A stretch of 42,077 nt of DNA from assembly GCA_902768105.1 (NCBI GenBank), contig CACXJZ010000022.1, positions 1 through 42,077 on the forward strand, given 5' to 3'. The DNA comes from an uncultured Prevotellaceae bacterium. GTDB taxonomy: Bacteria > Bacteroidota > Bacteroidia > Bacteroidales > Bacteroidaceae. The first letter of the stretch is position 1. Each line of letters begins with the position of its first letter. Under the pieces are notes generated by a model, which was not told where the DNA came from, did no database searches, and saw only the letters and a list, made by a program, of their open reading frames with translations. Both the position numbers and the translations under genes were made by a program. This document shows positions 1 to 42,077 of this stretch, piece by piece.

Positions 1-80
1 TTCAGGACTGTTGCCAACTCGTTAACTTCTTTTACAGTAAGGTTTACCAACTCTTCTGCAATAGCTTTAATATCTGCCAT
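1..80 (-). CDS. rplL: 50S ribosomal protein L7/L12, N-terminal part (runs off the window)
   Basis: Only the first 26 codons are present, because the gene continues past the left edge. The reading from the ATG at 78-80 begins [19 protein letters not shown], the typical Bacteroidetes L7/L12 dimerisation-domain start. It follows rplJ by 40 bases on the same strand, the usual rplJ-rplL order. L7/L12 forms the ribosomal stalk that recruits translation GTPases, anchored by L10. Identity rests on the N-terminus and the neighbour. Confidence 0.93.
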
Positions 81-120
81 TTTATTTAAAATTTTAATTT
101 GTTTTTAATGTTAATGTTTT

Positions 121-636
121 TTATTTGTTGCGCTCGCCAATAGCGTCGAGCAAACCGTGGATCTTACCACCGGCATTCAGAGCAGAAATAACATTCTTGG
201 CCGGAGACTGCAGCAGAGCCACAACATCGGCAATAAGTTCGTTCTTGCTCTTCAGAGCAGCCAGCTCCTCAAGTCTATCAGCACCTACGAAGATACTCTC
301 TTCAGCATAGGCAGCCTTCAAAGCGGGGATACCCTCTTTTTTATATTCTTTAAGTAGCTTAGCGGGCACGTTAGCCGTCTGGGCAAACATGATTGCAGTA
401 TTACCCTTCAGGCTCTCATACATGGGTTCAAAATCGATCTCAGAAGCCTCGAATGCCTTGTGAAGAAGCGTGTTCTTCACCATTACCAGCTTGATATCGT
501 TCTTGAAGCACTTACGACGGAGGTCACTGGTTTTCTCTGCATTCAGTCCAGTCAGATCGACCAGATAGAAATGAGGATACTCTTTCAGTTTCTCTCCGAG
601 TTCTACGATAATAGTATCTTTTAATTCCTTTTTCAT
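121..636 (-). CDS. rplJ: 50S ribosomal protein L10
   Basis: The 171-residue product is the normal length for bacterial L10, which anchors L7/L12 dimers to the 50S stalk base. The N-terminal domain includes the stretch VDLTGLNAEKTSDLRRK, followed by the conserved KNTLL segment near residue 55. The C-terminal helix that binds L12 follows. It starts only 20 bases after the rplA stop, so there is no room for a separate L10 leader like the one in enterobacteria. It is part of the rplK-rplA-rplJ-rplL run. Confidence 0.97.
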   Translation of the reverse strand: MKKELKDTIIVELGEKLKEYPHFYLVDLTGLNAEKTSDLRRKCFKNDIKLVMVKNTLLHKAFEASEIDFEPMYESLKGNTAIMFAQTANVPAKLLKEYKKEGIPALKAAYAEESIFVGADRLEELAALKSKNELIADVVALLQSPAKNVISALNAGGKIHGLLDAIGERNK

Positions 637-656
637 TTTACTAAACTTTTTACGAG

Positions 657-1349
657 TTATTCAACTGATTTAGGATCCACTTTCACACCAAGACTCATGG
701 TGCTTGAGAGGAAGATACTCTTCATGTATGTACCTTTAGCAGCAGCGGGCTTCAGCTTGATAATGGTCTGGAGGAACTCCTTTGCATTCTCAAAAATCTG
801 CTCGGGGGTGAAAGACACCTTTCCGATAGAAGCATGTACAATACCTGCCTTATCTACTTTAAAGTCAATCTTACCCTGCTTAACTTCCTTCACTGCCTTG
901 GCAACGTCCATAGTAACAGTACCGCTCTTGGGGTTTGGCATCAGACCACGAGGACCGAGTACACGGCCGAGAGGACCAAGCTTACCCATGCAAGAGGGCA
1001 TTGTGATGATTACATCAACATCTGTCCATCCACCCTTGATCTTGTCAATATACTCGTCAAGACCAACATAGTCGGCGCCTGCTTCTTTAGCAGCAGCCTC
1101 CTGATCAGGAGTACAGAGAGCGAGCACGCGTGTTACCTTACCAGTACCATTCGGCAGCGATACGACGCCACGAACCATCTGGTTAGCCTTACGCGGATCA
1201 ACGCCCAAGCGTACATCAATGTCAACAGAAGCATCAAACTTGGTCGTGGTGATTTCCTTAACCAGTTCTGCAGCTTCCTTCAAAGAGTATGCCTTCCCTG
1301 CTTCAACCTTATCAGCTACCAACTTTTGATTTTTTGTCAGTTTACTCAT
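657..1349 (-). CDS. rplA: 50S ribosomal protein L1
   Basis: At 230 residues this is a standard-length L1, the protein of the mobile L1 stalk near the ribosomal E site. Diagnostic segments are the N-terminal MSKLTKNQK start, [14 protein letters not shown] near residue 50, and the signature around residues 120-145 containing [18 protein letters not shown]. It lies 21 bases downstream of rplK and 20 bases upstream of rplJ. In other bacteria L1 represses its own operon by binding the rplK leader, but no clear copy of that site could be confirmed here. Confidence 0.97.
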
Positions 1350-1370
1350 TTTTCTAATTGAAGTTTAAAT

Positions 1371-1811
1371 TTATTTACCAGGGAAGTCCCCTTTTACAGT
1401 GATACCCATACTTCTTGCAGTACCGGCAATCAGCTTCATAGCAGACTCTACAGTGAAGCAGTTGAGATCAGCCATCTTATCCTCAGCGATAGCACGTACC
1501 TGATCCCAGGTTACACTAGCCACCTTCTTACGGTTAGGCTGTGCAGAACCACTCTGCAACTTTGCGGCCTCCTTCAGCTGAACAGCTGCGGGAGGAGTCT
1601 TGATAATAAAACTGAATGACTTGTCTGCATAGTACGTGATAACGACAGGAAGTATCTTACCTGCCTTATCCTGGGTTCTGGCGTTGAACTCTTTGCAGAA
1701 TCCCATAATATTAATACCCTTCGAACCCAGAGCAGGTCCAACGGGGGGTGAGGGATTCGCAGCGCCACCTTTAATCTGTAATTTGATTAATCCAGCAACT
1801 TCTTTAGCCAT
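1371..1811 (-). CDS. rplK: 50S ribosomal protein L11
   Basis: The 146-residue product has the L11 landmarks: the proline-rich motif with [16 protein letters not shown] near residue 20, and the C-terminal RNA-binding domain ending in [16 protein letters not shown]11 binds the GTPase-associated centre of 23S rRNA. It is preceded by 110 untranslated bases after nusG, the longest gap within this otherwise tightly packed ribosomal run, and followed closely by rplA. Confidence 0.97.
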
Positions 1812-1921
1812 TTCTGTTTATAATTTATTTTGATTTATATAAGCCGCCGGAGTGGAAGCCTCCTTTGACCGTATATATAGAAAAGACGTATCGTAACAAT
1901 CTACGCCTTGTTCCTTCTTTC
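1812..1921 (-). promoter_or_regulatory. nusG-rplK intercistronic leader, possible control site
   Basis: This is the only long gap (110 bases) inside the nusG-rplK-rplA-rplJ run, where other gaps are about 20 bases. Read on the minus strand it carries a GC-rich patch, AAAGGAGGCTTCCACTCCGG, with a short GGAG/CTCC stem, set in AT-rich sequence. I saw no TAnnTTTG promoter box. In other bacteria the rplK leader binds L1 for feedback control. That role here is a guess from position only. Confidence 0.3.
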
Positions 1922-2467
1922 TTATTCTTTCTCTACCTGTGAATATGCTAATTCCAATGGGGTCTTACGTCCGAAAATCTTAACCATCACCTTCAGCTTA
2001 TGCTTCTCAGCATTCACCTCTTCGATGACACCGCTAAAACCACTGAACGGACCTTCCGTCACCTTCACCGTTTCATCAACGCTGAACGGTATAGCCATCT
2101 CTGCAGTCTCAACGGCCGACTCTTCAGCATTACCTAAAATACGATTAACCTCCGACTGGCGAACGGGCGTAGGATTGTCAAGTCCACCCAAGAAGCCAAG
2201 AACGTTAGGCATAAAACGCAGGTCATGAGCAACCTCACCTTGAAGGTTAGCTTCAACCAATACATATCCAGGCAGATAAAGACGCTCCTTGATAACACGC
2301 TTACCATTGCGCATCATGGCATACTTCTCTGTAGGCAGGATGACCTGTCCCACATTCGCAGCCAGAACGGGGTGATGCTTCATGGCAGCCTCCAGGTATT
2401 CTTTTACCTTAGCTTCTTTGCCACTAACAGCACGCAATACATACCATTTCTTCTCTGTCTCAGCCAT
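1922..2467 (-). CDS. nusG: Transcription termination/antitermination factor NusG
   Basis: The 181-residue protein has the NGN domain at its N-terminus (KKWYVLRAVSGKEAKVKEYL) and a C-terminal KOW domain with VTEGPFSGFSGVIEEVN at about residues 134-150. NusG binds the clamp of RNA polymerase and links it to Rho or to ribosomal protein S10. It starts five bases after the secE stop and precedes rplK, the canonical secE-nusG-rplK order. Length and domain order are normal for Bacteroidetes. Confidence 0.97.
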   Translation of the reverse strand: MAETEKKWYVLRAVSGKEAKVKEYLEAAMKHHPVLAANVGQVILPTEKYAMMRNGKRVIKERLYLPGYVLVEANLQGEVAHDLRFMPNVLGFLGGLDNPTPVRQSEVNRILGNAEESAVETAEMAIPFSVDETVKVTEGPFSGFSGVIEEVNAEKHKLKVMVKIFGRKTPLELAYSQVEKE

Positions 2468-2472
2468 ATTGA

Positions 2473-2667
2473 TTAGATGGTCGGATAAATCTGCGTCATC
2501 ACAAACTTAAAGGCCACATCCATCACCCACACTACAAGTGCAATAACAAGAGAGGCGGATAACACTACCACTGCACTGTGCGTAAGCTCTTTCCATGTCG
2601 GCCATGTCGTCTTGTGAGCAAGCTCATCATAACAAGCCTTGCAATAATCTACAATCTTCTTAAACAT
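2473..2667 (-). CDS. secE: Preprotein translocase subunit SecE
   Basis: A 64-residue protein with a short cytoplasmic amphipathic part, including the conserved ELAHKTTWPTWKEL segment, and one transmembrane helix (roughly residues 32-52). This is the minimal single-span SecE of most bacteria, a core part of SecYEG. The start at MFKKIVDYCK is preferred. The in-frame ATG seven codons upstream would run into the 3' end of tRNA-Trp. It sits between tRNA-Trp and nusG. Confidence 0.95.
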   Translation of the reverse strand: MFKKIVDYCKACYDELAHKTTWPTWKELTHSAVVVLSASLVIALVVWVMDVAFKFVMTQIYPTI

Positions 2668-2685
2668 ATCTTTTCTCTTTCTTAG

Positions 2686-2758
2686 CACGGGAAGGAGGAC
2701 TCGAACCCACGACCCTCGGTTTTGGAGACCGATGCTCTACCAACTGAGCTATTCCCGT
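2686..2758 (-). tRNA. tRNA-Trp (CCA anticodon)
   Basis: Read on the minus strand, a 73-nt cloverleaf starts ACGGGAA and ends TTCCCGT plus discriminator G. The seven-base loop CTCCAAA between stems TCGGT and ACCGA gives anticodon CCA. The T-arm has GGTTCGAGTCC. No CCA tail is encoded. It lies between tuf and secE, the usual Bacteroidetes position. Confidence 0.97.
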
Positions 2759-2786
2759 AAGTAAGCCCCCGCCCATAAGCGGGATT

Positions 2787-2821
2787 TCCTAGGTTCTCCT
2801 AAGATGTCCTAGGTTCTAGGA
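2787..2821. repeat. Ten-base tandem repeat between tuf and tRNA-Trp
   Basis: Three ten-base units run head to tail at 2787-2816: TCCTAGGTTC, TCCTAAGATG, TCCTAGGTTC. The third continues to TAGGA, so TCCTAG and CTAGGA can also pair as a six-base hairpin (2807-2821) three bases from the tuf stop codon. A separate CCCGC/GCGGG hairpin lies at 2768-2783. Together they fill the tuf/tRNA-Trp spacer and might take part in processing or partial termination. Confidence 0.6.
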
Positions 2822-2823
2822 TA

Positions 2824-4008
2824 TTAATCCTCGTAAACCTCAGTGATCTGACCAGAACCAACGGTGCGGCCGCCTTCACGGATAGCGAAACGCAGACCCT
2901 GGTTCAGAGCAACAGCATAAATCAGCTCAACAGTGATCTCAACATTATCACCAGGCATTACCATCTCAACACCTGCGGGCAGAGTAATCTCACCCGTGCA
3001 GTCCATGGTGCGGAGGTAGAACTGGGGACGATACTTATTTCCGAACGGAGTGTGACGACCACCCTCTTCCTTCTTCAGGACATAGATAGAAGCCTTGAAC
3101 TTCTTGAAGGGCTTAATCTGCCCCGGATGGCAGAGTACCATACCGCGCTTAATCTCGTTCTTGTCGATACCACGGAGCAGCAGACCTACATTATCACCAG
3201 CCTGACCCTCGTCAAGAATCTTGCGGAACATCTCAACGCCAGTAACAACTGACTTCTTGTCCTCACCAAGTCCGAGCAGCTCAACCTCATCACCAACGTG
3301 GATGACACCAGTCTCGATACGACCAGTAGCAACAGTACCACGACCTGTGATTGAGAACACGTCCTCAACAGGCATCAGGAAGGGCTTGTCAGTTGCACGA
3401 GGAGGCTCCTGAATCCATGTATCACAAGTATTCATCAGCTCCATTACCTTCTCTTCCCACTTAGCAACACCATTCAGTGCACCGAGGGCAGAACCACGGA
3501 TAATAGGAGTATCATCTTCGAACTCATACTGAGAGAGTATCTCCTGAACCTCCATCTCAACGAGCTCCAGCATCTCCTCATCCTCAACCATATCGCACTT
3601 GTTCAGGAATACAACCAGACGGGGAACGTTCACCTGACGAGCGAGCAGAACGTGCTCACGGGTCTGGGGCATAGGACCGTCAGTAGCAGCAACAACAAGG
3701 ATAGCACCGTCCATCTGAGCAGCACCAGTTACCATGTTCTTCACATAGTCGGCGTGTCCCGGGCAGTCAACGTGAGCATAGTGACGGATAGCAGTCTCAT
3801 ACTCAACGTGAGCGGTGTTAATAGTGATACCGCGCTCCTTCTCTTCGGGAGCGTTGTCAATCTGGTCGAAAGACTTAACCTCAGAAAGACCCTGCTTAGC
3901 CAGTACGGTGGTGATAGCAGCAGTCAGAGTAGTCTTACCATGGTCAACGTGACCAATTGTACCAATGTTTACGTGCGGTTTGGTGCGCACAAATTGTTCT
4001 TTAGCCAT
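2824..4008 (-). CDS. tuf: Elongation factor Tu
   Basis: The 394-residue translation GTPase carries aminoacyl-tRNA to the ribosomal A site. G1 is GHVDHGKTT at about residues 19-27. Switch I has [14 protein letters not shown]3 is DCPGHADY near residue 81, and G4 is NKCD near residue 136. Domains 2 and 3 end with the usual [16 protein letters not shown]-type tail. It lies downstream of four tRNA genes and upstream of tRNA-Trp and secE. No TAnnTTTG promoter is evident just before it, so it is probably transcribed from the promoter at 4529-4560. Confidence 0.98.
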
Positions 4009-4076
4009 AGCTTTACTTGAATTATTTATTTAATGAATTGTCAAAAATCGACGTTGTATTCTTTGCTTCCTTTTTG

Positions 4077-4148
<72 letters not shown>

Positions 4149-4156
4149 GAGCCTTG

Positions 4157-4229
4157 AGCGGAAAACGGGGCTCAAACCCGCGACCCCCAGCTTGGAAGGC
4201 TAGTGCTCTATCAACTGAGCTATTTCCGC
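4157..4229 (-). tRNA. tRNA-Gly (TCC anticodon)
   Basis: A 73-nt cloverleaf on the minus strand with acceptor GCGGAAA pairing TTTCCGC. The loop CTTCCAA between CTAGC and GCTGG gives anticodon TCC. It lies eight bases from tRNA-Thr(GGT), consistent with one polycistronic precursor. Confidence 0.95.
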
Positions 4230-4248
4230 AGACTTCCTTTTATGGAAG

Positions 4249-4331
4249 TGGGTGGTGATGGATTCGAACCACCGAAGGTAAAAACCAGCAGATTTACAGT
4301 CTGCCCCATTTGGCCACTCTGGTAACCACCC
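4249..4331 (-). tRNA. tRNA-Tyr (GTA anticodon)
   Basis: An 83-nt class II tRNA with a long variable arm on the minus strand. The acceptor GGGTGGT pairs with ACCACCC and the discriminator is A. The loop CTGTAAA between GCAGA and TCTGC gives anticodon GTA. The extended variable arm is typical of bacterial tRNA-Tyr. Confidence 0.96.
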
Positions 4332-4341
4332 TTATGCTTAA

Positions 4342-4396
4342 CCTCTTGCCTTCGCAAAGTAAGTACGAATTGACTTCGTCTATCCTCTTGCCTTCG
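4342..4396. repeat. Short direct repeat in the tRNA-Tyr/tRNA-Thr spacer
   Basis: The 13-base string CCTCTTGCCTTCG occurs at 4342-4354 and again at 4384-4396, 42 bases apart. The second copy abuts tRNA-Thr(TGT), whose 3' end itself reads CCTCTTG on the plus strand. The spacer may therefore be a degraded partial tRNA duplication. Confidence 0.45.
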
Positions 4397-4400
4397 TCAG

Positions 4401-4474
4401 AGCCTCTTGTCGGATTCGAACCAACGACCCCGAGATTACAAATCACGTGCTCTGGCCAACTGAGCTAAAGAGGC
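4401..4474 (-). tRNA. tRNA-Thr (TGT anticodon)
   Basis: A 74-nt cloverleaf on the minus strand with acceptor GCCTCTT pairing AAGAGGC. The loop TTTGTAA gives anticodon TGT. The anticodon stem CGTGA/TCTCG contains one T-T mismatch. It is the first tRNA after the promoter at 4529-4560, and its 5' end follows a strong leader hairpin. Confidence 0.94.
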
Positions 4475-4480
4475 ATTTAA

Positions 4481-4529
4481 GCATCCGCTCCCCGACGTTT
4501 GGAGTCTATAATTGTCGGAAAGCGGATGC
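4481..4529 (-). promoter_or_regulatory. Strong 5' leader hairpin before the tRNA-tuf transcript
   Basis: GCATCCGCT at 4481-4489 is matched perfectly by AGCGGATGC at 4521-4529. An inner CCGAC/GTCGG stem encloses a 17-base loop. The hairpin lies between the -7 box and tRNA-Thr(TGT). The RNA would therefore begin with or next to a stem of about 14 pairs, interrupted by one small internal loop. A role in transcript protection or RNase P leader processing is inferred. Confidence 0.6.
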
Positions 4530-4560
4530 AAAGGTAGGCATTATTTTTTAAATACCAAAA
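4529..4560 (-). promoter_or_regulatory. Promoter for the tRNA-tuf-secE-nusG-rpl transcript
   Basis: On the minus strand TTTTG at 4556-4560 is followed after 19 bases by TACCTTTG at 4529-4536, a near-ideal Bacteroidetes sigma-ABfr promoter. It lies between hpf and the first tRNA. The predicted start falls near 4522, at the base of the leader hairpin. Confidence 0.8.
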
Positions 4561-4576
4561 CTTTTCGGCATTTTTT

Positions 4577-4876
4577 TTACCTGTTACGCAATTTTTCCTT
4601 GAATTTCTGCAATTGCACCTTCATGGAATCCACGCAAAGATCTGTACTTTCTTCAAAAGTATCACTCACTTTTTCCACGAAGAACTTGTTGCCCGGTACG
4701 TTTACCGTCAAGCTTACCTGCTTGTTCTGGGCAGTGGCCGGCTTTACCACCTTGCACTGCACCTCCACAGACTTAATGTCTTCAAATGACTTTTCCAACT
4801 TGGCGACCTTCTTGTCGATGAACGCCTGTAACTTCTCGGTAGCATCGAAGTGAATCGATTGAATCTTAATTTCCAT
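4577..4876 (-). CDS. hpf: Ribosome hibernation promoting factor (short HPF/RaiA family)
   Basis: The 99-residue protein matches short HPF/YfiA in length and in its start MEIKIQSIHFDATEKLQAFI. The fold is beta-alpha-beta-beta-beta-alpha, and a basic C-terminal helix ends in KEKLRNR. Members bind the decoding centre of idle 30S subunits. The long-HPF dimerisation domain is absent. It follows xerC by 29 bases on the same strand in an rpsU-xerC-hpf order. Family identity is firm; whether it drives 100S formation cannot be told from sequence. Confidence 0.9.
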   Translation of the reverse strand: MEIKIQSIHFDATEKLQAFIDKKVAKLEKSFEDIKSVEVQCKVVKPATAQNKQVSLTVNVPGNKFFVEKVSDTFEESTDLCVDSMKVQLQKFKEKLRNR

Positions 4877-4905
4877 AGTTACCTCCTATTTTTAAGTTAA
4901 AGGTT

Positions 4906-5793
4906 TTACGCCCTTGGATGGGCTTTCTTATATATTTGTTTCAGTTGTTCAAATGTCGTATGCGTATAAATCTCTGTTGTCGCAATACTTTCATGTCCCA
5001 ATAGCCTTCTCACGCTTTCGAGTCCAGCACCATTATTCAGCATAGCTGTCGCAAACGAGTGACGCAGCACATGTGGCGAACGTTTCTTCATCGTCGAAAC
5101 CAGCCCGAGGTTCTCACGCACGATACTGGTTACCAGCGTACGACTTATCCTCTTACCCTTGTCACTGACAAAAAGAGCAGTACTCTCACGCCCCACTAGT
5201 TTTTCGTTACGCAGTGCAACATAGTCGCGCAATACCGTCTCAAGTTCCTCGCCAAACGGGACAATGCGCTGTTTGTTACGCTTGCCCGCCACCCTTACCT
5301 GACGCAGAACGAAATCGATATCCCCGTCGTTTAACCCTATCAACTCTGCCCGACGAATACCTGTTTCGTAGAACATATATAATATGGTACGCGCGCGCAT
5401 ATCTTTAAAACTATCCCCGTCCCACTCCTTCTCGTCCAGCAGTTTGTCCATCTCGTTCTCGCGCACAAAATAGGGCAACGGCTTCTGCTTCTTCGGACCT
5501 CTAATTACATGCGACGGGTCCTTTTCGACAAGTTTCCGCGACAAGACAAAACGATAAAACGAACGCACGGCACTCAAACAGTTATTCACCGTTGATGCCA
5601 TGGCGCCGTTATCCATCATACTCTCCATCCAGTCACGGATAATGTCCGAGTCTATCGACTCCCACGAGAGCTGACTATCCTTATTTTCGAAGTACGCTTC
5701 GAACGTCCTGAGGACCTTCTCGTAGCGTTGCACCGTGAGTTCGGAACGATTCCGCTCATAGCGCATGTAGTTCAAAAATTGTTCTACCATCAT
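4906..5793 (-). CDS. xerC: Tyrosine recombinase XerC/XerD family
   Basis: The 295-residue protein has an N-terminal SAM-like core-binding domain (residues 1-95) and a C-terminal catalytic domain. Visible catalytic residues are Arg147 in ETGIRRAEL, Lys171, the HVLRH box with His241 and Arg244, His267 in LLGHESI, and the nucleophile Tyr276 in TEIYTHTT. Xer enzymes resolve chromosome dimers at dif. It sits between rpsU and hpf as a housekeeping gene with no attachment site or cargo nearby, so an integrase role is unlikely. XerC and XerD cannot be told apart with certainty here. Confidence 0.88.
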   Translation of the reverse strand: MMVEQFLNYMRYERNRSELTVQRYEKVLRTFEAYFENKDSQLSWESIDSDIIRDWMESMMDNGAMASTVNNCLSAVRSFYRFVLSRKLVEKDPSHVIRGPKKQKPLPYFVRENEMDKLLDEKEWDGDSFKDMRARTILYMFYETGIRRAELIGLNDGDIDFVLRQVRVAGKRNKQRIVPFGEELETVLRDYVALRNEKLVGRESTALFVSDKGKRISRTLVTSIVRENLGLVSTMKKRSPHVLRHSFATAMLNNGAGLESVRRLLGHESIATTEIYTHTTFEQLKQIYKKAHPRA

Positions 5794-5873
5794 TGTCGCG
5801 CACCATTAGGTGACTATTTCGGCAACGAATTTACGCAATTTTCTTGAAACTACCAAATTTTCGGGAAACTTTT

Positions 5874-6065
5874 TTACTCCTCGACTGTTCTCAGCTTCTG
5901 TACGTAAATAGCGTGTTCCATCTTAAGGCGCTTCAGTACAGACGGCTTGTCGAACTGCTGACGACGGCGGAGTTCCTTTACAACACCCGTCTTTTCAAAC
6001 TTTCTCTTAAACTTCTTGAGAGCCCTTTCGATGTTCTCGCCTTCCTTTACTGGTACAATAATCAT
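5874..6065 (-). CDS. rpsU: 30S ribosomal protein S21
   Basis: The start MIIVPVKEGENIERALKKFK and 63-residue length are those of S21, which binds the 30S platform near the anti-Shine-Dalgarno end of 16S rRNA. The ATG at 6063-6065 is chosen because the in-frame upstream extension would cross the promoter. It is the first gene of the rpsU-xerC-hpf group, 80 bases before xerC. Confidence 0.96.
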   Translation of the reverse strand: MIIVPVKEGENIERALKKFKRKFEKTGVVKELRRRQQFDKPSVLKRLKMEHAIYVQKLRTVEE

Positions 6066-6133
6066 TGTCTTTTTCTTTATATTTTTTATGTTAAACTTAT
6101 AGTTCTTGGCACAGGTGCCACAAAATGCGGGTG

Positions 6134-6165
6134 CAAAGGTACAACAATTTGACCAAATGACCAAG
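6134..6165 (-). promoter_or_regulatory. rpsU promoter
   Basis: On the minus strand TTGG at 6161-6164 is followed after 19 bases by TACCTTTG (6134-6141). This predicts a leader of about 60 bases before the rpsU ATG. The element lies directly beyond the DUF58 stop codon at 6193. Confidence 0.78.
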
Positions 6166-6192
6166 TTTTTAACCAAATATTTCAAAAAAAAC

Positions 6193-7524
6193 TTATATCT
6201 GCTGCCGCTGCTTCATTTCCAGATAGCGGTTAATAACGTTCACACTGAGGTTATCGGGAGTTGTAAGTAGCGACAGGATACCATGCTGGCGCAGGGTCGT
6301 GACAATGAGTCGTTGCTCGTAGGCAAAGCGGTCAGCCATCACACGACAATAGTATTCCTCGGTTGATGGGCGACGGGTGTTGGGCGATGAGTAATGAGTA
6401 GAGATATACTCCTTTAGTTCTACATCCTCGAAAAAGACAACCAGCAGACGGTGGCGCGAATTAAGCTGCTGAAAGTAAGGCAGCTGTCGTTGCAGGCTGA
6501 CCAAGCCGGTAAAGTTCGTATAGAGCACGATGAGCGAACGCTTGCTGACATGCTTGTTCAGATTGGCGACAAGGGCTGCATAATCCGTTTCTCCAAACTC
6601 CGTCTGCTGGGCATAGAGCGACTCCATCAGCACCTGCATGTGACCAGGCCGACGTGAAGCAGGCACAAAGGAATCGAAGTCACTGCTGAAAGTTGCCAGA
6701 CCAGCACGATCTTCCTTATACATAGCCACATACGACAGAACCAAGGAGGCATTGATGCTATAGTCGAGCAACGTCATCCCACCAAATGCCTGCTGCATAA
6801 CGCGCCCCTTGTCTATGACACTGTATATCTGCTGTGAGCGTTCATCCTGATAGACGTTCACCATGAGTTTCGAACGGCGTGCCGAGGCTTTCCAGTTGAT
6901 GGTCCGGAAGTCGTCTCCAGCCACGTAATCCTTGATTTGTTCGAAGTCTGTGTGATGTCCCACCTTACGAATACGCTTGATACCTATCTCCGTAAGATTG
7001 TTCGAGATGGCCAGCAGCTCGTATTGGTGCAACATAAGGAACGAGGGATAGACCTTCACGTCCTGTGCCTCCCCACACGTATAACGGCGTTGCACAAGTC
7101 CTAATGGTGACACAGCAAACACACGTATCTGTCCAAAGCCATAGACACCGCGACGCGTTGGTCGCAGGGTATAGCGGATGGTCTTGGAGCCCTCCTTGTC
7201 TATCTGTGCACGGAAGCAGATGTCACGACGCTGGAAAATGAAAGGAATCTCGTCAAACACTTCCACACTGATAGGAAAGCGGTAGTTACTCTCTACTCTG
7301 ACACGTACCACGTTCTCGTCACCATTCGAGAAACGGTCAGACAACTGCCGGAAGGCTTGCACACCACGTCGTCGCCACAATAGCACCACGTCAGCAATAA
7401 CTACCAATACAAACAGCAACAGCAGCAACCGTCCAACGAAAAACATCGGACTCCACAGGTAGCCGCTGGCCAGAACCAGCACAACGACACTCAGGGCAAT
7501 ATAGAATCTACGCGCTAAAAACAC
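6193..7524 (-). CDS. DUF58 domain protein (vWA-like, MoxR partner)
   Basis: The 443-residue protein starts with two membrane helices (about residues 7-50). The DUF58 core carries the family signature around GDDFRTINWKASARRSKLM near residue 218, followed by YSVIDKGRVM, an altered MIDAS-like stretch. DUF58 proteins pair with MoxR AAA+ ATPases, probably as envelope quality-control or assembly partners. The start is GTG, directly after the TAA of the MoxR gene, so translation is probably coupled. It is the last gene of a six-gene operon and its exact substrate is unknown. Confidence 0.88.
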   Translation of the reverse strand: MFLARRFYIALSVVVLVLASGYLWSPMFFVGRLLLLLFVLVVIADVVLLWRRRGVQAFRQLSDRFSNGDENVVRVRVESNYRFPISVEVFDEIPFIFQRRDICFRAQIDKEGSKTIRYTLRPTRRGVYGFGQIRVFAVSPLGLVQRRYTCGEAQDVKVYPSFLMLHQYELLAISNNLTEIGIKRIRKVGHHTDFEQIKDYVAGDDFRTINWKASARRSKLMVNVYQDERSQQIYSVIDKGRVMQQAFGGMTLLDYSINASLVLSYVAMYKEDRAGLATFSSDFDSFVPASRRPGHMQVLMESLYAQQTEFGETDYAALVANLNKHVSKRSLIVLYTNFTGLVSLQRQLPYFQQLNSRHRLLVVFFEDVELKEYISTHYSSPNTRRPSTEEYYCRVMADRFAYEQRLIVTTLRQHGILSLLTTPDNLSVNVINRYLEMKQRQQI

Positions 7525-8517
7525 TTACTTTGGAACTTCCACTTTATCTATCAAACGTTGTGTGACCTTCAACGGAGTATGACCTTCCATCTCAGCCTCA
7601 GCCGTAAGGATAAGACGATGCTGCAGGATGCTGGGCGTCACAAACTTGATGTCCTCGGGCGTCACAAAGTCACGTCCACTGAGCAATGCAAAAGCTTTCG
7701 AGGCTTGCAACATGGCGACAGAAGCACGGGGCGAAGCACCCAGGAACACGACCTTCGACTGGCGCGTCTGCTGCACAATCTCTGCGATATAGCGCAGCAG
7801 CGACTGTTCCACAAACACCTTCGAAAGCATGCTGCGTAACTGCAACAGCTCGGCGTGCGTCAGCACCGGCTCTACATTCTCCAGACGTGTCAGCTTGGCA
7901 TTCGAGTGATGACGTTCCAGTACCTGCACCTCCTCTTCCACCGAAGGGTAGTCCATGGTTATCTTCATCAAAAAACGGTCCGTCTGTGCTTCGGGCAGCT
8001 TATAGGTTCCTTCCTGCTCCACAGGATTCTGCGTGGCCAGGATGGTATAGACATCACCCATGGGGTATGTCGTACCGTCAATGGTAACCTGTCGTTCCTC
8101 CATCACCTCGAACAGGGCAGCCTGCGTCTTGGCAGGTGCACGGTTGATCTCATCCACAAGCACGATATCGGCAAACACAGGTCCTTGATGGAACTCAAAC
8201 TCACTCGACTTCATATTAAACACCGTGGTGCCCAACACGTCGCTCGGCATGAGGTCGGGCGTAAACTGCACACGACTGAACTTTGTGTCAATCAACTTGG
8301 CAATGGTACGTGCCAAGAGCGTCTTGGCCACACCAGGTACGCCTTCAATCAGCACATGGCCGTCAGCGAGGATGGCCGTCAGAATGAGGTCAACGGTCAG
8401 TCGCTGGCCCACAATGACCTGCGAAATCCGTTCACGCAACAACTGAATCTTCTCAGCAAACTGCGTCAGGTCCGTCCGTTGCTGTTGGGGGATGGGGGGA
8501 ACATTCATTTCTTCCAT
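7525..8517 (-). CDS. MoxR family AAA+ ATPase
   Basis: The 330-residue ATPase shows Walker A EGVPGVAKT near residue 58, Walker B IVLVDEINRAPAKTQ near residues 118-132, and sensor 1 TILATQNPVEQEGTY. The MoxR-typical LPEAQTDRF follows, and the C-terminal lid begins near residue 230. MoxR ATPases act as chaperone-like partners of vWA proteins such as the adjacent DUF58 product. It is four bases from the DUF4350 gene upstream and directly abuts DUF58 downstream. Confidence 0.94.
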   Translation of the reverse strand: MEEMNVPPIPQQQRTDLTQFAEKIQLLRERISQVIVGQRLTVDLILTAILADGHVLIEGVPGVAKTLLARTIAKLIDTKFSRVQFTPDLMPSDVLGTTVFNMKSSEFEFHQGPVFADIVLVDEINRAPAKTQAALFEVMEERQVTIDGTTYPMGDVYTILATQNPVEQEGTYKLPEAQTDRFLMKITMDYPSVEEEVQVLERHHSNAKLTRLENVEPVLTHAELLQLRSMLSKVFVEQSLLRYIAEIVQQTRQSKVVFLGASPRASVAMLQASKAFALLSGRDFVTPEDIKFVTPSILQHRLILTAEAEMEGHTPLKVTQRLIDKVEVPK

Positions 8518-8521
8518 AGGT

Positions 8522-9769
8522 TCATATTTTATTAATAATCCAATTCATTTGGTCTATATACTGTTTCATCTGTTTACGCGTGATTTCCGTCTCGTCGTCC
8601 TCGGCCAATTGTCTCAGACTGAGAATGAGCGTACGCACCTCCTTCTCTTCCAATCCCGTCTGGCGGGCCAGCGTAGGCAGCACGACGTCGTCCTCCGCAG
8701 CATCCGTCACATCCACATGCAGGTTACGCCGCATATCCTCGGCAAAGTAGATGAACTTACGCACCACGAGCGAGCGCCGCTCACGACTATGATAATAGAG
8801 CGAGCCTACTAGATGGATAAACTCCATAGAGTGGTTTTCAGGAGCCTTCTCAATGGGGATGATCCGCTGCCGACGGCGCCCTCCGAAGATGAGGAACAGC
8901 AGCGCACCCACTATGAGCGTATAAAGTGCCCAGCGCAAGGGCGGCTGTGAGATGAAGTAGCGCAGGGGTGTCTGCTCAGCATCCTCCCCACTTTCCGGAC
9001 AGAACGTTTGCGTACGCACCACAGGCAGGTCCTTCATCTGCGACAGGCAACGCAGCGCAAAGCCGATATTCCTGACACCCTGATCCTCATCCACTACGGC
9101 ATAGTTGGTGAACATCAGCGGTACACATATATAAGTAATGTAGCCCTTCCCCTGACGGATGGTAGCCGAAACACAATAGCCCTCTTTATTGAGCGCCTGT
9201 TTGTCAAGAGGCTTACGAATCACGCCATGCTTCGGGTCAGTTTCGAATCCGAAACGACAGGTCACCAGTGGATGATACACGGCATAACTACAAGGCTTAT
9301 AGCCTAGTGCCTTGCTCACCCACCTCAGTTTCTCACGTTCCTTCTTGTACTTCACAAAGTCCTGCAGGTTAAACGAGGTGCCGGAGCCCCATATCCGCAA
9401 GCCTAACGTATCCTTAGCAAACATACCCAAGTCGTGGGCTACCAACATAACATGCGAGCCATTATTAGCCATACTGAATATGGCTTTCACTTCGGCAGGA
9501 ATCAGGTCCATCTGGTCAGCCACCACCAGGATGCCACGCCTCTTCATGCTGTCCTTTGCCAGCTGGAACAAAGAACTATCCGTGACGGTATAGCCCTGAG
9601 GCATCGTCGTTACCATCAGGCTGTCAAAGAGATAACAGCCGAAAGGCTGCTTGTCAGTATGCCGGAACGTAGGATTCCACGTGAAGTTCTTAGGCAGCTG
9701 TAACTCCACAATGAACATCACCACCAAGAATAGCAGGATGCCTATTACAAACCATCGGTTCAGCCTCAT
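8522..9769 (-). CDS. DUF4350 domain membrane protein
   Basis: The 415-residue protein has an N-terminal membrane helix (about residues 7-22). A large extracytoplasmic domain of the GATase-like DUF4350 type follows. A second helix near residue 275 (LYTLIVGALLFLIFGG) leads to a charged cytoplasmic tail. DUF4350 genes commonly accompany MoxR/DUF58/DUF4129 genes, as here. The start ATG overlaps the DUF4129 stop by four bases (ATGA type), implying coupled translation. No catalytic residues can be named and its function is unknown. Confidence 0.8.
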   Translation of the reverse strand: MRLNRWFVIGILLFLVVMFIVELQLPKNFTWNPTFRHTDKQPFGCYLFDSLMVTTMPQGYTVTDSSLFQLAKDSMKRRGILVVADQMDLIPAEVKAIFSMANNGSHVMLVAHDLGMFAKDTLGLRIWGSGTSFNLQDFVKYKKEREKLRWVSKALGYKPCSYAVYHPLVTCRFGFETDPKHGVIRKPLDKQALNKEGYCVSATIRQGKGYITYICVPLMFTNYAVVDEDQGVRNIGFALRCLSQMKDLPVVRTQTFCPESGEDAEQTPLRYFISQPPLRWALYTLIVGALLFLIFGGRRRQRIIPIEKAPENHSMEFIHLVGSLYYHSRERRSLVVRKFIYFAEDMRRNLHVDVTDAAEDDVVLPTLARQTGLEEKEVRTLILSLRQLAEDDETEITRKQMKQYIDQMNWIINKI

Positions 9770-10398
9770 GCGTCACCTCCTTTCTGAAGTGAAGAGTGAA
9801 GAGTGGAGAGTGAAGAATAAGCAGCTACTAATTCTTCGTATACCTCGGGAGTAGCCTCAAAGTTACCATAGCGGATGCGAAGGAAGTGGTTGGTCATGCG
9901 AAGGAAGGCCTCTTCCGTATATTCATAGGTGTATTGCGTGGGGGTCTTGTGCAACTGCCAGTCAATGCGTCCGTCTTCCGTAAGTAGCTTCAGCGTCTGC
10001 AGGTATTTCAGTCTCACGGCCTCACGGAAATCATGACGGCCGAGAGCCTCGGCAATACACTTTTCGAAGTCAATGTCATAAATATTATCGTCCTCAATCT
10101 CATACTCCATATCCCGCTGTCTCGTCTTCCCGAAGAGTCCCGGGCGGAACTTGTAAAGCAGCCAGCCGATGACGCCCAACAGCAGCAGGAGTCCTACCGT
10201 GATGAACACCCACGACACATCGTTGCGCATGACGGAGTTTATGACCTCGCTCAACAACCCCATAATGACCTCAAATATCCATTGCAAAATATTCTGCTGC
10301 GGTTCGATGAGCTCACGGTTATAGTCGAACGCAGAGTCTTGCTGCCATGCAGCAATGCGAGCAGTATCACAAACCAGCGTATCGACAGGGAAATTCAT
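9766..10398 (-). CDS. DUF4129 domain protein with repeat-derived tail
   Basis: The 210-residue protein has a short exported N-terminus, a membrane helix near residues 63-82 (WVFITVGLLLLLGVIGWLLY), and a cytoplasmic DUF4129 domain with DFREAVRLKYLQTLKLL near residue 123 and an RIRYGNF segment. DUF4129 proteins occur in MoxR/DUF58 clusters, but the biochemical role is unknown. The last residues, including SSLSTLHSSLQ, are encoded by four copies of a seven-base repeat (9788-9815), so the tail is probably recent and dispensable. It overlaps DUF4350 by four bases. Confidence 0.8.
   Translation of the reverse strand: MNFPVDTLVCDTARIAAWQQDSAFDYNRELIEPQQNILQWIFEVIMGLLSEVINSVMRNDVSWVFITVGLLLLLGVIGWLLYKFRPGLFGKTRQRDMEYEIEDDNIYDIDFEKCIAEALGRHDFREAVRLKYLQTLKLLTEDGRIDWQLHKTPTQYTYEYTEEAFLRMTNHFLRIRYGNFEATPEVYEELVAAYSSLSTLHSSLQKGGDA
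9788..9815. repeat. Seven-base tandem repeat (AGTGAAG)x4
   Basis: Four units: AGTGAAG, AGTGAAG, AGTGGAG, AGTGAAG. This is the reverse complement of the CTTCACT unit found at 17494-17521. It lies within the last codons of the DUF4129 gene. Because seven is not a multiple of three, gain or loss of one unit would change the protein's end and its overlap with DUF4350. Confidence 0.9.
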
Positions 10399-10424
10399 AT
10401 TGGCGAATGGTAAGTAGTCAGAGG

Positions 10425-11393
10425 TTAGAGATTCTCGAAGTTACGGATGTTCTGATCAACTGTGACGTTATCCAGTTTCTCGGCAGCATGTCCGTACAGG
10501 TAGGCAGCACCGATAACCAATGCCGACGACGTTACATAACCGCCGAAGCACTGTAGCACAGCCGTCAAATAGTAGCCGAAGGTATAAAATACGTTCTCCG
10601 TCCACGAGCCGTCTATACCGTCAAGACCCAGACCGAAGAAGGTCTTAACCATAAACATGATGGTCCAGGGCAGGGCCGTAAACTGCGACACGATATTGAT
10701 GATGAAGGCCAGCACAAACATCACGCCAACCGTACCGAGCCAGGTACCGAAGCCCAAACGAAAGCCCTTCTGGATGGCTTCCACAATCGACAAATCCTCC
10801 TCAAACACATAGACAGGAGTAATCAGCGAGAGCGGCGGACCCAGGAAGATGAGTACAGCAAACAGTACGATATAGACCAGGATTATCAAGGCTGGCGTTA
10901 CCAACACAGCAAGGGTGCCTATAACTATTAGAACCACCATCAACACGATGGCCAGTACGACGCCCGTCAGCATCATAATGATAGAGCGTTTCATCGAGAA
11001 GAAGAAGTCATGCTTCAGGTCTGTCCATGTCACAACTGTCAGACGTCTATTGCCACGCTCATAGAGGCGCATCAGTCCATAGACCACAGCATACATCAGC
11101 ACTGCACCCACGATGTAGAGTCCGAAGAAGGCCAGCAGGTTCAGCACAAACGAGACAATGCCGAATGCCGACAGGTCATCAGCATTCTGTGCCATTCCAC
11201 CTACCAGATCCATGTAGTCGCCCATAAAACTATTCAGACTGAGTGCCTGCACCAGCGAGAGGGGCAGCAGGAAATAGGTCAGGTAAAGCAACAGCGGCTT
11301 CCAATTTTGACGCAGGAAGTCCATTACCACGGTGAGCCGCTGTCCGAAGTCACGCACAGCGTAAAGCTTAATTTTTTCGTCGGTTGATTGCAT
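10425..11393 (-). CDS. Multipass membrane protein of the MoxR/DUF58 cluster
   Basis: I do not recognise a named family with certainty. From MQSTDEKIKLYAVRDFGQRL the product is 322 residues with about six hydrophobic spans, including LLLYLTYFLLPLSLVQAL, LVTPALIILVYIVLFAVLIF and WLGTVGVMFVLAFIINIV. The segment VYVFEEDLSIVEAIQKGFRLG before the fifth span resembles proteins with a repeated amphipathic gate, such as DUF975- or DUF4013-like families. Its first codons overlap the SpoIIM-like gene by 26 bases, so the pair is translationally linked. The role is unknown. Confidence 0.7.
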   Translation of the reverse strand: MQSTDEKIKLYAVRDFGQRLTVVMDFLRQNWKPLLLYLTYFLLPLSLVQALSLNSFMGDYMDLVGGMAQNADDLSAFGIVSFVLNLLAFFGLYIVGAVLMYAVVYGLMRLYERGNRRLTVVTWTDLKHDFFFSMKRSIIMMLTGVVLAIVLMVVLIVIGTLAVLVTPALIILVYIVLFAVLIFLGPPLSLITPVYVFEEDLSIVEAIQKGFRLGFGTWLGTVGVMFVLAFIINIVSQFTALPWTIMFMVKTFFGLGLDGIDGSWTENVFYTFGYYLTAVLQCFGGYVTSSALVIGAAYLYGHAAEKLDNVTVDQNIRNFENL

Positions 11394-12330
11394 AACGATA
11401 TGGTAAATAGAAATAGTAATACAAGATAAACAGGGCCGAGCAGCCAATCATCGCCAGCCGGGGTAACGTGCCCCACTCCGTATGTCGCGTGGCAAAGCCC
11501 TCGATGAAGGCTGCCGTGATAAAGACAGGTACCGTGCCCACAATGATTTTCAGTCCCCGGCGGGCTGCGCGCATGAACGAGGTCATCCTGCTGTAGGTGC
11601 CTGGCAGCAGCCAGCCGTTGCCCAGCGTGATGCCAGCCGCACCTGCCACGACAATGGCCCATATCTCCAGCGTGCCGTGCAGCCAGATGGCCAGCATCGA
11701 CTCCAATCCCAGCCCCTGCTGGAAGAAGAACGCTTGGAACGAGCCCAGCATAACCCCGTTCTGGAACAGAAAGAAACCCGTTCCCAGACTCGTAAACACA
11801 CCCATGACAAACACCACGAACGACACCTTGACATTATTAAACGTGATGCCCATGAACATCTCTGTCTCATTGCCGCCATCATACACAGCCATCGGTGCTC
11901 CGTTCTCAATATTCTGTAACGTCATATCCACATACTGGTCACCCAGAATGAGTCGGCAGAAGGAGTCGTCGCCATACTGCGACACTGCACCGATAACCAC
12001 GCTAACGGCAAAAATGACGAACGACGTCAACAGCGCACGCCGAGCCTCATAGATGGTCTGCGGAATCTCCTGCGTCCAGAAGGTCACCAACCTTGACAGA
12101 CTCTCGCGCTTGTTACGGTAAATCTGGTTATGCAACGTCGAGGCCAAGTCGTTCAGATAAAGTGTGATGCGCGATTTCGGATAGTGCGTCTGGGCAAACG
12201 CCAAATCGGCGGTCAGGTCGATGTAAGCATCAGCCTGGGCGTCCGGAGCAGCGTTGATGGAGCCTTCAACCATGAGTTCCACGTTGCGCCACTTCTCAAT
12301 ATTCTGCCTGATAAACGTTACTTCTTTCAT
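11368..12330 (-). CDS. SpoIIM/DUF95-like membrane protein
   Basis: The 320-residue protein starts MKEVTFIRQNIEKW and has a charged cytoplasmic N-terminal domain (about 95 residues). Five or so membrane spans follow, including the family motif HGTLEIWAIVVAGAAGITLG near residue 215. SpoIIM-family proteins outside spore formers are found with RDD and MoxR/DUF58 genes, which matches this locus. It does not imply sporulation. The ATG at 12328-12330 is chosen over an upstream in-frame ATG because that longer reading crosses both divergent promoters. It is the first gene of the operon. Confidence 0.85.
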   Translation of the reverse strand: MKEVTFIRQNIEKWRNVELMVEGSINAAPDAQADAYIDLTADLAFAQTHYPKSRITLYLNDLASTLHNQIYRNKRESLSRLVTFWTQEIPQTIYEARRALLTSFVIFAVSVVIGAVSQYGDDSFCRLILGDQYVDMTLQNIENGAPMAVYDGGNETEMFMGITFNNVKVSFVVFVMGVFTSLGTGFFLFQNGVMLGSFQAFFFQQGLGLESMLAIWLHGTLEIWAIVVAGAAGITLGNGWLLPGTYSRMTSFMRAARRGLKIIVGTVPVFITAAFIEGFATRHTEWGTLPRLAMIGCSALFILYYYFYLPYRYAINRRKN

Positions 12331-12345
12331 TTTTTTGCAAAATCG

Positions 12346-12381
12346 TTGGCAAAAGTAATAACTTTTTCTTACTTTTGCAAA
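12346..12381. promoter_or_regulatory. Face-to-face overlapping divergent promoters
   Basis: Plus strand: TTGG at 12346-12349, 20 bases, TACTTTTG at 12370-12377, directed at the RDD gene. Minus strand: TTTG (12381-12378), 20 bases, TACTTTTG (12357-12350), directed at the SpoIIM-operon. The same 36 bases therefore carry both promoters, and each -7 box abuts the other's -33 element. The near-palindrome TTGGCAAAAGTAA / TTACTTTTGCAAA is visible. RNA polymerase could occupy only one direction at a time. Confidence 0.8.
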
Positions 12382-12418
12382 TTGTAAATGGTAAAACTGT
12401 AAATCGGTAAACAAAAAA

Positions 12419-13153
12419 GTGGCAAAAACAGGCATTTTAACAGGACAATTCGTACGCATTCAGCAGACACCTGCCAGCATCGGCGAACGCATGTTGGCAC
12501 AGCTCATCGACTGGTTCATACAGTCGGTCTATTTCATAGGATGGCTATACCTCTTCATGAACTACATCTCCGACCTGCTGGTGTTCGACTCTCTGCAAGT
12601 GCTGTTCGTCTTCCTCGTCATCATCCTCCCGCCGCTCTTCTACGGATTTCTGGCCGAGCTGTTTTTCAACGGACAGACCTTTGGCAAGCGCATCATGAAG
12701 ACACGTGTGGTGAAGGCTAACGGTTCAACGCCCGGCATCGGGGCCTATCTGCTACGCTGGATGCTGATGATAATTGACGGGCCGATTATGAGCGGACTGG
12801 GTGTCCTCGTCATGATTATCAACAAGGACAATCGTCGCATCGGAGACCTCGCCGCCGGCACCCTTGTCATCAAGCTGGGTAACTACCGGCGCATGGGCAT
12901 CTCATTAGAGGAGTTTGCACCCTTCTCGCGTAACTACCGTCCTGCCTACCCTGCCGCTGAGGGGCTGTCGCTGGAGCAGGTGAGCCTCATCGAACAGACG
13001 CTACGCCTGAAGGAGAACGACCCGCGCATCCACGCCCTGGCCGACCAAGTGAAGCAGACGCTTCACATCACCAACGTCCACGAGACCGACGATGCCGCAT
13101 TCCTATGGCATGTCCGTCGCGACTACCAATACTACGCTTTAGAGGAAATCTAA
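12419..13153 (+). CDS. RDD family membrane protein
   Basis: The 244-residue protein begins at a GTG codon (VAKTGILTGQFVRIQQTP). The RDD signature residues appear in GERMLAQLIDWFIQ, FGKRIMKTRVV and RRIGDLAAGTLVIK. There are two long hydrophobic hairpins between, then a cytoplasmic tail of about 90 residues. RDD proteins are small membrane proteins of uncertain function, sometimes linked to ion transport. Divergence from the SpoIIM gene is a recurring pairing. The stop codon overlaps the convergent nuclease stop by four bases. Confidence 0.88.
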   Translation: MAKTGILTGQFVRIQQTPASIGERMLAQLIDWFIQSVYFIGWLYLFMNYISDLLVFDSLQVLFVFLVIILPPLFYGFLAELFFNGQTFGKRIMKTRVVKANGSTPGIGAYLLRWMLMIIDGPIMSGLGVLVMIINKDNRRIGDLAAGTLVIKLGNYRRMGISLEEFAPFSRNYRPAYPAAEGLSLEQVSLIEQTLRLKENDPRIHALADQVKQTLHITNVHETDDAAFLWHVRRDYQYYALEEI

Positions 13154-14484
13154 TCGTTCGTCCTCGTCAATTTCCAGAACGTCATATCAGGTTCTGCTGC
13201 TTCCACCGCTATTTCTATCTCGTCGGGCAGGTTACAGAAGAAGTCGAGACCTGTACGCTGTTCCAATTCGTCAATGCTGATGGCGTAGTCGCCATAGTTC
13301 TTGTTAGTGTCTCCAGCATCCTGATGCAATGTCCAAAAAGCAATAGCGTGGTACGTGTTAGTCGCCTTATTGTAGTGCAGCAGAGCCATGTAGAAGTATT
13401 TGGGCACAATCAGCTCGTGGGTATGTCCCTCTCCTCCCACACATCTGTCAGCATAAATGCCATCCACCTGTTCGTTGTTGATAGTCACCTTGTCGGTAAT
13501 GGTCGCCGCCTTTACTATATATAAGGTGTCACAGTGTGCCCCCGTCTTCGTATCGTCGGTGGCAAAGTTACGCACCAAGTCCTCCAGATTCTTCCACAGT
13601 CCACCATTATGTTTCTGCCATTGCGGCTGCATATTGGTCAGGAAGAACGTCTGCTTATTCTGATCTATAGAGCATTGACGGTCGGCTGACGGACAGAGGT
13701 GTCCGCGCGAGAAGCCGCTGTTCCTATAGTCTTCCAGTGTCGATGACACCGCCACTTCGAGGTCGGCCTTGAAGTCATCGTTTCGATCAGTTGCCGAAAG
13801 CGTATTGCCTTCATGCAGCTCGTAGCACGTCCAGCGGTTGGCTACCAACGCATTGTCCCACTCCACCGAATAAGTTATGCCGTAGTCGGGGGTACTCTTC
13901 ACGACAACTTGACAGTTCTCTGTGTTTCCCGTTATCGATACGCGGCTGTTCATCTGCGGGTATTCCAGTCGCCACGCCTCCGTAAAGTCATCCATACTAA
14001 AGAACTTAGAGTTCGCATTCGCGTTGCCGTCCTCCTGATATTCAATCTTAGTCAGCTCCGAGTACAGGTAGTCGAATGAGTAAGTTTCACCCTTCAGATA
14101 TACTTTCATACCGACACCTGGCAGATAGGTCACGTGACTAATCGCACTAAACGGATACTCCACCGTCGTATTGTCCTTCTTGTAGATCTTCATGCCGTGT
14201 GTCTTACCGTCGGCAGGCGGACCAGCAGGATCTACGGTGGCCACAGTCTGTGCATTGGCAGTCAGCGTCATCACTAGCATGAGGACTATCGTCCACAACA
14301 GCTTCGCGGGATTAAACCCTGGAGCAGCAGCATCGCCCGCGTCGCCAGGCTGAGGGTCGTTGGGAACGGTAATCTCCACGTTGTCGCCATCTTCTTTGAT
14401 GGAGCCAGCCATCAGCTGGGGCATTCTGATCTCCAACATCTCGGCTACCGGACTCATGTACATCTTTTTTTCCATAGTCTTCAT
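13150..14484 (-). CDS. Secreted DNA/RNA non-specific endonuclease with unusual N-terminal extension
   Basis: The 444-residue protein has a C-terminal NUC1 (beta-beta-alpha metal) nuclease domain from about residue 165. The catalytic motif is SRGHLCPSADR with His262, and the metal-binding Asn293 lies in NMQPQWQKHNGGLW, with Glu301 downstream. Residues 97-150 form a small beta domain (MKIYKKDNTTVEYPF). The signal-like helix KLLWTIVLMLVMTLTANAQ sits at residues 61-79, not at the N-terminus. Before it are about 58 residues resembling a short free-standing Prevotella peptide (YMSPVAEMLEIRMPQLMAGS). It probably digests extracellular nucleic acid. Confidence 0.85.
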   Translation of the reverse strand: MKTMEKKMYMSPVAEMLEIRMPQLMAGSIKEDGDNVEITVPNDPQPGDAGDAAAPGFNPAKLLWTIVLMLVMTLTANAQTVATVDPAGPPADGKTHGMKIYKKDNTTVEYPFSAISHVTYLPGVGMKVYLKGETYSFDYLYSELTKIEYQEDGNANANSKFFSMDDFTEAWRLEYPQMNSRVSITGNTENCQVVVKSTPDYGITYSVEWDNALVANRWTCYELHEGNTLSATDRNDDFKADLEVAVSSTLEDYRNSGFSRGHLCPSADRQCSIDQNKQTFFLTNMQPQWQKHNGGLWKNLEDLVRNFATDDTKTGAHCDTLYIVKAATITDKVTINNEQVDGIYADRCVGGEGHTHELIVPKYFYMALLHYNKATNTYHAIAFWTLHQDAGDTNKNYGDYAISIDELEQRTGLDFFCNLPDEIEIAVEAAEPDMTFWKLTRTND

Positions 14485-14490
14485 AGCCGT

Positions 14491-16458
14491 TTAGTGAATA
14501 ATGATTTTCTTACCGTTCATAATATAGACACCCTTCTGGGGATGAAGCACGCGGCGGCCGCTGAGGTCATAGCAGGCTCCTGCCTTATTCTTCATGGTAA
14601 ATCCTCCATTGTCAATTGAAGAGATGTCCGTCGTCTCGCCATCGATGTCGATGAGTAGGCTGGAGAGACTGAAACCATCTTCCAGCTGGAAATAGGCGCG
14701 CATACCCTTCAGCGTTTCCTTGCCCACCACAGGCACAGCCAGCGTGCCGCTCGTGGTGAGGAACAGCTGCGAACCGTCGGTCGCTAATTTTATTGGGCTG
14801 AAGATGCCCACGAAAGATACTGGAGTGTTGTCTCCTACCGAGTGTGCATTTTCATTACACAATGTCACGCCAGTGAACACGGGGTTCTCAATGGTCTCGT
14901 TAGGCTTGATGAGATAGGGCACGCAGGCCTCTATATTGTTCTGAGGGACGAAGTGCATCTTACCATCAACATAATCCCCGTAGCTCCGTATCTTAGCATG
15001 CCCACCCCAGCCTGTAATGGCGAAGGGAACCACAAACGTGTTCCAGTAGTCCTTGCTCAACGTCCGCTTCAGGCGCACGGTGACATTCTCGAAAGGCGAG
15101 GCGGGATACCGGTATTCCTGGTTTTCGTCCACGACATAGACCACAGGCGTGATGTCGTTGTAATAGACGGGAGCAAGTTTGCTGCCGTTCAGCGCGATGG
15201 CCGACACGTCCATCAGGGCATGGTCATAGGCCTGCGTGGCCTGCTCACAGCCGAACACGTTCTCCACTACAATTAAATCTTGCCTAACGTCCTTCACCAG
15301 CACCCAATCGCCGACATGCGCGCTGAGACCGTTATTGCCGACCTCCGTCGGCTGTGTGGCGGGCTCCGTCACGGGAACGGCCAGCACAAGATAGTCGGTA
15401 TTGGTGTTTGCCGTCGCCACCAGACTCAGCATACCAGTGTCCGTATCATACTGCTTTCGTCCGATAATCCAACCGGCGACGTGCTGGTTGTGGGCGGGTG
15501 CGGGGTTAAACGTAGCCATCGTACCAAAGTCGAGGCAGAGCGTTCCGCCATTAGTACGCAGGTAGGCCACCTTCCCCTCCTGGTTGTGCAGCACGCGGGC
15601 GTTGTCGGTGGAGGCGAGATAGAGGCGTACCTCCGTGCCATCCGCCAAAGCATCATTAGAGAAAGCTTCAACGCCATTGACAGTCTGTCCGTGGGTGTAG
15701 GTCTTGCTGACCACGTCGCTGGTCACGTTACCCACATAGGCAATGGCCTTCACCGTTGTCGTGGCATGCACGCTAAAGCTGGCGGTCATCGTTGCTTCCG
15801 TACCATTCGTCGTCGTAGGTGTCGAGCCGTCGGTAGTATAGCGCACCGTCGTACCCAGCGACGGCGTCACCGTGATGCTCTTCGAAGCCGTCTCGGTGGT
15901 GTTCGGCCAAAACGTGCACTCGTCCGTCAGCGTGGGAGCCTCAACGGTAGTGATATGTGTCACAACCACGTCGTCCAGGAAACCTCGCTTACCCGTAAAG
16001 GTAATGGTAAAACTGGACGCACCCGAAATGACGCATTTGTACTCGTTCCATTCGGCATTCTGCAGCGTGATGTCTTTATCGCCGGAAATCGTGCCGCCAG
16101 ACACGCTGACCGTCAGTTTATTCTCATTGGCATCGCCCCACCCTGCTGCACTAAACGTCAGCACAGCCAGCTGTGTGCCAGTAAACGAAACAGTCGGAGT
16201 AGTGACAGCACCGTCTTCACCAGCTGTACCAAACTTTAAGCATTCTTTGGCACCTTGACATTTGCTTGCATTCCATCCCTCTACATCATAATTGAGGTTT
16301 CCTTGAGCGATGTTACCACTAAACTGGCCGTCACAACCTCCCGAGCCGTTGGTTTGGGCGAATGTCTCCTGGAACACCACGACATTGTCTGCCCATACCG
16401 TCTGCTGTAATAGCATCATGACTGATAGTAGCAGTCCTATTTGACAGATTCTTCTCAT
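14491..16458 (-). CDS. Large secreted protein with chitobiase-type repeat and C-terminal sorting-like motif
   Basis: From the ATG at 16456-16458 the product is 655 residues with a signal peptide (MRRICQIGLLLSVMMLLQQ...). A jelly-roll-like region lies at about residues 25-175. A CHB_HEX_C-type repeat with TVRYTTDGSTPT is near residue 215. An OB-like region with VNGVEAFSNDALADGTEV follows. The end is CYDLSGRRV...KGVYIMNGKKIIIH, similar to tails on Bacteroidetes type IX cargo. No catalytic site is visible, so it is perhaps a binding protein. It precedes the nuclease by six bases, suggesting one transcript. Confidence 0.75.
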   Translation of the reverse strand: MRRICQIGLLLSVMMLLQQTVWADNVVVFQETFAQTNGSGGCDGQFSGNIAQGNLNYDVEGWNASKCQGAKECLKFGTAGEDGAVTTPTVSFTGTQLAVLTFSAAGWGDANENKLTVSVSGGTISGDKDITLQNAEWNEYKCVISGASSFTITFTGKRGFLDDVVVTHITTVEAPTLTDECTFWPNTTETASKSITVTPSLGTTVRYTTDGSTPTTTNGTEATMTASFSVHATTTVKAIAYVGNVTSDVVSKTYTHGQTVNGVEAFSNDALADGTEVRLYLASTDNARVLHNQEGKVAYLRTNGGTLCLDFGTMATFNPAPAHNQHVAGWIIGRKQYDTDTGMLSLVATANTNTDYLVLAVPVTEPATQPTEVGNNGLSAHVGDWVLVKDVRQDLIVVENVFGCEQATQAYDHALMDVSAIALNGSKLAPVYYNDITPVVYVVDENQEYRYPASPFENVTVRLKRTLSKDYWNTFVVPFAITGWGGHAKIRSYGDYVDGKMHFVPQNNIEACVPYLIKPNETIENPVFTGVTLCNENAHSVGDNTPVSFVGIFSPIKLATDGSQLFLTTSGTLAVPVVGKETLKGMRAYFQLEDGFSLSSLLIDIDGETTDISSIDNGGFTMKNKAGACYDLSGRRVLHPQKGVYIMNGKKIIIH

Positions 16459-16478
16459 TGTTGGTTTTATATATGCTG

Positions 16479-16510
16479 CAAAGATACGAAAAAGAGAGAA
16501 GAAAACCAAA
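16479..16510 (-). promoter_or_regulatory. Promoter for the secreted protein/nuclease pair
   Basis: Minus strand TTTG (16507-16510), 20 bases, TATCTTTG (16479-16486). Its predicted start is about 15-20 bases before the ATG at 16458. It fits the Bacteroidetes consensus well. Confidence 0.78.
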
Positions 16511-16568
16511 TAAATTCCAAGTTTTCTCGCTTTTAAACGCTAATCCCAGCCCCCAAGACCGCAGGTCC

Positions 16569-17390
16569 TCAGTAACGAGGAACGGTGGGGGCGGAGGCGA
16601 GGAGACGGCACATCGGCGACGGAGCCTCAACGATTTTGACTGGGCTCTTTACCCCTTCCCTCCTTACGCCTTCTCTCTTCATGAAGTCGTAAAGCGCGAA
16701 GTTCACCTCGTCAGGGTCCATCAAGATGTTGTACTCAAAGTAGTCTTTCAGTCCGTTCTTCACATGAGCATAGTCATCAATCCGGAAATCCGAGCCTCCT
16801 TGCAGGGAGATTTGGAGTGGGCATTTATTTATATATAATGTAGCACTTCGCGAGGAAATGAGCAGGTAGCCAGTGAACACTGACGCATCCTGCAGGTTGA
16901 GCGTCCAGGCAATATCGGAGAGCCGGGCCATGAGCATGCCGTCGGCATGCTGTTCGCGCAAAGCCTGACGGATGCGAGTAAGCTTCGACAATATGCTCTC
17001 ACCCGTCAATGCTATGGGATTGGCTGTCTGCGGCAGAGGTCGACGTTCTATATTAACGAAGCGCAGAGGGTCGAAATTGGTGCGCAACGTCATGCCTCCA
17101 TGCTGGCGCAACTCCGCCATGAGCTGCCTTACCGTACGAATAGAACAGCTGTTACCGTCGATGGCGATCTCAGTACCATCCATATCTCTCCGAGGAGAGC
17201 TTAGCCACTCGGTAATGGCTGACGCACCACCATCCTCCATCAGCTGATGCTCCTTCATCGTCACGACGGCCGTAGCAGTCGTGCGTTCACGAAGATGAGC
17301 GTCAGTCGTCGGAATGATGACCGCACTCAAGTGTTCACGCTGCATTTCCTCACGCAGTCTGAAAAGTTGTTCTTCAATAATCTCTACCAC
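16569..17390 (-). pseudogene. Decayed aminopeptidase P (Xaa-Pro aminopeptidase), N-terminal remnant
   Basis: The 273-residue reading frame matches the creatinase-like N-terminal half of aminopeptidase P. It has AVIIPTTDAHLRER, SAITEWLSS, the stretch ITLGESILSKL-like (ALTGESILSKLTRIRQ), LSDIAWTLNLQ and finally VKIVEAPSP. Family members are usually about 590-600 residues, and the entire metal-binding M24 domain is missing. Expected segments are also gone internally: the WISGFTGSAG block after AHLRE, the WTDSRYF block after VVTM, and the bases for the DVHCNP loop. The frame stays open, but no peptidase activity is possible. Confidence 0.8.
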
Positions 17391-17425
17391 GATGTATCCA
17401 ATCTTGATTTACTGTTTACTAGTTG

Positions 17426-17433
17426 CAAAGGTA
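17426..17433 (-). promoter_or_regulatory. -7 box of the promoter for the aminopeptidase remnant
   Basis: TACCTTTG on the minus strand. The -33 position (about 17453-17456) falls inside an octamer repeat tract and reads only TTTC, so the promoter is partial. Confidence 0.5.
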
Positions 17434-17442
17434 ATGAAAAGA

Positions 17443-17474
17443 GGAAAAAGGGGAAAAGTGAAAAGGTTAAAAAG
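17443..17474. repeat. Eight-base degenerate tandem repeat
   Basis: Four octamers in a row: GGAAAAAG, GGGAAAAG, TGAAAAGG, TTAAAAAG. They resemble the AAAAGGTA octamer at 36994-37025. The tract covers the -33 position of the leftward promoter. Confidence 0.6.
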
Positions 17475-17493
17475 TTATAAGCGGCAGCAAATT

Positions 17494-17521
17494 CTTCACT
17501 CTTCACTCTTCACTCTTCACT
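17494..17521. repeat. Seven-base tandem repeat (CTTCACT)x4
   Basis: Four perfect CTTCACT units lie immediately upstream of the mdh promoter -7 box. The -33 position (about 17507-17510) is inside the array. The unit is the complement of that at 9788-9815. Confidence 0.92.
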
Positions 17522-17529
17522 AAAAATTG

Positions 17530-17537
17530 TACCTTTG
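17530..17537 (+). promoter_or_regulatory. mdh promoter -7 box
   Basis: TACCTTTG on the plus strand, 44 bases before the mdh ATG. No good TTTG lies 19-20 bases upstream, where the heptamer array sits. The leader beyond it holds further TAAATNG-like short repeats. Confidence 0.65.
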
Positions 17538-17581
17538 CAGGCACAAATAATAAATAGTAAATCGTAAAAACGTAAATTTCT

Positions 17582-18574
17582 ATGGCATTTTTAACTAACG
17601 ACAAACTGACCATCGTCGGCGCAGCCGGCATGATTGGCTCAAACATGGCTCAGAGCGCCCTGATGATGGGCCTGACAAGCAACATTTGTCTCTACGACGT
17701 TTTCTCACCCGAAGGTGTGGCTGAGGAGATGCGCCAGAGTGGTTTCGACAACGTGAACATCACCGCCACGACCGACGCCAAGGAAGCTTTCACCAACGCT
17801 AAGTACATCATTTCTTCTGGTGGTGCTCCCCGTAAGGAGGGCATGACCCGCGAGGACCTGCTGGCCGGCAACTGTAAGATTGCCGAGGAGCTTGGTAAGA
17901 ACATCAAGACCTTCTGCCCCGACGTAAACCACGTGGTCATCATCTTCAACCCCGCTGACCTCACCGGTCTGGTAACACTGCTATACTCTGGTTTGAAACC
18001 CGGACAGGTAACAACTCTGGCAGGTCTTGACACCACCCGCCTGCAGTCGGCACTAGCCAAGAAGTTCGGTGTGATGCAGAATGAGATTAGCGGTTGCGCT
18101 ACCTATGGCGGACACGGTGAGCAGATGGCTGTATTCGGCAGTCACGTGACCATCAAGGGACGTAAGCTGACCGATATCATCGGTACTGCAGAGTTCCCCA
18201 CCGAAGAGTGGGAGCAGATGAAGAAGGACGTAACACAGGGGGGGGCTGCCATCATCAAGCTGCGCGGCCGTAGCTCGTTCCAAAGCCCATCATACCTCTC
18301 TGTCGAGATGATTCGCGCCGCTATGGGTGGCGAGGCTTTCCGTTTCCCCGTTGGCACGTACGTGAAGACCGACAAGTACGACCACATCATGATGGCCATG
18401 AAGACGAAGCTCAGCCCCGAGGGTGCTACCTACGAGGTTCCCGAGGGAACTCCCGAGGAGAACGCCAAGCTGGATGCCAGCTACGAACACCTCTGCAAGA
18501 TGCGCGACGAGCTCGTTACGCTGAACATTGTTCCTCCCATCAGCGAGTGGAACAAGATCAATCCGAACCTGTAA
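17582..18574 (+). CDS. mdh: Malate dehydrogenase
   Basis: The 330-residue NAD-dependent enzyme interconverts malate and oxaloacetate. The Rossmann motif GAAGMIGSN is at residues 13-21. Substrate-binding arginines lie in GGAPRKEGMTREDL. NPADLTGLV and GLDTTRLQ follow, and the catalytic histidine is in TYGGHGEQM near residue 180. This divergent lineage of MDH is typical of Bacteroidetes, in which the enzyme feeds fumarate respiration and succinate production. The gamma-carbonic anhydrase gene follows 31 bases later. Confidence 0.95.
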   Translation: MAFLTNDKLTIVGAAGMIGSNMAQSALMMGLTSNICLYDVFSPEGVAEEMRQSGFDNVNITATTDAKEAFTNAKYIISSGGAPRKEGMTREDLLAGNCKIAEELGKNIKTFCPDVNHVVIIFNPADLTGLVTLLYSGLKPGQVTTLAGLDTTRLQSALAKKFGVMQNEISGCATYGGHGEQMAVFGSHVTIKGRKLTDIIGTAEFPTEEWEQMKKDVTQGGAAIIKLRGRSSFQSPSYLSVEMIRAAMGGEAFRFPVGTYVKTDKYDHIMMAMKTKLSPEGATYEVPEGTPEENAKLDASYEHLCKMRDELVTLNIVPPISEWNKINPNL

Positions 18575-18605
18575 TCTTCTCGGAAACGGATTTCACGGAT
18601 TGATT

Positions 18606-19130
18606 ATGGCTTTGATTAAATCATATCGCGGTCTCGTTCCCAAATGGGGGCGAGACTGTTATTTCAGCGAGAACGCCACGATAGTTGGTGACGTAACCAT
18701 GGGCGACGAGTGCTCAGTATGGTTCAATGCCGTAGTGCGCGGCGACGTGGCACCTATCACCATCGGTGACCGTACGAACGTACAGGACGGCAGCTGCGTT
18801 CACGTGACCCACGACACAGGTCCCACCCACATCGGCAGCGACGTTACCATCGGCCACAACGTGACTGTGCATGCCTGCACCATTCACGACGGTGCACTCA
18901 TCGGCATGGGTTCCACGCTGCTCGACGGTTGTGAGATTGGCGAGGGTGCCGTGGTGGCTGCCGGTGCTCTGGTGCTACAGAATACGAAAGTGGGGGCCCA
19001 CGAGATTTGGGGCGGCGTGCCTGCCAAGTATATCAAGCCTACCCGTCCAGGACTGACCGACAATGCCAAGCATTACGTGGCGTACGCGAAAGAGTACCTT
19101 CAAAGTGAGAATAGTGAAATAGTGAAATAA
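18606..19130 (+). CDS. Gamma-carbonic anhydrase-like hexapeptide protein
   Basis: The 174-residue protein, from ATG at 18606, is a left-handed beta-helix of isoleucine-patch hexapeptides (TIVGDVTMGDECSVW and later turns). The metal-ligand histidines of gamma-carbonic anhydrases appear in SCVHVTHD and in TIGHNVTVHAC. It probably binds zinc or iron as a trimer. Activity as a CO2 hydratase is plausible but unproven, as many YrdA/PaaY-type relatives have other roles. Being next to mdh may link it to CO2 fixation into C4 acids. Confidence 0.87.
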   Translation: MALIKSYRGLVPKWGRDCYFSENATIVGDVTMGDECSVWFNAVVRGDVAPITIGDRTNVQDGSCVHVTHDTGPTHIGSDVTIGHNVTVHACTIHDGALIGMGSTLLDGCEIGEGAVVAAGALVLQNTKVGAHEIWGGVPAKYIKPTRPGLTDNAKHYVAYAKEYLQSENSEIVK

Positions 19131-19144
19131 CAAAATCGAAAAAA

Positions 19145-19747
19145 ATGAAGCGTTTATCATATAGCATTTATCATTTAGCATTTAGCGCAGCATTGGTATG
19201 CGTCGTGCTGACATCGTGCCTGAACGGTGACGACGACAACTCACAGCAGGGCATGAGCAAGCAGCAGATTCATGAGTGCTATCTGCACATGGCCGGTGGA
19301 CACAGCGGAAAGATGTACTTCGAGAAGAAAGATGAAGAAACCAATTTGGTAAAGAGCGACTCCATCGATATATCGTGGACGGTGGTTAACGACTCTATCA
19401 TTACCATCCACGACGTGCCGGCACGCGTGTTAGGAAGCATGGTAGAAAACGAGAATCTGAAAGCAGCCATTGAAACTGCCGGTAATGTGGAAATCAAGGT
19501 ATTTTACCTGCCCTACCTCATATCTCCCATTAGCTTCGAGCTCTACCCACAGCCTGTTAAAGCTAACATCTTCTATGCCGATGCCACGCACTCTGTGACC
19601 TTCGGATTCTATTTTAACGACTATAGCTGGGGCAAACAGGAAGACAATAAGATGAAACTGCAGCTGGTACAGTACGGCGTCTATCTGGATGACAGCAACT
19701 ACCCGTATCTGAGCTCACAAATACCATTGATGTTGCAGGAAAAATAA
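19145..19747 (+). CDS. Small lipoprotein, DUF4840-like
   Basis: The 200-residue protein has a lipoprotein signal ending in CVVLTSCLNGDDD, with the lipobox cysteine near residue 25 and an acidic +2 region. The mature part has a mixed beta pattern (SGKMYFEKKDEETN, SDSIDISWTVVND). It resembles the DUF4840 family of Bacteroidetes lipoproteins; that match is from memory and only moderately sure. The signal's n- and h-regions are encoded by a heptamer array (19152-19186). It is followed by a strong terminator. Confidence 0.6.
   Translation: MKRLSYSIYHLAFSAALVCVVLTSCLNGDDDNSQQGMSKQQIHECYLHMAGGHSGKMYFEKKDEETNLVKSDSIDISWTVVNDSIITIHDVPARVLGSMVENENLKAAIETAGNVEIKVFYLPYLISPISFELYPQPVKANIFYADATHSVTFGFYFNDYSWGKQEDNKMKLQLVQYGVYLDDSNYPYLSSQIPLMLQEK
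19152..19186. repeat. Seven-base tandem repeat in a signal peptide (ATTTAKC x5)
   Basis: Units GTTTATC, ATATAGC, ATTTATC, ATTTAGC, ATTTAGC. They encode residues RLSYSIYHLAFS of the lipoprotein signal. In three frames a heptamer yields a seven-residue period, and here it supplies hydrophobic and small residues. Confidence 0.85.
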
Positions 19748-19750
19748 AGA

Positions 19751-19785
19751 AAGAGGATGTGTCAGGTTGACACATCCTCTTTTTT
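19751..19785. terminator. Rho-independent bidirectional terminator
   Basis: A perfect 14-pair stem (19751-19764 with 19768-19781) has the three-base loop GGT and is followed by a T run. On the opposite strand there is CTTTCTTTATTTT. It lies between the convergent lipoprotein and FMN-binding genes, and the T run overlaps the stop codon of the latter. Confidence 0.95.
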
Positions 19786-20161
19786 ACTTGTTCTTTTCGT
19801 AATACTCCAAGCCGCGTTTCATGTTCTCGCGGACAGCATTCGAGGAGAGGGTGGCGCCAGTAACGCCATCAACGGGTGACGCAAGGGCTTTCTTCACCGT
19901 CATACCCTTATACTTGGGGAACATGGTGCTTGCCACCTCGTCGAAATAGTCGGGCGTCTCACGGTTCTTGAGTGCCTCAACCTTCTCAATCTTGTTCTTC
20001 TTAATGTAAATCTTCAGCGGAGTGGTGCCGCGATAGCCACGCACATCTTTCGCAAGCGTCGTGGTATTCACAATATACACGCCGTTCTCCTTAGTCATCA
20101 CGTCGCCTTTCGTCATGCTCATCAACACGAGGGCGAGACCTAAAAACATCAGTTTCTTCAT
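19784..20161 (-). CDS. Small exported FMN-binding domain protein
   Basis: The 125-residue protein starts MKKLMFLGLALVLMS, a signal peptide or membrane anchor. The FMN-binding domain of the RnfG/NqrC type carries DGVTGATLSSNAV near residue 100, the motif in which a threonine is flavinylated. A preceding in-frame TTG would add five residues, but the ATG at 20161 is preferred. It may act as a periplasmic electron carrier, but no partner genes are adjacent. It is convergent with the lipoprotein gene. Confidence 0.8.
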   Translation of the reverse strand: MKKLMFLGLALVLMSMTKGDVMTKENGVYIVNTTTLAKDVRGYRGTTPLKIYIKKNKIEKVEALKNRETPDYFDEVASTMFPKYKGMTVKKALASPVDGVTGATLSSNAVRENMKRGLEYYEKNK

Positions 20162-20216
20162 TACTTTATTCTTCAATCTAACAATTTACTATTTGACGGT
20201 TCCGAACACGAAAGGT

Positions 20217-21320
20217 TTAATTCTTCACCGTTGCCACCACATACTCCGAACAGGTACCAATGCGGAACTTGCCACCCCAGATACCAAGGCCGGAGGTGAT
20301 GTAGAAGTGGGTATTGCCCCTTTTACACTCACCGTAGGAGCACTCATAGATGGCTTCGGTTATCCATGACACAGGCAAAATCTGTCCGTGGTGCGTATGT
20401 CCGCTGAACTGGAAATCAACACCTGCCTCCGCCGTACAGTCCAAGTGGTAAGGCTGGTGGTCGAGGACGATGGTGAAGGCCCCCTCCACCCTTCCCCCAC
20501 TGGGGGAGGCCATAAGCTCTTTGATGTTCTTCCGTCCCACCTGCGAACGGTCATCGCGTCCAATGATGCGGATGCCATCAACAAGAACGGCAGAGTCACG
20601 TAGCAGATGGATGCCAGCGTCCGTGTAGAACTGCATAGCATCATTAATGCCTGCATAGAACTCATGGTTACCGATGCAAGCATAGACCGGAGCGTTCAGA
20701 CGGTGAAACTCCTCGTACATACGTTCTTCCTTGAGCGGTCGCATGGAGCCGTCGATAATGTCGCCGGCAATGAGAATCATGTCGGCATGTTCGTCATTAA
20801 GCATATCCACCCAACGCGCCAAGTCGATGCGGCGGTTGTGGTAGCCGATGTGCAAATCGCTGACCATCACCAGCTTCAGCTCTTTCCGCAAAGGTTTGTC
20901 GGTGGTTAGCGTCAACTCCTGACGGTGCTTATGATGATAGTGCAGGTTACCATAGACAAAGATGCCCACCAAGAGTGCCGCTAGAATGCCTGTGGTGGTC
21001 CAGTTGCTGTAGAGCCACTCCTTAGGCACCAGCCGCACGAGCCGTCCGAGGTCGAGCAACAGGAACATCATAAACATATAGAGCATGATGACAAGCGTTG
21101 ACGTGCCGATGTCGTAGCCCAGAGAGGCCAGCCATAACGGCAGGTTGTCGAACTTACGGGCGAAATTGAGGAACAGCAGGCTGAACGCACCTACACCAAA
21201 AACGATGACGACCCACTTCCAGACCGACGGCAGGGGTAGCAGGCACCACAGATGCCACGCCAGATAGAAAAGGGCTGCCAAAGGCAACACCCAGAATATC
21301 AACATCCAAACGTATTGCAT
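20217..21320 (-). CDS. Membrane-anchored metallophosphoesterase (YkuE-like)
   Basis: The 367-residue protein begins with four membrane helices (residues 5-125). A calcineurin-like domain follows with metal-binding motifs SDLHIG, GDIIDG, GNHEF and GHTHHGQ. Relatives hydrolyse UDP-diacylglucosamine or unknown phosphoesters. The stretch ELMASPSGGRVEGAF looks like an in-frame insertion encoded by a GC-rich palindromic element (20479-20511) between strands before LDHQPYH. The start overlaps the kdtA stop by 22 bases, which links it to lipid A/Kdo synthesis by context. Confidence 0.87.
   Translation of the reverse strand: MQYVWMLIFWVLPLAALFYLAWHLWCLLPLPSVWKWVVIVFGVGAFSLLFLNFARKFDNLPLWLASLGYDIGTSTLVIMLYMFMMFLLLDLGRLVRLVPKEWLYSNWTTTGILAALLVGIFVYGNLHYHHKHRQELTLTTDKPLRKELKLVMVSDLHIGYHNRRIDLARWVDMLNDEHADMILIAGDIIDGSMRPLKEERMYEEFHRLNAPVYACIGNHEFYAGINDAMQFYTDAGIHLLRDSAVLVDGIRIIGRDDRSQVGRKNIKELMASPSGGRVEGAFTIVLDHQPYHLDCTAEAGVDFQFSGHTHHGQILPVSWITEAIYECSYGECKRGNTHFYITSGLGIWGGKFRIGTCSEYVVATVKN
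20479..20511. repeat. GC-rich REP-like palindrome inside the phosphoesterase gene
   Basis: The stretch contains the inverted pair GCCCCCTCC / near-match and CTTCCCCCACTGGGGGAGG, where CCCCCACTGGGGG is a perfect five-pair palindrome about ACT. Surrounding DNA is much less GC-rich. It translates in frame as SPSGGRVEGA, absent from the core fold. Confidence 0.55.
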
Positions 21321-22540
21321 AAGATAACCTTTGTAGCTCCGGCACGACTCATCACATAGTCACCGGCAGCCTTGCCGCGCTTTGCCAGTTCCTCAGGATG
21401 AGCCACCAGTTCATTCATCTGACGGACAAAGTCGTCGTAACCATTAATCTCAATACCGCCATCGCAGGCCTTCAATGCCTGTGCCTCCTGGAACTTCTGG
21501 TTATTGGGACCGAAGAATACGGGCACGCCCCATACGGCAGCCTCCAGCGTGTTATGGATGCTCACGCCAAAGCCGCCACCCACATACGTCACATTAGCAT
21601 AGCGATAGATGCTGGAAAGCAGACCGAAGCAGTTAATGATCAACACTTCTGCGTTCTTTAACTTTTCGGAGTACTCGGAGTTTTCGGAATACTCTGAATA
21701 TCTCACCACCTTACGGCCTTCAAGCAGCTTCTCTATCTGCTTGAGATGGTCCTCGCCAATAACATGGGGGGCAATAATCAGTTTCCAGTTCTTGTGTTCG
21801 TTAAAATACTTGATGAATATCTCTTCATCGGGGGGCCACGACGAGCCTGCCACAAACACCAATGGGGCATCCTTCACAAAAGCCTCAACTATAGGCAACT
21901 GCTTGGCTGCCTCCTTAATCTGGAGCACACGGTCAAAACGGGTGTCGCCGGTGACGGTAACACAGGTAATGCCGAGCTTCGCCAGCAGCTCCTTGCTCAC
22001 CTCGTTTTGTACAAAGAAATGGGTAAAGCACTTGAGCACGCGGCTGTACTGCTTTCCGTACCACTTGAAGAACACCTGGTCTGGACGGAAGATGCTGCTG
22101 ACACTATACACAGGCACTTGACGATGCTTCAGTATGTGCAGGTAGTTATACCAGAACTCGTACTTGATGAAGTAAGCCTTCACAGGACGGATGATGCGAA
22201 GAAAACGACGAGCATTAGTAATGGTGTCGAGTGGCAGGTAACAGATGATGTCAGCACCCTCGTAATTCTTGCGCACTTCATAGCCCGAGGGCGAGAAGAA
22301 CGTAAGCAGGATTTTGTACTCCGGATGCTCACGGCGCAACTGCTCCATCAGCGGACGGCCCTGCTCGAACTCACCCAGCGAGGCAGCATGGAACCACACG
22401 TACTGTGCCTCCGGGTCAACCTTCTCACGTAGCACGCGGAAGGCATCCCTCTCGCCACGCCACATTTTACGCACCTTCTCATTGAAAAGGCTCGCAATGG
22501 CTACGCCAAGCAGGTAAATATATATAACTAGATTATACAA
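21299..22540 (-). CDS. kdtA: 3-deoxy-D-manno-octulosonic acid (Kdo) transferase
   Basis: The 413-residue membrane-associated glycosyltransferase (GT30/WaaA) adds Kdo to lipid IVA. It has an N-terminal membrane anchor and the WFHAASLGEFEQGRPL motif with the catalytic glutamate. VAGSSWPPDEE and the nucleotide-sugar-binding YVGGGFGVSIHNTLEAAVWG follow. Residues 281-293 hold an inserted SEYSENSEYSEK tract from a nine-base repeat between RYSE and the next strand. The C-terminus overlaps the phosphoesterase gene. Confidence 0.94.
   Translation of the reverse strand: MYNLVIYIYLLGVAIASLFNEKVRKMWRGERDAFRVLREKVDPEAQYVWFHAASLGEFEQGRPLMEQLRREHPEYKILLTFFSPSGYEVRKNYEGADIICYLPLDTITNARRFLRIIRPVKAYFIKYEFWYNYLHILKHRQVPVYSVSSIFRPDQVFFKWYGKQYSRVLKCFTHFFVQNEVSKELLAKLGITCVTVTGDTRFDRVLQIKEAAKQLPIVEAFVKDAPLVFVAGSSWPPDEEIFIKYFNEHKNWKLIIAPHVIGEDHLKQIEKLLEGRKVVRYSEYSENSEYSEKLKNAEVLIINCFGLLSSIYRYANVTYVGGGFGVSIHNTLEAAVWGVPVFFGPNNQKFQEAQALKACDGGIEINGYDDFVRQMNELVAHPEELAKRGKAAGDYVMSRAGATKVILCNTFGC
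21663..21698. repeat. Nine-base in-frame repeat in kdtA
   Basis: Units TTTTCGGAG, TACTCGGAG, TTTTCGGAA, TACTCTGAA. On the minus strand each encodes Ser-Glu plus Tyr, Asn or Lys. The same design occurs in gldL (39070-39114). The unit is a multiple of three, so changes in copy number keep the frame. Confidence 0.9.
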
Positions 22541-22568
22541 TTTTATTCGGTATTACGTTATTACGTTT

Positions 22569-24089
22569 TCATGAGGGGAGCACCTCTATGGCTCTCTTCA
22601 TTCGCTTGATGGTCTCCTCCTTACCGAGGAAGGCAGAGATGTCGAACATGCCGGGGCCCTTTCCCTCGCCGACCAGCGTCAAGCGCCAGGCATTCATGAT
22701 ATTACCCAGCTTATACCCCTTCTGCTCAATCCATGCATGCACAATCTGCTCCTGATTCTCCAACGAGAAGTCATCAATACCCTCCAGCACGCCAATGAGT
22801 TCCGTCAACTGCTGGACAGAATCTTCTTTCCAACGTTTCTTCACAGTCTTCTCGTCGTACGATGTCGGAGCCTCAAAGAAGAACGAGCACAACGGCCACA
22901 GCTCCTTGACGAACGAAACTCGGTCTTTCATCATACTGACTACCTGCGTGATACGCTCCTTGGAGTCCTGAACACCATGTTCACGGCAGATATGTTCGAA
23001 GAGGTCGGCAATCTCCTCAGCCGACTTCTTCAGGATATACTCATGGTTGAACCAGATGCCTTTCTCATAGGCAAACTTCGCACCGGCCTTCGAACACTTC
23101 GTGATGTCGAACAGCGGCACCAGCTCGTCGAGCGTAAACAGCTCCTGCTCTGTTCCAGGGTTCCATCCCAGAAGCGCGAGGAAGTTGATGACGGCCTCGG
23201 GGAAATAGCCGTCCTCACGATAACCGCGGCTGACATCTCCAGTCTTGGGGTCATGCCACTCCAAGGGAAACACAGGGAAACCCAGACGGTCGCCGTCACG
23301 CTTCGACAGCTTTCCCTTGCCATCGGGCTTCAGCAGCAACGGCAGATGGGCAAACTGCGGCATGGTATCCTCCCAGCCAAAAGCCTGATACAGCAACACG
23401 TGCAGCGGAGCACTAGGTAGCCACTCCTCACCACGGATAACGTGAGAAATCTCCATCAGGTGGTCATCAACGATATTGGCCAAGTGGTACGTTGGCAGCT
23501 CGTCAGCACTCTTATAGAGCACCTTGTCGTCGAGGATGTCGCTCTGCACACGCACTTCGCCACGAATCAGGTCGTTCACCAGTACCGTCTGACCGGGCTC
23601 TATCTTGAAGCGTACCACATACTGCTTACCATCGGCAATCAGTTGTTCCACCTCTTCCTTCGGCAGGGTGAGCGAATTGCGCATCATGCCACGCGTCTTG
23701 GCGTCGTACTGGAAATTCTGTATCTCGTTGCGCTTGGTCTCCAGCTCCTCGGGGGTGTCGAAAGCAATGTACGCCTTGTCAGTATCAAGCAACTGCTTCA
23801 CATATTGCTTATAGATGTCACGACGCTCGCTCTGACGGTACGGACCCTTGTCGCCGCCGAAGCTCACGCCCTCGTCAAACTTGATGCCAAGCCACTTGAA
23901 CGACTCGATGATATACTCCTCGGCACCCGGCACAAAACGGTTGCTGTCGGTGTCCTCAATACGGAATACTAAGTCGCCGCCATGCTGACGGGCAAACAGA
24001 TAATTGTATAATGCTGTACGCACGCCACCAATGTGCAATGCGCCGGTCGGACTGGGTGCAAAACGCACTCTAACTCTTCTTTCTGACAT
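22569..24089 (-). CDS. gltX: Glutamyl-tRNA synthetase
   Basis: The 506-residue class I synthetase starts [22 protein letters not shown], with the HIGH-type motif ALHIGG near residue 15 and FRIEDTD. The KMSKS-type motif is GKLSKRDGD near residue 255. The C-terminal anticodon-binding domain ends normally. The upstream in-frame ATG is rejected because that extension crosses the promoter and has no relation to the family. No unusual residues were seen. It diverges from the pgpH-like gene. Confidence 0.96.
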
Positions 24090-24121
24090 GTTCAAAAAAG
24101 GTATTTCGATATATTTTTGTG

Positions 24122-24170
24122 CAAAATTACTCTTTTTTTTTGATAATTGGCGTTTTTTTTTGTATTTTCG
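24122..24170. promoter_or_regulatory. Divergent promoters for gltX and the pgpH-like gene
   Basis: Plus strand: TTTG (24139-24142), 20 bases, TATTTTCG (24163-24170). Minus strand: TAATTTTG (24122-24129) with no clear -33 element. Both lie in a T/A-rich tract between the two ATGs. The minus box predicts a leader of about 27 bases. Confidence 0.55.
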
Positions 24171-24209
24171 CACACTGATAGCGCATATTACATAAAATAA
24201 GGTAAGAAA

Positions 24210-26267
24210 ATGAGCAAAATCAAGTTCAGTGAAGACATTACATGGCACGATTTACTGGTACGCATCGCACTCGTCATCATCAGTGTGGTACTCATCGTCT
24301 GGGCCATGCCACGCGACAGCCAGATAACGTTAAAGGCCGAAATGGGAAAGCCCTGGCGACATGCCGACTTCACGGCACCCTTTGATTTTCCCATCTACAA
24401 GCCTGACGCCGTCATCAAGGCCGAGCGCGACAGCATCATGCGCGAGTATGAGCCTTACTACGGTTTCGACAGTGAGATGGAGGGCAAGATGGTCAGCAAG
24501 TTCACCCAGGACTTTGCCGAGGGCATTCCCGGACTGACGCCAGACTTCATCAGCATTATCGCCAACCGCCTGCATCAGTTCTATAACCAGGGTATCATGA
24601 ACGCCCAGCAGTATAGCGAACTCATCAAGGACACCACACGCATGATACGCATCGTCAACGGCAAACAGGCCTCCAGCGAGCGCATCACCACCATCTACTC
24701 ACCCAAGTTGGCCTATGAGGAGCTATTCCAAGACCCCGTGCTCAGCCCCCATCGGGTGTTGCTGCAACGTTGCAACCTGAACGATTACATCACGCCCAAC
24801 CTTATCTACGAGAAAGAACGTAGCGAAGCCATCCTGCGCGACCTGCAGGAGAGCATCCCGCTGGCCAGCGGTGTGGCGCAGCGCGGACAGAAGATTGTAG
24901 ATCGCGGACAGATTGTCGATGAGAAGACCTACCGCATCATTGAGTCGTATATCAAGGAGAGCGAACGTCGCAAGACCGACAAGTCACCGTTCAACAAGAA
25001 GCTACTGGGCGAAGCGCTGCTGGTGCTACTGCTCATAGGCAGCTTCACCACGTACCTCAGTCTGTTCCGCAAAGACTACTTCGAACGCTGGCGTTCCATC
25101 ACCATGGTCTATTCCATGATCGTGCTCTTCTCTGTCGCAGCGTTGCAGATGGTGAACCACAGCGTCCTGCACATATATCTGCTGCCTTTCGCCATGGTGC
25201 CCATCTTCGTCCGCGTATTTATGGACTCGCGTACGGCCTTCATGACGCACGCCACGACCATCTTCATTGTAGCCAGTGCCCTACAACACCCGCTCGACTT
25301 CATCATCATTGAGAGCGTGGCAGGCTTGGTGGCCATCTTCTCCCTGCGCGAACTGAGCAGCCGTTCACAACTCTTCAAGACGGCCATCCTCGTCACATTG
25401 GCCAGCACGGCAACTAACCTCGCACTCGACCTGAAGTTCGGCAGCGACCTGACCATTATCGACTACAGCGAGTATAACTACCTCATGGTAAACGGTGCCC
25501 TGCTCTTCTGCTCATACCCCCTGCTCTACCTCATCGAGAAGCTGTTCGGCTTCACGTCGAACATCACACTCATTGAGCTGTCGGACATGAACAAAGACCT
25601 GCTGCGTCGTATGAGCGAGGTGGCACCAGGCACCTTCCAGCACTCCACGCAGGTGGGTAACCTGGCAGCCGAAATTGCCAACAAGATTGGTGCCAAGGCT
25701 CAGCTGGTACGTACGGGAGCGCTCTACCACGACATCGGCAAGACGCAGAACCCCATCTACTTCACCGAGAACCAGTCGGGCGTGAATCCCCACGAGAACC
25801 TGTCGTACATCGACAGCGCACAGGTCATCATCAGCCACGTCACTGACGGATTGAAGTTGGCCGACAAGTACAACCTCCCCGACGTCATCAAGGACTTCAT
25901 TGCCACTCACCACGGACAGGGAAAGGCTAAATATTTCTATGTGAAGTACAAGAACGAGCATCCCGACGAGGACATTGACGAACTGCTGTTCACCTATCCC
26001 GGCCCCAACCCCTTTACCCGTGAACAGGCCATCCTCATGATGGCAGACGCCGTGGAGGCGGCCTCGCGCTCGCTGCCCGACTACACCGAGCAGAGCATAC
26101 GTGACCTCGTGAACCGCATACTCGACTCGCAGGTAGCCGATGGGCACTTCCGCGACTGCCCCATCACGTTCCGTGACATCCAGTATGCCAAGACCGTGCT
26201 CATCGAGAAACTCAAGACAATCTATCATACCCGCATCAGTTATCCAGAACTTAAAAAAGAAGAATAA
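24210..26267 (+). CDS. pgpH: Membrane HD-domain phosphodiesterase, PgpH-like (c-di-AMP)
   Basis: The 685-residue protein has an N-terminal membrane helix and an extracytoplasmic 7TMR-HDED domain (about 40-265). A seven-helix region follows (270-450). A cytoplasmic HD domain has [23 protein letters not shown] and ATHHGQGK. This architecture is that of PgpH, which cleaves c-di-AMP to pApA. The assignment of substrate is by architecture, not tested. It ends one base before the M6 protease ATG, so the two may be co-transcribed despite unrelated roles. Confidence 0.9.
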
Positions 26268-26268
26268 G

Positions 26269-28086
26269 ATGATCAAGCAAAGCGTTATTTTATTTTTTTA
26301 CCTTTTTACCTTTTTACCTTTAACAGCATTAGCTGCCCCCGCCTGGCCGTTCCCCTTCCAGGTCAAACAGCCTGACGGCACCATGCTTACCATCCAGCTA
26401 CATGGTGACGAGCACTTCAACTGGATCAGCACAGCCACTGACGACGTGCTGCTCGTCAGCAAGGGCAACGCCTACTACGTGGCTGAGGTCAACGACGATG
26501 GAACGCTGACAGCCACCGCGCTGCTGGCACACGACGCCTTGCAGCGCACAGCCGATGAGCTGACCGCCATTGAGCGTCAGACTCCTCGCCGTGTCCAGTT
26601 TGTGAGGCAGGGTGACAAGCACATCACCTTGGCCCGTCGTGCTCCTCAGGTCACCAATACGAAATATTTTCCACACACGGGTACACCCCGCGTGCTGGTT
26701 ATCCTGGCAGCCTATGCCGATTTCTCTTTTACGCTGGAAGACCCCATAGCATCTTTCGACCAATGCCTGAACGGCACCAGTCCCATGCAGAACTTGGGTC
26801 ATGGAGAGAATCGTGTCAACTGCAGCGTAGCCGAGTACTTTACCACTGTCAGCCGCAAGGACTATATACCGCAGTTCGACATTGTAGGCCCCGTCACATT
26901 GCCCGAGGACATGGCCGTCTATGGCAATGACAATAACCTGACCAAACTATGCAAGGACGCTTGCCAGCAGCTAATAGCCAACCAGCCGGACTTCGACTTC
27001 ACCCCCTACGACAACGACGGTGACGGCAGTGTGGATATGGTCTATATAGTCCATGCAGGCTATGGTGAGAACATGGGTGGTCCTAAGGAAACCATGTGGG
27101 CACGATGCGGCACCATCAACGTCGAAATCACCAGCAACGTCAAGGTGGCCATCAGCGGCTGCCACAGCGAACTGGCATTCAACGAAGCAACTACAGAGAA
27201 GAGCTTTGGAGGCATTCCACAAATCAACGGAACGGGCGTGCTTATCCATGAGTTCTCGCACGGCATGGGACTACCTGACATCTACTCCACCACATCTGCC
27301 GCACAGCAAACGAGCAACCAGTCCATGCAGCGGTTCGACGTGATGGACGTGGGCTGCTACGGCGGCAACAGCTGGGAACCAGCGGCCTATACCGCATGGG
27401 AACAGGAGGCAATGGGCTGGCTCACCATTGTCCCGCTTGATGAAGCACGGACCGGTATCAGCCTCACACCCATCATCGAAGGCGGTACGGCCTACAAGAT
27501 TCAGAACCCAGACAAGGAGAACGAGTACATCGTACTGGAGAACATCCAGAAGAGAGGCATCAACAAAAGTTCCTACGGTCATGGGCTGTTGGCTTACCAC
27601 ATTGACTATCCCTACTCAACCGTCAACATGAACGATGCGCCCAACAACATCATCGGACACCCCCGCGTAGCTGCCATACCGTCAGGAGGCCTGCTCATCT
27701 CAAGCTACCAGGCCAATAGTGAAGGCCCCTACACGCAAGAAGAGTTTAAAGCCTCGAACGCTGCAACACCCTTCCCGGGAACAAAGGACGTCACCACCCT
27801 CACCGATGATCAGGAGCTTCCCAACTTCTGCTTCTACTCCGGCGAAGACGCAAACAATCCTGAGGTAAACCCTGTTGGCCACGCGCTCTACAATATTCAG
27901 GAAGCTGCTGACGGCATCGTCACCTTCGACTACGATGACAACAGTGCGACAGGCATCAGCCCCGTCCTCAACCTTCCACACTCCACCCTCGACCATTACT
28001 ACACGCTGGACGGCCATCGCCTCAATGGTGTTCCCACCCAGCCTGGAGTATATATCAATAACGGTCGGAAGGTCATCATCAAGTAA
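26269..28086 (+). CDS. Secreted M6-family metalloprotease
   Basis: The 605-residue protein starts MIKQSVILFFYLFTFLPLTA with signal cleavage near ALAAP. A propeptide has VKQPDGTMLTIQLHGDEHFN. The zinc site HEFSHGMGLPD sits near residue 328, the metzincin HExxHxxGxxD with catalytic Glu. The C-terminal tail DGHRLNGV...GVYINNGRKVIIK resembles those at 14491 and 30297. It probably acts outside the cell on peptides or host proteins. The hydrophobic core of the signal comes from an octamer repeat shared with gldN. Confidence 0.9.
   Translation: MIKQSVILFFYLFTFLPLTALAAPAWPFPFQVKQPDGTMLTIQLHGDEHFNWISTATDDVLLVSKGNAYYVAEVNDDGTLTATALLAHDALQRTADELTAIERQTPRRVQFVRQGDKHITLARRAPQVTNTKYFPHTGTPRVLVILAAYADFSFTLEDPIASFDQCLNGTSPMQNLGHGENRVNCSVAEYFTTVSRKDYIPQFDIVGPVTLPEDMAVYGNDNNLTKLCKDACQQLIANQPDFDFTPYDNDGDGSVDMVYIVHAGYGENMGGPKETMWARCGTINVEITSNVKVAISGCHSELAFNEATTEKSFGGIPQINGTGVLIHEFSHGMGLPDIYSTTSAAQQTSNQSMQRFDVMDVGCYGGNSWEPAAYTAWEQEAMGWLTIVPLDEARTGISLTPIIEGGTAYKIQNPDKENEYIVLENIQKRGINKSSYGHGLLAYHIDYPYSTVNMNDAPNNIIGHPRVAAIPSGGLLISSYQANSEGPYTQEEFKASNAATPFPGTKDVTTLTDDQELPNFCFYSGEDANNPEVNPVGHALYNIQEAADGIVTFDYDDNSATGISPVLNLPHSTLDHYYTLDGHRLNGVPTQPGVYINNGRKVIIK
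26295..26318. repeat. Eight-base repeat in the M6 protease signal peptide (TTTTTACC x3)
   Basis: Three perfect TTTTTACC units followed by a partial one. They encode FFYLFTFLP, the same core as in GldN (36994-37025, complement AAAAGGTA). Confidence 0.92.
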
Positions 28087-28107
28087 AAAAGCGACCCTTC
28101 AATGTAT

Positions 28108-28142
28108 AAAACGCCACTTCTTTTAGCAGAAGTGGCGTTTTT
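28108..28142. terminator. Terminator after the M6 protease, also ends the minus-strand candidate RNA
   Basis: Stem ACGCCACTTCT (28111-28121) with AGAAGTGGCGT (28128-28138), a six-base loop, AAA/TTT extension, and T run on plus. The minus strand also reads TTTTAT after the hairpin, so it can work both ways. Confidence 0.92.
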
Positions 28143-28160
28143 GTGATGGAAAGACGCCGA

Positions 28161-28226
28161 GTTGAAGGGACGAAGAGCGCCAGTTACAGGGATAAAGAAC
28201 GGCTGTCGTAGGGACGAACTGCCGTT
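28161..28226. repeat. Three adjacent 22-base units in the intergenic region
   Basis: Units start at 28161, 28183 and 28205. Shared core: GTT or GTC, two to three bases, AGGGA(C/T)(G/A)AA. They are imperfect, without spacers, and lie inside the candidate RNA. The preceding 22 bases look like a weaker fourth copy. Confidence 0.6.
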
Positions 28227-28349
28227 CTTTTCGGGTAAAGGGCGTACGTGTCTTATATGAGACACGCCCGTGTCCCATATAGGACGCGGACGCGGAACCC
28301 CTATACCCTATACTACCTTTCAAACACAAGCTTTTCGCTTACTTTTCTG

Positions 28350-28380
28350 CAAAGTTACAACAATTCCTTGAAATATGCAA
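28350..28380 (-). promoter_or_regulatory. Promoter inside the M6/pectate lyase intergenic space
   Basis: Minus strand TTGC (28377-28380), 19 bases, TAACTTTG (28350-28357). It lies beyond the pectate lyase stop (28397) and points to no gene except the intergenic stretch, which supports the candidate RNA. Confidence 0.6.
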
Positions 28381-28396
28381 GTTTTTAGTAAAGATA

Positions 28397-30280
28397 TTAT
28401 TGGCTCTGTGAATTCTCGTCTCCGAAGAAACCTACGAGAGATGAGGAATATGCAGCCAACACAGCGTCAAGTCCGGCATTACGACCATAATCAGCGTCAT
28501 CAGTAGCATTGTTGAAGACGTACTGGATGTCACCATGATTCAGACGCCCTGCACCGTAGTAGCCCGTCACAATATCAGGCACATCGCCAGTAGCATCAAC
28601 GACACCACTATGCATCCGCTGCGGGTCCGTATCGAAATTGTTGTAAGTCGTATTTCCTGCCAAGGTAACAACGGTTTCAGGCACAACCTCGTCACGAGCA
28701 GTTGCTTCGTAAGCATCAAAACTGGTTGAATTAACCTGATAGGTAATGAAGCTGAAGCTCTTAGGTTTCTCTACAAAGACGTTTCCAAACGATTTGATGA
28801 TACCGCCGTTCTCTCCGCTGAAAGTACCATCACCCGTAGCATCCGTTCCTTGCTTAGATGACATCATCGGACGGAACGTTCCACGAAAATAGTTGTTTTC
28901 GACAAAGATACTTGAACCCATCGTGGCACCTACGCCGTACTTACCATTCCCGTCAAAATAGTTATTATAGATATGGACGGTCGATGTGCGTACACGGGGA
29001 TGACGGGAATCAGAGTGGTCGAACCAATTGTGGTGATAAGAAATCAGGTTGTCTGTCGTTTCTTTCTTCATGCCACAAAGTATTGACTTGCCGGAATCCC
29101 AGAAGTGATTATACGAGAACGTGGCAAACGAGCAGTTATCCTTGCAGTCCAGTGAGCCGTCACCCTTGTCATGGTCACCTCCACCTTTTGCACCATAGAA
29201 ATAATCACAGTGATGAACCCAAACATGCTGTGTACCCTTTATTTCCATATTATCATCGCTGCTACCCTGGTAGAATACTGCCATATTACGGATTTCCACA
29301 TCACATCCACTCACAACTCCGATACCAAAGCCTTTGAACACGACATCATCACCTATACCCTCAATGGTTACAGCTAAGTCTATTGTGGTATTGTTGGCTT
29401 TCAGCAACAAGCCATCCTGGTCGGTCCGGCGTTGGGCAGCATCTGCGTCTGAAGATGTTATCATGCCTAAAATACGGACAGCCAACGGCTTCGTGTCATA
29501 TCCTTTCTGCTTGGCAATCAAGATATTTCCGAGGCCTGTACATGTTTCTGTCTTTCCCTTTTTGTCTGTCACCATATCAAGCGTGATGGTATTAAAGTTG
29601 TTCTTCGTGACATAGAGGACAACAGCTCCGTCTTTTAGTGTGCCGTCATCTTTATAGGCGCCAACACCTTTCGTCCAATTCATGTGTGCAAAACCTCCAC
29701 GGTCATAATTTTTCACAGTCAATGCCGTCACCTCGTTGGCAGCGTCAGCCATTTCCATCCCGTCAGGATTGACAGGCACAATCTTTAAACAGTACTCGCC
29801 AGCCTTCAGACCAACTACGTCAGCACGGCCGTACGAGCCGTAGTTACGCACGAGTTCACGGTCGATCTTGGTGTAGTCAGCATAATGACAACCCTTTACA
29901 TATACATTATAGGATGTGGCACCACTGAAGAGGGCGAACTTCACGTAGGCAGACTCCAACCACCCCTTGGACTCATTGATATGCACCTTACCCTGAGTAT
30001 TGTTATAGTTTCCTTCAGCACCCTCATCAACGGGCGTGCCCTTGGTGAAGCTGATATCCGTCACCATCTTGGCAAAGGTATAACTACTGGTTCCCTGAAC
30101 AATCTTCACGTTCGTACCGTCAACGTCAATGCTACTCAAGCTTTCCGTATCGTAATAACGCTTGCTGCCGTCGCTCAGCGTCAGCACGGCCTGATTCTTT
30201 ACCGAACTTTGAGCCTTGACGCCAGTGCTCATGCCGAGCATCATAGTCACAAGGGCGAAAAGATATATGTTTATTTTCAT
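28397..30280 (-). CDS. Secreted pectate lyase (PL1 family)
   Basis: The 627-residue protein has a signal peptide ending near VKAQ and a small N-terminal beta domain (DGSKRYYDTESLSSIDVDG). A fibronectin-like region lies at about 100-195, and the right-handed parallel beta-helix runs to the end. Calcium-site acids lie in HCDYFYGAKGGGDHDKGDG and the substrate arginine is in SDSRHPRVRTS near residue 430. It cleaves polygalacturonate by beta-elimination. It trails a 117-residue gene by 16 bases. The tail lacks the GVYI motif. Confidence 0.92.
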   Translation of the reverse strand: MKINIYLFALVTMMLGMSTGVKAQSSVKNQAVLTLSDGSKRYYDTESLSSIDVDGTNVKIVQGTSSYTFAKMVTDISFTKGTPVDEGAEGNYNNTQGKVHINESKGWLESAYVKFALFSGATSYNVYVKGCHYADYTKIDRELVRNYGSYGRADVVGLKAGEYCLKIVPVNPDGMEMADAANEVTALTVKNYDRGGFAHMNWTKGVGAYKDDGTLKDGAVVLYVTKNNFNTITLDMVTDKKGKTETCTGLGNILIAKQKGYDTKPLAVRILGMITSSDADAAQRRTDQDGLLLKANNTTIDLAVTIEGIGDDVVFKGFGIGVVSGCDVEIRNMAVFYQGSSDDNMEIKGTQHVWVHHCDYFYGAKGGGDHDKGDGSLDCKDNCSFATFSYNHFWDSGKSILCGMKKETTDNLISYHHNWFDHSDSRHPRVRTSTVHIYNNYFDGNGKYGVGATMGSSIFVENNYFRGTFRPMMSSKQGTDATGDGTFSGENGGIIKSFGNVFVEKPKSFSFITYQVNSTSFDAYEATARDEVVPETVVTLAGNTTYNNFDTDPQRMHSGVVDATGDVPDIVTGYYGAGRLNHGDIQYVFNNATDDADYGRNAGLDAVLAAYSSSLVGFFGDENSQSQ

Positions 30281-30296
30281 TGTTCCGTCCTCCTTT

Positions 30297-30650
30297 TCAC
30301 TTTACAGTGACTTTCTTGCCGCTTTGGATATATACTCCAGCAGGGAGACTCTGCAGATTGTCACCCATATACTGGCCACGAAGGTTATAGACCTTTGCAT
30401 CCTTCACAGTTTCCACGCCCAAGTGCTCAATAGCGGTAGAAAGGTTGAAGGCTATCTTCACCTCCACAGCAATATCCTGCGTCTCCGTACTGTTGTCAGT
30501 AAAATGCAGGATGACATTGTCACCGTCGAACGTAATTTGCTTCACGGTCTTATCGACAATTGCCCCACCGATGGTTACCGTCTGCACGTCGTCTGCCATC
30601 GCACAAAGGCTCATCAACAGGCACGTCAATACGAGTAAATGTCTTTTCAT
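30297..30650 (-). CDS. Mini secreted protein: signal, small beta domain and sorting-like tail
   Basis: The 117-residue product has a signal peptide (MKRHLLVLTCLLMSLCAMA). Next is a small beta domain (GAIVDKTVKQITFDGDNVIL) resembling the start of the pectate lyase. The end is KVYNLRGQ...LPAGVYIQSGKKVTVK, a type IX-like terminus with hardly anything between. It may be a leftover from a larger exported protein or a natural small factor. It is upstream of and probably co-transcribed with the pectate lyase. Confidence 0.65.
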   Translation of the reverse strand: MKRHLLVLTCLLMSLCAMADDVQTVTIGGAIVDKTVKQITFDGDNVILHFTDNSTETQDIAVEVKIAFNLSTAIEHLGVETVKDAKVYNLRGQYMGDNLQSLPAGVYIQSGKKVTVK

Positions 30651-30689
30651 TGTTTGTTTTGATTTGATTAGTATTTAAATATCTGGCTG

Positions 30690-30697
30690 CAAAAGTA
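30690..30697 (-). promoter_or_regulatory. -7 box upstream of the mini protein/pectate lyase pair
   Basis: TACTTTTG on the minus strand, 40 bases before the ATG at 30650. Upstream is AT-rich (TATATATATAA), without an obvious TTTG at 19-20 bases. Confidence 0.6.
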
Positions 30698-30760
30698 AGC
30701 ATTATTTATATATATAAAAGGTAATGAAAAGCATTTTTACGACGTAAACGATTACAGCAA

Positions 30761-30802
30761 AACTTGCGCACTTTGCACGTTTTGTGCAGAAATGCGCAAG
30801 TT
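30761..30802 (+). promoter_or_regulatory. Large palindrome in a divergent intergenic region
   Basis: AACTTGCGCA (30761-30770) pairs with TGCGCAAGTT (30793-30802), and TGCAC (30774-30778) pairs with GTGCA (30784-30788). A run of six T begins at 30801, so on the plus strand it has terminator shape. Yet both flanking genes are transcribed away from it. It is either an operator or the end of an unannotated short transcript. Confidence 0.55.
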
Positions 30803-30860
30803 TTTTCTTAATAAGTGTTAATATTATACGCACACATTCGTTCATTTTGTGCAATAGCTA

Positions 30861-30868
30861 TACCTTTG
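30861..30868 (+). promoter_or_regulatory. -7 box of the FadL-like gene
   Basis: TACCTTTG on the plus strand, 34 bases before the ATG at 30903. No strong -33 element is seen (ATTCG near the expected site). Confidence 0.62.
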
Positions 30869-30902
30869 CAGCCGTTTTAAGTAAAAATTAATTAAAATAA
30901 CG

Positions 30903-32438
30903 ATGAAAAAGAGTTTTTTATCTATTGTTGTTTTCATGATGACAGCGGTGAGCGCCTTTGCAGGCGGCATCCTCACCAACACCAATCAAAGTGTTTTATT
31001 CCTGAAGAACCCAGCACGCGATGCAGCTATCGGTCTTGACGGTGTGTATTCGAATCCCGCAGGTGTGGTATTCATGCCCGAGGGTTTTCATCTGGCCTTC
31101 AACTGGCAATATGCCCACCAGACGCGTACCATCACCTCTACCAATCCGCTCTTTGCACTTGGCAAAAAGAACAACGGACTGACGACAAAGGTGTTTGAGG
31201 GCATTGCCGACGCACCGTTCATCCCTTCGGTACAGGCTGCATATAATAAAGGAAACTGGAGCTTCCAGTTCAACTTCTCAATTCCCGGCGGAGGCGGTGT
31301 CTGCGAGTTTGAAAACGGCCTCGGCTCATTCGAGAACGCTGTCGGCAGCATTGCCTACCTGCTCCAGCAGCGCGGACTACCCGTCGAGGGTTACGACGTC
31401 GATGCCTATATGCGCGGCCGTCAGTATTTCTTCGGTTTCCAGCTCGGTGCTGCCTATAAGATTGACGAGCATTGGGCGGTATATGGCGGTCTGCGTGCCC
31501 TCTACGGTAACGCCTCCTATCGTGCCCGCTTGAGCAATATTCAGGTAAAGCTGAAGAATCAGCAGGCTGGTGAGTCATACTACGTCAACTTCGACCGCTT
31601 CATCAACGGAGCCATTGCTGACATCAATAAGCAGATTGGTCAAGCTGAGCTAGCCACACAAATGGGAGCCATGACTCCTGAGGAACTGGCTGCCGCACAG
31701 GCTCGTGCCGAGGAAGCGCTCGTGCCCCTGGAGATGCTGCAAAAGTACGGACAGGGTGTAAACTTGATGAGCAATCAGGAGGGGTTTGGCGTAGCTCCGG
31801 TGATTGGCATCGACTTCAAGATTGCCAACTTCAACTTTGCTGCCAAATATGAGTTCAACACTCAGATGAAAATGAAGAACCACTCCACACTGGAAAAGGC
31901 CCTGAAGATTGAGGGTGACTATGCCAACTTCCCCGGCATCAGCAACATCAACAAATACGAGAACGATACTGACGTAGATGAGGACGCACCCGCACTGCTC
32001 GCCATCGGTGCACAGTGGAGCGTGATTCCCGAGCTGCGTCTGAACCTGGGCTATCACCACTACTACGATAAGAACGCCCACTGGTACAACGACTCGCAAA
32101 AGCTGCTCGACAGTGGCTCGAACGAGTACCTGGGTGGTGTTGAGTGGGACGTGACCGACCGCGTAAACATTTCCTGCGGTGCGCAGATCACCCGTTACGG
32201 CCTGACCGATGCCTACATGAACGACCTTTCGTTTGTGGTCAACAGCTACAGTGCAGGCTTCGGTGTCAGCTACAAGGCTACCGATAAGATTACGCTGACT
32301 GCTGCTTACTTCCAGACAAACTACGACGACTACGACAAGGTGACACAGGCGCACCCGCAGACGGGCGATGTCATCTCTGGCGATTCATTCACCCGTACCA
32401 ACCGCGTGCTCGGTCTGGGTGTACAGGTTGATTTCTAA
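30903..32438 (+). CDS. FadL/OmpP1-family outer-membrane transporter
   Basis: The 511-residue barrel has a signal peptide (MKKSFLSIVVFMMTAVSAFA). Its mature N-terminus with NTNQSVLFLKNPARDAAIGLDGVYSNPAGV is the family's plug-like hatch. A series of beta-strands ends in a C-terminal phenylalanine after VLGLGVQVDF. FadL proteins pass long-chain fatty acids or other hydrophobic compounds. A helical insert between residues 240 and 285 (LAAAQARAEEALVPLEML) stands out. Convergent with priA, with three bases between stop codons. Confidence 0.86.
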   Translation: MKKSFLSIVVFMMTAVSAFAGGILTNTNQSVLFLKNPARDAAIGLDGVYSNPAGVVFMPEGFHLAFNWQYAHQTRTITSTNPLFALGKKNNGLTTKVFEGIADAPFIPSVQAAYNKGNWSFQFNFSIPGGGGVCEFENGLGSFENAVGSIAYLLQQRGLPVEGYDVDAYMRGRQYFFGFQLGAAYKIDEHWAVYGGLRALYGNASYRARLSNIQVKLKNQQAGESYYVNFDRFINGAIADINKQIGQAELATQMGAMTPEELAAAQARAEEALVPLEMLQKYGQGVNLMSNQEGFGVAPVIGIDFKIANFNFAAKYEFNTQMKMKNHSTLEKALKIEGDYANFPGISNINKYENDTDVDEDAPALLAIGAQWSVIPELRLNLGYHHYYDKNAHWYNDSQKLLDSGSNEYLGGVEWDVTDRVNISCGAQITRYGLTDAYMNDLSFVVNSYSAGFGVSYKATDKITLTAAYFQTNYDDYDKVTQAHPQTGDVISGDSFTRTNRVLGLGVQVDF

Positions 32439-32441
32439 AAA

Positions 32442-34466
32442 TTACAGGGGATCTACGTCGTAATAGACCATAAGCGACGCATAACGCTTGTCCGTGAGCA
32501 TCTGACTCTGAGCCATGAGCAGATACTCACGGACTTTTTTCATGTCAATGCCGTTTTCTAACTTCAGCACTACCTTACGGATATGCTGCTGGCGAACCAT
32601 CGCGACAGAAGGTTTGTCGGGACCTAACACACGGTCACCAAACCACTGGCGCAGACGTGAGCCGAGTTCGATGGCTGCCGTGTTCACAAGAGAATCGTCC
32701 TTATGACGCAGATAGACAGCAACAAGGCGGTAGAAGGGTGGATAGCGGAAGGCACGGCGCTCACTCAACAACTCCTGAAAGAAAGTCTCGAAGTCGTTGC
32801 GCACCACCTGACCAATGAGTGGTAGGTTAGCTTGGCGTGTCTGCAGGATAACCAGTCCACGTTTGCCTTTACGACCGGCACGTCCACTGACCTGTGCCAT
32901 CATCATGTAGGCATGCTCGTAGGCCCTGAAGTCAGGATAGTTCAGCATAGTATCAGCATTCAAGATACCCACCACGCTGACACGATCGAAGTCAAGTCCC
33001 TTACTCACCATCTGCGTACCGATGAGGATATTCGTCCTACCCGTCGAAAAATCGTTGATGATGCGCTCGTAGGCATTACGCGTACGGGTAGTGTCAAGGT
33101 CCATGCGTGCCACACGGGCTTCGGGGAAGATGTCACGCACGGCGTCTTCAATCTTCTCCGTGCCGTAGCCCCGCGACCGCAACTCCTTCGAGCCACAGCT
33201 GGGACATTCCGTGGGAATTCGATATACGGCTCCACAATAATGACATGTCAACTGGTTCATACTACGGTGCAGCGTCAGCGAAACGTCACAATGCTGACAA
33301 TGGGGTACCCACCCACACTGCCGACATTCCACCATAGGAGCGAAGCCTCGGCGGTTCTGGAACAGGATAACCTGCTCGTCACGCCCCAGTGCCTCGCGCA
33401 TCCGCGCCAGCAGCAATGGCGAGAACGGACCACTCATCAGCTTACGATGCTGCAGGTCCTTCACATCAACCACCTTCACTTCAGGCAGCTCAATGCCTTG
33501 GTAGCGTTCTGTCAGTGTCACCAGTCCGTACTTCCCCACCTGCGCATTGTAATAACTCTCGGCACATGGCGTGGCGGTACCCAACAATACCTTAGGACGA
33601 GACATCCGCCCTTCACCATTTGCAAGCGAAGCGAGCATGATAGCTACATTCCGTGCATGGTAGCGGGGCATAGGGTCCTGTTGCTTGTAGCTGGTCTCGT
33701 GCTCCTCATCGACAATAACGAGTCCCAAACGCTGGAATGGCAGGAATACCGACGACCGCACACCAAGAATGACGTCATAAGGATTCTGCGACAGTTGCTT
33801 CTGCCAAATCTCCACACGTTCCGCATCGGAATACTTCGAGTGGTAGATACCCAAGCGATTGCCGAACACCCGTCGCAGGCGATCCATTGTCTGTACCGTC
33901 AACGCAATCTCAGGCAACAGATAGAGCACCTGTTCCTTACGGTCGAGCGCCTGCTGGATGAGGTGTATGTAAAGTTCGGTCTTGCCGCTTGACGTTACGC
34001 CATGCAGCAAGACCACATTCTTCTTCAGAAATTGGAATTGTATCTGATTATAGGCATCTTGCTGGGCAGCATTCAACGTCTTGATGTTCTCGGGCTGTGG
34101 TTCCAGTCCAAGGGGCAAACGAGGTTTCCTCTTCTTTTCCTCTTCCTTTTTCAGTCCGCTGGGCAGCGCTGCCTTCATCACCATGCCGATGGGCGACATG
34201 TAGTAGTCAGCTATCCATTGCCACAACTTCAGCTGACTGGGCAACAGCACAGGACTCTCGTCAACAACATCAAGCACCTCCTTCACCTCGTAGCCCTGCG
34301 GCTGCTCGTCATGCTGACGGGCCACAATACCCACGTAGCTCTTCGAGCGACCGAAAGGCACGAGCACGCGAATGCCCACCTGCATCCTCGGCTCATAGGC
34401 GGCCGACACGGTGTAGGTGAACATCCCCTCAAGGGGCACAGGCAGAATAACGTCAACGTAGCTCAT
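32442..34466 (-). CDS. priA: Primosomal replication helicase PriA, apparently without the winged-helix domain
   Basis: The 674-residue helicase begins MSYVDVILPVPLEGMFTYTV (3' DNA-binding domain). It then passes from ALPSGLKKEEEKKRKP almost directly to LNAAQQDAYNQIQ, where PriA usually carries a winged helix of about 80-120 residues. Walker A is HGVTSSGKTE and Walker B is VDEEHE. Eight zinc cysteines lie in CRQCGW...CQHC and CHYC...CPSC. Motifs GTQMVSKGLDFD and QVSGRAGRKGKRG follow. It restarts collapsed replication forks. The start at 34466 fits a nearly leaderless transcript. Confidence 0.93.
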   Translation of the reverse strand: MSYVDVILPVPLEGMFTYTVSAAYEPRMQVGIRVLVPFGRSKSYVGIVARQHDEQPQGYEVKEVLDVVDESPVLLPSQLKLWQWIADYYMSPIGMVMKAALPSGLKKEEEKKRKPRLPLGLEPQPENIKTLNAAQQDAYNQIQFQFLKKNVVLLHGVTSSGKTELYIHLIQQALDRKEQVLYLLPEIALTVQTMDRLRRVFGNRLGIYHSKYSDAERVEIWQKQLSQNPYDVILGVRSSVFLPFQRLGLVIVDEEHETSYKQQDPMPRYHARNVAIMLASLANGEGRMSRPKVLLGTATPCAESYYNAQVGKYGLVTLTERYQGIELPEVKVVDVKDLQHRKLMSGPFSPLLLARMREALGRDEQVILFQNRRGFAPMVECRQCGWVPHCQHCDVSLTLHRSMNQLTCHYCGAVYRIPTECPSCGSKELRSRGYGTEKIEDAVRDIFPEARVARMDLDTTRTRNAYERIINDFSTGRTNILIGTQMVSKGLDFDRVSVVGILNADTMLNYPDFRAYEHAYMMMAQVSGRAGRKGKRGLVILQTRQANLPLIGQVVRNDFETFFQELLSERRAFRYPPFYRLVAVYLRHKDDSLVNTAAIELGSRLRQWFGDRVLGPDKPSVAMVRQQHIRKVVLKLENGIDMKKVREYLLMAQSQMLTDKRYASLMVYYDVDPL

Positions 34467-34473
34467 GCAGCCA

Positions 34474-34505
34474 CAAAGGTACAAAAAAAAATAAAGCAAG
34501 CGAAA
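34474..34505 (-). promoter_or_regulatory. priA promoter inside a terminator, near-leaderless
   Basis: TACCTTTG (34474-34481), 19-base spacer, and a TTTCG-like -33 at 34501-34505 that lies in the hairpin loop. The predicted start is only about 1-3 bases before the ATG at 34464-34466. Confidence 0.62.
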
Positions 34506-34522
34506 CACTTGCTTTATTTTTT
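34483..34522 (-). terminator. Terminator of the outer-membrane protein gene, merged with the priA promoter
   Basis: ATAAAGCAAG pairs with CTTGCTTTAT, extended by A/T pairs to about 15, with a seven-base loop (34501-34507). On the minus strand a run of T follows. It ends the gene at 34540-35157. Confidence 0.9.
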
Positions 34523-34539
34523 ATGGATTATCTTTCTTT

Positions 34540-35157
34540 TTAGAGCGGAATCTTATAGCCAACGGTCAGCATGATGACGCTGTTCTTGCAGTCACCATTA
34601 TCAAAGACCTTGGTCAAACCGAGGTTATAACGTGCATCAATTACAAAGTCATCGAACTCGTAAGACAGGCCAAGGGGAATAGAGAGGTCAAATTTCTTGA
34701 ACCCCTCGCTATCGGTATTCTCAACATCTCCAGCAGTTGTTTTAGCCTTTATCTTCTGAGAAATCAGGAATCCCGGTTGAACACCAGCCTTGATAGCCAG
34801 ACCAGGAACTATATAGTAATTTGCCAAAACAGGTACGTTAAGGTATGTCATGTTTATCGAAGGTTCTTTTACTCCTAACGTACCAAAAGGACCAAAATCG
34901 ATTATACCCTGGTCATCTGACTTAGTGCCCTGCATTGAAGCCAACAAACCAGCTGTTACGGCAAACTGATCTGACACCTGATAGCCAAATTCAGCACCAC
35001 CCACAAAACCAAATGTCATTTTTGCATCGTCTATCTTTGTCAGTGTTGTAAGTGTACCACCAACCATGGGCTTGATAAACATTGAACCTGCTTCACTCTG
35101 TGCATTGGCAGTGAAAGCGAATGCTGCAAATACAATTGCTAATAATGTCTTTTTCAT
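34540..35157 (-). CDS. Small outer-membrane beta-barrel protein
   Basis: The 205-residue protein has a signal peptide (MKKTLLAIVFAAFAFTANAQ) and about eight amphipathic beta-strands. Periodic turns such as YQVSDQFAVTAGL and IVPGLAIKAGVQPGF match PorT/OMP_b-brl-type barrels. The end is MLTVGYKIPL. No ligand can be inferred. A second in-frame ATG two codons upstream is possible. It has its own promoter and terminator, so it is a single-gene unit. Confidence 0.8.
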   Translation of the reverse strand: MKKTLLAIVFAAFAFTANAQSEAGSMFIKPMVGGTLTTLTKIDDAKMTFGFVGGAEFGYQVSDQFAVTAGLLASMQGTKSDDQGIIDFGPFGTLGVKEPSINMTYLNVPVLANYYIVPGLAIKAGVQPGFLISQKIKAKTTAGDVENTDSEGFKKFDLSIPLGLSYEFDDFVIDARYNLGLTKVFDNGDCKNSVIMLTVGYKIPL

Positions 35158-35206
35158 AATCATTTACTTTTAAATAATTAATAATTTTGTTTGTTTAATA
35201 CGAGGA

Positions 35207-35238
35207 CAAAGGTAAGCAAAATTTATAAACTCTCCAAA
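35207..35238 (-). promoter_or_regulatory. Promoter for the small outer-membrane barrel gene
   Basis: Minus strand TTTG (35235-35238), 20 bases, TACCTTTG (35207-35214). An excellent match, with a leader of about 45-50 bases. Confidence 0.8.
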
Positions 35239-35247
35239 TATTTATGC

Positions 35248-35275
35248 AAAAAAAACGCAAAACATTCGTTTTGCG
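35248..35275 (-). terminator. Terminator after the second barrel gene
   Basis: CGCAAAAC (35256-35263) pairs with GTTTTGCG (35268-35275), four-base loop. Read on the minus strand it is followed by eight T. It separates the two barrel genes. Confidence 0.9.
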
Positions 35276-35319
35276 CCTTTTGCTTTATCTAAATATCTCT
35301 TTACTTCTTCCTTTGCTCC

Positions 35320-35913
35320 TTAGAAGTAATAAGCTGCCGAAATCTGCCATGCATTGTTTCTGGTGTCGTACTCGTCCCTGACATTGTTCCACGAGAATTC
35401 ACCCGTCTTGCCAAGGGCAATGTTGTAGTTAAAGCCTATTTCCAGATGACTCAACATGGTTACACCGGCACCCAGATTGATACTGAAGTTGGTTTTCTTC
35501 AACTGGTAATTCTCAGTGTTGAGGAGTTTGAAGTTCTCGTCACCCACGTTAATGCCGAACTGCGGACCAGCAGCCAGGTAGAGACCTGCAGCATCGCCCA
35601 GTCCGAAAGTGTAACGGGCATTGATAGGAATGTTGATACTCTTCTGGTCGATGGTAACGCCCTCCAGCTTTGCCTCACGCTGGTCATAAAGAGCAGCCAC
35701 GTCAACTCCCAGTCCTACGATGGGAAGGGTAAACTTAACGGTTGGGCCAATGAAGAAGCCCGCACGATTGGAACTGTTCAACACATCAGAAGACAGTGAC
35801 ATGTTGGTAACATTGAAACCGCCCTTGATACCGAAACTGGTTTGGGCCTGCGACGGTGTTGCAACCAATAGCAATGCAGCAACACTCAAAACGGTAAAAA
35901 TCTTTTTCATCAT
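35320..35913 (-). CDS. Small outer-membrane beta-barrel protein (PorT-type fold)
   Basis: The 197-residue product has a signal peptide (MMKKIFTVLSVAALLLVATPSQAQ) and alternating beta-strands: SFGIKGGFNVTNMSL, AGFFIGPTVKFTLP, GLYLAAGPQFGINVG. The last strand is WQISAAYYF with the terminal aromatic expected for BAM. I see no promoter just upstream. It may follow gldN on one transcript, 72 bases away, making it a candidate accessory of the secretion locus. Confidence 0.8.
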   Translation of the reverse strand: MMKKIFTVLSVAALLLVATPSQAQTSFGIKGGFNVTNMSLSSDVLNSSNRAGFFIGPTVKFTLPIVGLGVDVAALYDQREAKLEGVTIDQKSINIPINARYTFGLGDAAGLYLAAGPQFGINVGDENFKLLNTENYQLKKTNFSINLGAGVTMLSHLEIGFNYNIALGKTGEFSWNNVRDEYDTRNNAWQISAAYYF

Positions 35914-35943
35914 CTTTTCCTTCTTTTTTGTTATTTCATTTTC

Positions 35944-35974
35944 GCGTTATAGCGCTATGACGTTGTCATAACGC
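35944..35974. promoter_or_regulatory. Nested palindromes between gldN and the barrel gene
   Basis: GCGTTAT (35944-35950) pairs with ATAACGC (35968-35974). Inside are ATAGCGCTAT (35949-35958), a perfect palindrome, and TATGAC-GTT-GTCATA (35956-35970). The last overlaps the second, so the folds are mutually exclusive. No T run follows. Confidence 0.6.
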
Positions 35975-35985
35975 CAGAACTCTCT

Positions 35986-37074
35986 TTAATGCCTCTGTCT
36001 GCGCACTGAAATCCTCGGCGACGAACCAGTGTTGCCACCCGACGTGGTGCTGCCCGAATTGGTTGACACGCGCTGACGACGGGTCTTCTTCTTTTTCTTC
36101 TTCGACTCCTTCACGGGCTTCACGTCATCAGTATTGGCATCAGTGGAATCTACGCTAGCGGTGTCGTTACGTAGCGTCGTGGCAAACAGCCCGCGCTCGA
36201 AGGCCACCAACTCCTGCTCTATGCGCTCCTGCTCCTTGGCCATCGCAGTGTCCGTCGGACAATATTGTGCCAGCGTGCGACCCAGCATGTTGTTGGTCTT
36301 GTATATCTTTCCGCTATACATGTTCAGCGTGAAGTAGTCACTCATCGACATCGTGGCGGCATTGTTTAGACTGCTCGTCATCACCGTCTGCCGGCTGAGG
36401 AAGGGCTCCAGGTCACTGTACTTCACCCAGAACAGGGGGTACTTGGCAGCCTCTCCGCCGAAGTCGTCCTCGCGCAGCATAACAGGACAAAGAGCCAGCA
36501 CCTTGCGGTGGAACGTTGAGTTCGACTGATCGTAGTAGGCACTCTCTTTCAGGTAGTACAGACGTACCTCCTGCGAGGGGATGTCGCTATTATCCACGCG
36601 TATCTTACCATCCTTCTCCTCGTAGAAGATGTGATAGTCGGACAGCAGCGTCTTGAACTTCACACGGGCGGAGTCGCTGAACACCTCATTACCGTCGAGC
36701 CGATATTCATAGGCGGGCACATATCCGTTCTGCACAAGTTTGAAAACATAGGTAAACAGATTCATGTCGTGACCCACAGGTTCCACAGGATAGTAGAGTC
36801 CGCCATTGGCATCCTTCGTGAGGTCTATCTCACGGTAGATATCACGACGCCACACCACGTCCTCGGGCATGTCAATAGCCGTGGGGAACATCAGACGGGC
36901 ACGCTGCGTCAGCTGCCCCTGCGTATTCTGCGGCGTTGTTGTCGTCGTATTGGCAGGCCTCCTCCTACGGTTGGCGGGCTGTGCCGTACCTGCTAAAGGT
37001 AAAAAGGTAAAAAGGTAAAAAAGTAAGATACCCTTTACCGCTACCTCTTTCCAACATATTTGACTTTTTCTCAT
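35986..37074 (-). CDS. gldN: Type IX secretion protein GldN/PorN
   Basis: The 362-residue periplasmic protein has a signal peptide with core FYLFTFLPLAGTAQ. It contains the GldN segment WRRDIYREIDLTKDANGGLYYPVEP and a long C-terminal charged, low-complexity tail (KKKKKKTRRQR). GldN/PorN forms the ring with GldK/PorK on the periplasmic side of the outer membrane. It is last in the gldK-L-M-N order. The signal core is encoded by a tandem octamer. Confidence 0.92.
   Translation of the reverse strand: MRKSQICWKEVAVKGILLFYLFTFLPLAGTAQPANRRRRPANTTTTTPQNTQGQLTQRARLMFPTAIDMPEDVVWRRDIYREIDLTKDANGGLYYPVEPVGHDMNLFTYVFKLVQNGYVPAYEYRLDGNEVFSDSARVKFKTLLSDYHIFYEEKDGKIRVDNSDIPSQEVRLYYLKESAYYDQSNSTFHRKVLALCPVMLREDDFGGEAAKYPLFWVKYSDLEPFLSRQTVMTSSLNNAATMSMSDYFTLNMYSGKIYKTNNMLGRTLAQYCPTDTAMAKEQERIEQELVAFERGLFATTLRNDTASVDSTDANTDDVKPVKESKKKKKKTRRQRVSTNSGSTTSGGNTGSSPRISVRRQRH
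36994..37025. repeat. Eight-base repeat in the gldN signal peptide (AAAAGGTA x4)
   Basis: Units TAAAGGTA, AAAAGGTA, AAAAGGTA, AAAAAGTA. On the coding strand these are TACCTTTT repeats giving LLFYLFTFLPL. The unit equals that in the M6 protease (26295-26318). Confidence 0.92.
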
Positions 37075-37113
37075 ATCTTATATATTTATGTTCTCATATT
37101 TGCTCTTTAGCTT

Positions 37114-38679
37114 TTACTTAACAATAACCTCCATCGATGCAGGCAGCGTACGCTGTATGCCGTCAGGACCTACTGCCGTAACACGCGAGATGTAGAAACG
37201 CTTATTACGCGATAGCTTGCGGAACGTGTCCTTCTGACGAGCAGAGAAGTGCGAACCGTCGCTCAGCATCGGCACAGCGTTACCCATATTGTCGAAGAAC
37301 ACGGCCTCGAACGACTGCACCTTGAAGGCAATATCGAGGATACCGTCATCGATGGCAGCCCCAATACCCTCGGCAGCCATCAACTGTGCCTTTGTCAGAC
37401 CACCGCCACGGAAGCGTGCGCCATTGCCGTCAGCATCAGTCGTAGTGATGTAAGCTGTCGGGTCGGGCAGTTTGCGCACATGGAACGTGAACTGTCCCAT
37501 CTGCTGTGCACGTCCGGTATTGGTGGAAGTAACGGTGATGGTCACATCCTTACCCACTGCCGACGGACGGGCGATATAATGGCCGGCACTGACGGGTGTC
37601 AGCGTTCCACCAGAGATGGTAGCCTGCACTTTCGAGAGGGGCACGCCAGGCACACTGACACTGATGGGGTTGTTGTAGCCGGCATAGAGCACGTTCATGA
37701 GATCGGCCGACACTGTAGCACTCGGATCAACCACCGTATATTTCTGTTCGAAGTCGCGACGTATGCGGTCACCATTGCTGTTCATAACTTCCAGATAACC
37801 TGCCAACGTGAAGTCACCGGTACGTCCGCAGACGGTCTCATAGAGTCCGTCCTTCAAGTTCAACTGACGTCCGCCCACGTAAATGGCGGGTGTCTGTGTG
37901 GTATCAACGGCTGCCATAACGATGCGGGCTGAGAACTTGTCACCGCGTACGATGGTCTGCGAACTGGGAATGACGAAGGCGTTGAGCGCATTCACACGCA
38001 CATCCTTCAAATCGACATTGCTCACCAGCGTATGCAACACCTCACCCTCAGCATAGCGCACGTCACTCTGCAACTTAGTCAACAGCGTGACAGCGGCAGC
38101 TACGGGCATGTTCTCAAACATGTACTGCTGCCAGTTCTTACCCATAGTCAGCGCGTTCTTGGGAAACTCCGTTGAGAGGTTGCTGGCAATAATCTTGCGC
38201 TGTACGGAATCCTCAATCATCGCCAGTATACGCTCGCGGTAGGCATCGATGGCACGCTTCAACGTCTCACCCTGTCCAGCAGTCGGCGAGAGCATTACCT
38301 GCGAGGCGGCCTGCAGGTTTTCCTTGTTGCGGATATTGTGCACGTCAGCGTCGCTACCGTCAGCCTCCTGCACAATGGCCAGCTTCAGATTGTCAGCCAA
38401 GACATAAAGCGAGTCGCTCATGCGCTTCACCAGCTGTGCCTTCTCAAACCATTCCTTCACCTTAGCCGGATTGGCCTTCATCTGCTCCTCGAAGTCCGAA
38501 TAGATGGCATTGTTCTGTAGCGTCGAGTTGTCGGTCGAGCGGTGCAGGCTCTCCTCCACGAGTGAGAAGCCGTTGAGCACCTCCGTCGAGACGTTCAACG
38601 CAAGCATAGCCATGAGGACGACGTACATCAGATTGATCATCTTCTGGCGCGGGTTCAGGGGTCGCTTCTTGATTGCCAT
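37114..38679 (-). CDS. gldM: Type IX secretion motor protein GldM/PorM
   Basis: The 521-residue protein has one N-terminal helix (KMINLMYVVLMAMLALNVS) with the family's STEVLNGF continuation. Four periplasmic domains follow, ending in GPDGIQRTLPASMEVIVK. With GldL it forms the proton-driven rotary motor and reaches to the GldKN ring. Length and order are typical. It is separated from gldL by 18 bases made of an ATTGTAA repeat. Confidence 0.95.
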   Translation of the reverse strand: MAIKKRPLNPRQKMINLMYVVLMAMLALNVSTEVLNGFSLVEESLHRSTDNSTLQNNAIYSDFEEQMKANPAKVKEWFEKAQLVKRMSDSLYVLADNLKLAIVQEADGSDADVHNIRNKENLQAASQVMLSPTAGQGETLKRAIDAYRERILAMIEDSVQRKIIASNLSTEFPKNALTMGKNWQQYMFENMPVAAAVTLLTKLQSDVRYAEGEVLHTLVSNVDLKDVRVNALNAFVIPSSQTIVRGDKFSARIVMAAVDTTQTPAIYVGGRQLNLKDGLYETVCGRTGDFTLAGYLEVMNSNGDRIRRDFEQKYTVVDPSATVSADLMNVLYAGYNNPISVSVPGVPLSKVQATISGGTLTPVSAGHYIARPSAVGKDVTITVTSTNTGRAQQMGQFTFHVRKLPDPTAYITTTDADGNGARFRGGGLTKAQLMAAEGIGAAIDDGILDIAFKVQSFEAVFFDNMGNAVPMLSDGSHFSARQKDTFRKLSRNKRFYISRVTAVGPDGIQRTLPASMEVIVK

Positions 38680-38697
38680 TATTACAATTTACAATTT

Positions 38698-39510
38698 TCA
38701 TCCGTTCAAACCTGCTCTAACCGACATAGCATCAATCATGCGGGCATAGATATTGTTGAGCTCCTTGATCTGCTCTGCCATGTGACGGGTCTGCTCATTG
38801 ATTTCGTCGATGGTGCCAATCTGCGAGCTGGCACTCTTCAGTTGCATCTCATAGACCTTGCAGATACCGGTCAGCGTGCGGTTCAGGTTCTCCATCTCCT
38901 CCGAGTCGGTAGTCAGACGGCGACTCTGCTCCGATACGCGCTCCAGCACCTCAGTCAGCTTCTGCAGTTCCTCGACATAGGCGTTTGTAGCCTCCGTCAT
39001 GTCGGGTGTCAGCGGCGGCACATTAGCAACCGCAGCTGCAGGAGCAGCAACCGCTGCGGCAGCCACGCGCTCAGAAGACTCAGAGTACTCGGAATGTTCA
39101 GAATACTCAGAGCCACCATTGCTCCTATAGCCACCACCGCCACCTATAATAATAGTCTGACCGCCACTGACCGCACCGCCACTAATAGCAGCGACAGCAG
39201 GCTCTGCGCTCTCGGCAATCTCAGTGCCCTCGGCAACATCCTCTTCCAGATGCGTAGGCAGCTCCATACCGTTGGCAGTCTTGTCGAACGGACGGTCAAA
39301 GGCAGACAGGAAGAACACGACAACCTCGGTACCCATACCCAGATAGAGCATGAGGTTGGCACCGGGCAGGTAGGTCAGTTTAAACAAAGTACCTAAGATT
39401 ACCACGGCAGCACCCCAACTGTAGGCATAGTTCAGGAACGTTTGTCCCGGAACACTGTCCATCCACTTCTGCAAGCGGTAGATGAAATTGATTTTACTAT
39501 ATTGTGTCAT
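38698..39510 (-). CDS. gldL: Type IX secretion motor protein GldL/PorL
   Basis: The 270-residue inner-membrane protein has two helices at residues 25-46 and 52-70. The protonatable Glu62 in GMGTEVVVFF corresponds to the essential glutamate of PorL/GldL. The cytoplasmic part has a linker with EYSEHSEYSESSE (nine-base repeat) and AAAAVAAPAAAVA, then a coiled coil (KLTEVLERVSEQSRRLTTD). It powers GldM rotation. It lies three bases from the gldK stop. Confidence 0.95.
   Translation of the reverse strand: MTQYSKINFIYRLQKWMDSVPGQTFLNYAYSWGAAVVILGTLFKLTYLPGANLMLYLGMGTEVVVFFLSAFDRPFDKTANGMELPTHLEEDVAEGTEIAESAEPAVAAISGGAVSGGQTIIIGGGGGYRSNGGSEYSEHSEYSESSERVAAAAVAAPAAAVANVPPLTPDMTEATNAYVEELQKLTEVLERVSEQSRRLTTDSEEMENLNRTLTGICKVYEMQLKSASSQIGTIDEINEQTRHMAEQIKELNNIYARMIDAMSVRAGLNG
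39070..39114. repeat. Nine-base in-frame repeat in gldL
   Basis: Five units: CTCAGAAGA, CTCAGAGTA, CTCGGAATG, TTCAGAATA, CTCAGAGCC. They encode SEYSEHSEYSESSE, matching the repeat of kdtA (21663-21698). The unit keeps frame and lies in a cytoplasmic linker. Confidence 0.9.
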
Positions 39511-39513
39511 CGC

Positions 39514-41004
39514 TTATTTCCTCTTTGATTTCTTCACCTTAATCTTCTCACTGGTAGTGTTGGCCAGACTGCGCACGCAACGGAAACCGATATACGAACG
39601 CGGCACATTCTGGTACTCGTAGGTACGCCAAGCCGAACGGATGTAGCTGGCGGGGTCTTTCCATGAGCCACCACGCACGCTCTTCTTCTTCAGGCGGTAC
39701 GGGTCTTCCTTCGCGGCATTGTACTTCAGCTGCGGGTTGATGTCGTTCATGGCTGTTACGCCGGCTTCGGTATAAACGGTGCTCGTCCACTCTGCCACGT
39801 TGCCCGCCATGTCGTACAGTCCGTTAGAGTTAGCCTGATAGATACCCGTACGGCTAGTAATGAGATTACCATCCTGCGTATAGTCACCGTTGGCAGGCTT
39901 GAAGTTGGCAAAGAAGCAGCCTTCGCCTGATGCCAGGTCTTCATTGTCCCACGGGAACTCGTTCTGGTCCTTGCCACGTGCGGCATACTCCCACTCAGCC
40001 TCAGTCGGCAGACGGTAACGCTGTACGAAACGGGCCTGCGGGCCCAGACCTTTCAGCAGATACTCCGTGCGCCAGGCACAGAAGGCGTTGGCCTGCTCCC
40101 ACGTCACACCTACCACGGGGTAGTCGTTGTAGGCAGCGTTCGTGAAGTAGTAACGCATGTAGGTCTCGTTCTCAGCATTGGGGAAATCGTTAACCCAGCA
40201 CGTTGTGTCAGGATAGACGTTGACGATGTACGTATTCAGGAAGTCCCACTCACCCGTGTACTGGCGGTTGATGGTCTCACGTACGATGTTGCCCGCGTCG
40301 TCGATGTAGGCGGTGTCCTTCGAAATCCATACCTCCTCGTTGGGATTGGGCACAATGTCGGTATTCAGAACGCGCTCCTCGGGCTTCGCGCGATACTTAC
40401 GCTTAGCAGCCTCCACATAGTCGTACACCTCGTAGCGGTAGTTCAGCTGACGCCAGTCGAGCATCTTCTCGCCCGTCACGGGATTATAGGTATAGAGACT
40501 CTCGAACGCACGCTGCTCGTCCTCGTTCGGCTTGCGCGGAAGTGACTTTTTCCAGTTCAGGTGGGGCTTCACGGGCTCGCCATACTTGTCTTCCTCAATC
40601 TTGTAGGTCTCGTCGCCACCATAGGCAGGATCGGCCAGACGCTCACGCAGGATGGAGTCACGCACATAGTGCACGAACTGACGATACTGCGAGTTGGTCA
40701 CCTCCGTCTCGTCCATCCAGAAACCCTCTACTGAGATGTCGCGCACGGGTGTGTGGCGGCCCCATAGCGAGTCCTGCTCCTCGATACCCATCTTCAGGTG
40801 CCCACGCTTGATGAGCGTCATGCCGTAAGGCGTAGGCTCCGAGAACGGACGTCCACTCACACCAGTCACCTCACCGCCGTTGGCCATCGTCGAACGACTG
40901 CCGAAGCAGCCAGTTAGCAGACAAGCTGCTAAAATGCACAATGCATAATGCACGATGCATAATTGGCTGCGCCAAGTTTTAACTGTTTTATGTTCTTTTA
41001 CCAT
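39514..41004 (-). CDS. gldK: Type IX secretion lipoprotein GldK/PorK
   Basis: The 496-residue lipoprotein has the lipobox LLTGC near residue 33. The fold is that of formylglycine-generating enzymes: FWMDETEVTNSQYRQF, PVVGVTWEQANAFCAWR, RLPTEAEWEYAARG and GNVAEWTSTVY, ending with SYIGFRC. The catalytic cysteines of true FGE are not inferred. GldK is the ring partner of GldN. The signal h-region (LCIVHYALCIL) comes from a seven-base array. Confidence 0.95.
   Translation of the reverse strand: MVKEHKTVKTWRSQLCIVHYALCILAACLLTGCFGSRSTMANGGEVTGVSGRPFSEPTPYGMTLIKRGHLKMGIEEQDSLWGRHTPVRDISVEGFWMDETEVTNSQYRQFVHYVRDSILRERLADPAYGGDETYKIEEDKYGEPVKPHLNWKKSLPRKPNEDEQRAFESLYTYNPVTGEKMLDWRQLNYRYEVYDYVEAAKRKYRAKPEERVLNTDIVPNPNEEVWISKDTAYIDDAGNIVRETINRQYTGEWDFLNTYIVNVYPDTTCWVNDFPNAENETYMRYYFTNAAYNDYPVVGVTWEQANAFCAWRTEYLLKGLGPQARFVQRYRLPTEAEWEYAARGKDQNEFPWDNEDLASGEGCFFANFKPANGDYTQDGNLITSRTGIYQANSNGLYDMAGNVAEWTSTVYTEAGVTAMNDINPQLKYNAAKEDPYRLKKKSVRGGSWKDPASYIRSAWRTYEYQNVPRSYIGFRCVRSLANTTSEKIKVKKSKRK
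40934..40961. repeat. Seven-base repeat in the gldK signal peptide (ATGCAYR x4)
   Basis: Units ATGCACA, ATGCATA, ATGCACG, ATGCATA. They encode LCIVHYALCI on the minus strand, which forms the core of the lipoprotein signal. Confidence 0.9.
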
Positions 41005-41044
41005 ATCCTTATAAATATCGGTTTCTTTACGATTTCTCTTTAGC

Positions 41045-41980
41045 TTATAGTATTCTCACACTCTGGTGCCTGTTCCGCCCCTTCTTCCCGAAGTCCAGCT
41101 CCGTCTGGTATCCCACGCACAGCTCGTGTGAACCGTTGCCGAAGCTGATACCGTTGGTATATACTTCGTAGCTATAGCCGAGACTCACACCGTGGAAGTT
41201 TCCTCCCACCAGCATCGTCACCGAGTTTGTGGGGCTGTACGAGACACCGGCATAGAACATACGCTTCTCGTATTGGTACTTCACCCTGCAGCCCACATCC
41301 GCACGCCAGTTCAGTCCGTCGGTCCGTCCCAGCACGGAGGGATGTATTGTAAAGAACGGATTTCGAAGGTGAATATTGTATCCGCCCGTCAAATAATATG
41401 TCCGGTCCACCTGCAACTCGTTCTTCTCGCCTATCTCCACAAGCGGCGCATTGGCATGCAGCACTGACACACCGGCATACCAGTCGGCATGCACGAAATA
41501 CAAGCCCACGCCCAGGTCTATCCCCGTTCCCGTCTGGTCGCCGGAAGAGAAGGCGGGGTCGTCAGAGCGCTCCATATCAAGCTTCGAGCCATCCATGTTC
41601 TCACTCAGTGCACCCACGTTCACACCTATGCTCAGCACGCCGCCCAACAGGGGACGCTTCAGCGCATACTGTAGGGCAAAGCGCTTGTGCGAGAACACAC
41701 CTATCTGGTCATTCATGAACATAGCTCCCACACCGTGATACGTGCCCAACGCAAAGAACGGCATGTCGGCAGCGGCATACATCGTCTTCGGCGCATTCTC
41801 GAATCCCACCATCGTCATAGCATAGGCACCCACGAAGTTCACCACTTTCTCCTTACCTGCCGCAGCAGGGTTGAAAGAGGTTTCCATCGCCCAGTAGTGG
41901 CTGAACGACGGATCATACTGGGCAGCGCCCTTCAGAGCGCACAGCAGCATGACGCAGGAAATGAAAAATGGCTTTCGCAT
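41045..41980 (-). CDS. porP: PorP/SprF family outer-membrane protein
   Basis: The 311-residue product from ATG at 41980 begins MRKPFFISCVMLLCALKGAAQ with YDPSFSHYWAMETSFNPAAAGK, the PorP/SprF hallmark near the mature N-terminus. A 14-strand-like barrel follows. PorP/SprF proteins anchor the PorE/GldK side or specific cargo such as SprB. It precedes gldK by 40 bases. The longer frame to 42025 lacks a signal sequence at its start and is not favoured. Confidence 0.92.
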   Translation of the reverse strand: MRKPFFISCVMLLCALKGAAQYDPSFSHYWAMETSFNPAAAGKEKVVNFVGAYAMTMVGFENAPKTMYAAADMPFFALGTYHGVGAMFMNDQIGVFSHKRFALQYALKRPLLGGVLSIGVNVGALSENMDGSKLDMERSDDPAFSSGDQTGTGIDLGVGLYFVHADWYAGVSVLHANAPLVEIGEKNELQVDRTYYLTGGYNIHLRNPFFTIHPSVLGRTDGLNWRADVGCRVKYQYEKRMFYAGVSYSPTNSVTMLVGGNFHGVSLGYSYEVYTNGISFGNGSHELCVGYQTELDFGKKGRNRHQSVRIL

Positions 41981-42056
41981 CGTTGTTAATAACGCTGCAA
42001 AAGCCATTTTATTGCCTAAGGCCACTTTAAAGCCGTTTTGACGTCAGAAGCGAGCC

Positions 42057-42077
42057 TTAATACTCATCCTCGTTGAA
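42057..42077 (-). CDS. Possible C-terminal end of a further gene (enters from the right edge)
   Basis: The last 21 bases read on the minus strand as six codons FNEDEY and a TAA stop, 76 bases before the porP start. An acidic tail ending in an aromatic is plausible for a real gene, but nothing more can be said from six residues. Confidence 0.3.
   Translation of the reverse strand, partial: FNEDEY

What the first reader, a model, noticed from the sequence alone, without database searches (positions are those of the whole stretch)
26295..37025. The same octamer array builds the signal peptide of two unrelated secreted proteins
The M6 protease and GldN share the identical nine-residue core FYLFTFLPL. 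In both it is produced by a TTTTTACC / TACCTTTT tandem octamer (26295-26318 and 36994-37025). The two proteins have no other similarity. A repeated DNA unit seems to have supplied the hydrophobic segment of export signals, a mutational way of making or repairing signals. I know of no named element of this kind.
Basis: partly seen in the sequence, partly recalled or inferred. Interest (0 to 1): 0.8.

Follow-up and report, generated by a model that had tools for sequence, protein, structure and literature searches.

The report
Short DNA repeats forming signal peptides
In a gut-type Prevotella and some of its relatives, the oily core of the export signal on a number of unrelated secreted proteins is written by short tandem DNA repeats (7-8 bases) that read as the same water-repelling peptide in any frame, which suggests that a common kind of repeat DNA is reused as export signals.

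Summary
TTTTTACC arrays code for the FYLFTFLPL core of the signal peptides (SPs) of an M6 peptidase and GldN. The doubled unit occurs 23 times in 14 clusters in this genome (reversed control 0): 7 clusters lie in SPs of seven different genes, 7 outside SPs. In an 842-kb sample, arrays with units not a multiple of 3 occur at 6.8 per 10 kb in SP DNA (4.7 without the window), 8.8 in spacers and 0.45 in other coding DNA. Nine of 222 SPs hold one; codon shuffles give 0.05. In Prevotella GldN orthologues 26 of 101 SPs carry an array, with about ten units. A reverse-complement array often stands before the same start, but for this genome alone that is not significant. Since 7 and 8 are not multiples of 3 and the T-rich octamer strand has no stop, every frame gives the same cyclic hydrophobic peptide. 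Best reading: SP cores are permissive DNA that genus-wide microsatellites occupy, perhaps helped by inverted-repeat template switching and cassette recombination. Phase variation, as in Neisseria opa, the closest precedent, is unlikely.

The parts
26295..26321 (+). TTTTTACC array, 3.4 copies, coding FYLFTFLP in the M6 signal peptide
26269..26334 (+). Predicted signal peptide of the M6 peptidase (MIKQSVILFFYLFTFLPLTALA; cleavage site judged by eye); one base separates its ATG from the end of the previous ORF
26269..28086 (+). M6-family peptidase gene (PF05547)
36995..37026 (-). TTTTTACC array, 4.0 copies, coding FYLFTFLPL in the GldN signal peptide
36982..37074 (-). Predicted signal peptide of GldN; by eye its n-region holds GGTAAAGGGT, an imperfect inverted partner of the unit, but the partner search did not score above background
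35986..37074 (-). gldN gene (PF19841)
19149..19184 (+). 7/14-bp array (AGCATTTATCATAT unit) in the signal peptide of a DUF4840 lipoprotein (ORF 19145-19747)
40933..40963 (-). 7/14-bp array (coding strand ATTATGCATCGTGC...) in the signal peptide of an FGE-sulfatase-domain, GldK-like lipoprotein (ORF 39514-41004)
17493..17521 (.). Intergenic TCTTCAC array between outward-facing TAnnTTTG-type boxes, beside the dispersed core GAATTTGCTGCCGC (17481-17494, - strand): a non-coding counterpart

Best explanation
SHOWN: short tandem arrays (mostly 7-8-bp units, about 3-5 copies) are common in spacers and leaders of this Prevotella. In a sample they are nearly as dense in SP coding DNA as in spacers and 12- to 15-fold rarer in other coding DNA. 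In most SP arrays the pyrimidine-rich strand is the coding one and supplies the hydrophobic core. Because the unit is not a multiple of three and the T-rich octamer strand has no stop, every frame gives the same cyclic peptide (F-L-P-F-Y-L-F-T), so an array entered in any phase yields the same hydrophobic stretch and unrelated proteins end up with identical cores. At one locus (gldN) the unit differs between species while the mature protein is conserved. INFERRED: SP cores are the coding place where such arrays best survive, so a genus-wide microsatellite process keeps rewriting them. The reverse-complement array found upstream of the same start in many, not all, cases suggests hairpin (quasi-palindrome) template switching as one way the arms are made and kept alike; similar n-regions on distant gldN branches suggest that leader cassettes also spread by recombination. 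The arrays are probably not a switch: those found are in frame, and some sit in genes such as a BamA-like POTRA protein whose loss should be lethal (recalled).
For: Compartment counts and codon-shuffle control. 7 of 14 octamer clusters in SPs: M6, GldN, two OEP/TolC-like, S41 peptidase, POTRA protein, lipocalin-like protein. In this genome arrays with period a multiple of 3 show no SP excess (1 in 16.1 kb against 78 in 737 kb). GldN SP arrays 26 of 101, null mean 0.1, about ten units. Tree of mature GldN: array presence needs 20 changes, at least 13 forced by starred branches. GldN leader versus SP-array complementarity: mean 13.5 with its own leader, 7.2 with other leaders, 0 of 20,000 permutations as high. 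Same-genome control: 8 of 20 arrays at p<0.05, combined p 1e-4, falling to 5 of 17, p 0.008, when the three GldN rows by which genomes had been chosen are left out; with the search region set upstream of the array 10 of 21 distinct genes, or 7 of 18, p 0.003, without those rows. Inverted array pairs also in untranslated spacers. Arrays under 60 nt before a start are mostly purine-rich in 5 of 6 genomes. Near-sister gldN starts show leader plus SP replaced between conserved flanks. AU test rejects one clade for four rows sharing an SP type, p 4e-5.
Against: M6 and GldN of the window have no inverted partner above background. For this genome alone the partner test is not significant: 2 of 11, p 0.34 (numbers), or p 0.41 for the ten arrays of the sample's form. 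The GldN permutation does not control for each species' favourite unit. G031, G007, G033 and G040 were picked because their gldN SP has an array with a good leader match, and several G031 contigs because they had octamer hits, so their SP rates are not unbiased: without the GldN rows p is 1.0 (G007), 0.013 (G033), 0.026 (G040); G031 p 0.10. In G007, G033 and G040 multiple-of-3 arrays also occur in SPs (1, 1, 2) at more than the coding rate. G045 has 47 spacer arrays but 0 of 97 SPs with one. In own-genome spacers the excess of inverted pairs is weak (0.040 against 0.012). SPs and genes were called by rules of my own, not SignalP or a standard gene finder. No template-switch event was observed and no strains of one species were compared. 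Recurrent SP types mean the 20 tree changes are not 20 independent births.
Confidence: 0.66

Rival explanations
1. Phase variation: the arrays are contingency loci; gain or loss of one unit shifts the frame and switches the exported protein off, as in Neisseria opa.
For: Units of 7 and 8 bp shift the frame; in opa, CTCTT repeats in the leader-peptide sequence switch at about 1e-3 per cell per generation (PMC3745409 passages).
Against: The seven octamer SP genes and the 26 GldN array SPs read through in frame, although a gene out of frame would be harder to recognise by my method; copy numbers are only about 3-5; genes hit include GldN, a GldK-like and a POTRA/BamA-like protein, poor candidates for switching.
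Confidence: 0.1
2. RNA regulation: the leader array and the SP array pair in the mRNA as a hairpin round the start codon that controls translation or couples it to export.
For: Leader plus SP folds more stably relative to shuffles in array-bearing gldN (mean z -2.09, n 27) than in the others (-0.30, n 73); the arms match within genes.
Against: The start region is not buried (mean unpaired probability 0.63 against 0.52 in non-array genes); half or more of the SP arrays tested outside GldN show no partner; inverted array pairs also occur in untranslated spacers; 72 or more of 101 GldN SPs have no array.
Confidence: 0.12
3. Plain tolerance: T-rich microsatellites arise everywhere and survive mainly in spacers and SPs; inverted partners merely reflect each species' favourite unit and the opposite base bias on the two sides of the start.
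For: SP density close to spacer density (6.8 and 8.8 per 10 kb); the octamer is found in both; partner test not significant for this genome alone.
Against: Pooled over five genomes the partner is more gene-specific than other leaders of the same genome even without the chosen GldN rows (p 0.008 and 0.003); G045 has spacer arrays but no SP arrays. This rival shares most of the best explanation and only denies a copying step.
Confidence: 0.33
4. Cassette copying: a leader-plus-SP cassette was copied among unrelated genes and species by recombination or transposition, and the array is just part of it.
For: OEP, S41 and DUF4831 genes share GGGTAAAGGTnTTnCC before the array; six of eight octamer-type SPs of this genome leave the array at FLPL; n-region identity 0.85 between GldN SPs on branches that the tree keeps apart.
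Against: Borders differ from gene to gene; I saw no constant ends, though no systematic search for target duplications was made; the GC-hairpin motif TAGCGGGCTNYGCCCTA is rare (6 of 60 genomes, one or two copies); several other same-type pairs tested were at or near the shuffle maximum.
Confidence: 0.2

Closest known systems
Neisseria opa genes (CTCTT coding repeats in the leader peptide)
   Same: A short tandem repeat whose unit is not a multiple of 3 lies in the leader-peptide sequence of exported proteins (PMC3745409, passages read).
   Different: opa is one gene family with one pentamer and phase-varies; here unrelated proteins, many 7-8-bp units, low copy number, in frame where read, sometimes with a reverse-complement array upstream of the start.
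Intergenic heptamer repeats (TAACTGA) of Beggiatoaceae, Cyanobacteria and some Bacteroidetes
   Same: Short heptamer direct repeats, in the main genome studied mostly just upstream of start codons; the paper also gives the repeating peptide that the unit encodes and its stop (PMC4679880, passages read).
   Different: One fixed heptamer; the term 'signal peptide' has 0 occurrences in its main text.
Quasi-palindrome template-switch mutagenesis
   Same: Makes and homogenises nearby reverse-complement arms, also in coding DNA (abstract and opening of PMC8794818; abstract of PMC8604942; search listing of PMC7202029).
   Different: Described there as mutation events in RNA genes and yeast coding genes; here inferred from patterns only, and as a possible source of signal-peptide cores.

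Membership tests
opa-type phase-variable leader repeats | Tandem repeat inside the leader-peptide coding sequence, unit not a multiple of 3 | tested here: met
opa-type phase-variable leader repeats | On/off frame switching through unit number | tested here: inconclusive
   Arrays found are in frame, but out-of-frame genes are harder to recognise and no strain-level data were available
opa-type phase-variable leader repeats | One gene family with one unit | tested here: not met
   Different Pfam families and about ten units at one locus
Quasi-palindrome template-switch product | Reverse-complement arms close together, more alike than expected | tested here: inconclusive
   Met for the GldN set and for the pooled genomes; not significant for this genome alone and not met for the two window arrays
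Quasi-palindrome template-switch product | Observed event between a known ancestor and a descendant | not testable with these tools
   One genome per species held; no sister strains
Dispersed mobile palindromic element (REP/MITE-like) | Many copies with constant ends at the SP arrays | tested here: not met
   GC-hairpin motif in 6 of 60 genomes with 1-2 copies; the core GAATTTGCTRYCGC is dispersed but was not seen inside the SP arrays printed

The most novel reading that the evidence does not exclude
A start-codon-centred pair of inverted microsatellite arrays acts as a mutational generator of export signals: the purine-rich arm serves the leader (and sometimes the lysine-bearing n-region), template switching writes its complement as the hydrophobic core, the result works in any reading frame, and the cassettes then move among genes and species.
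Probability: 0.27. Interest if true: 0.85.

Novelty: new variant of a known kind. Interest (0 to 1): 0.65.

Why it matters
Signal peptides change fast, and where new ones come from is poorly known (general knowledge). Here a simple DNA repeat, read in any frame, gives a hydrophobic core, and orthologues of one conserved protein (GldN) carry cores written by different repeats. That makes the origin and turnover of export signals testable with strain comparisons and reporter fusions, and shows that identical signal cores in unrelated proteins need not mean shared protein ancestry.

Tried and rejected
A mobile element with a GC hairpin (TAGCGGGCTTCGCCCTA beside A-rich arrays): 3 of 100 genomes and, in a looser form, 6 of 60, 1-2 copies each: dropped as a dispersed family. 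Array SP as an ancestral feature of M6: read by eye, 0 of 28 other M6 loci with a readable start have an array (29 fetched; L099 is not read from its start); these are the best-scoring loci, one per genome, of a longer list, at about 29-45% identity in the alignments. RNA hairpin hiding the start codon: the start region is more, not less, open. SP arrays as a feature of all Bacteroidales: 0 of 22 and 1 of 21 predicted SPs in two other-family genomes, 100 kb each, and 0 of 27 and 0 of 24 in two more same-genus genomes: too small to decide. Two AU tests (KVAVKG type; GKG type) did not finish. Papers: ten searches; among the papers listed (several lists were cut: 20 of 22, 20 of 38, 20 of 24, 10 of 61, 12 of 540) none has a title or abstract opening about repeats in Prevotella signal peptides; one library of open-access papers only.

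Rows dropped: of 110 GldN loci, 9 (2 with N, 2 without a recognised cleavage site, 5 duplicates). Of 20 further short GldN regions 14 gave no alignment and 6 were read by eye, none with an array; none of the 20 entered the counts. L240 passed score 30 on an 11-bp match outside the core and was set aside by hand, leaving 28. L223 is counted among the 26 although its array lies at the start codon and n-region, not in the core. In one search one gene (L016 = L144) was counted twice; one search takes it out. For G040 L278 one search scored the leader array instead of the core array.

Full report
What is there. At 26295-26321 (+) and 36995-37026 (-) the window holds TTTTTACC arrays of 3.4 and 4.0 copies. 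They lie near the 5' ends of an M6-family peptidase gene and of gldN and both code for FYLFTFLPL. The proteins share no Pfam family. The identity of the cores follows from the DNA: the unit is 8 bp, so three units make eight codons, and TTT TTA CCT TTT TAC CTT TTT ACC has no stop; whichever frame enters the array, the same cyclic octapeptide comes out (read directly from the sequence). The other strand (GGTAAAAA) meets a TAA within three units, so only the T-rich strand can be coding for long.

Genome-wide. TTTTTACCTTTTTACC occurs 23 times in 14 clusters in this 2.7-Mb genome, the reversed control 0 times. Seven clusters are inside SPs: M6, GldN, two OEP/TolC-like proteins, an S41 peptidase, a five-POTRA (BamA-like) protein cut by the end of the fetched locus, and a lipocalin-like lipoprotein. 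The other seven lie outside SPs, four of them followed within 45 nt by a TAnnTTTG box; one of these (L018) falls inside the longest ORF call but upstream of the likely start. All seven SP arrays are read in the same phase. Counting also a degenerate relative (L144:17723-17806), six of eight octamer-type SPs leave the array at FLPL. Of the 100 genomes searched, 29 have the 16-mer: this one, 26 of 59 others of the genus, 2 of 40 of other families; the reversed control appears once each in 3 genomes. The 80 named GldN relatives kept are records titled Prevotella, Prevotellaceae, Bacteroidales, Xylanibacter or Marseilla, many from ruminants.

Rates. Genes were called by a dicodon score and SPs by a hydrophobicity-plus-cleavage rule of my own. 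The own sample is the window plus the first 20 kb of 40 contigs from C1 to C46; C2, C5, C7, C11 and C24, which had octamer hits, were not in it. In these 842 kb, arrays with period 5-16, not a multiple of 3, TRF score 40 or more, number 11 in 16.1 kb of SP, 33 in 737 kb of other CDS and 78 in 88.9 kb of spacer: 6.8, 0.45 and 8.8 per 10 kb. Without the window: 7, 28 and 77, or 4.7, 0.40 and 8.9 per 10 kb, Fisher p 7e-6. Nine of 222 SPs hold an array by themselves, against a mean of 0.05 (maximum 1) in 100 codon shuffles. One of the eleven (L055) lies mainly over and before the start codon, and one (L157) is an AGGTACG array in an n-region. Arrays with period a multiple of 3: 1 in SPs, 78 in other CDS.

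Other genomes. SP genes with an array: G033 3 of 45, G040 2 of 59, G031 2 of 54, G007 1 of 61, G045 0 of 97, G016 0 of 27, G024 0 of 24, two other families 0 of 22 and 1 of 21. The first four were chosen because their gldN SP has an array, and several G031 contigs because they had octamer hits. GldN itself is among the hits of G033, G040 and G007; without it the SP-versus-CDS p values are 0.013, 0.026 and 1.0, and G031 has 0.10. In G007, G033 and G040 arrays of multiples of 3 also turn up in SPs (1, 1 and 2).

One locus in many species. GldN N-termini were compared in 101 distinct loci (110 examined, 9 dropped). An array passes score 40 in 26 SPs and score 30 in 29; codon shuffles give means of 0.1 (maximum 1) and 0.53 (maximum 3). 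Units differ: TTTTTACC, TTCACTA, TTTCTCA, TTCATTC, TCATTTG, TTTATCA, TTTCTTA, TTTATTC, TTTTCAA and TTTTTAA types. Many other orthologues have an ordinary MKRVLFLLMITLVAG-like SP. The nearest relative found, 89% identical, has an ordinary SP. On a tree of the mature proteins array presence needs 20 changes, at least 13 forced by starred branches, and unit identity 26. In five groups of near relatives aligned, the end of the preceding gene and the mature GldN are conserved and the segment between differs. Similar SP types recur on separate branches: n-region identity is 0.85 between L028 and L175 or L183 (shuffle maxima 0.70 and 0.74), but several other pairs lie at or near the shuffle maximum. 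A single clade for L028, L175, L178 and L183 is rejected (AU p 4e-5; the group was named after seeing the tree; two further tests did not finish). Such cassettes seem to have moved by recombination, or been lost repeatedly. The M6 array is private to this genome among the loci with a readable start. FGE-sulfatase (GldK-like) proteins of this genome and of G033 carry SP arrays of different units.

Inverted partners. In the GldN set the 100 nt before the start often hold an array that is the reverse complement of the SP array: mean score 13.5 with its own leader against 7.2 with leaders of the other array loci, 0 of 20,000 permutations as high; 18 of 28 score 12 or more. That test does not control for a species' favourite unit. 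Against other leaders of the same genome 8 of 20 SP arrays reach p<0.05, combined p 1e-4; without the three GldN rows through which the genomes were chosen it is 5 of 17, p 0.008; for this genome alone 2 of 11, p 0.34. With the search region taken upstream of the array itself it is 10 of 21 distinct genes, p 6e-5, and 7 of 18, p 0.003, without the chosen rows; for this genome 4 of 13, p 0.03, but three of those 13 were added because they carry the octamer, and the ten of the sample give 2 of 10, p 0.41. M6 and GldN of the window are not among the positives. Arrays in spacers also have inverted partners more often than expected from the flanks of other arrays (fraction scoring 12 or more: own 0.040 against 0.012, G045 0.239/0.014, G031 0.200/0.033, G007 0.053/0.007, G033 0.111/0.033, G040 0.130/0.020), so pairing does not need translation. 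Arrays less than 60 nt before a start in tandem spacers are purine-rich on the coding strand in 14 of 25 (own), 4 of 5 (G031), 8 of 10 (G007), 14 of 16 (G033), 8 of 9 (G040) and 10 of 11 (G045) cases, while most SP arrays are pyrimidine-rich.

Interpretation. Shown: repeat arrays write SP cores, in several lineages and with different units. Inferred: SP cores are nearly as permissive as spacer DNA for T-rich arrays because any frame gives a hydrophobic, stop-free peptide; the genus has an active microsatellite process; matched inverted arms point to hairpin template switching, which has been reported to create and homogenise such arms (abstracts of PMC8794818 and PMC8604942); and leader cassettes recombine. 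I put the whole at 0.66 and the template-switch step alone at about 0.35. RNA pairing is energetically visible (mean z -2.09 in 27 array genes, -0.30 in 73 others) but leaves the start open. Phase variation as in opa (PMC3745409 passages) is the nearest known kind and fits poorly: the arrays found are in frame and their hosts include GldN and a BamA-like protein.

Noticed in passing
window 17481-17494 and 30 other places in the genome: Core GAATTTGCTRYCGC is a dispersed motif (31 copies here; 28 of 100 genomes, this one included), in several genomes often as a + / - pair about 20-60 nt apart; in the copies read it is flanked by GTGAAGA or TCTTCAC arrays. It may anchor a promoter-associated repeat family.
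   Followed up: partly
L157:15787-15897 (same gene as L017): One SP holds two different arrays: a heptamer AGGTACG array codes the charged n-region and TTTTTACC the hydrophobic core.
   Followed up: no
L248:17151-17233 and L279:2061-2191: Long inverted pairs of arrays beside -7-type boxes in spacers.
   Followed up: partly
window 9788-9816: AGTGAAG x4 array at the 3' end of the ORF 9766-10398 (-), one of the arrays in non-SP coding DNA.
   Followed up: no
G033: starts at L261:14244 and L264:14615: GldN and a GH5 cellulase have the same layout: GC hairpin, A-rich array, start, T-rich array, GC-rich palindrome as the c-region.
   Followed up: partly
TTTTTACC unit; spacer arrays: In another phase the octamer is TACCTTTT, one base from the TACCTTTG form of the Bacteroidetes -7 box (consensus recalled). 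25 of 65 own spacer arrays of all units lie within 25 nt of TAnnTTTG against a background of 0.10; other genomes 4 of 12, 2 of 17, 6 of 30, 3 of 21 and 2 of 41, the second and last showing no excess.
   Followed up: partly
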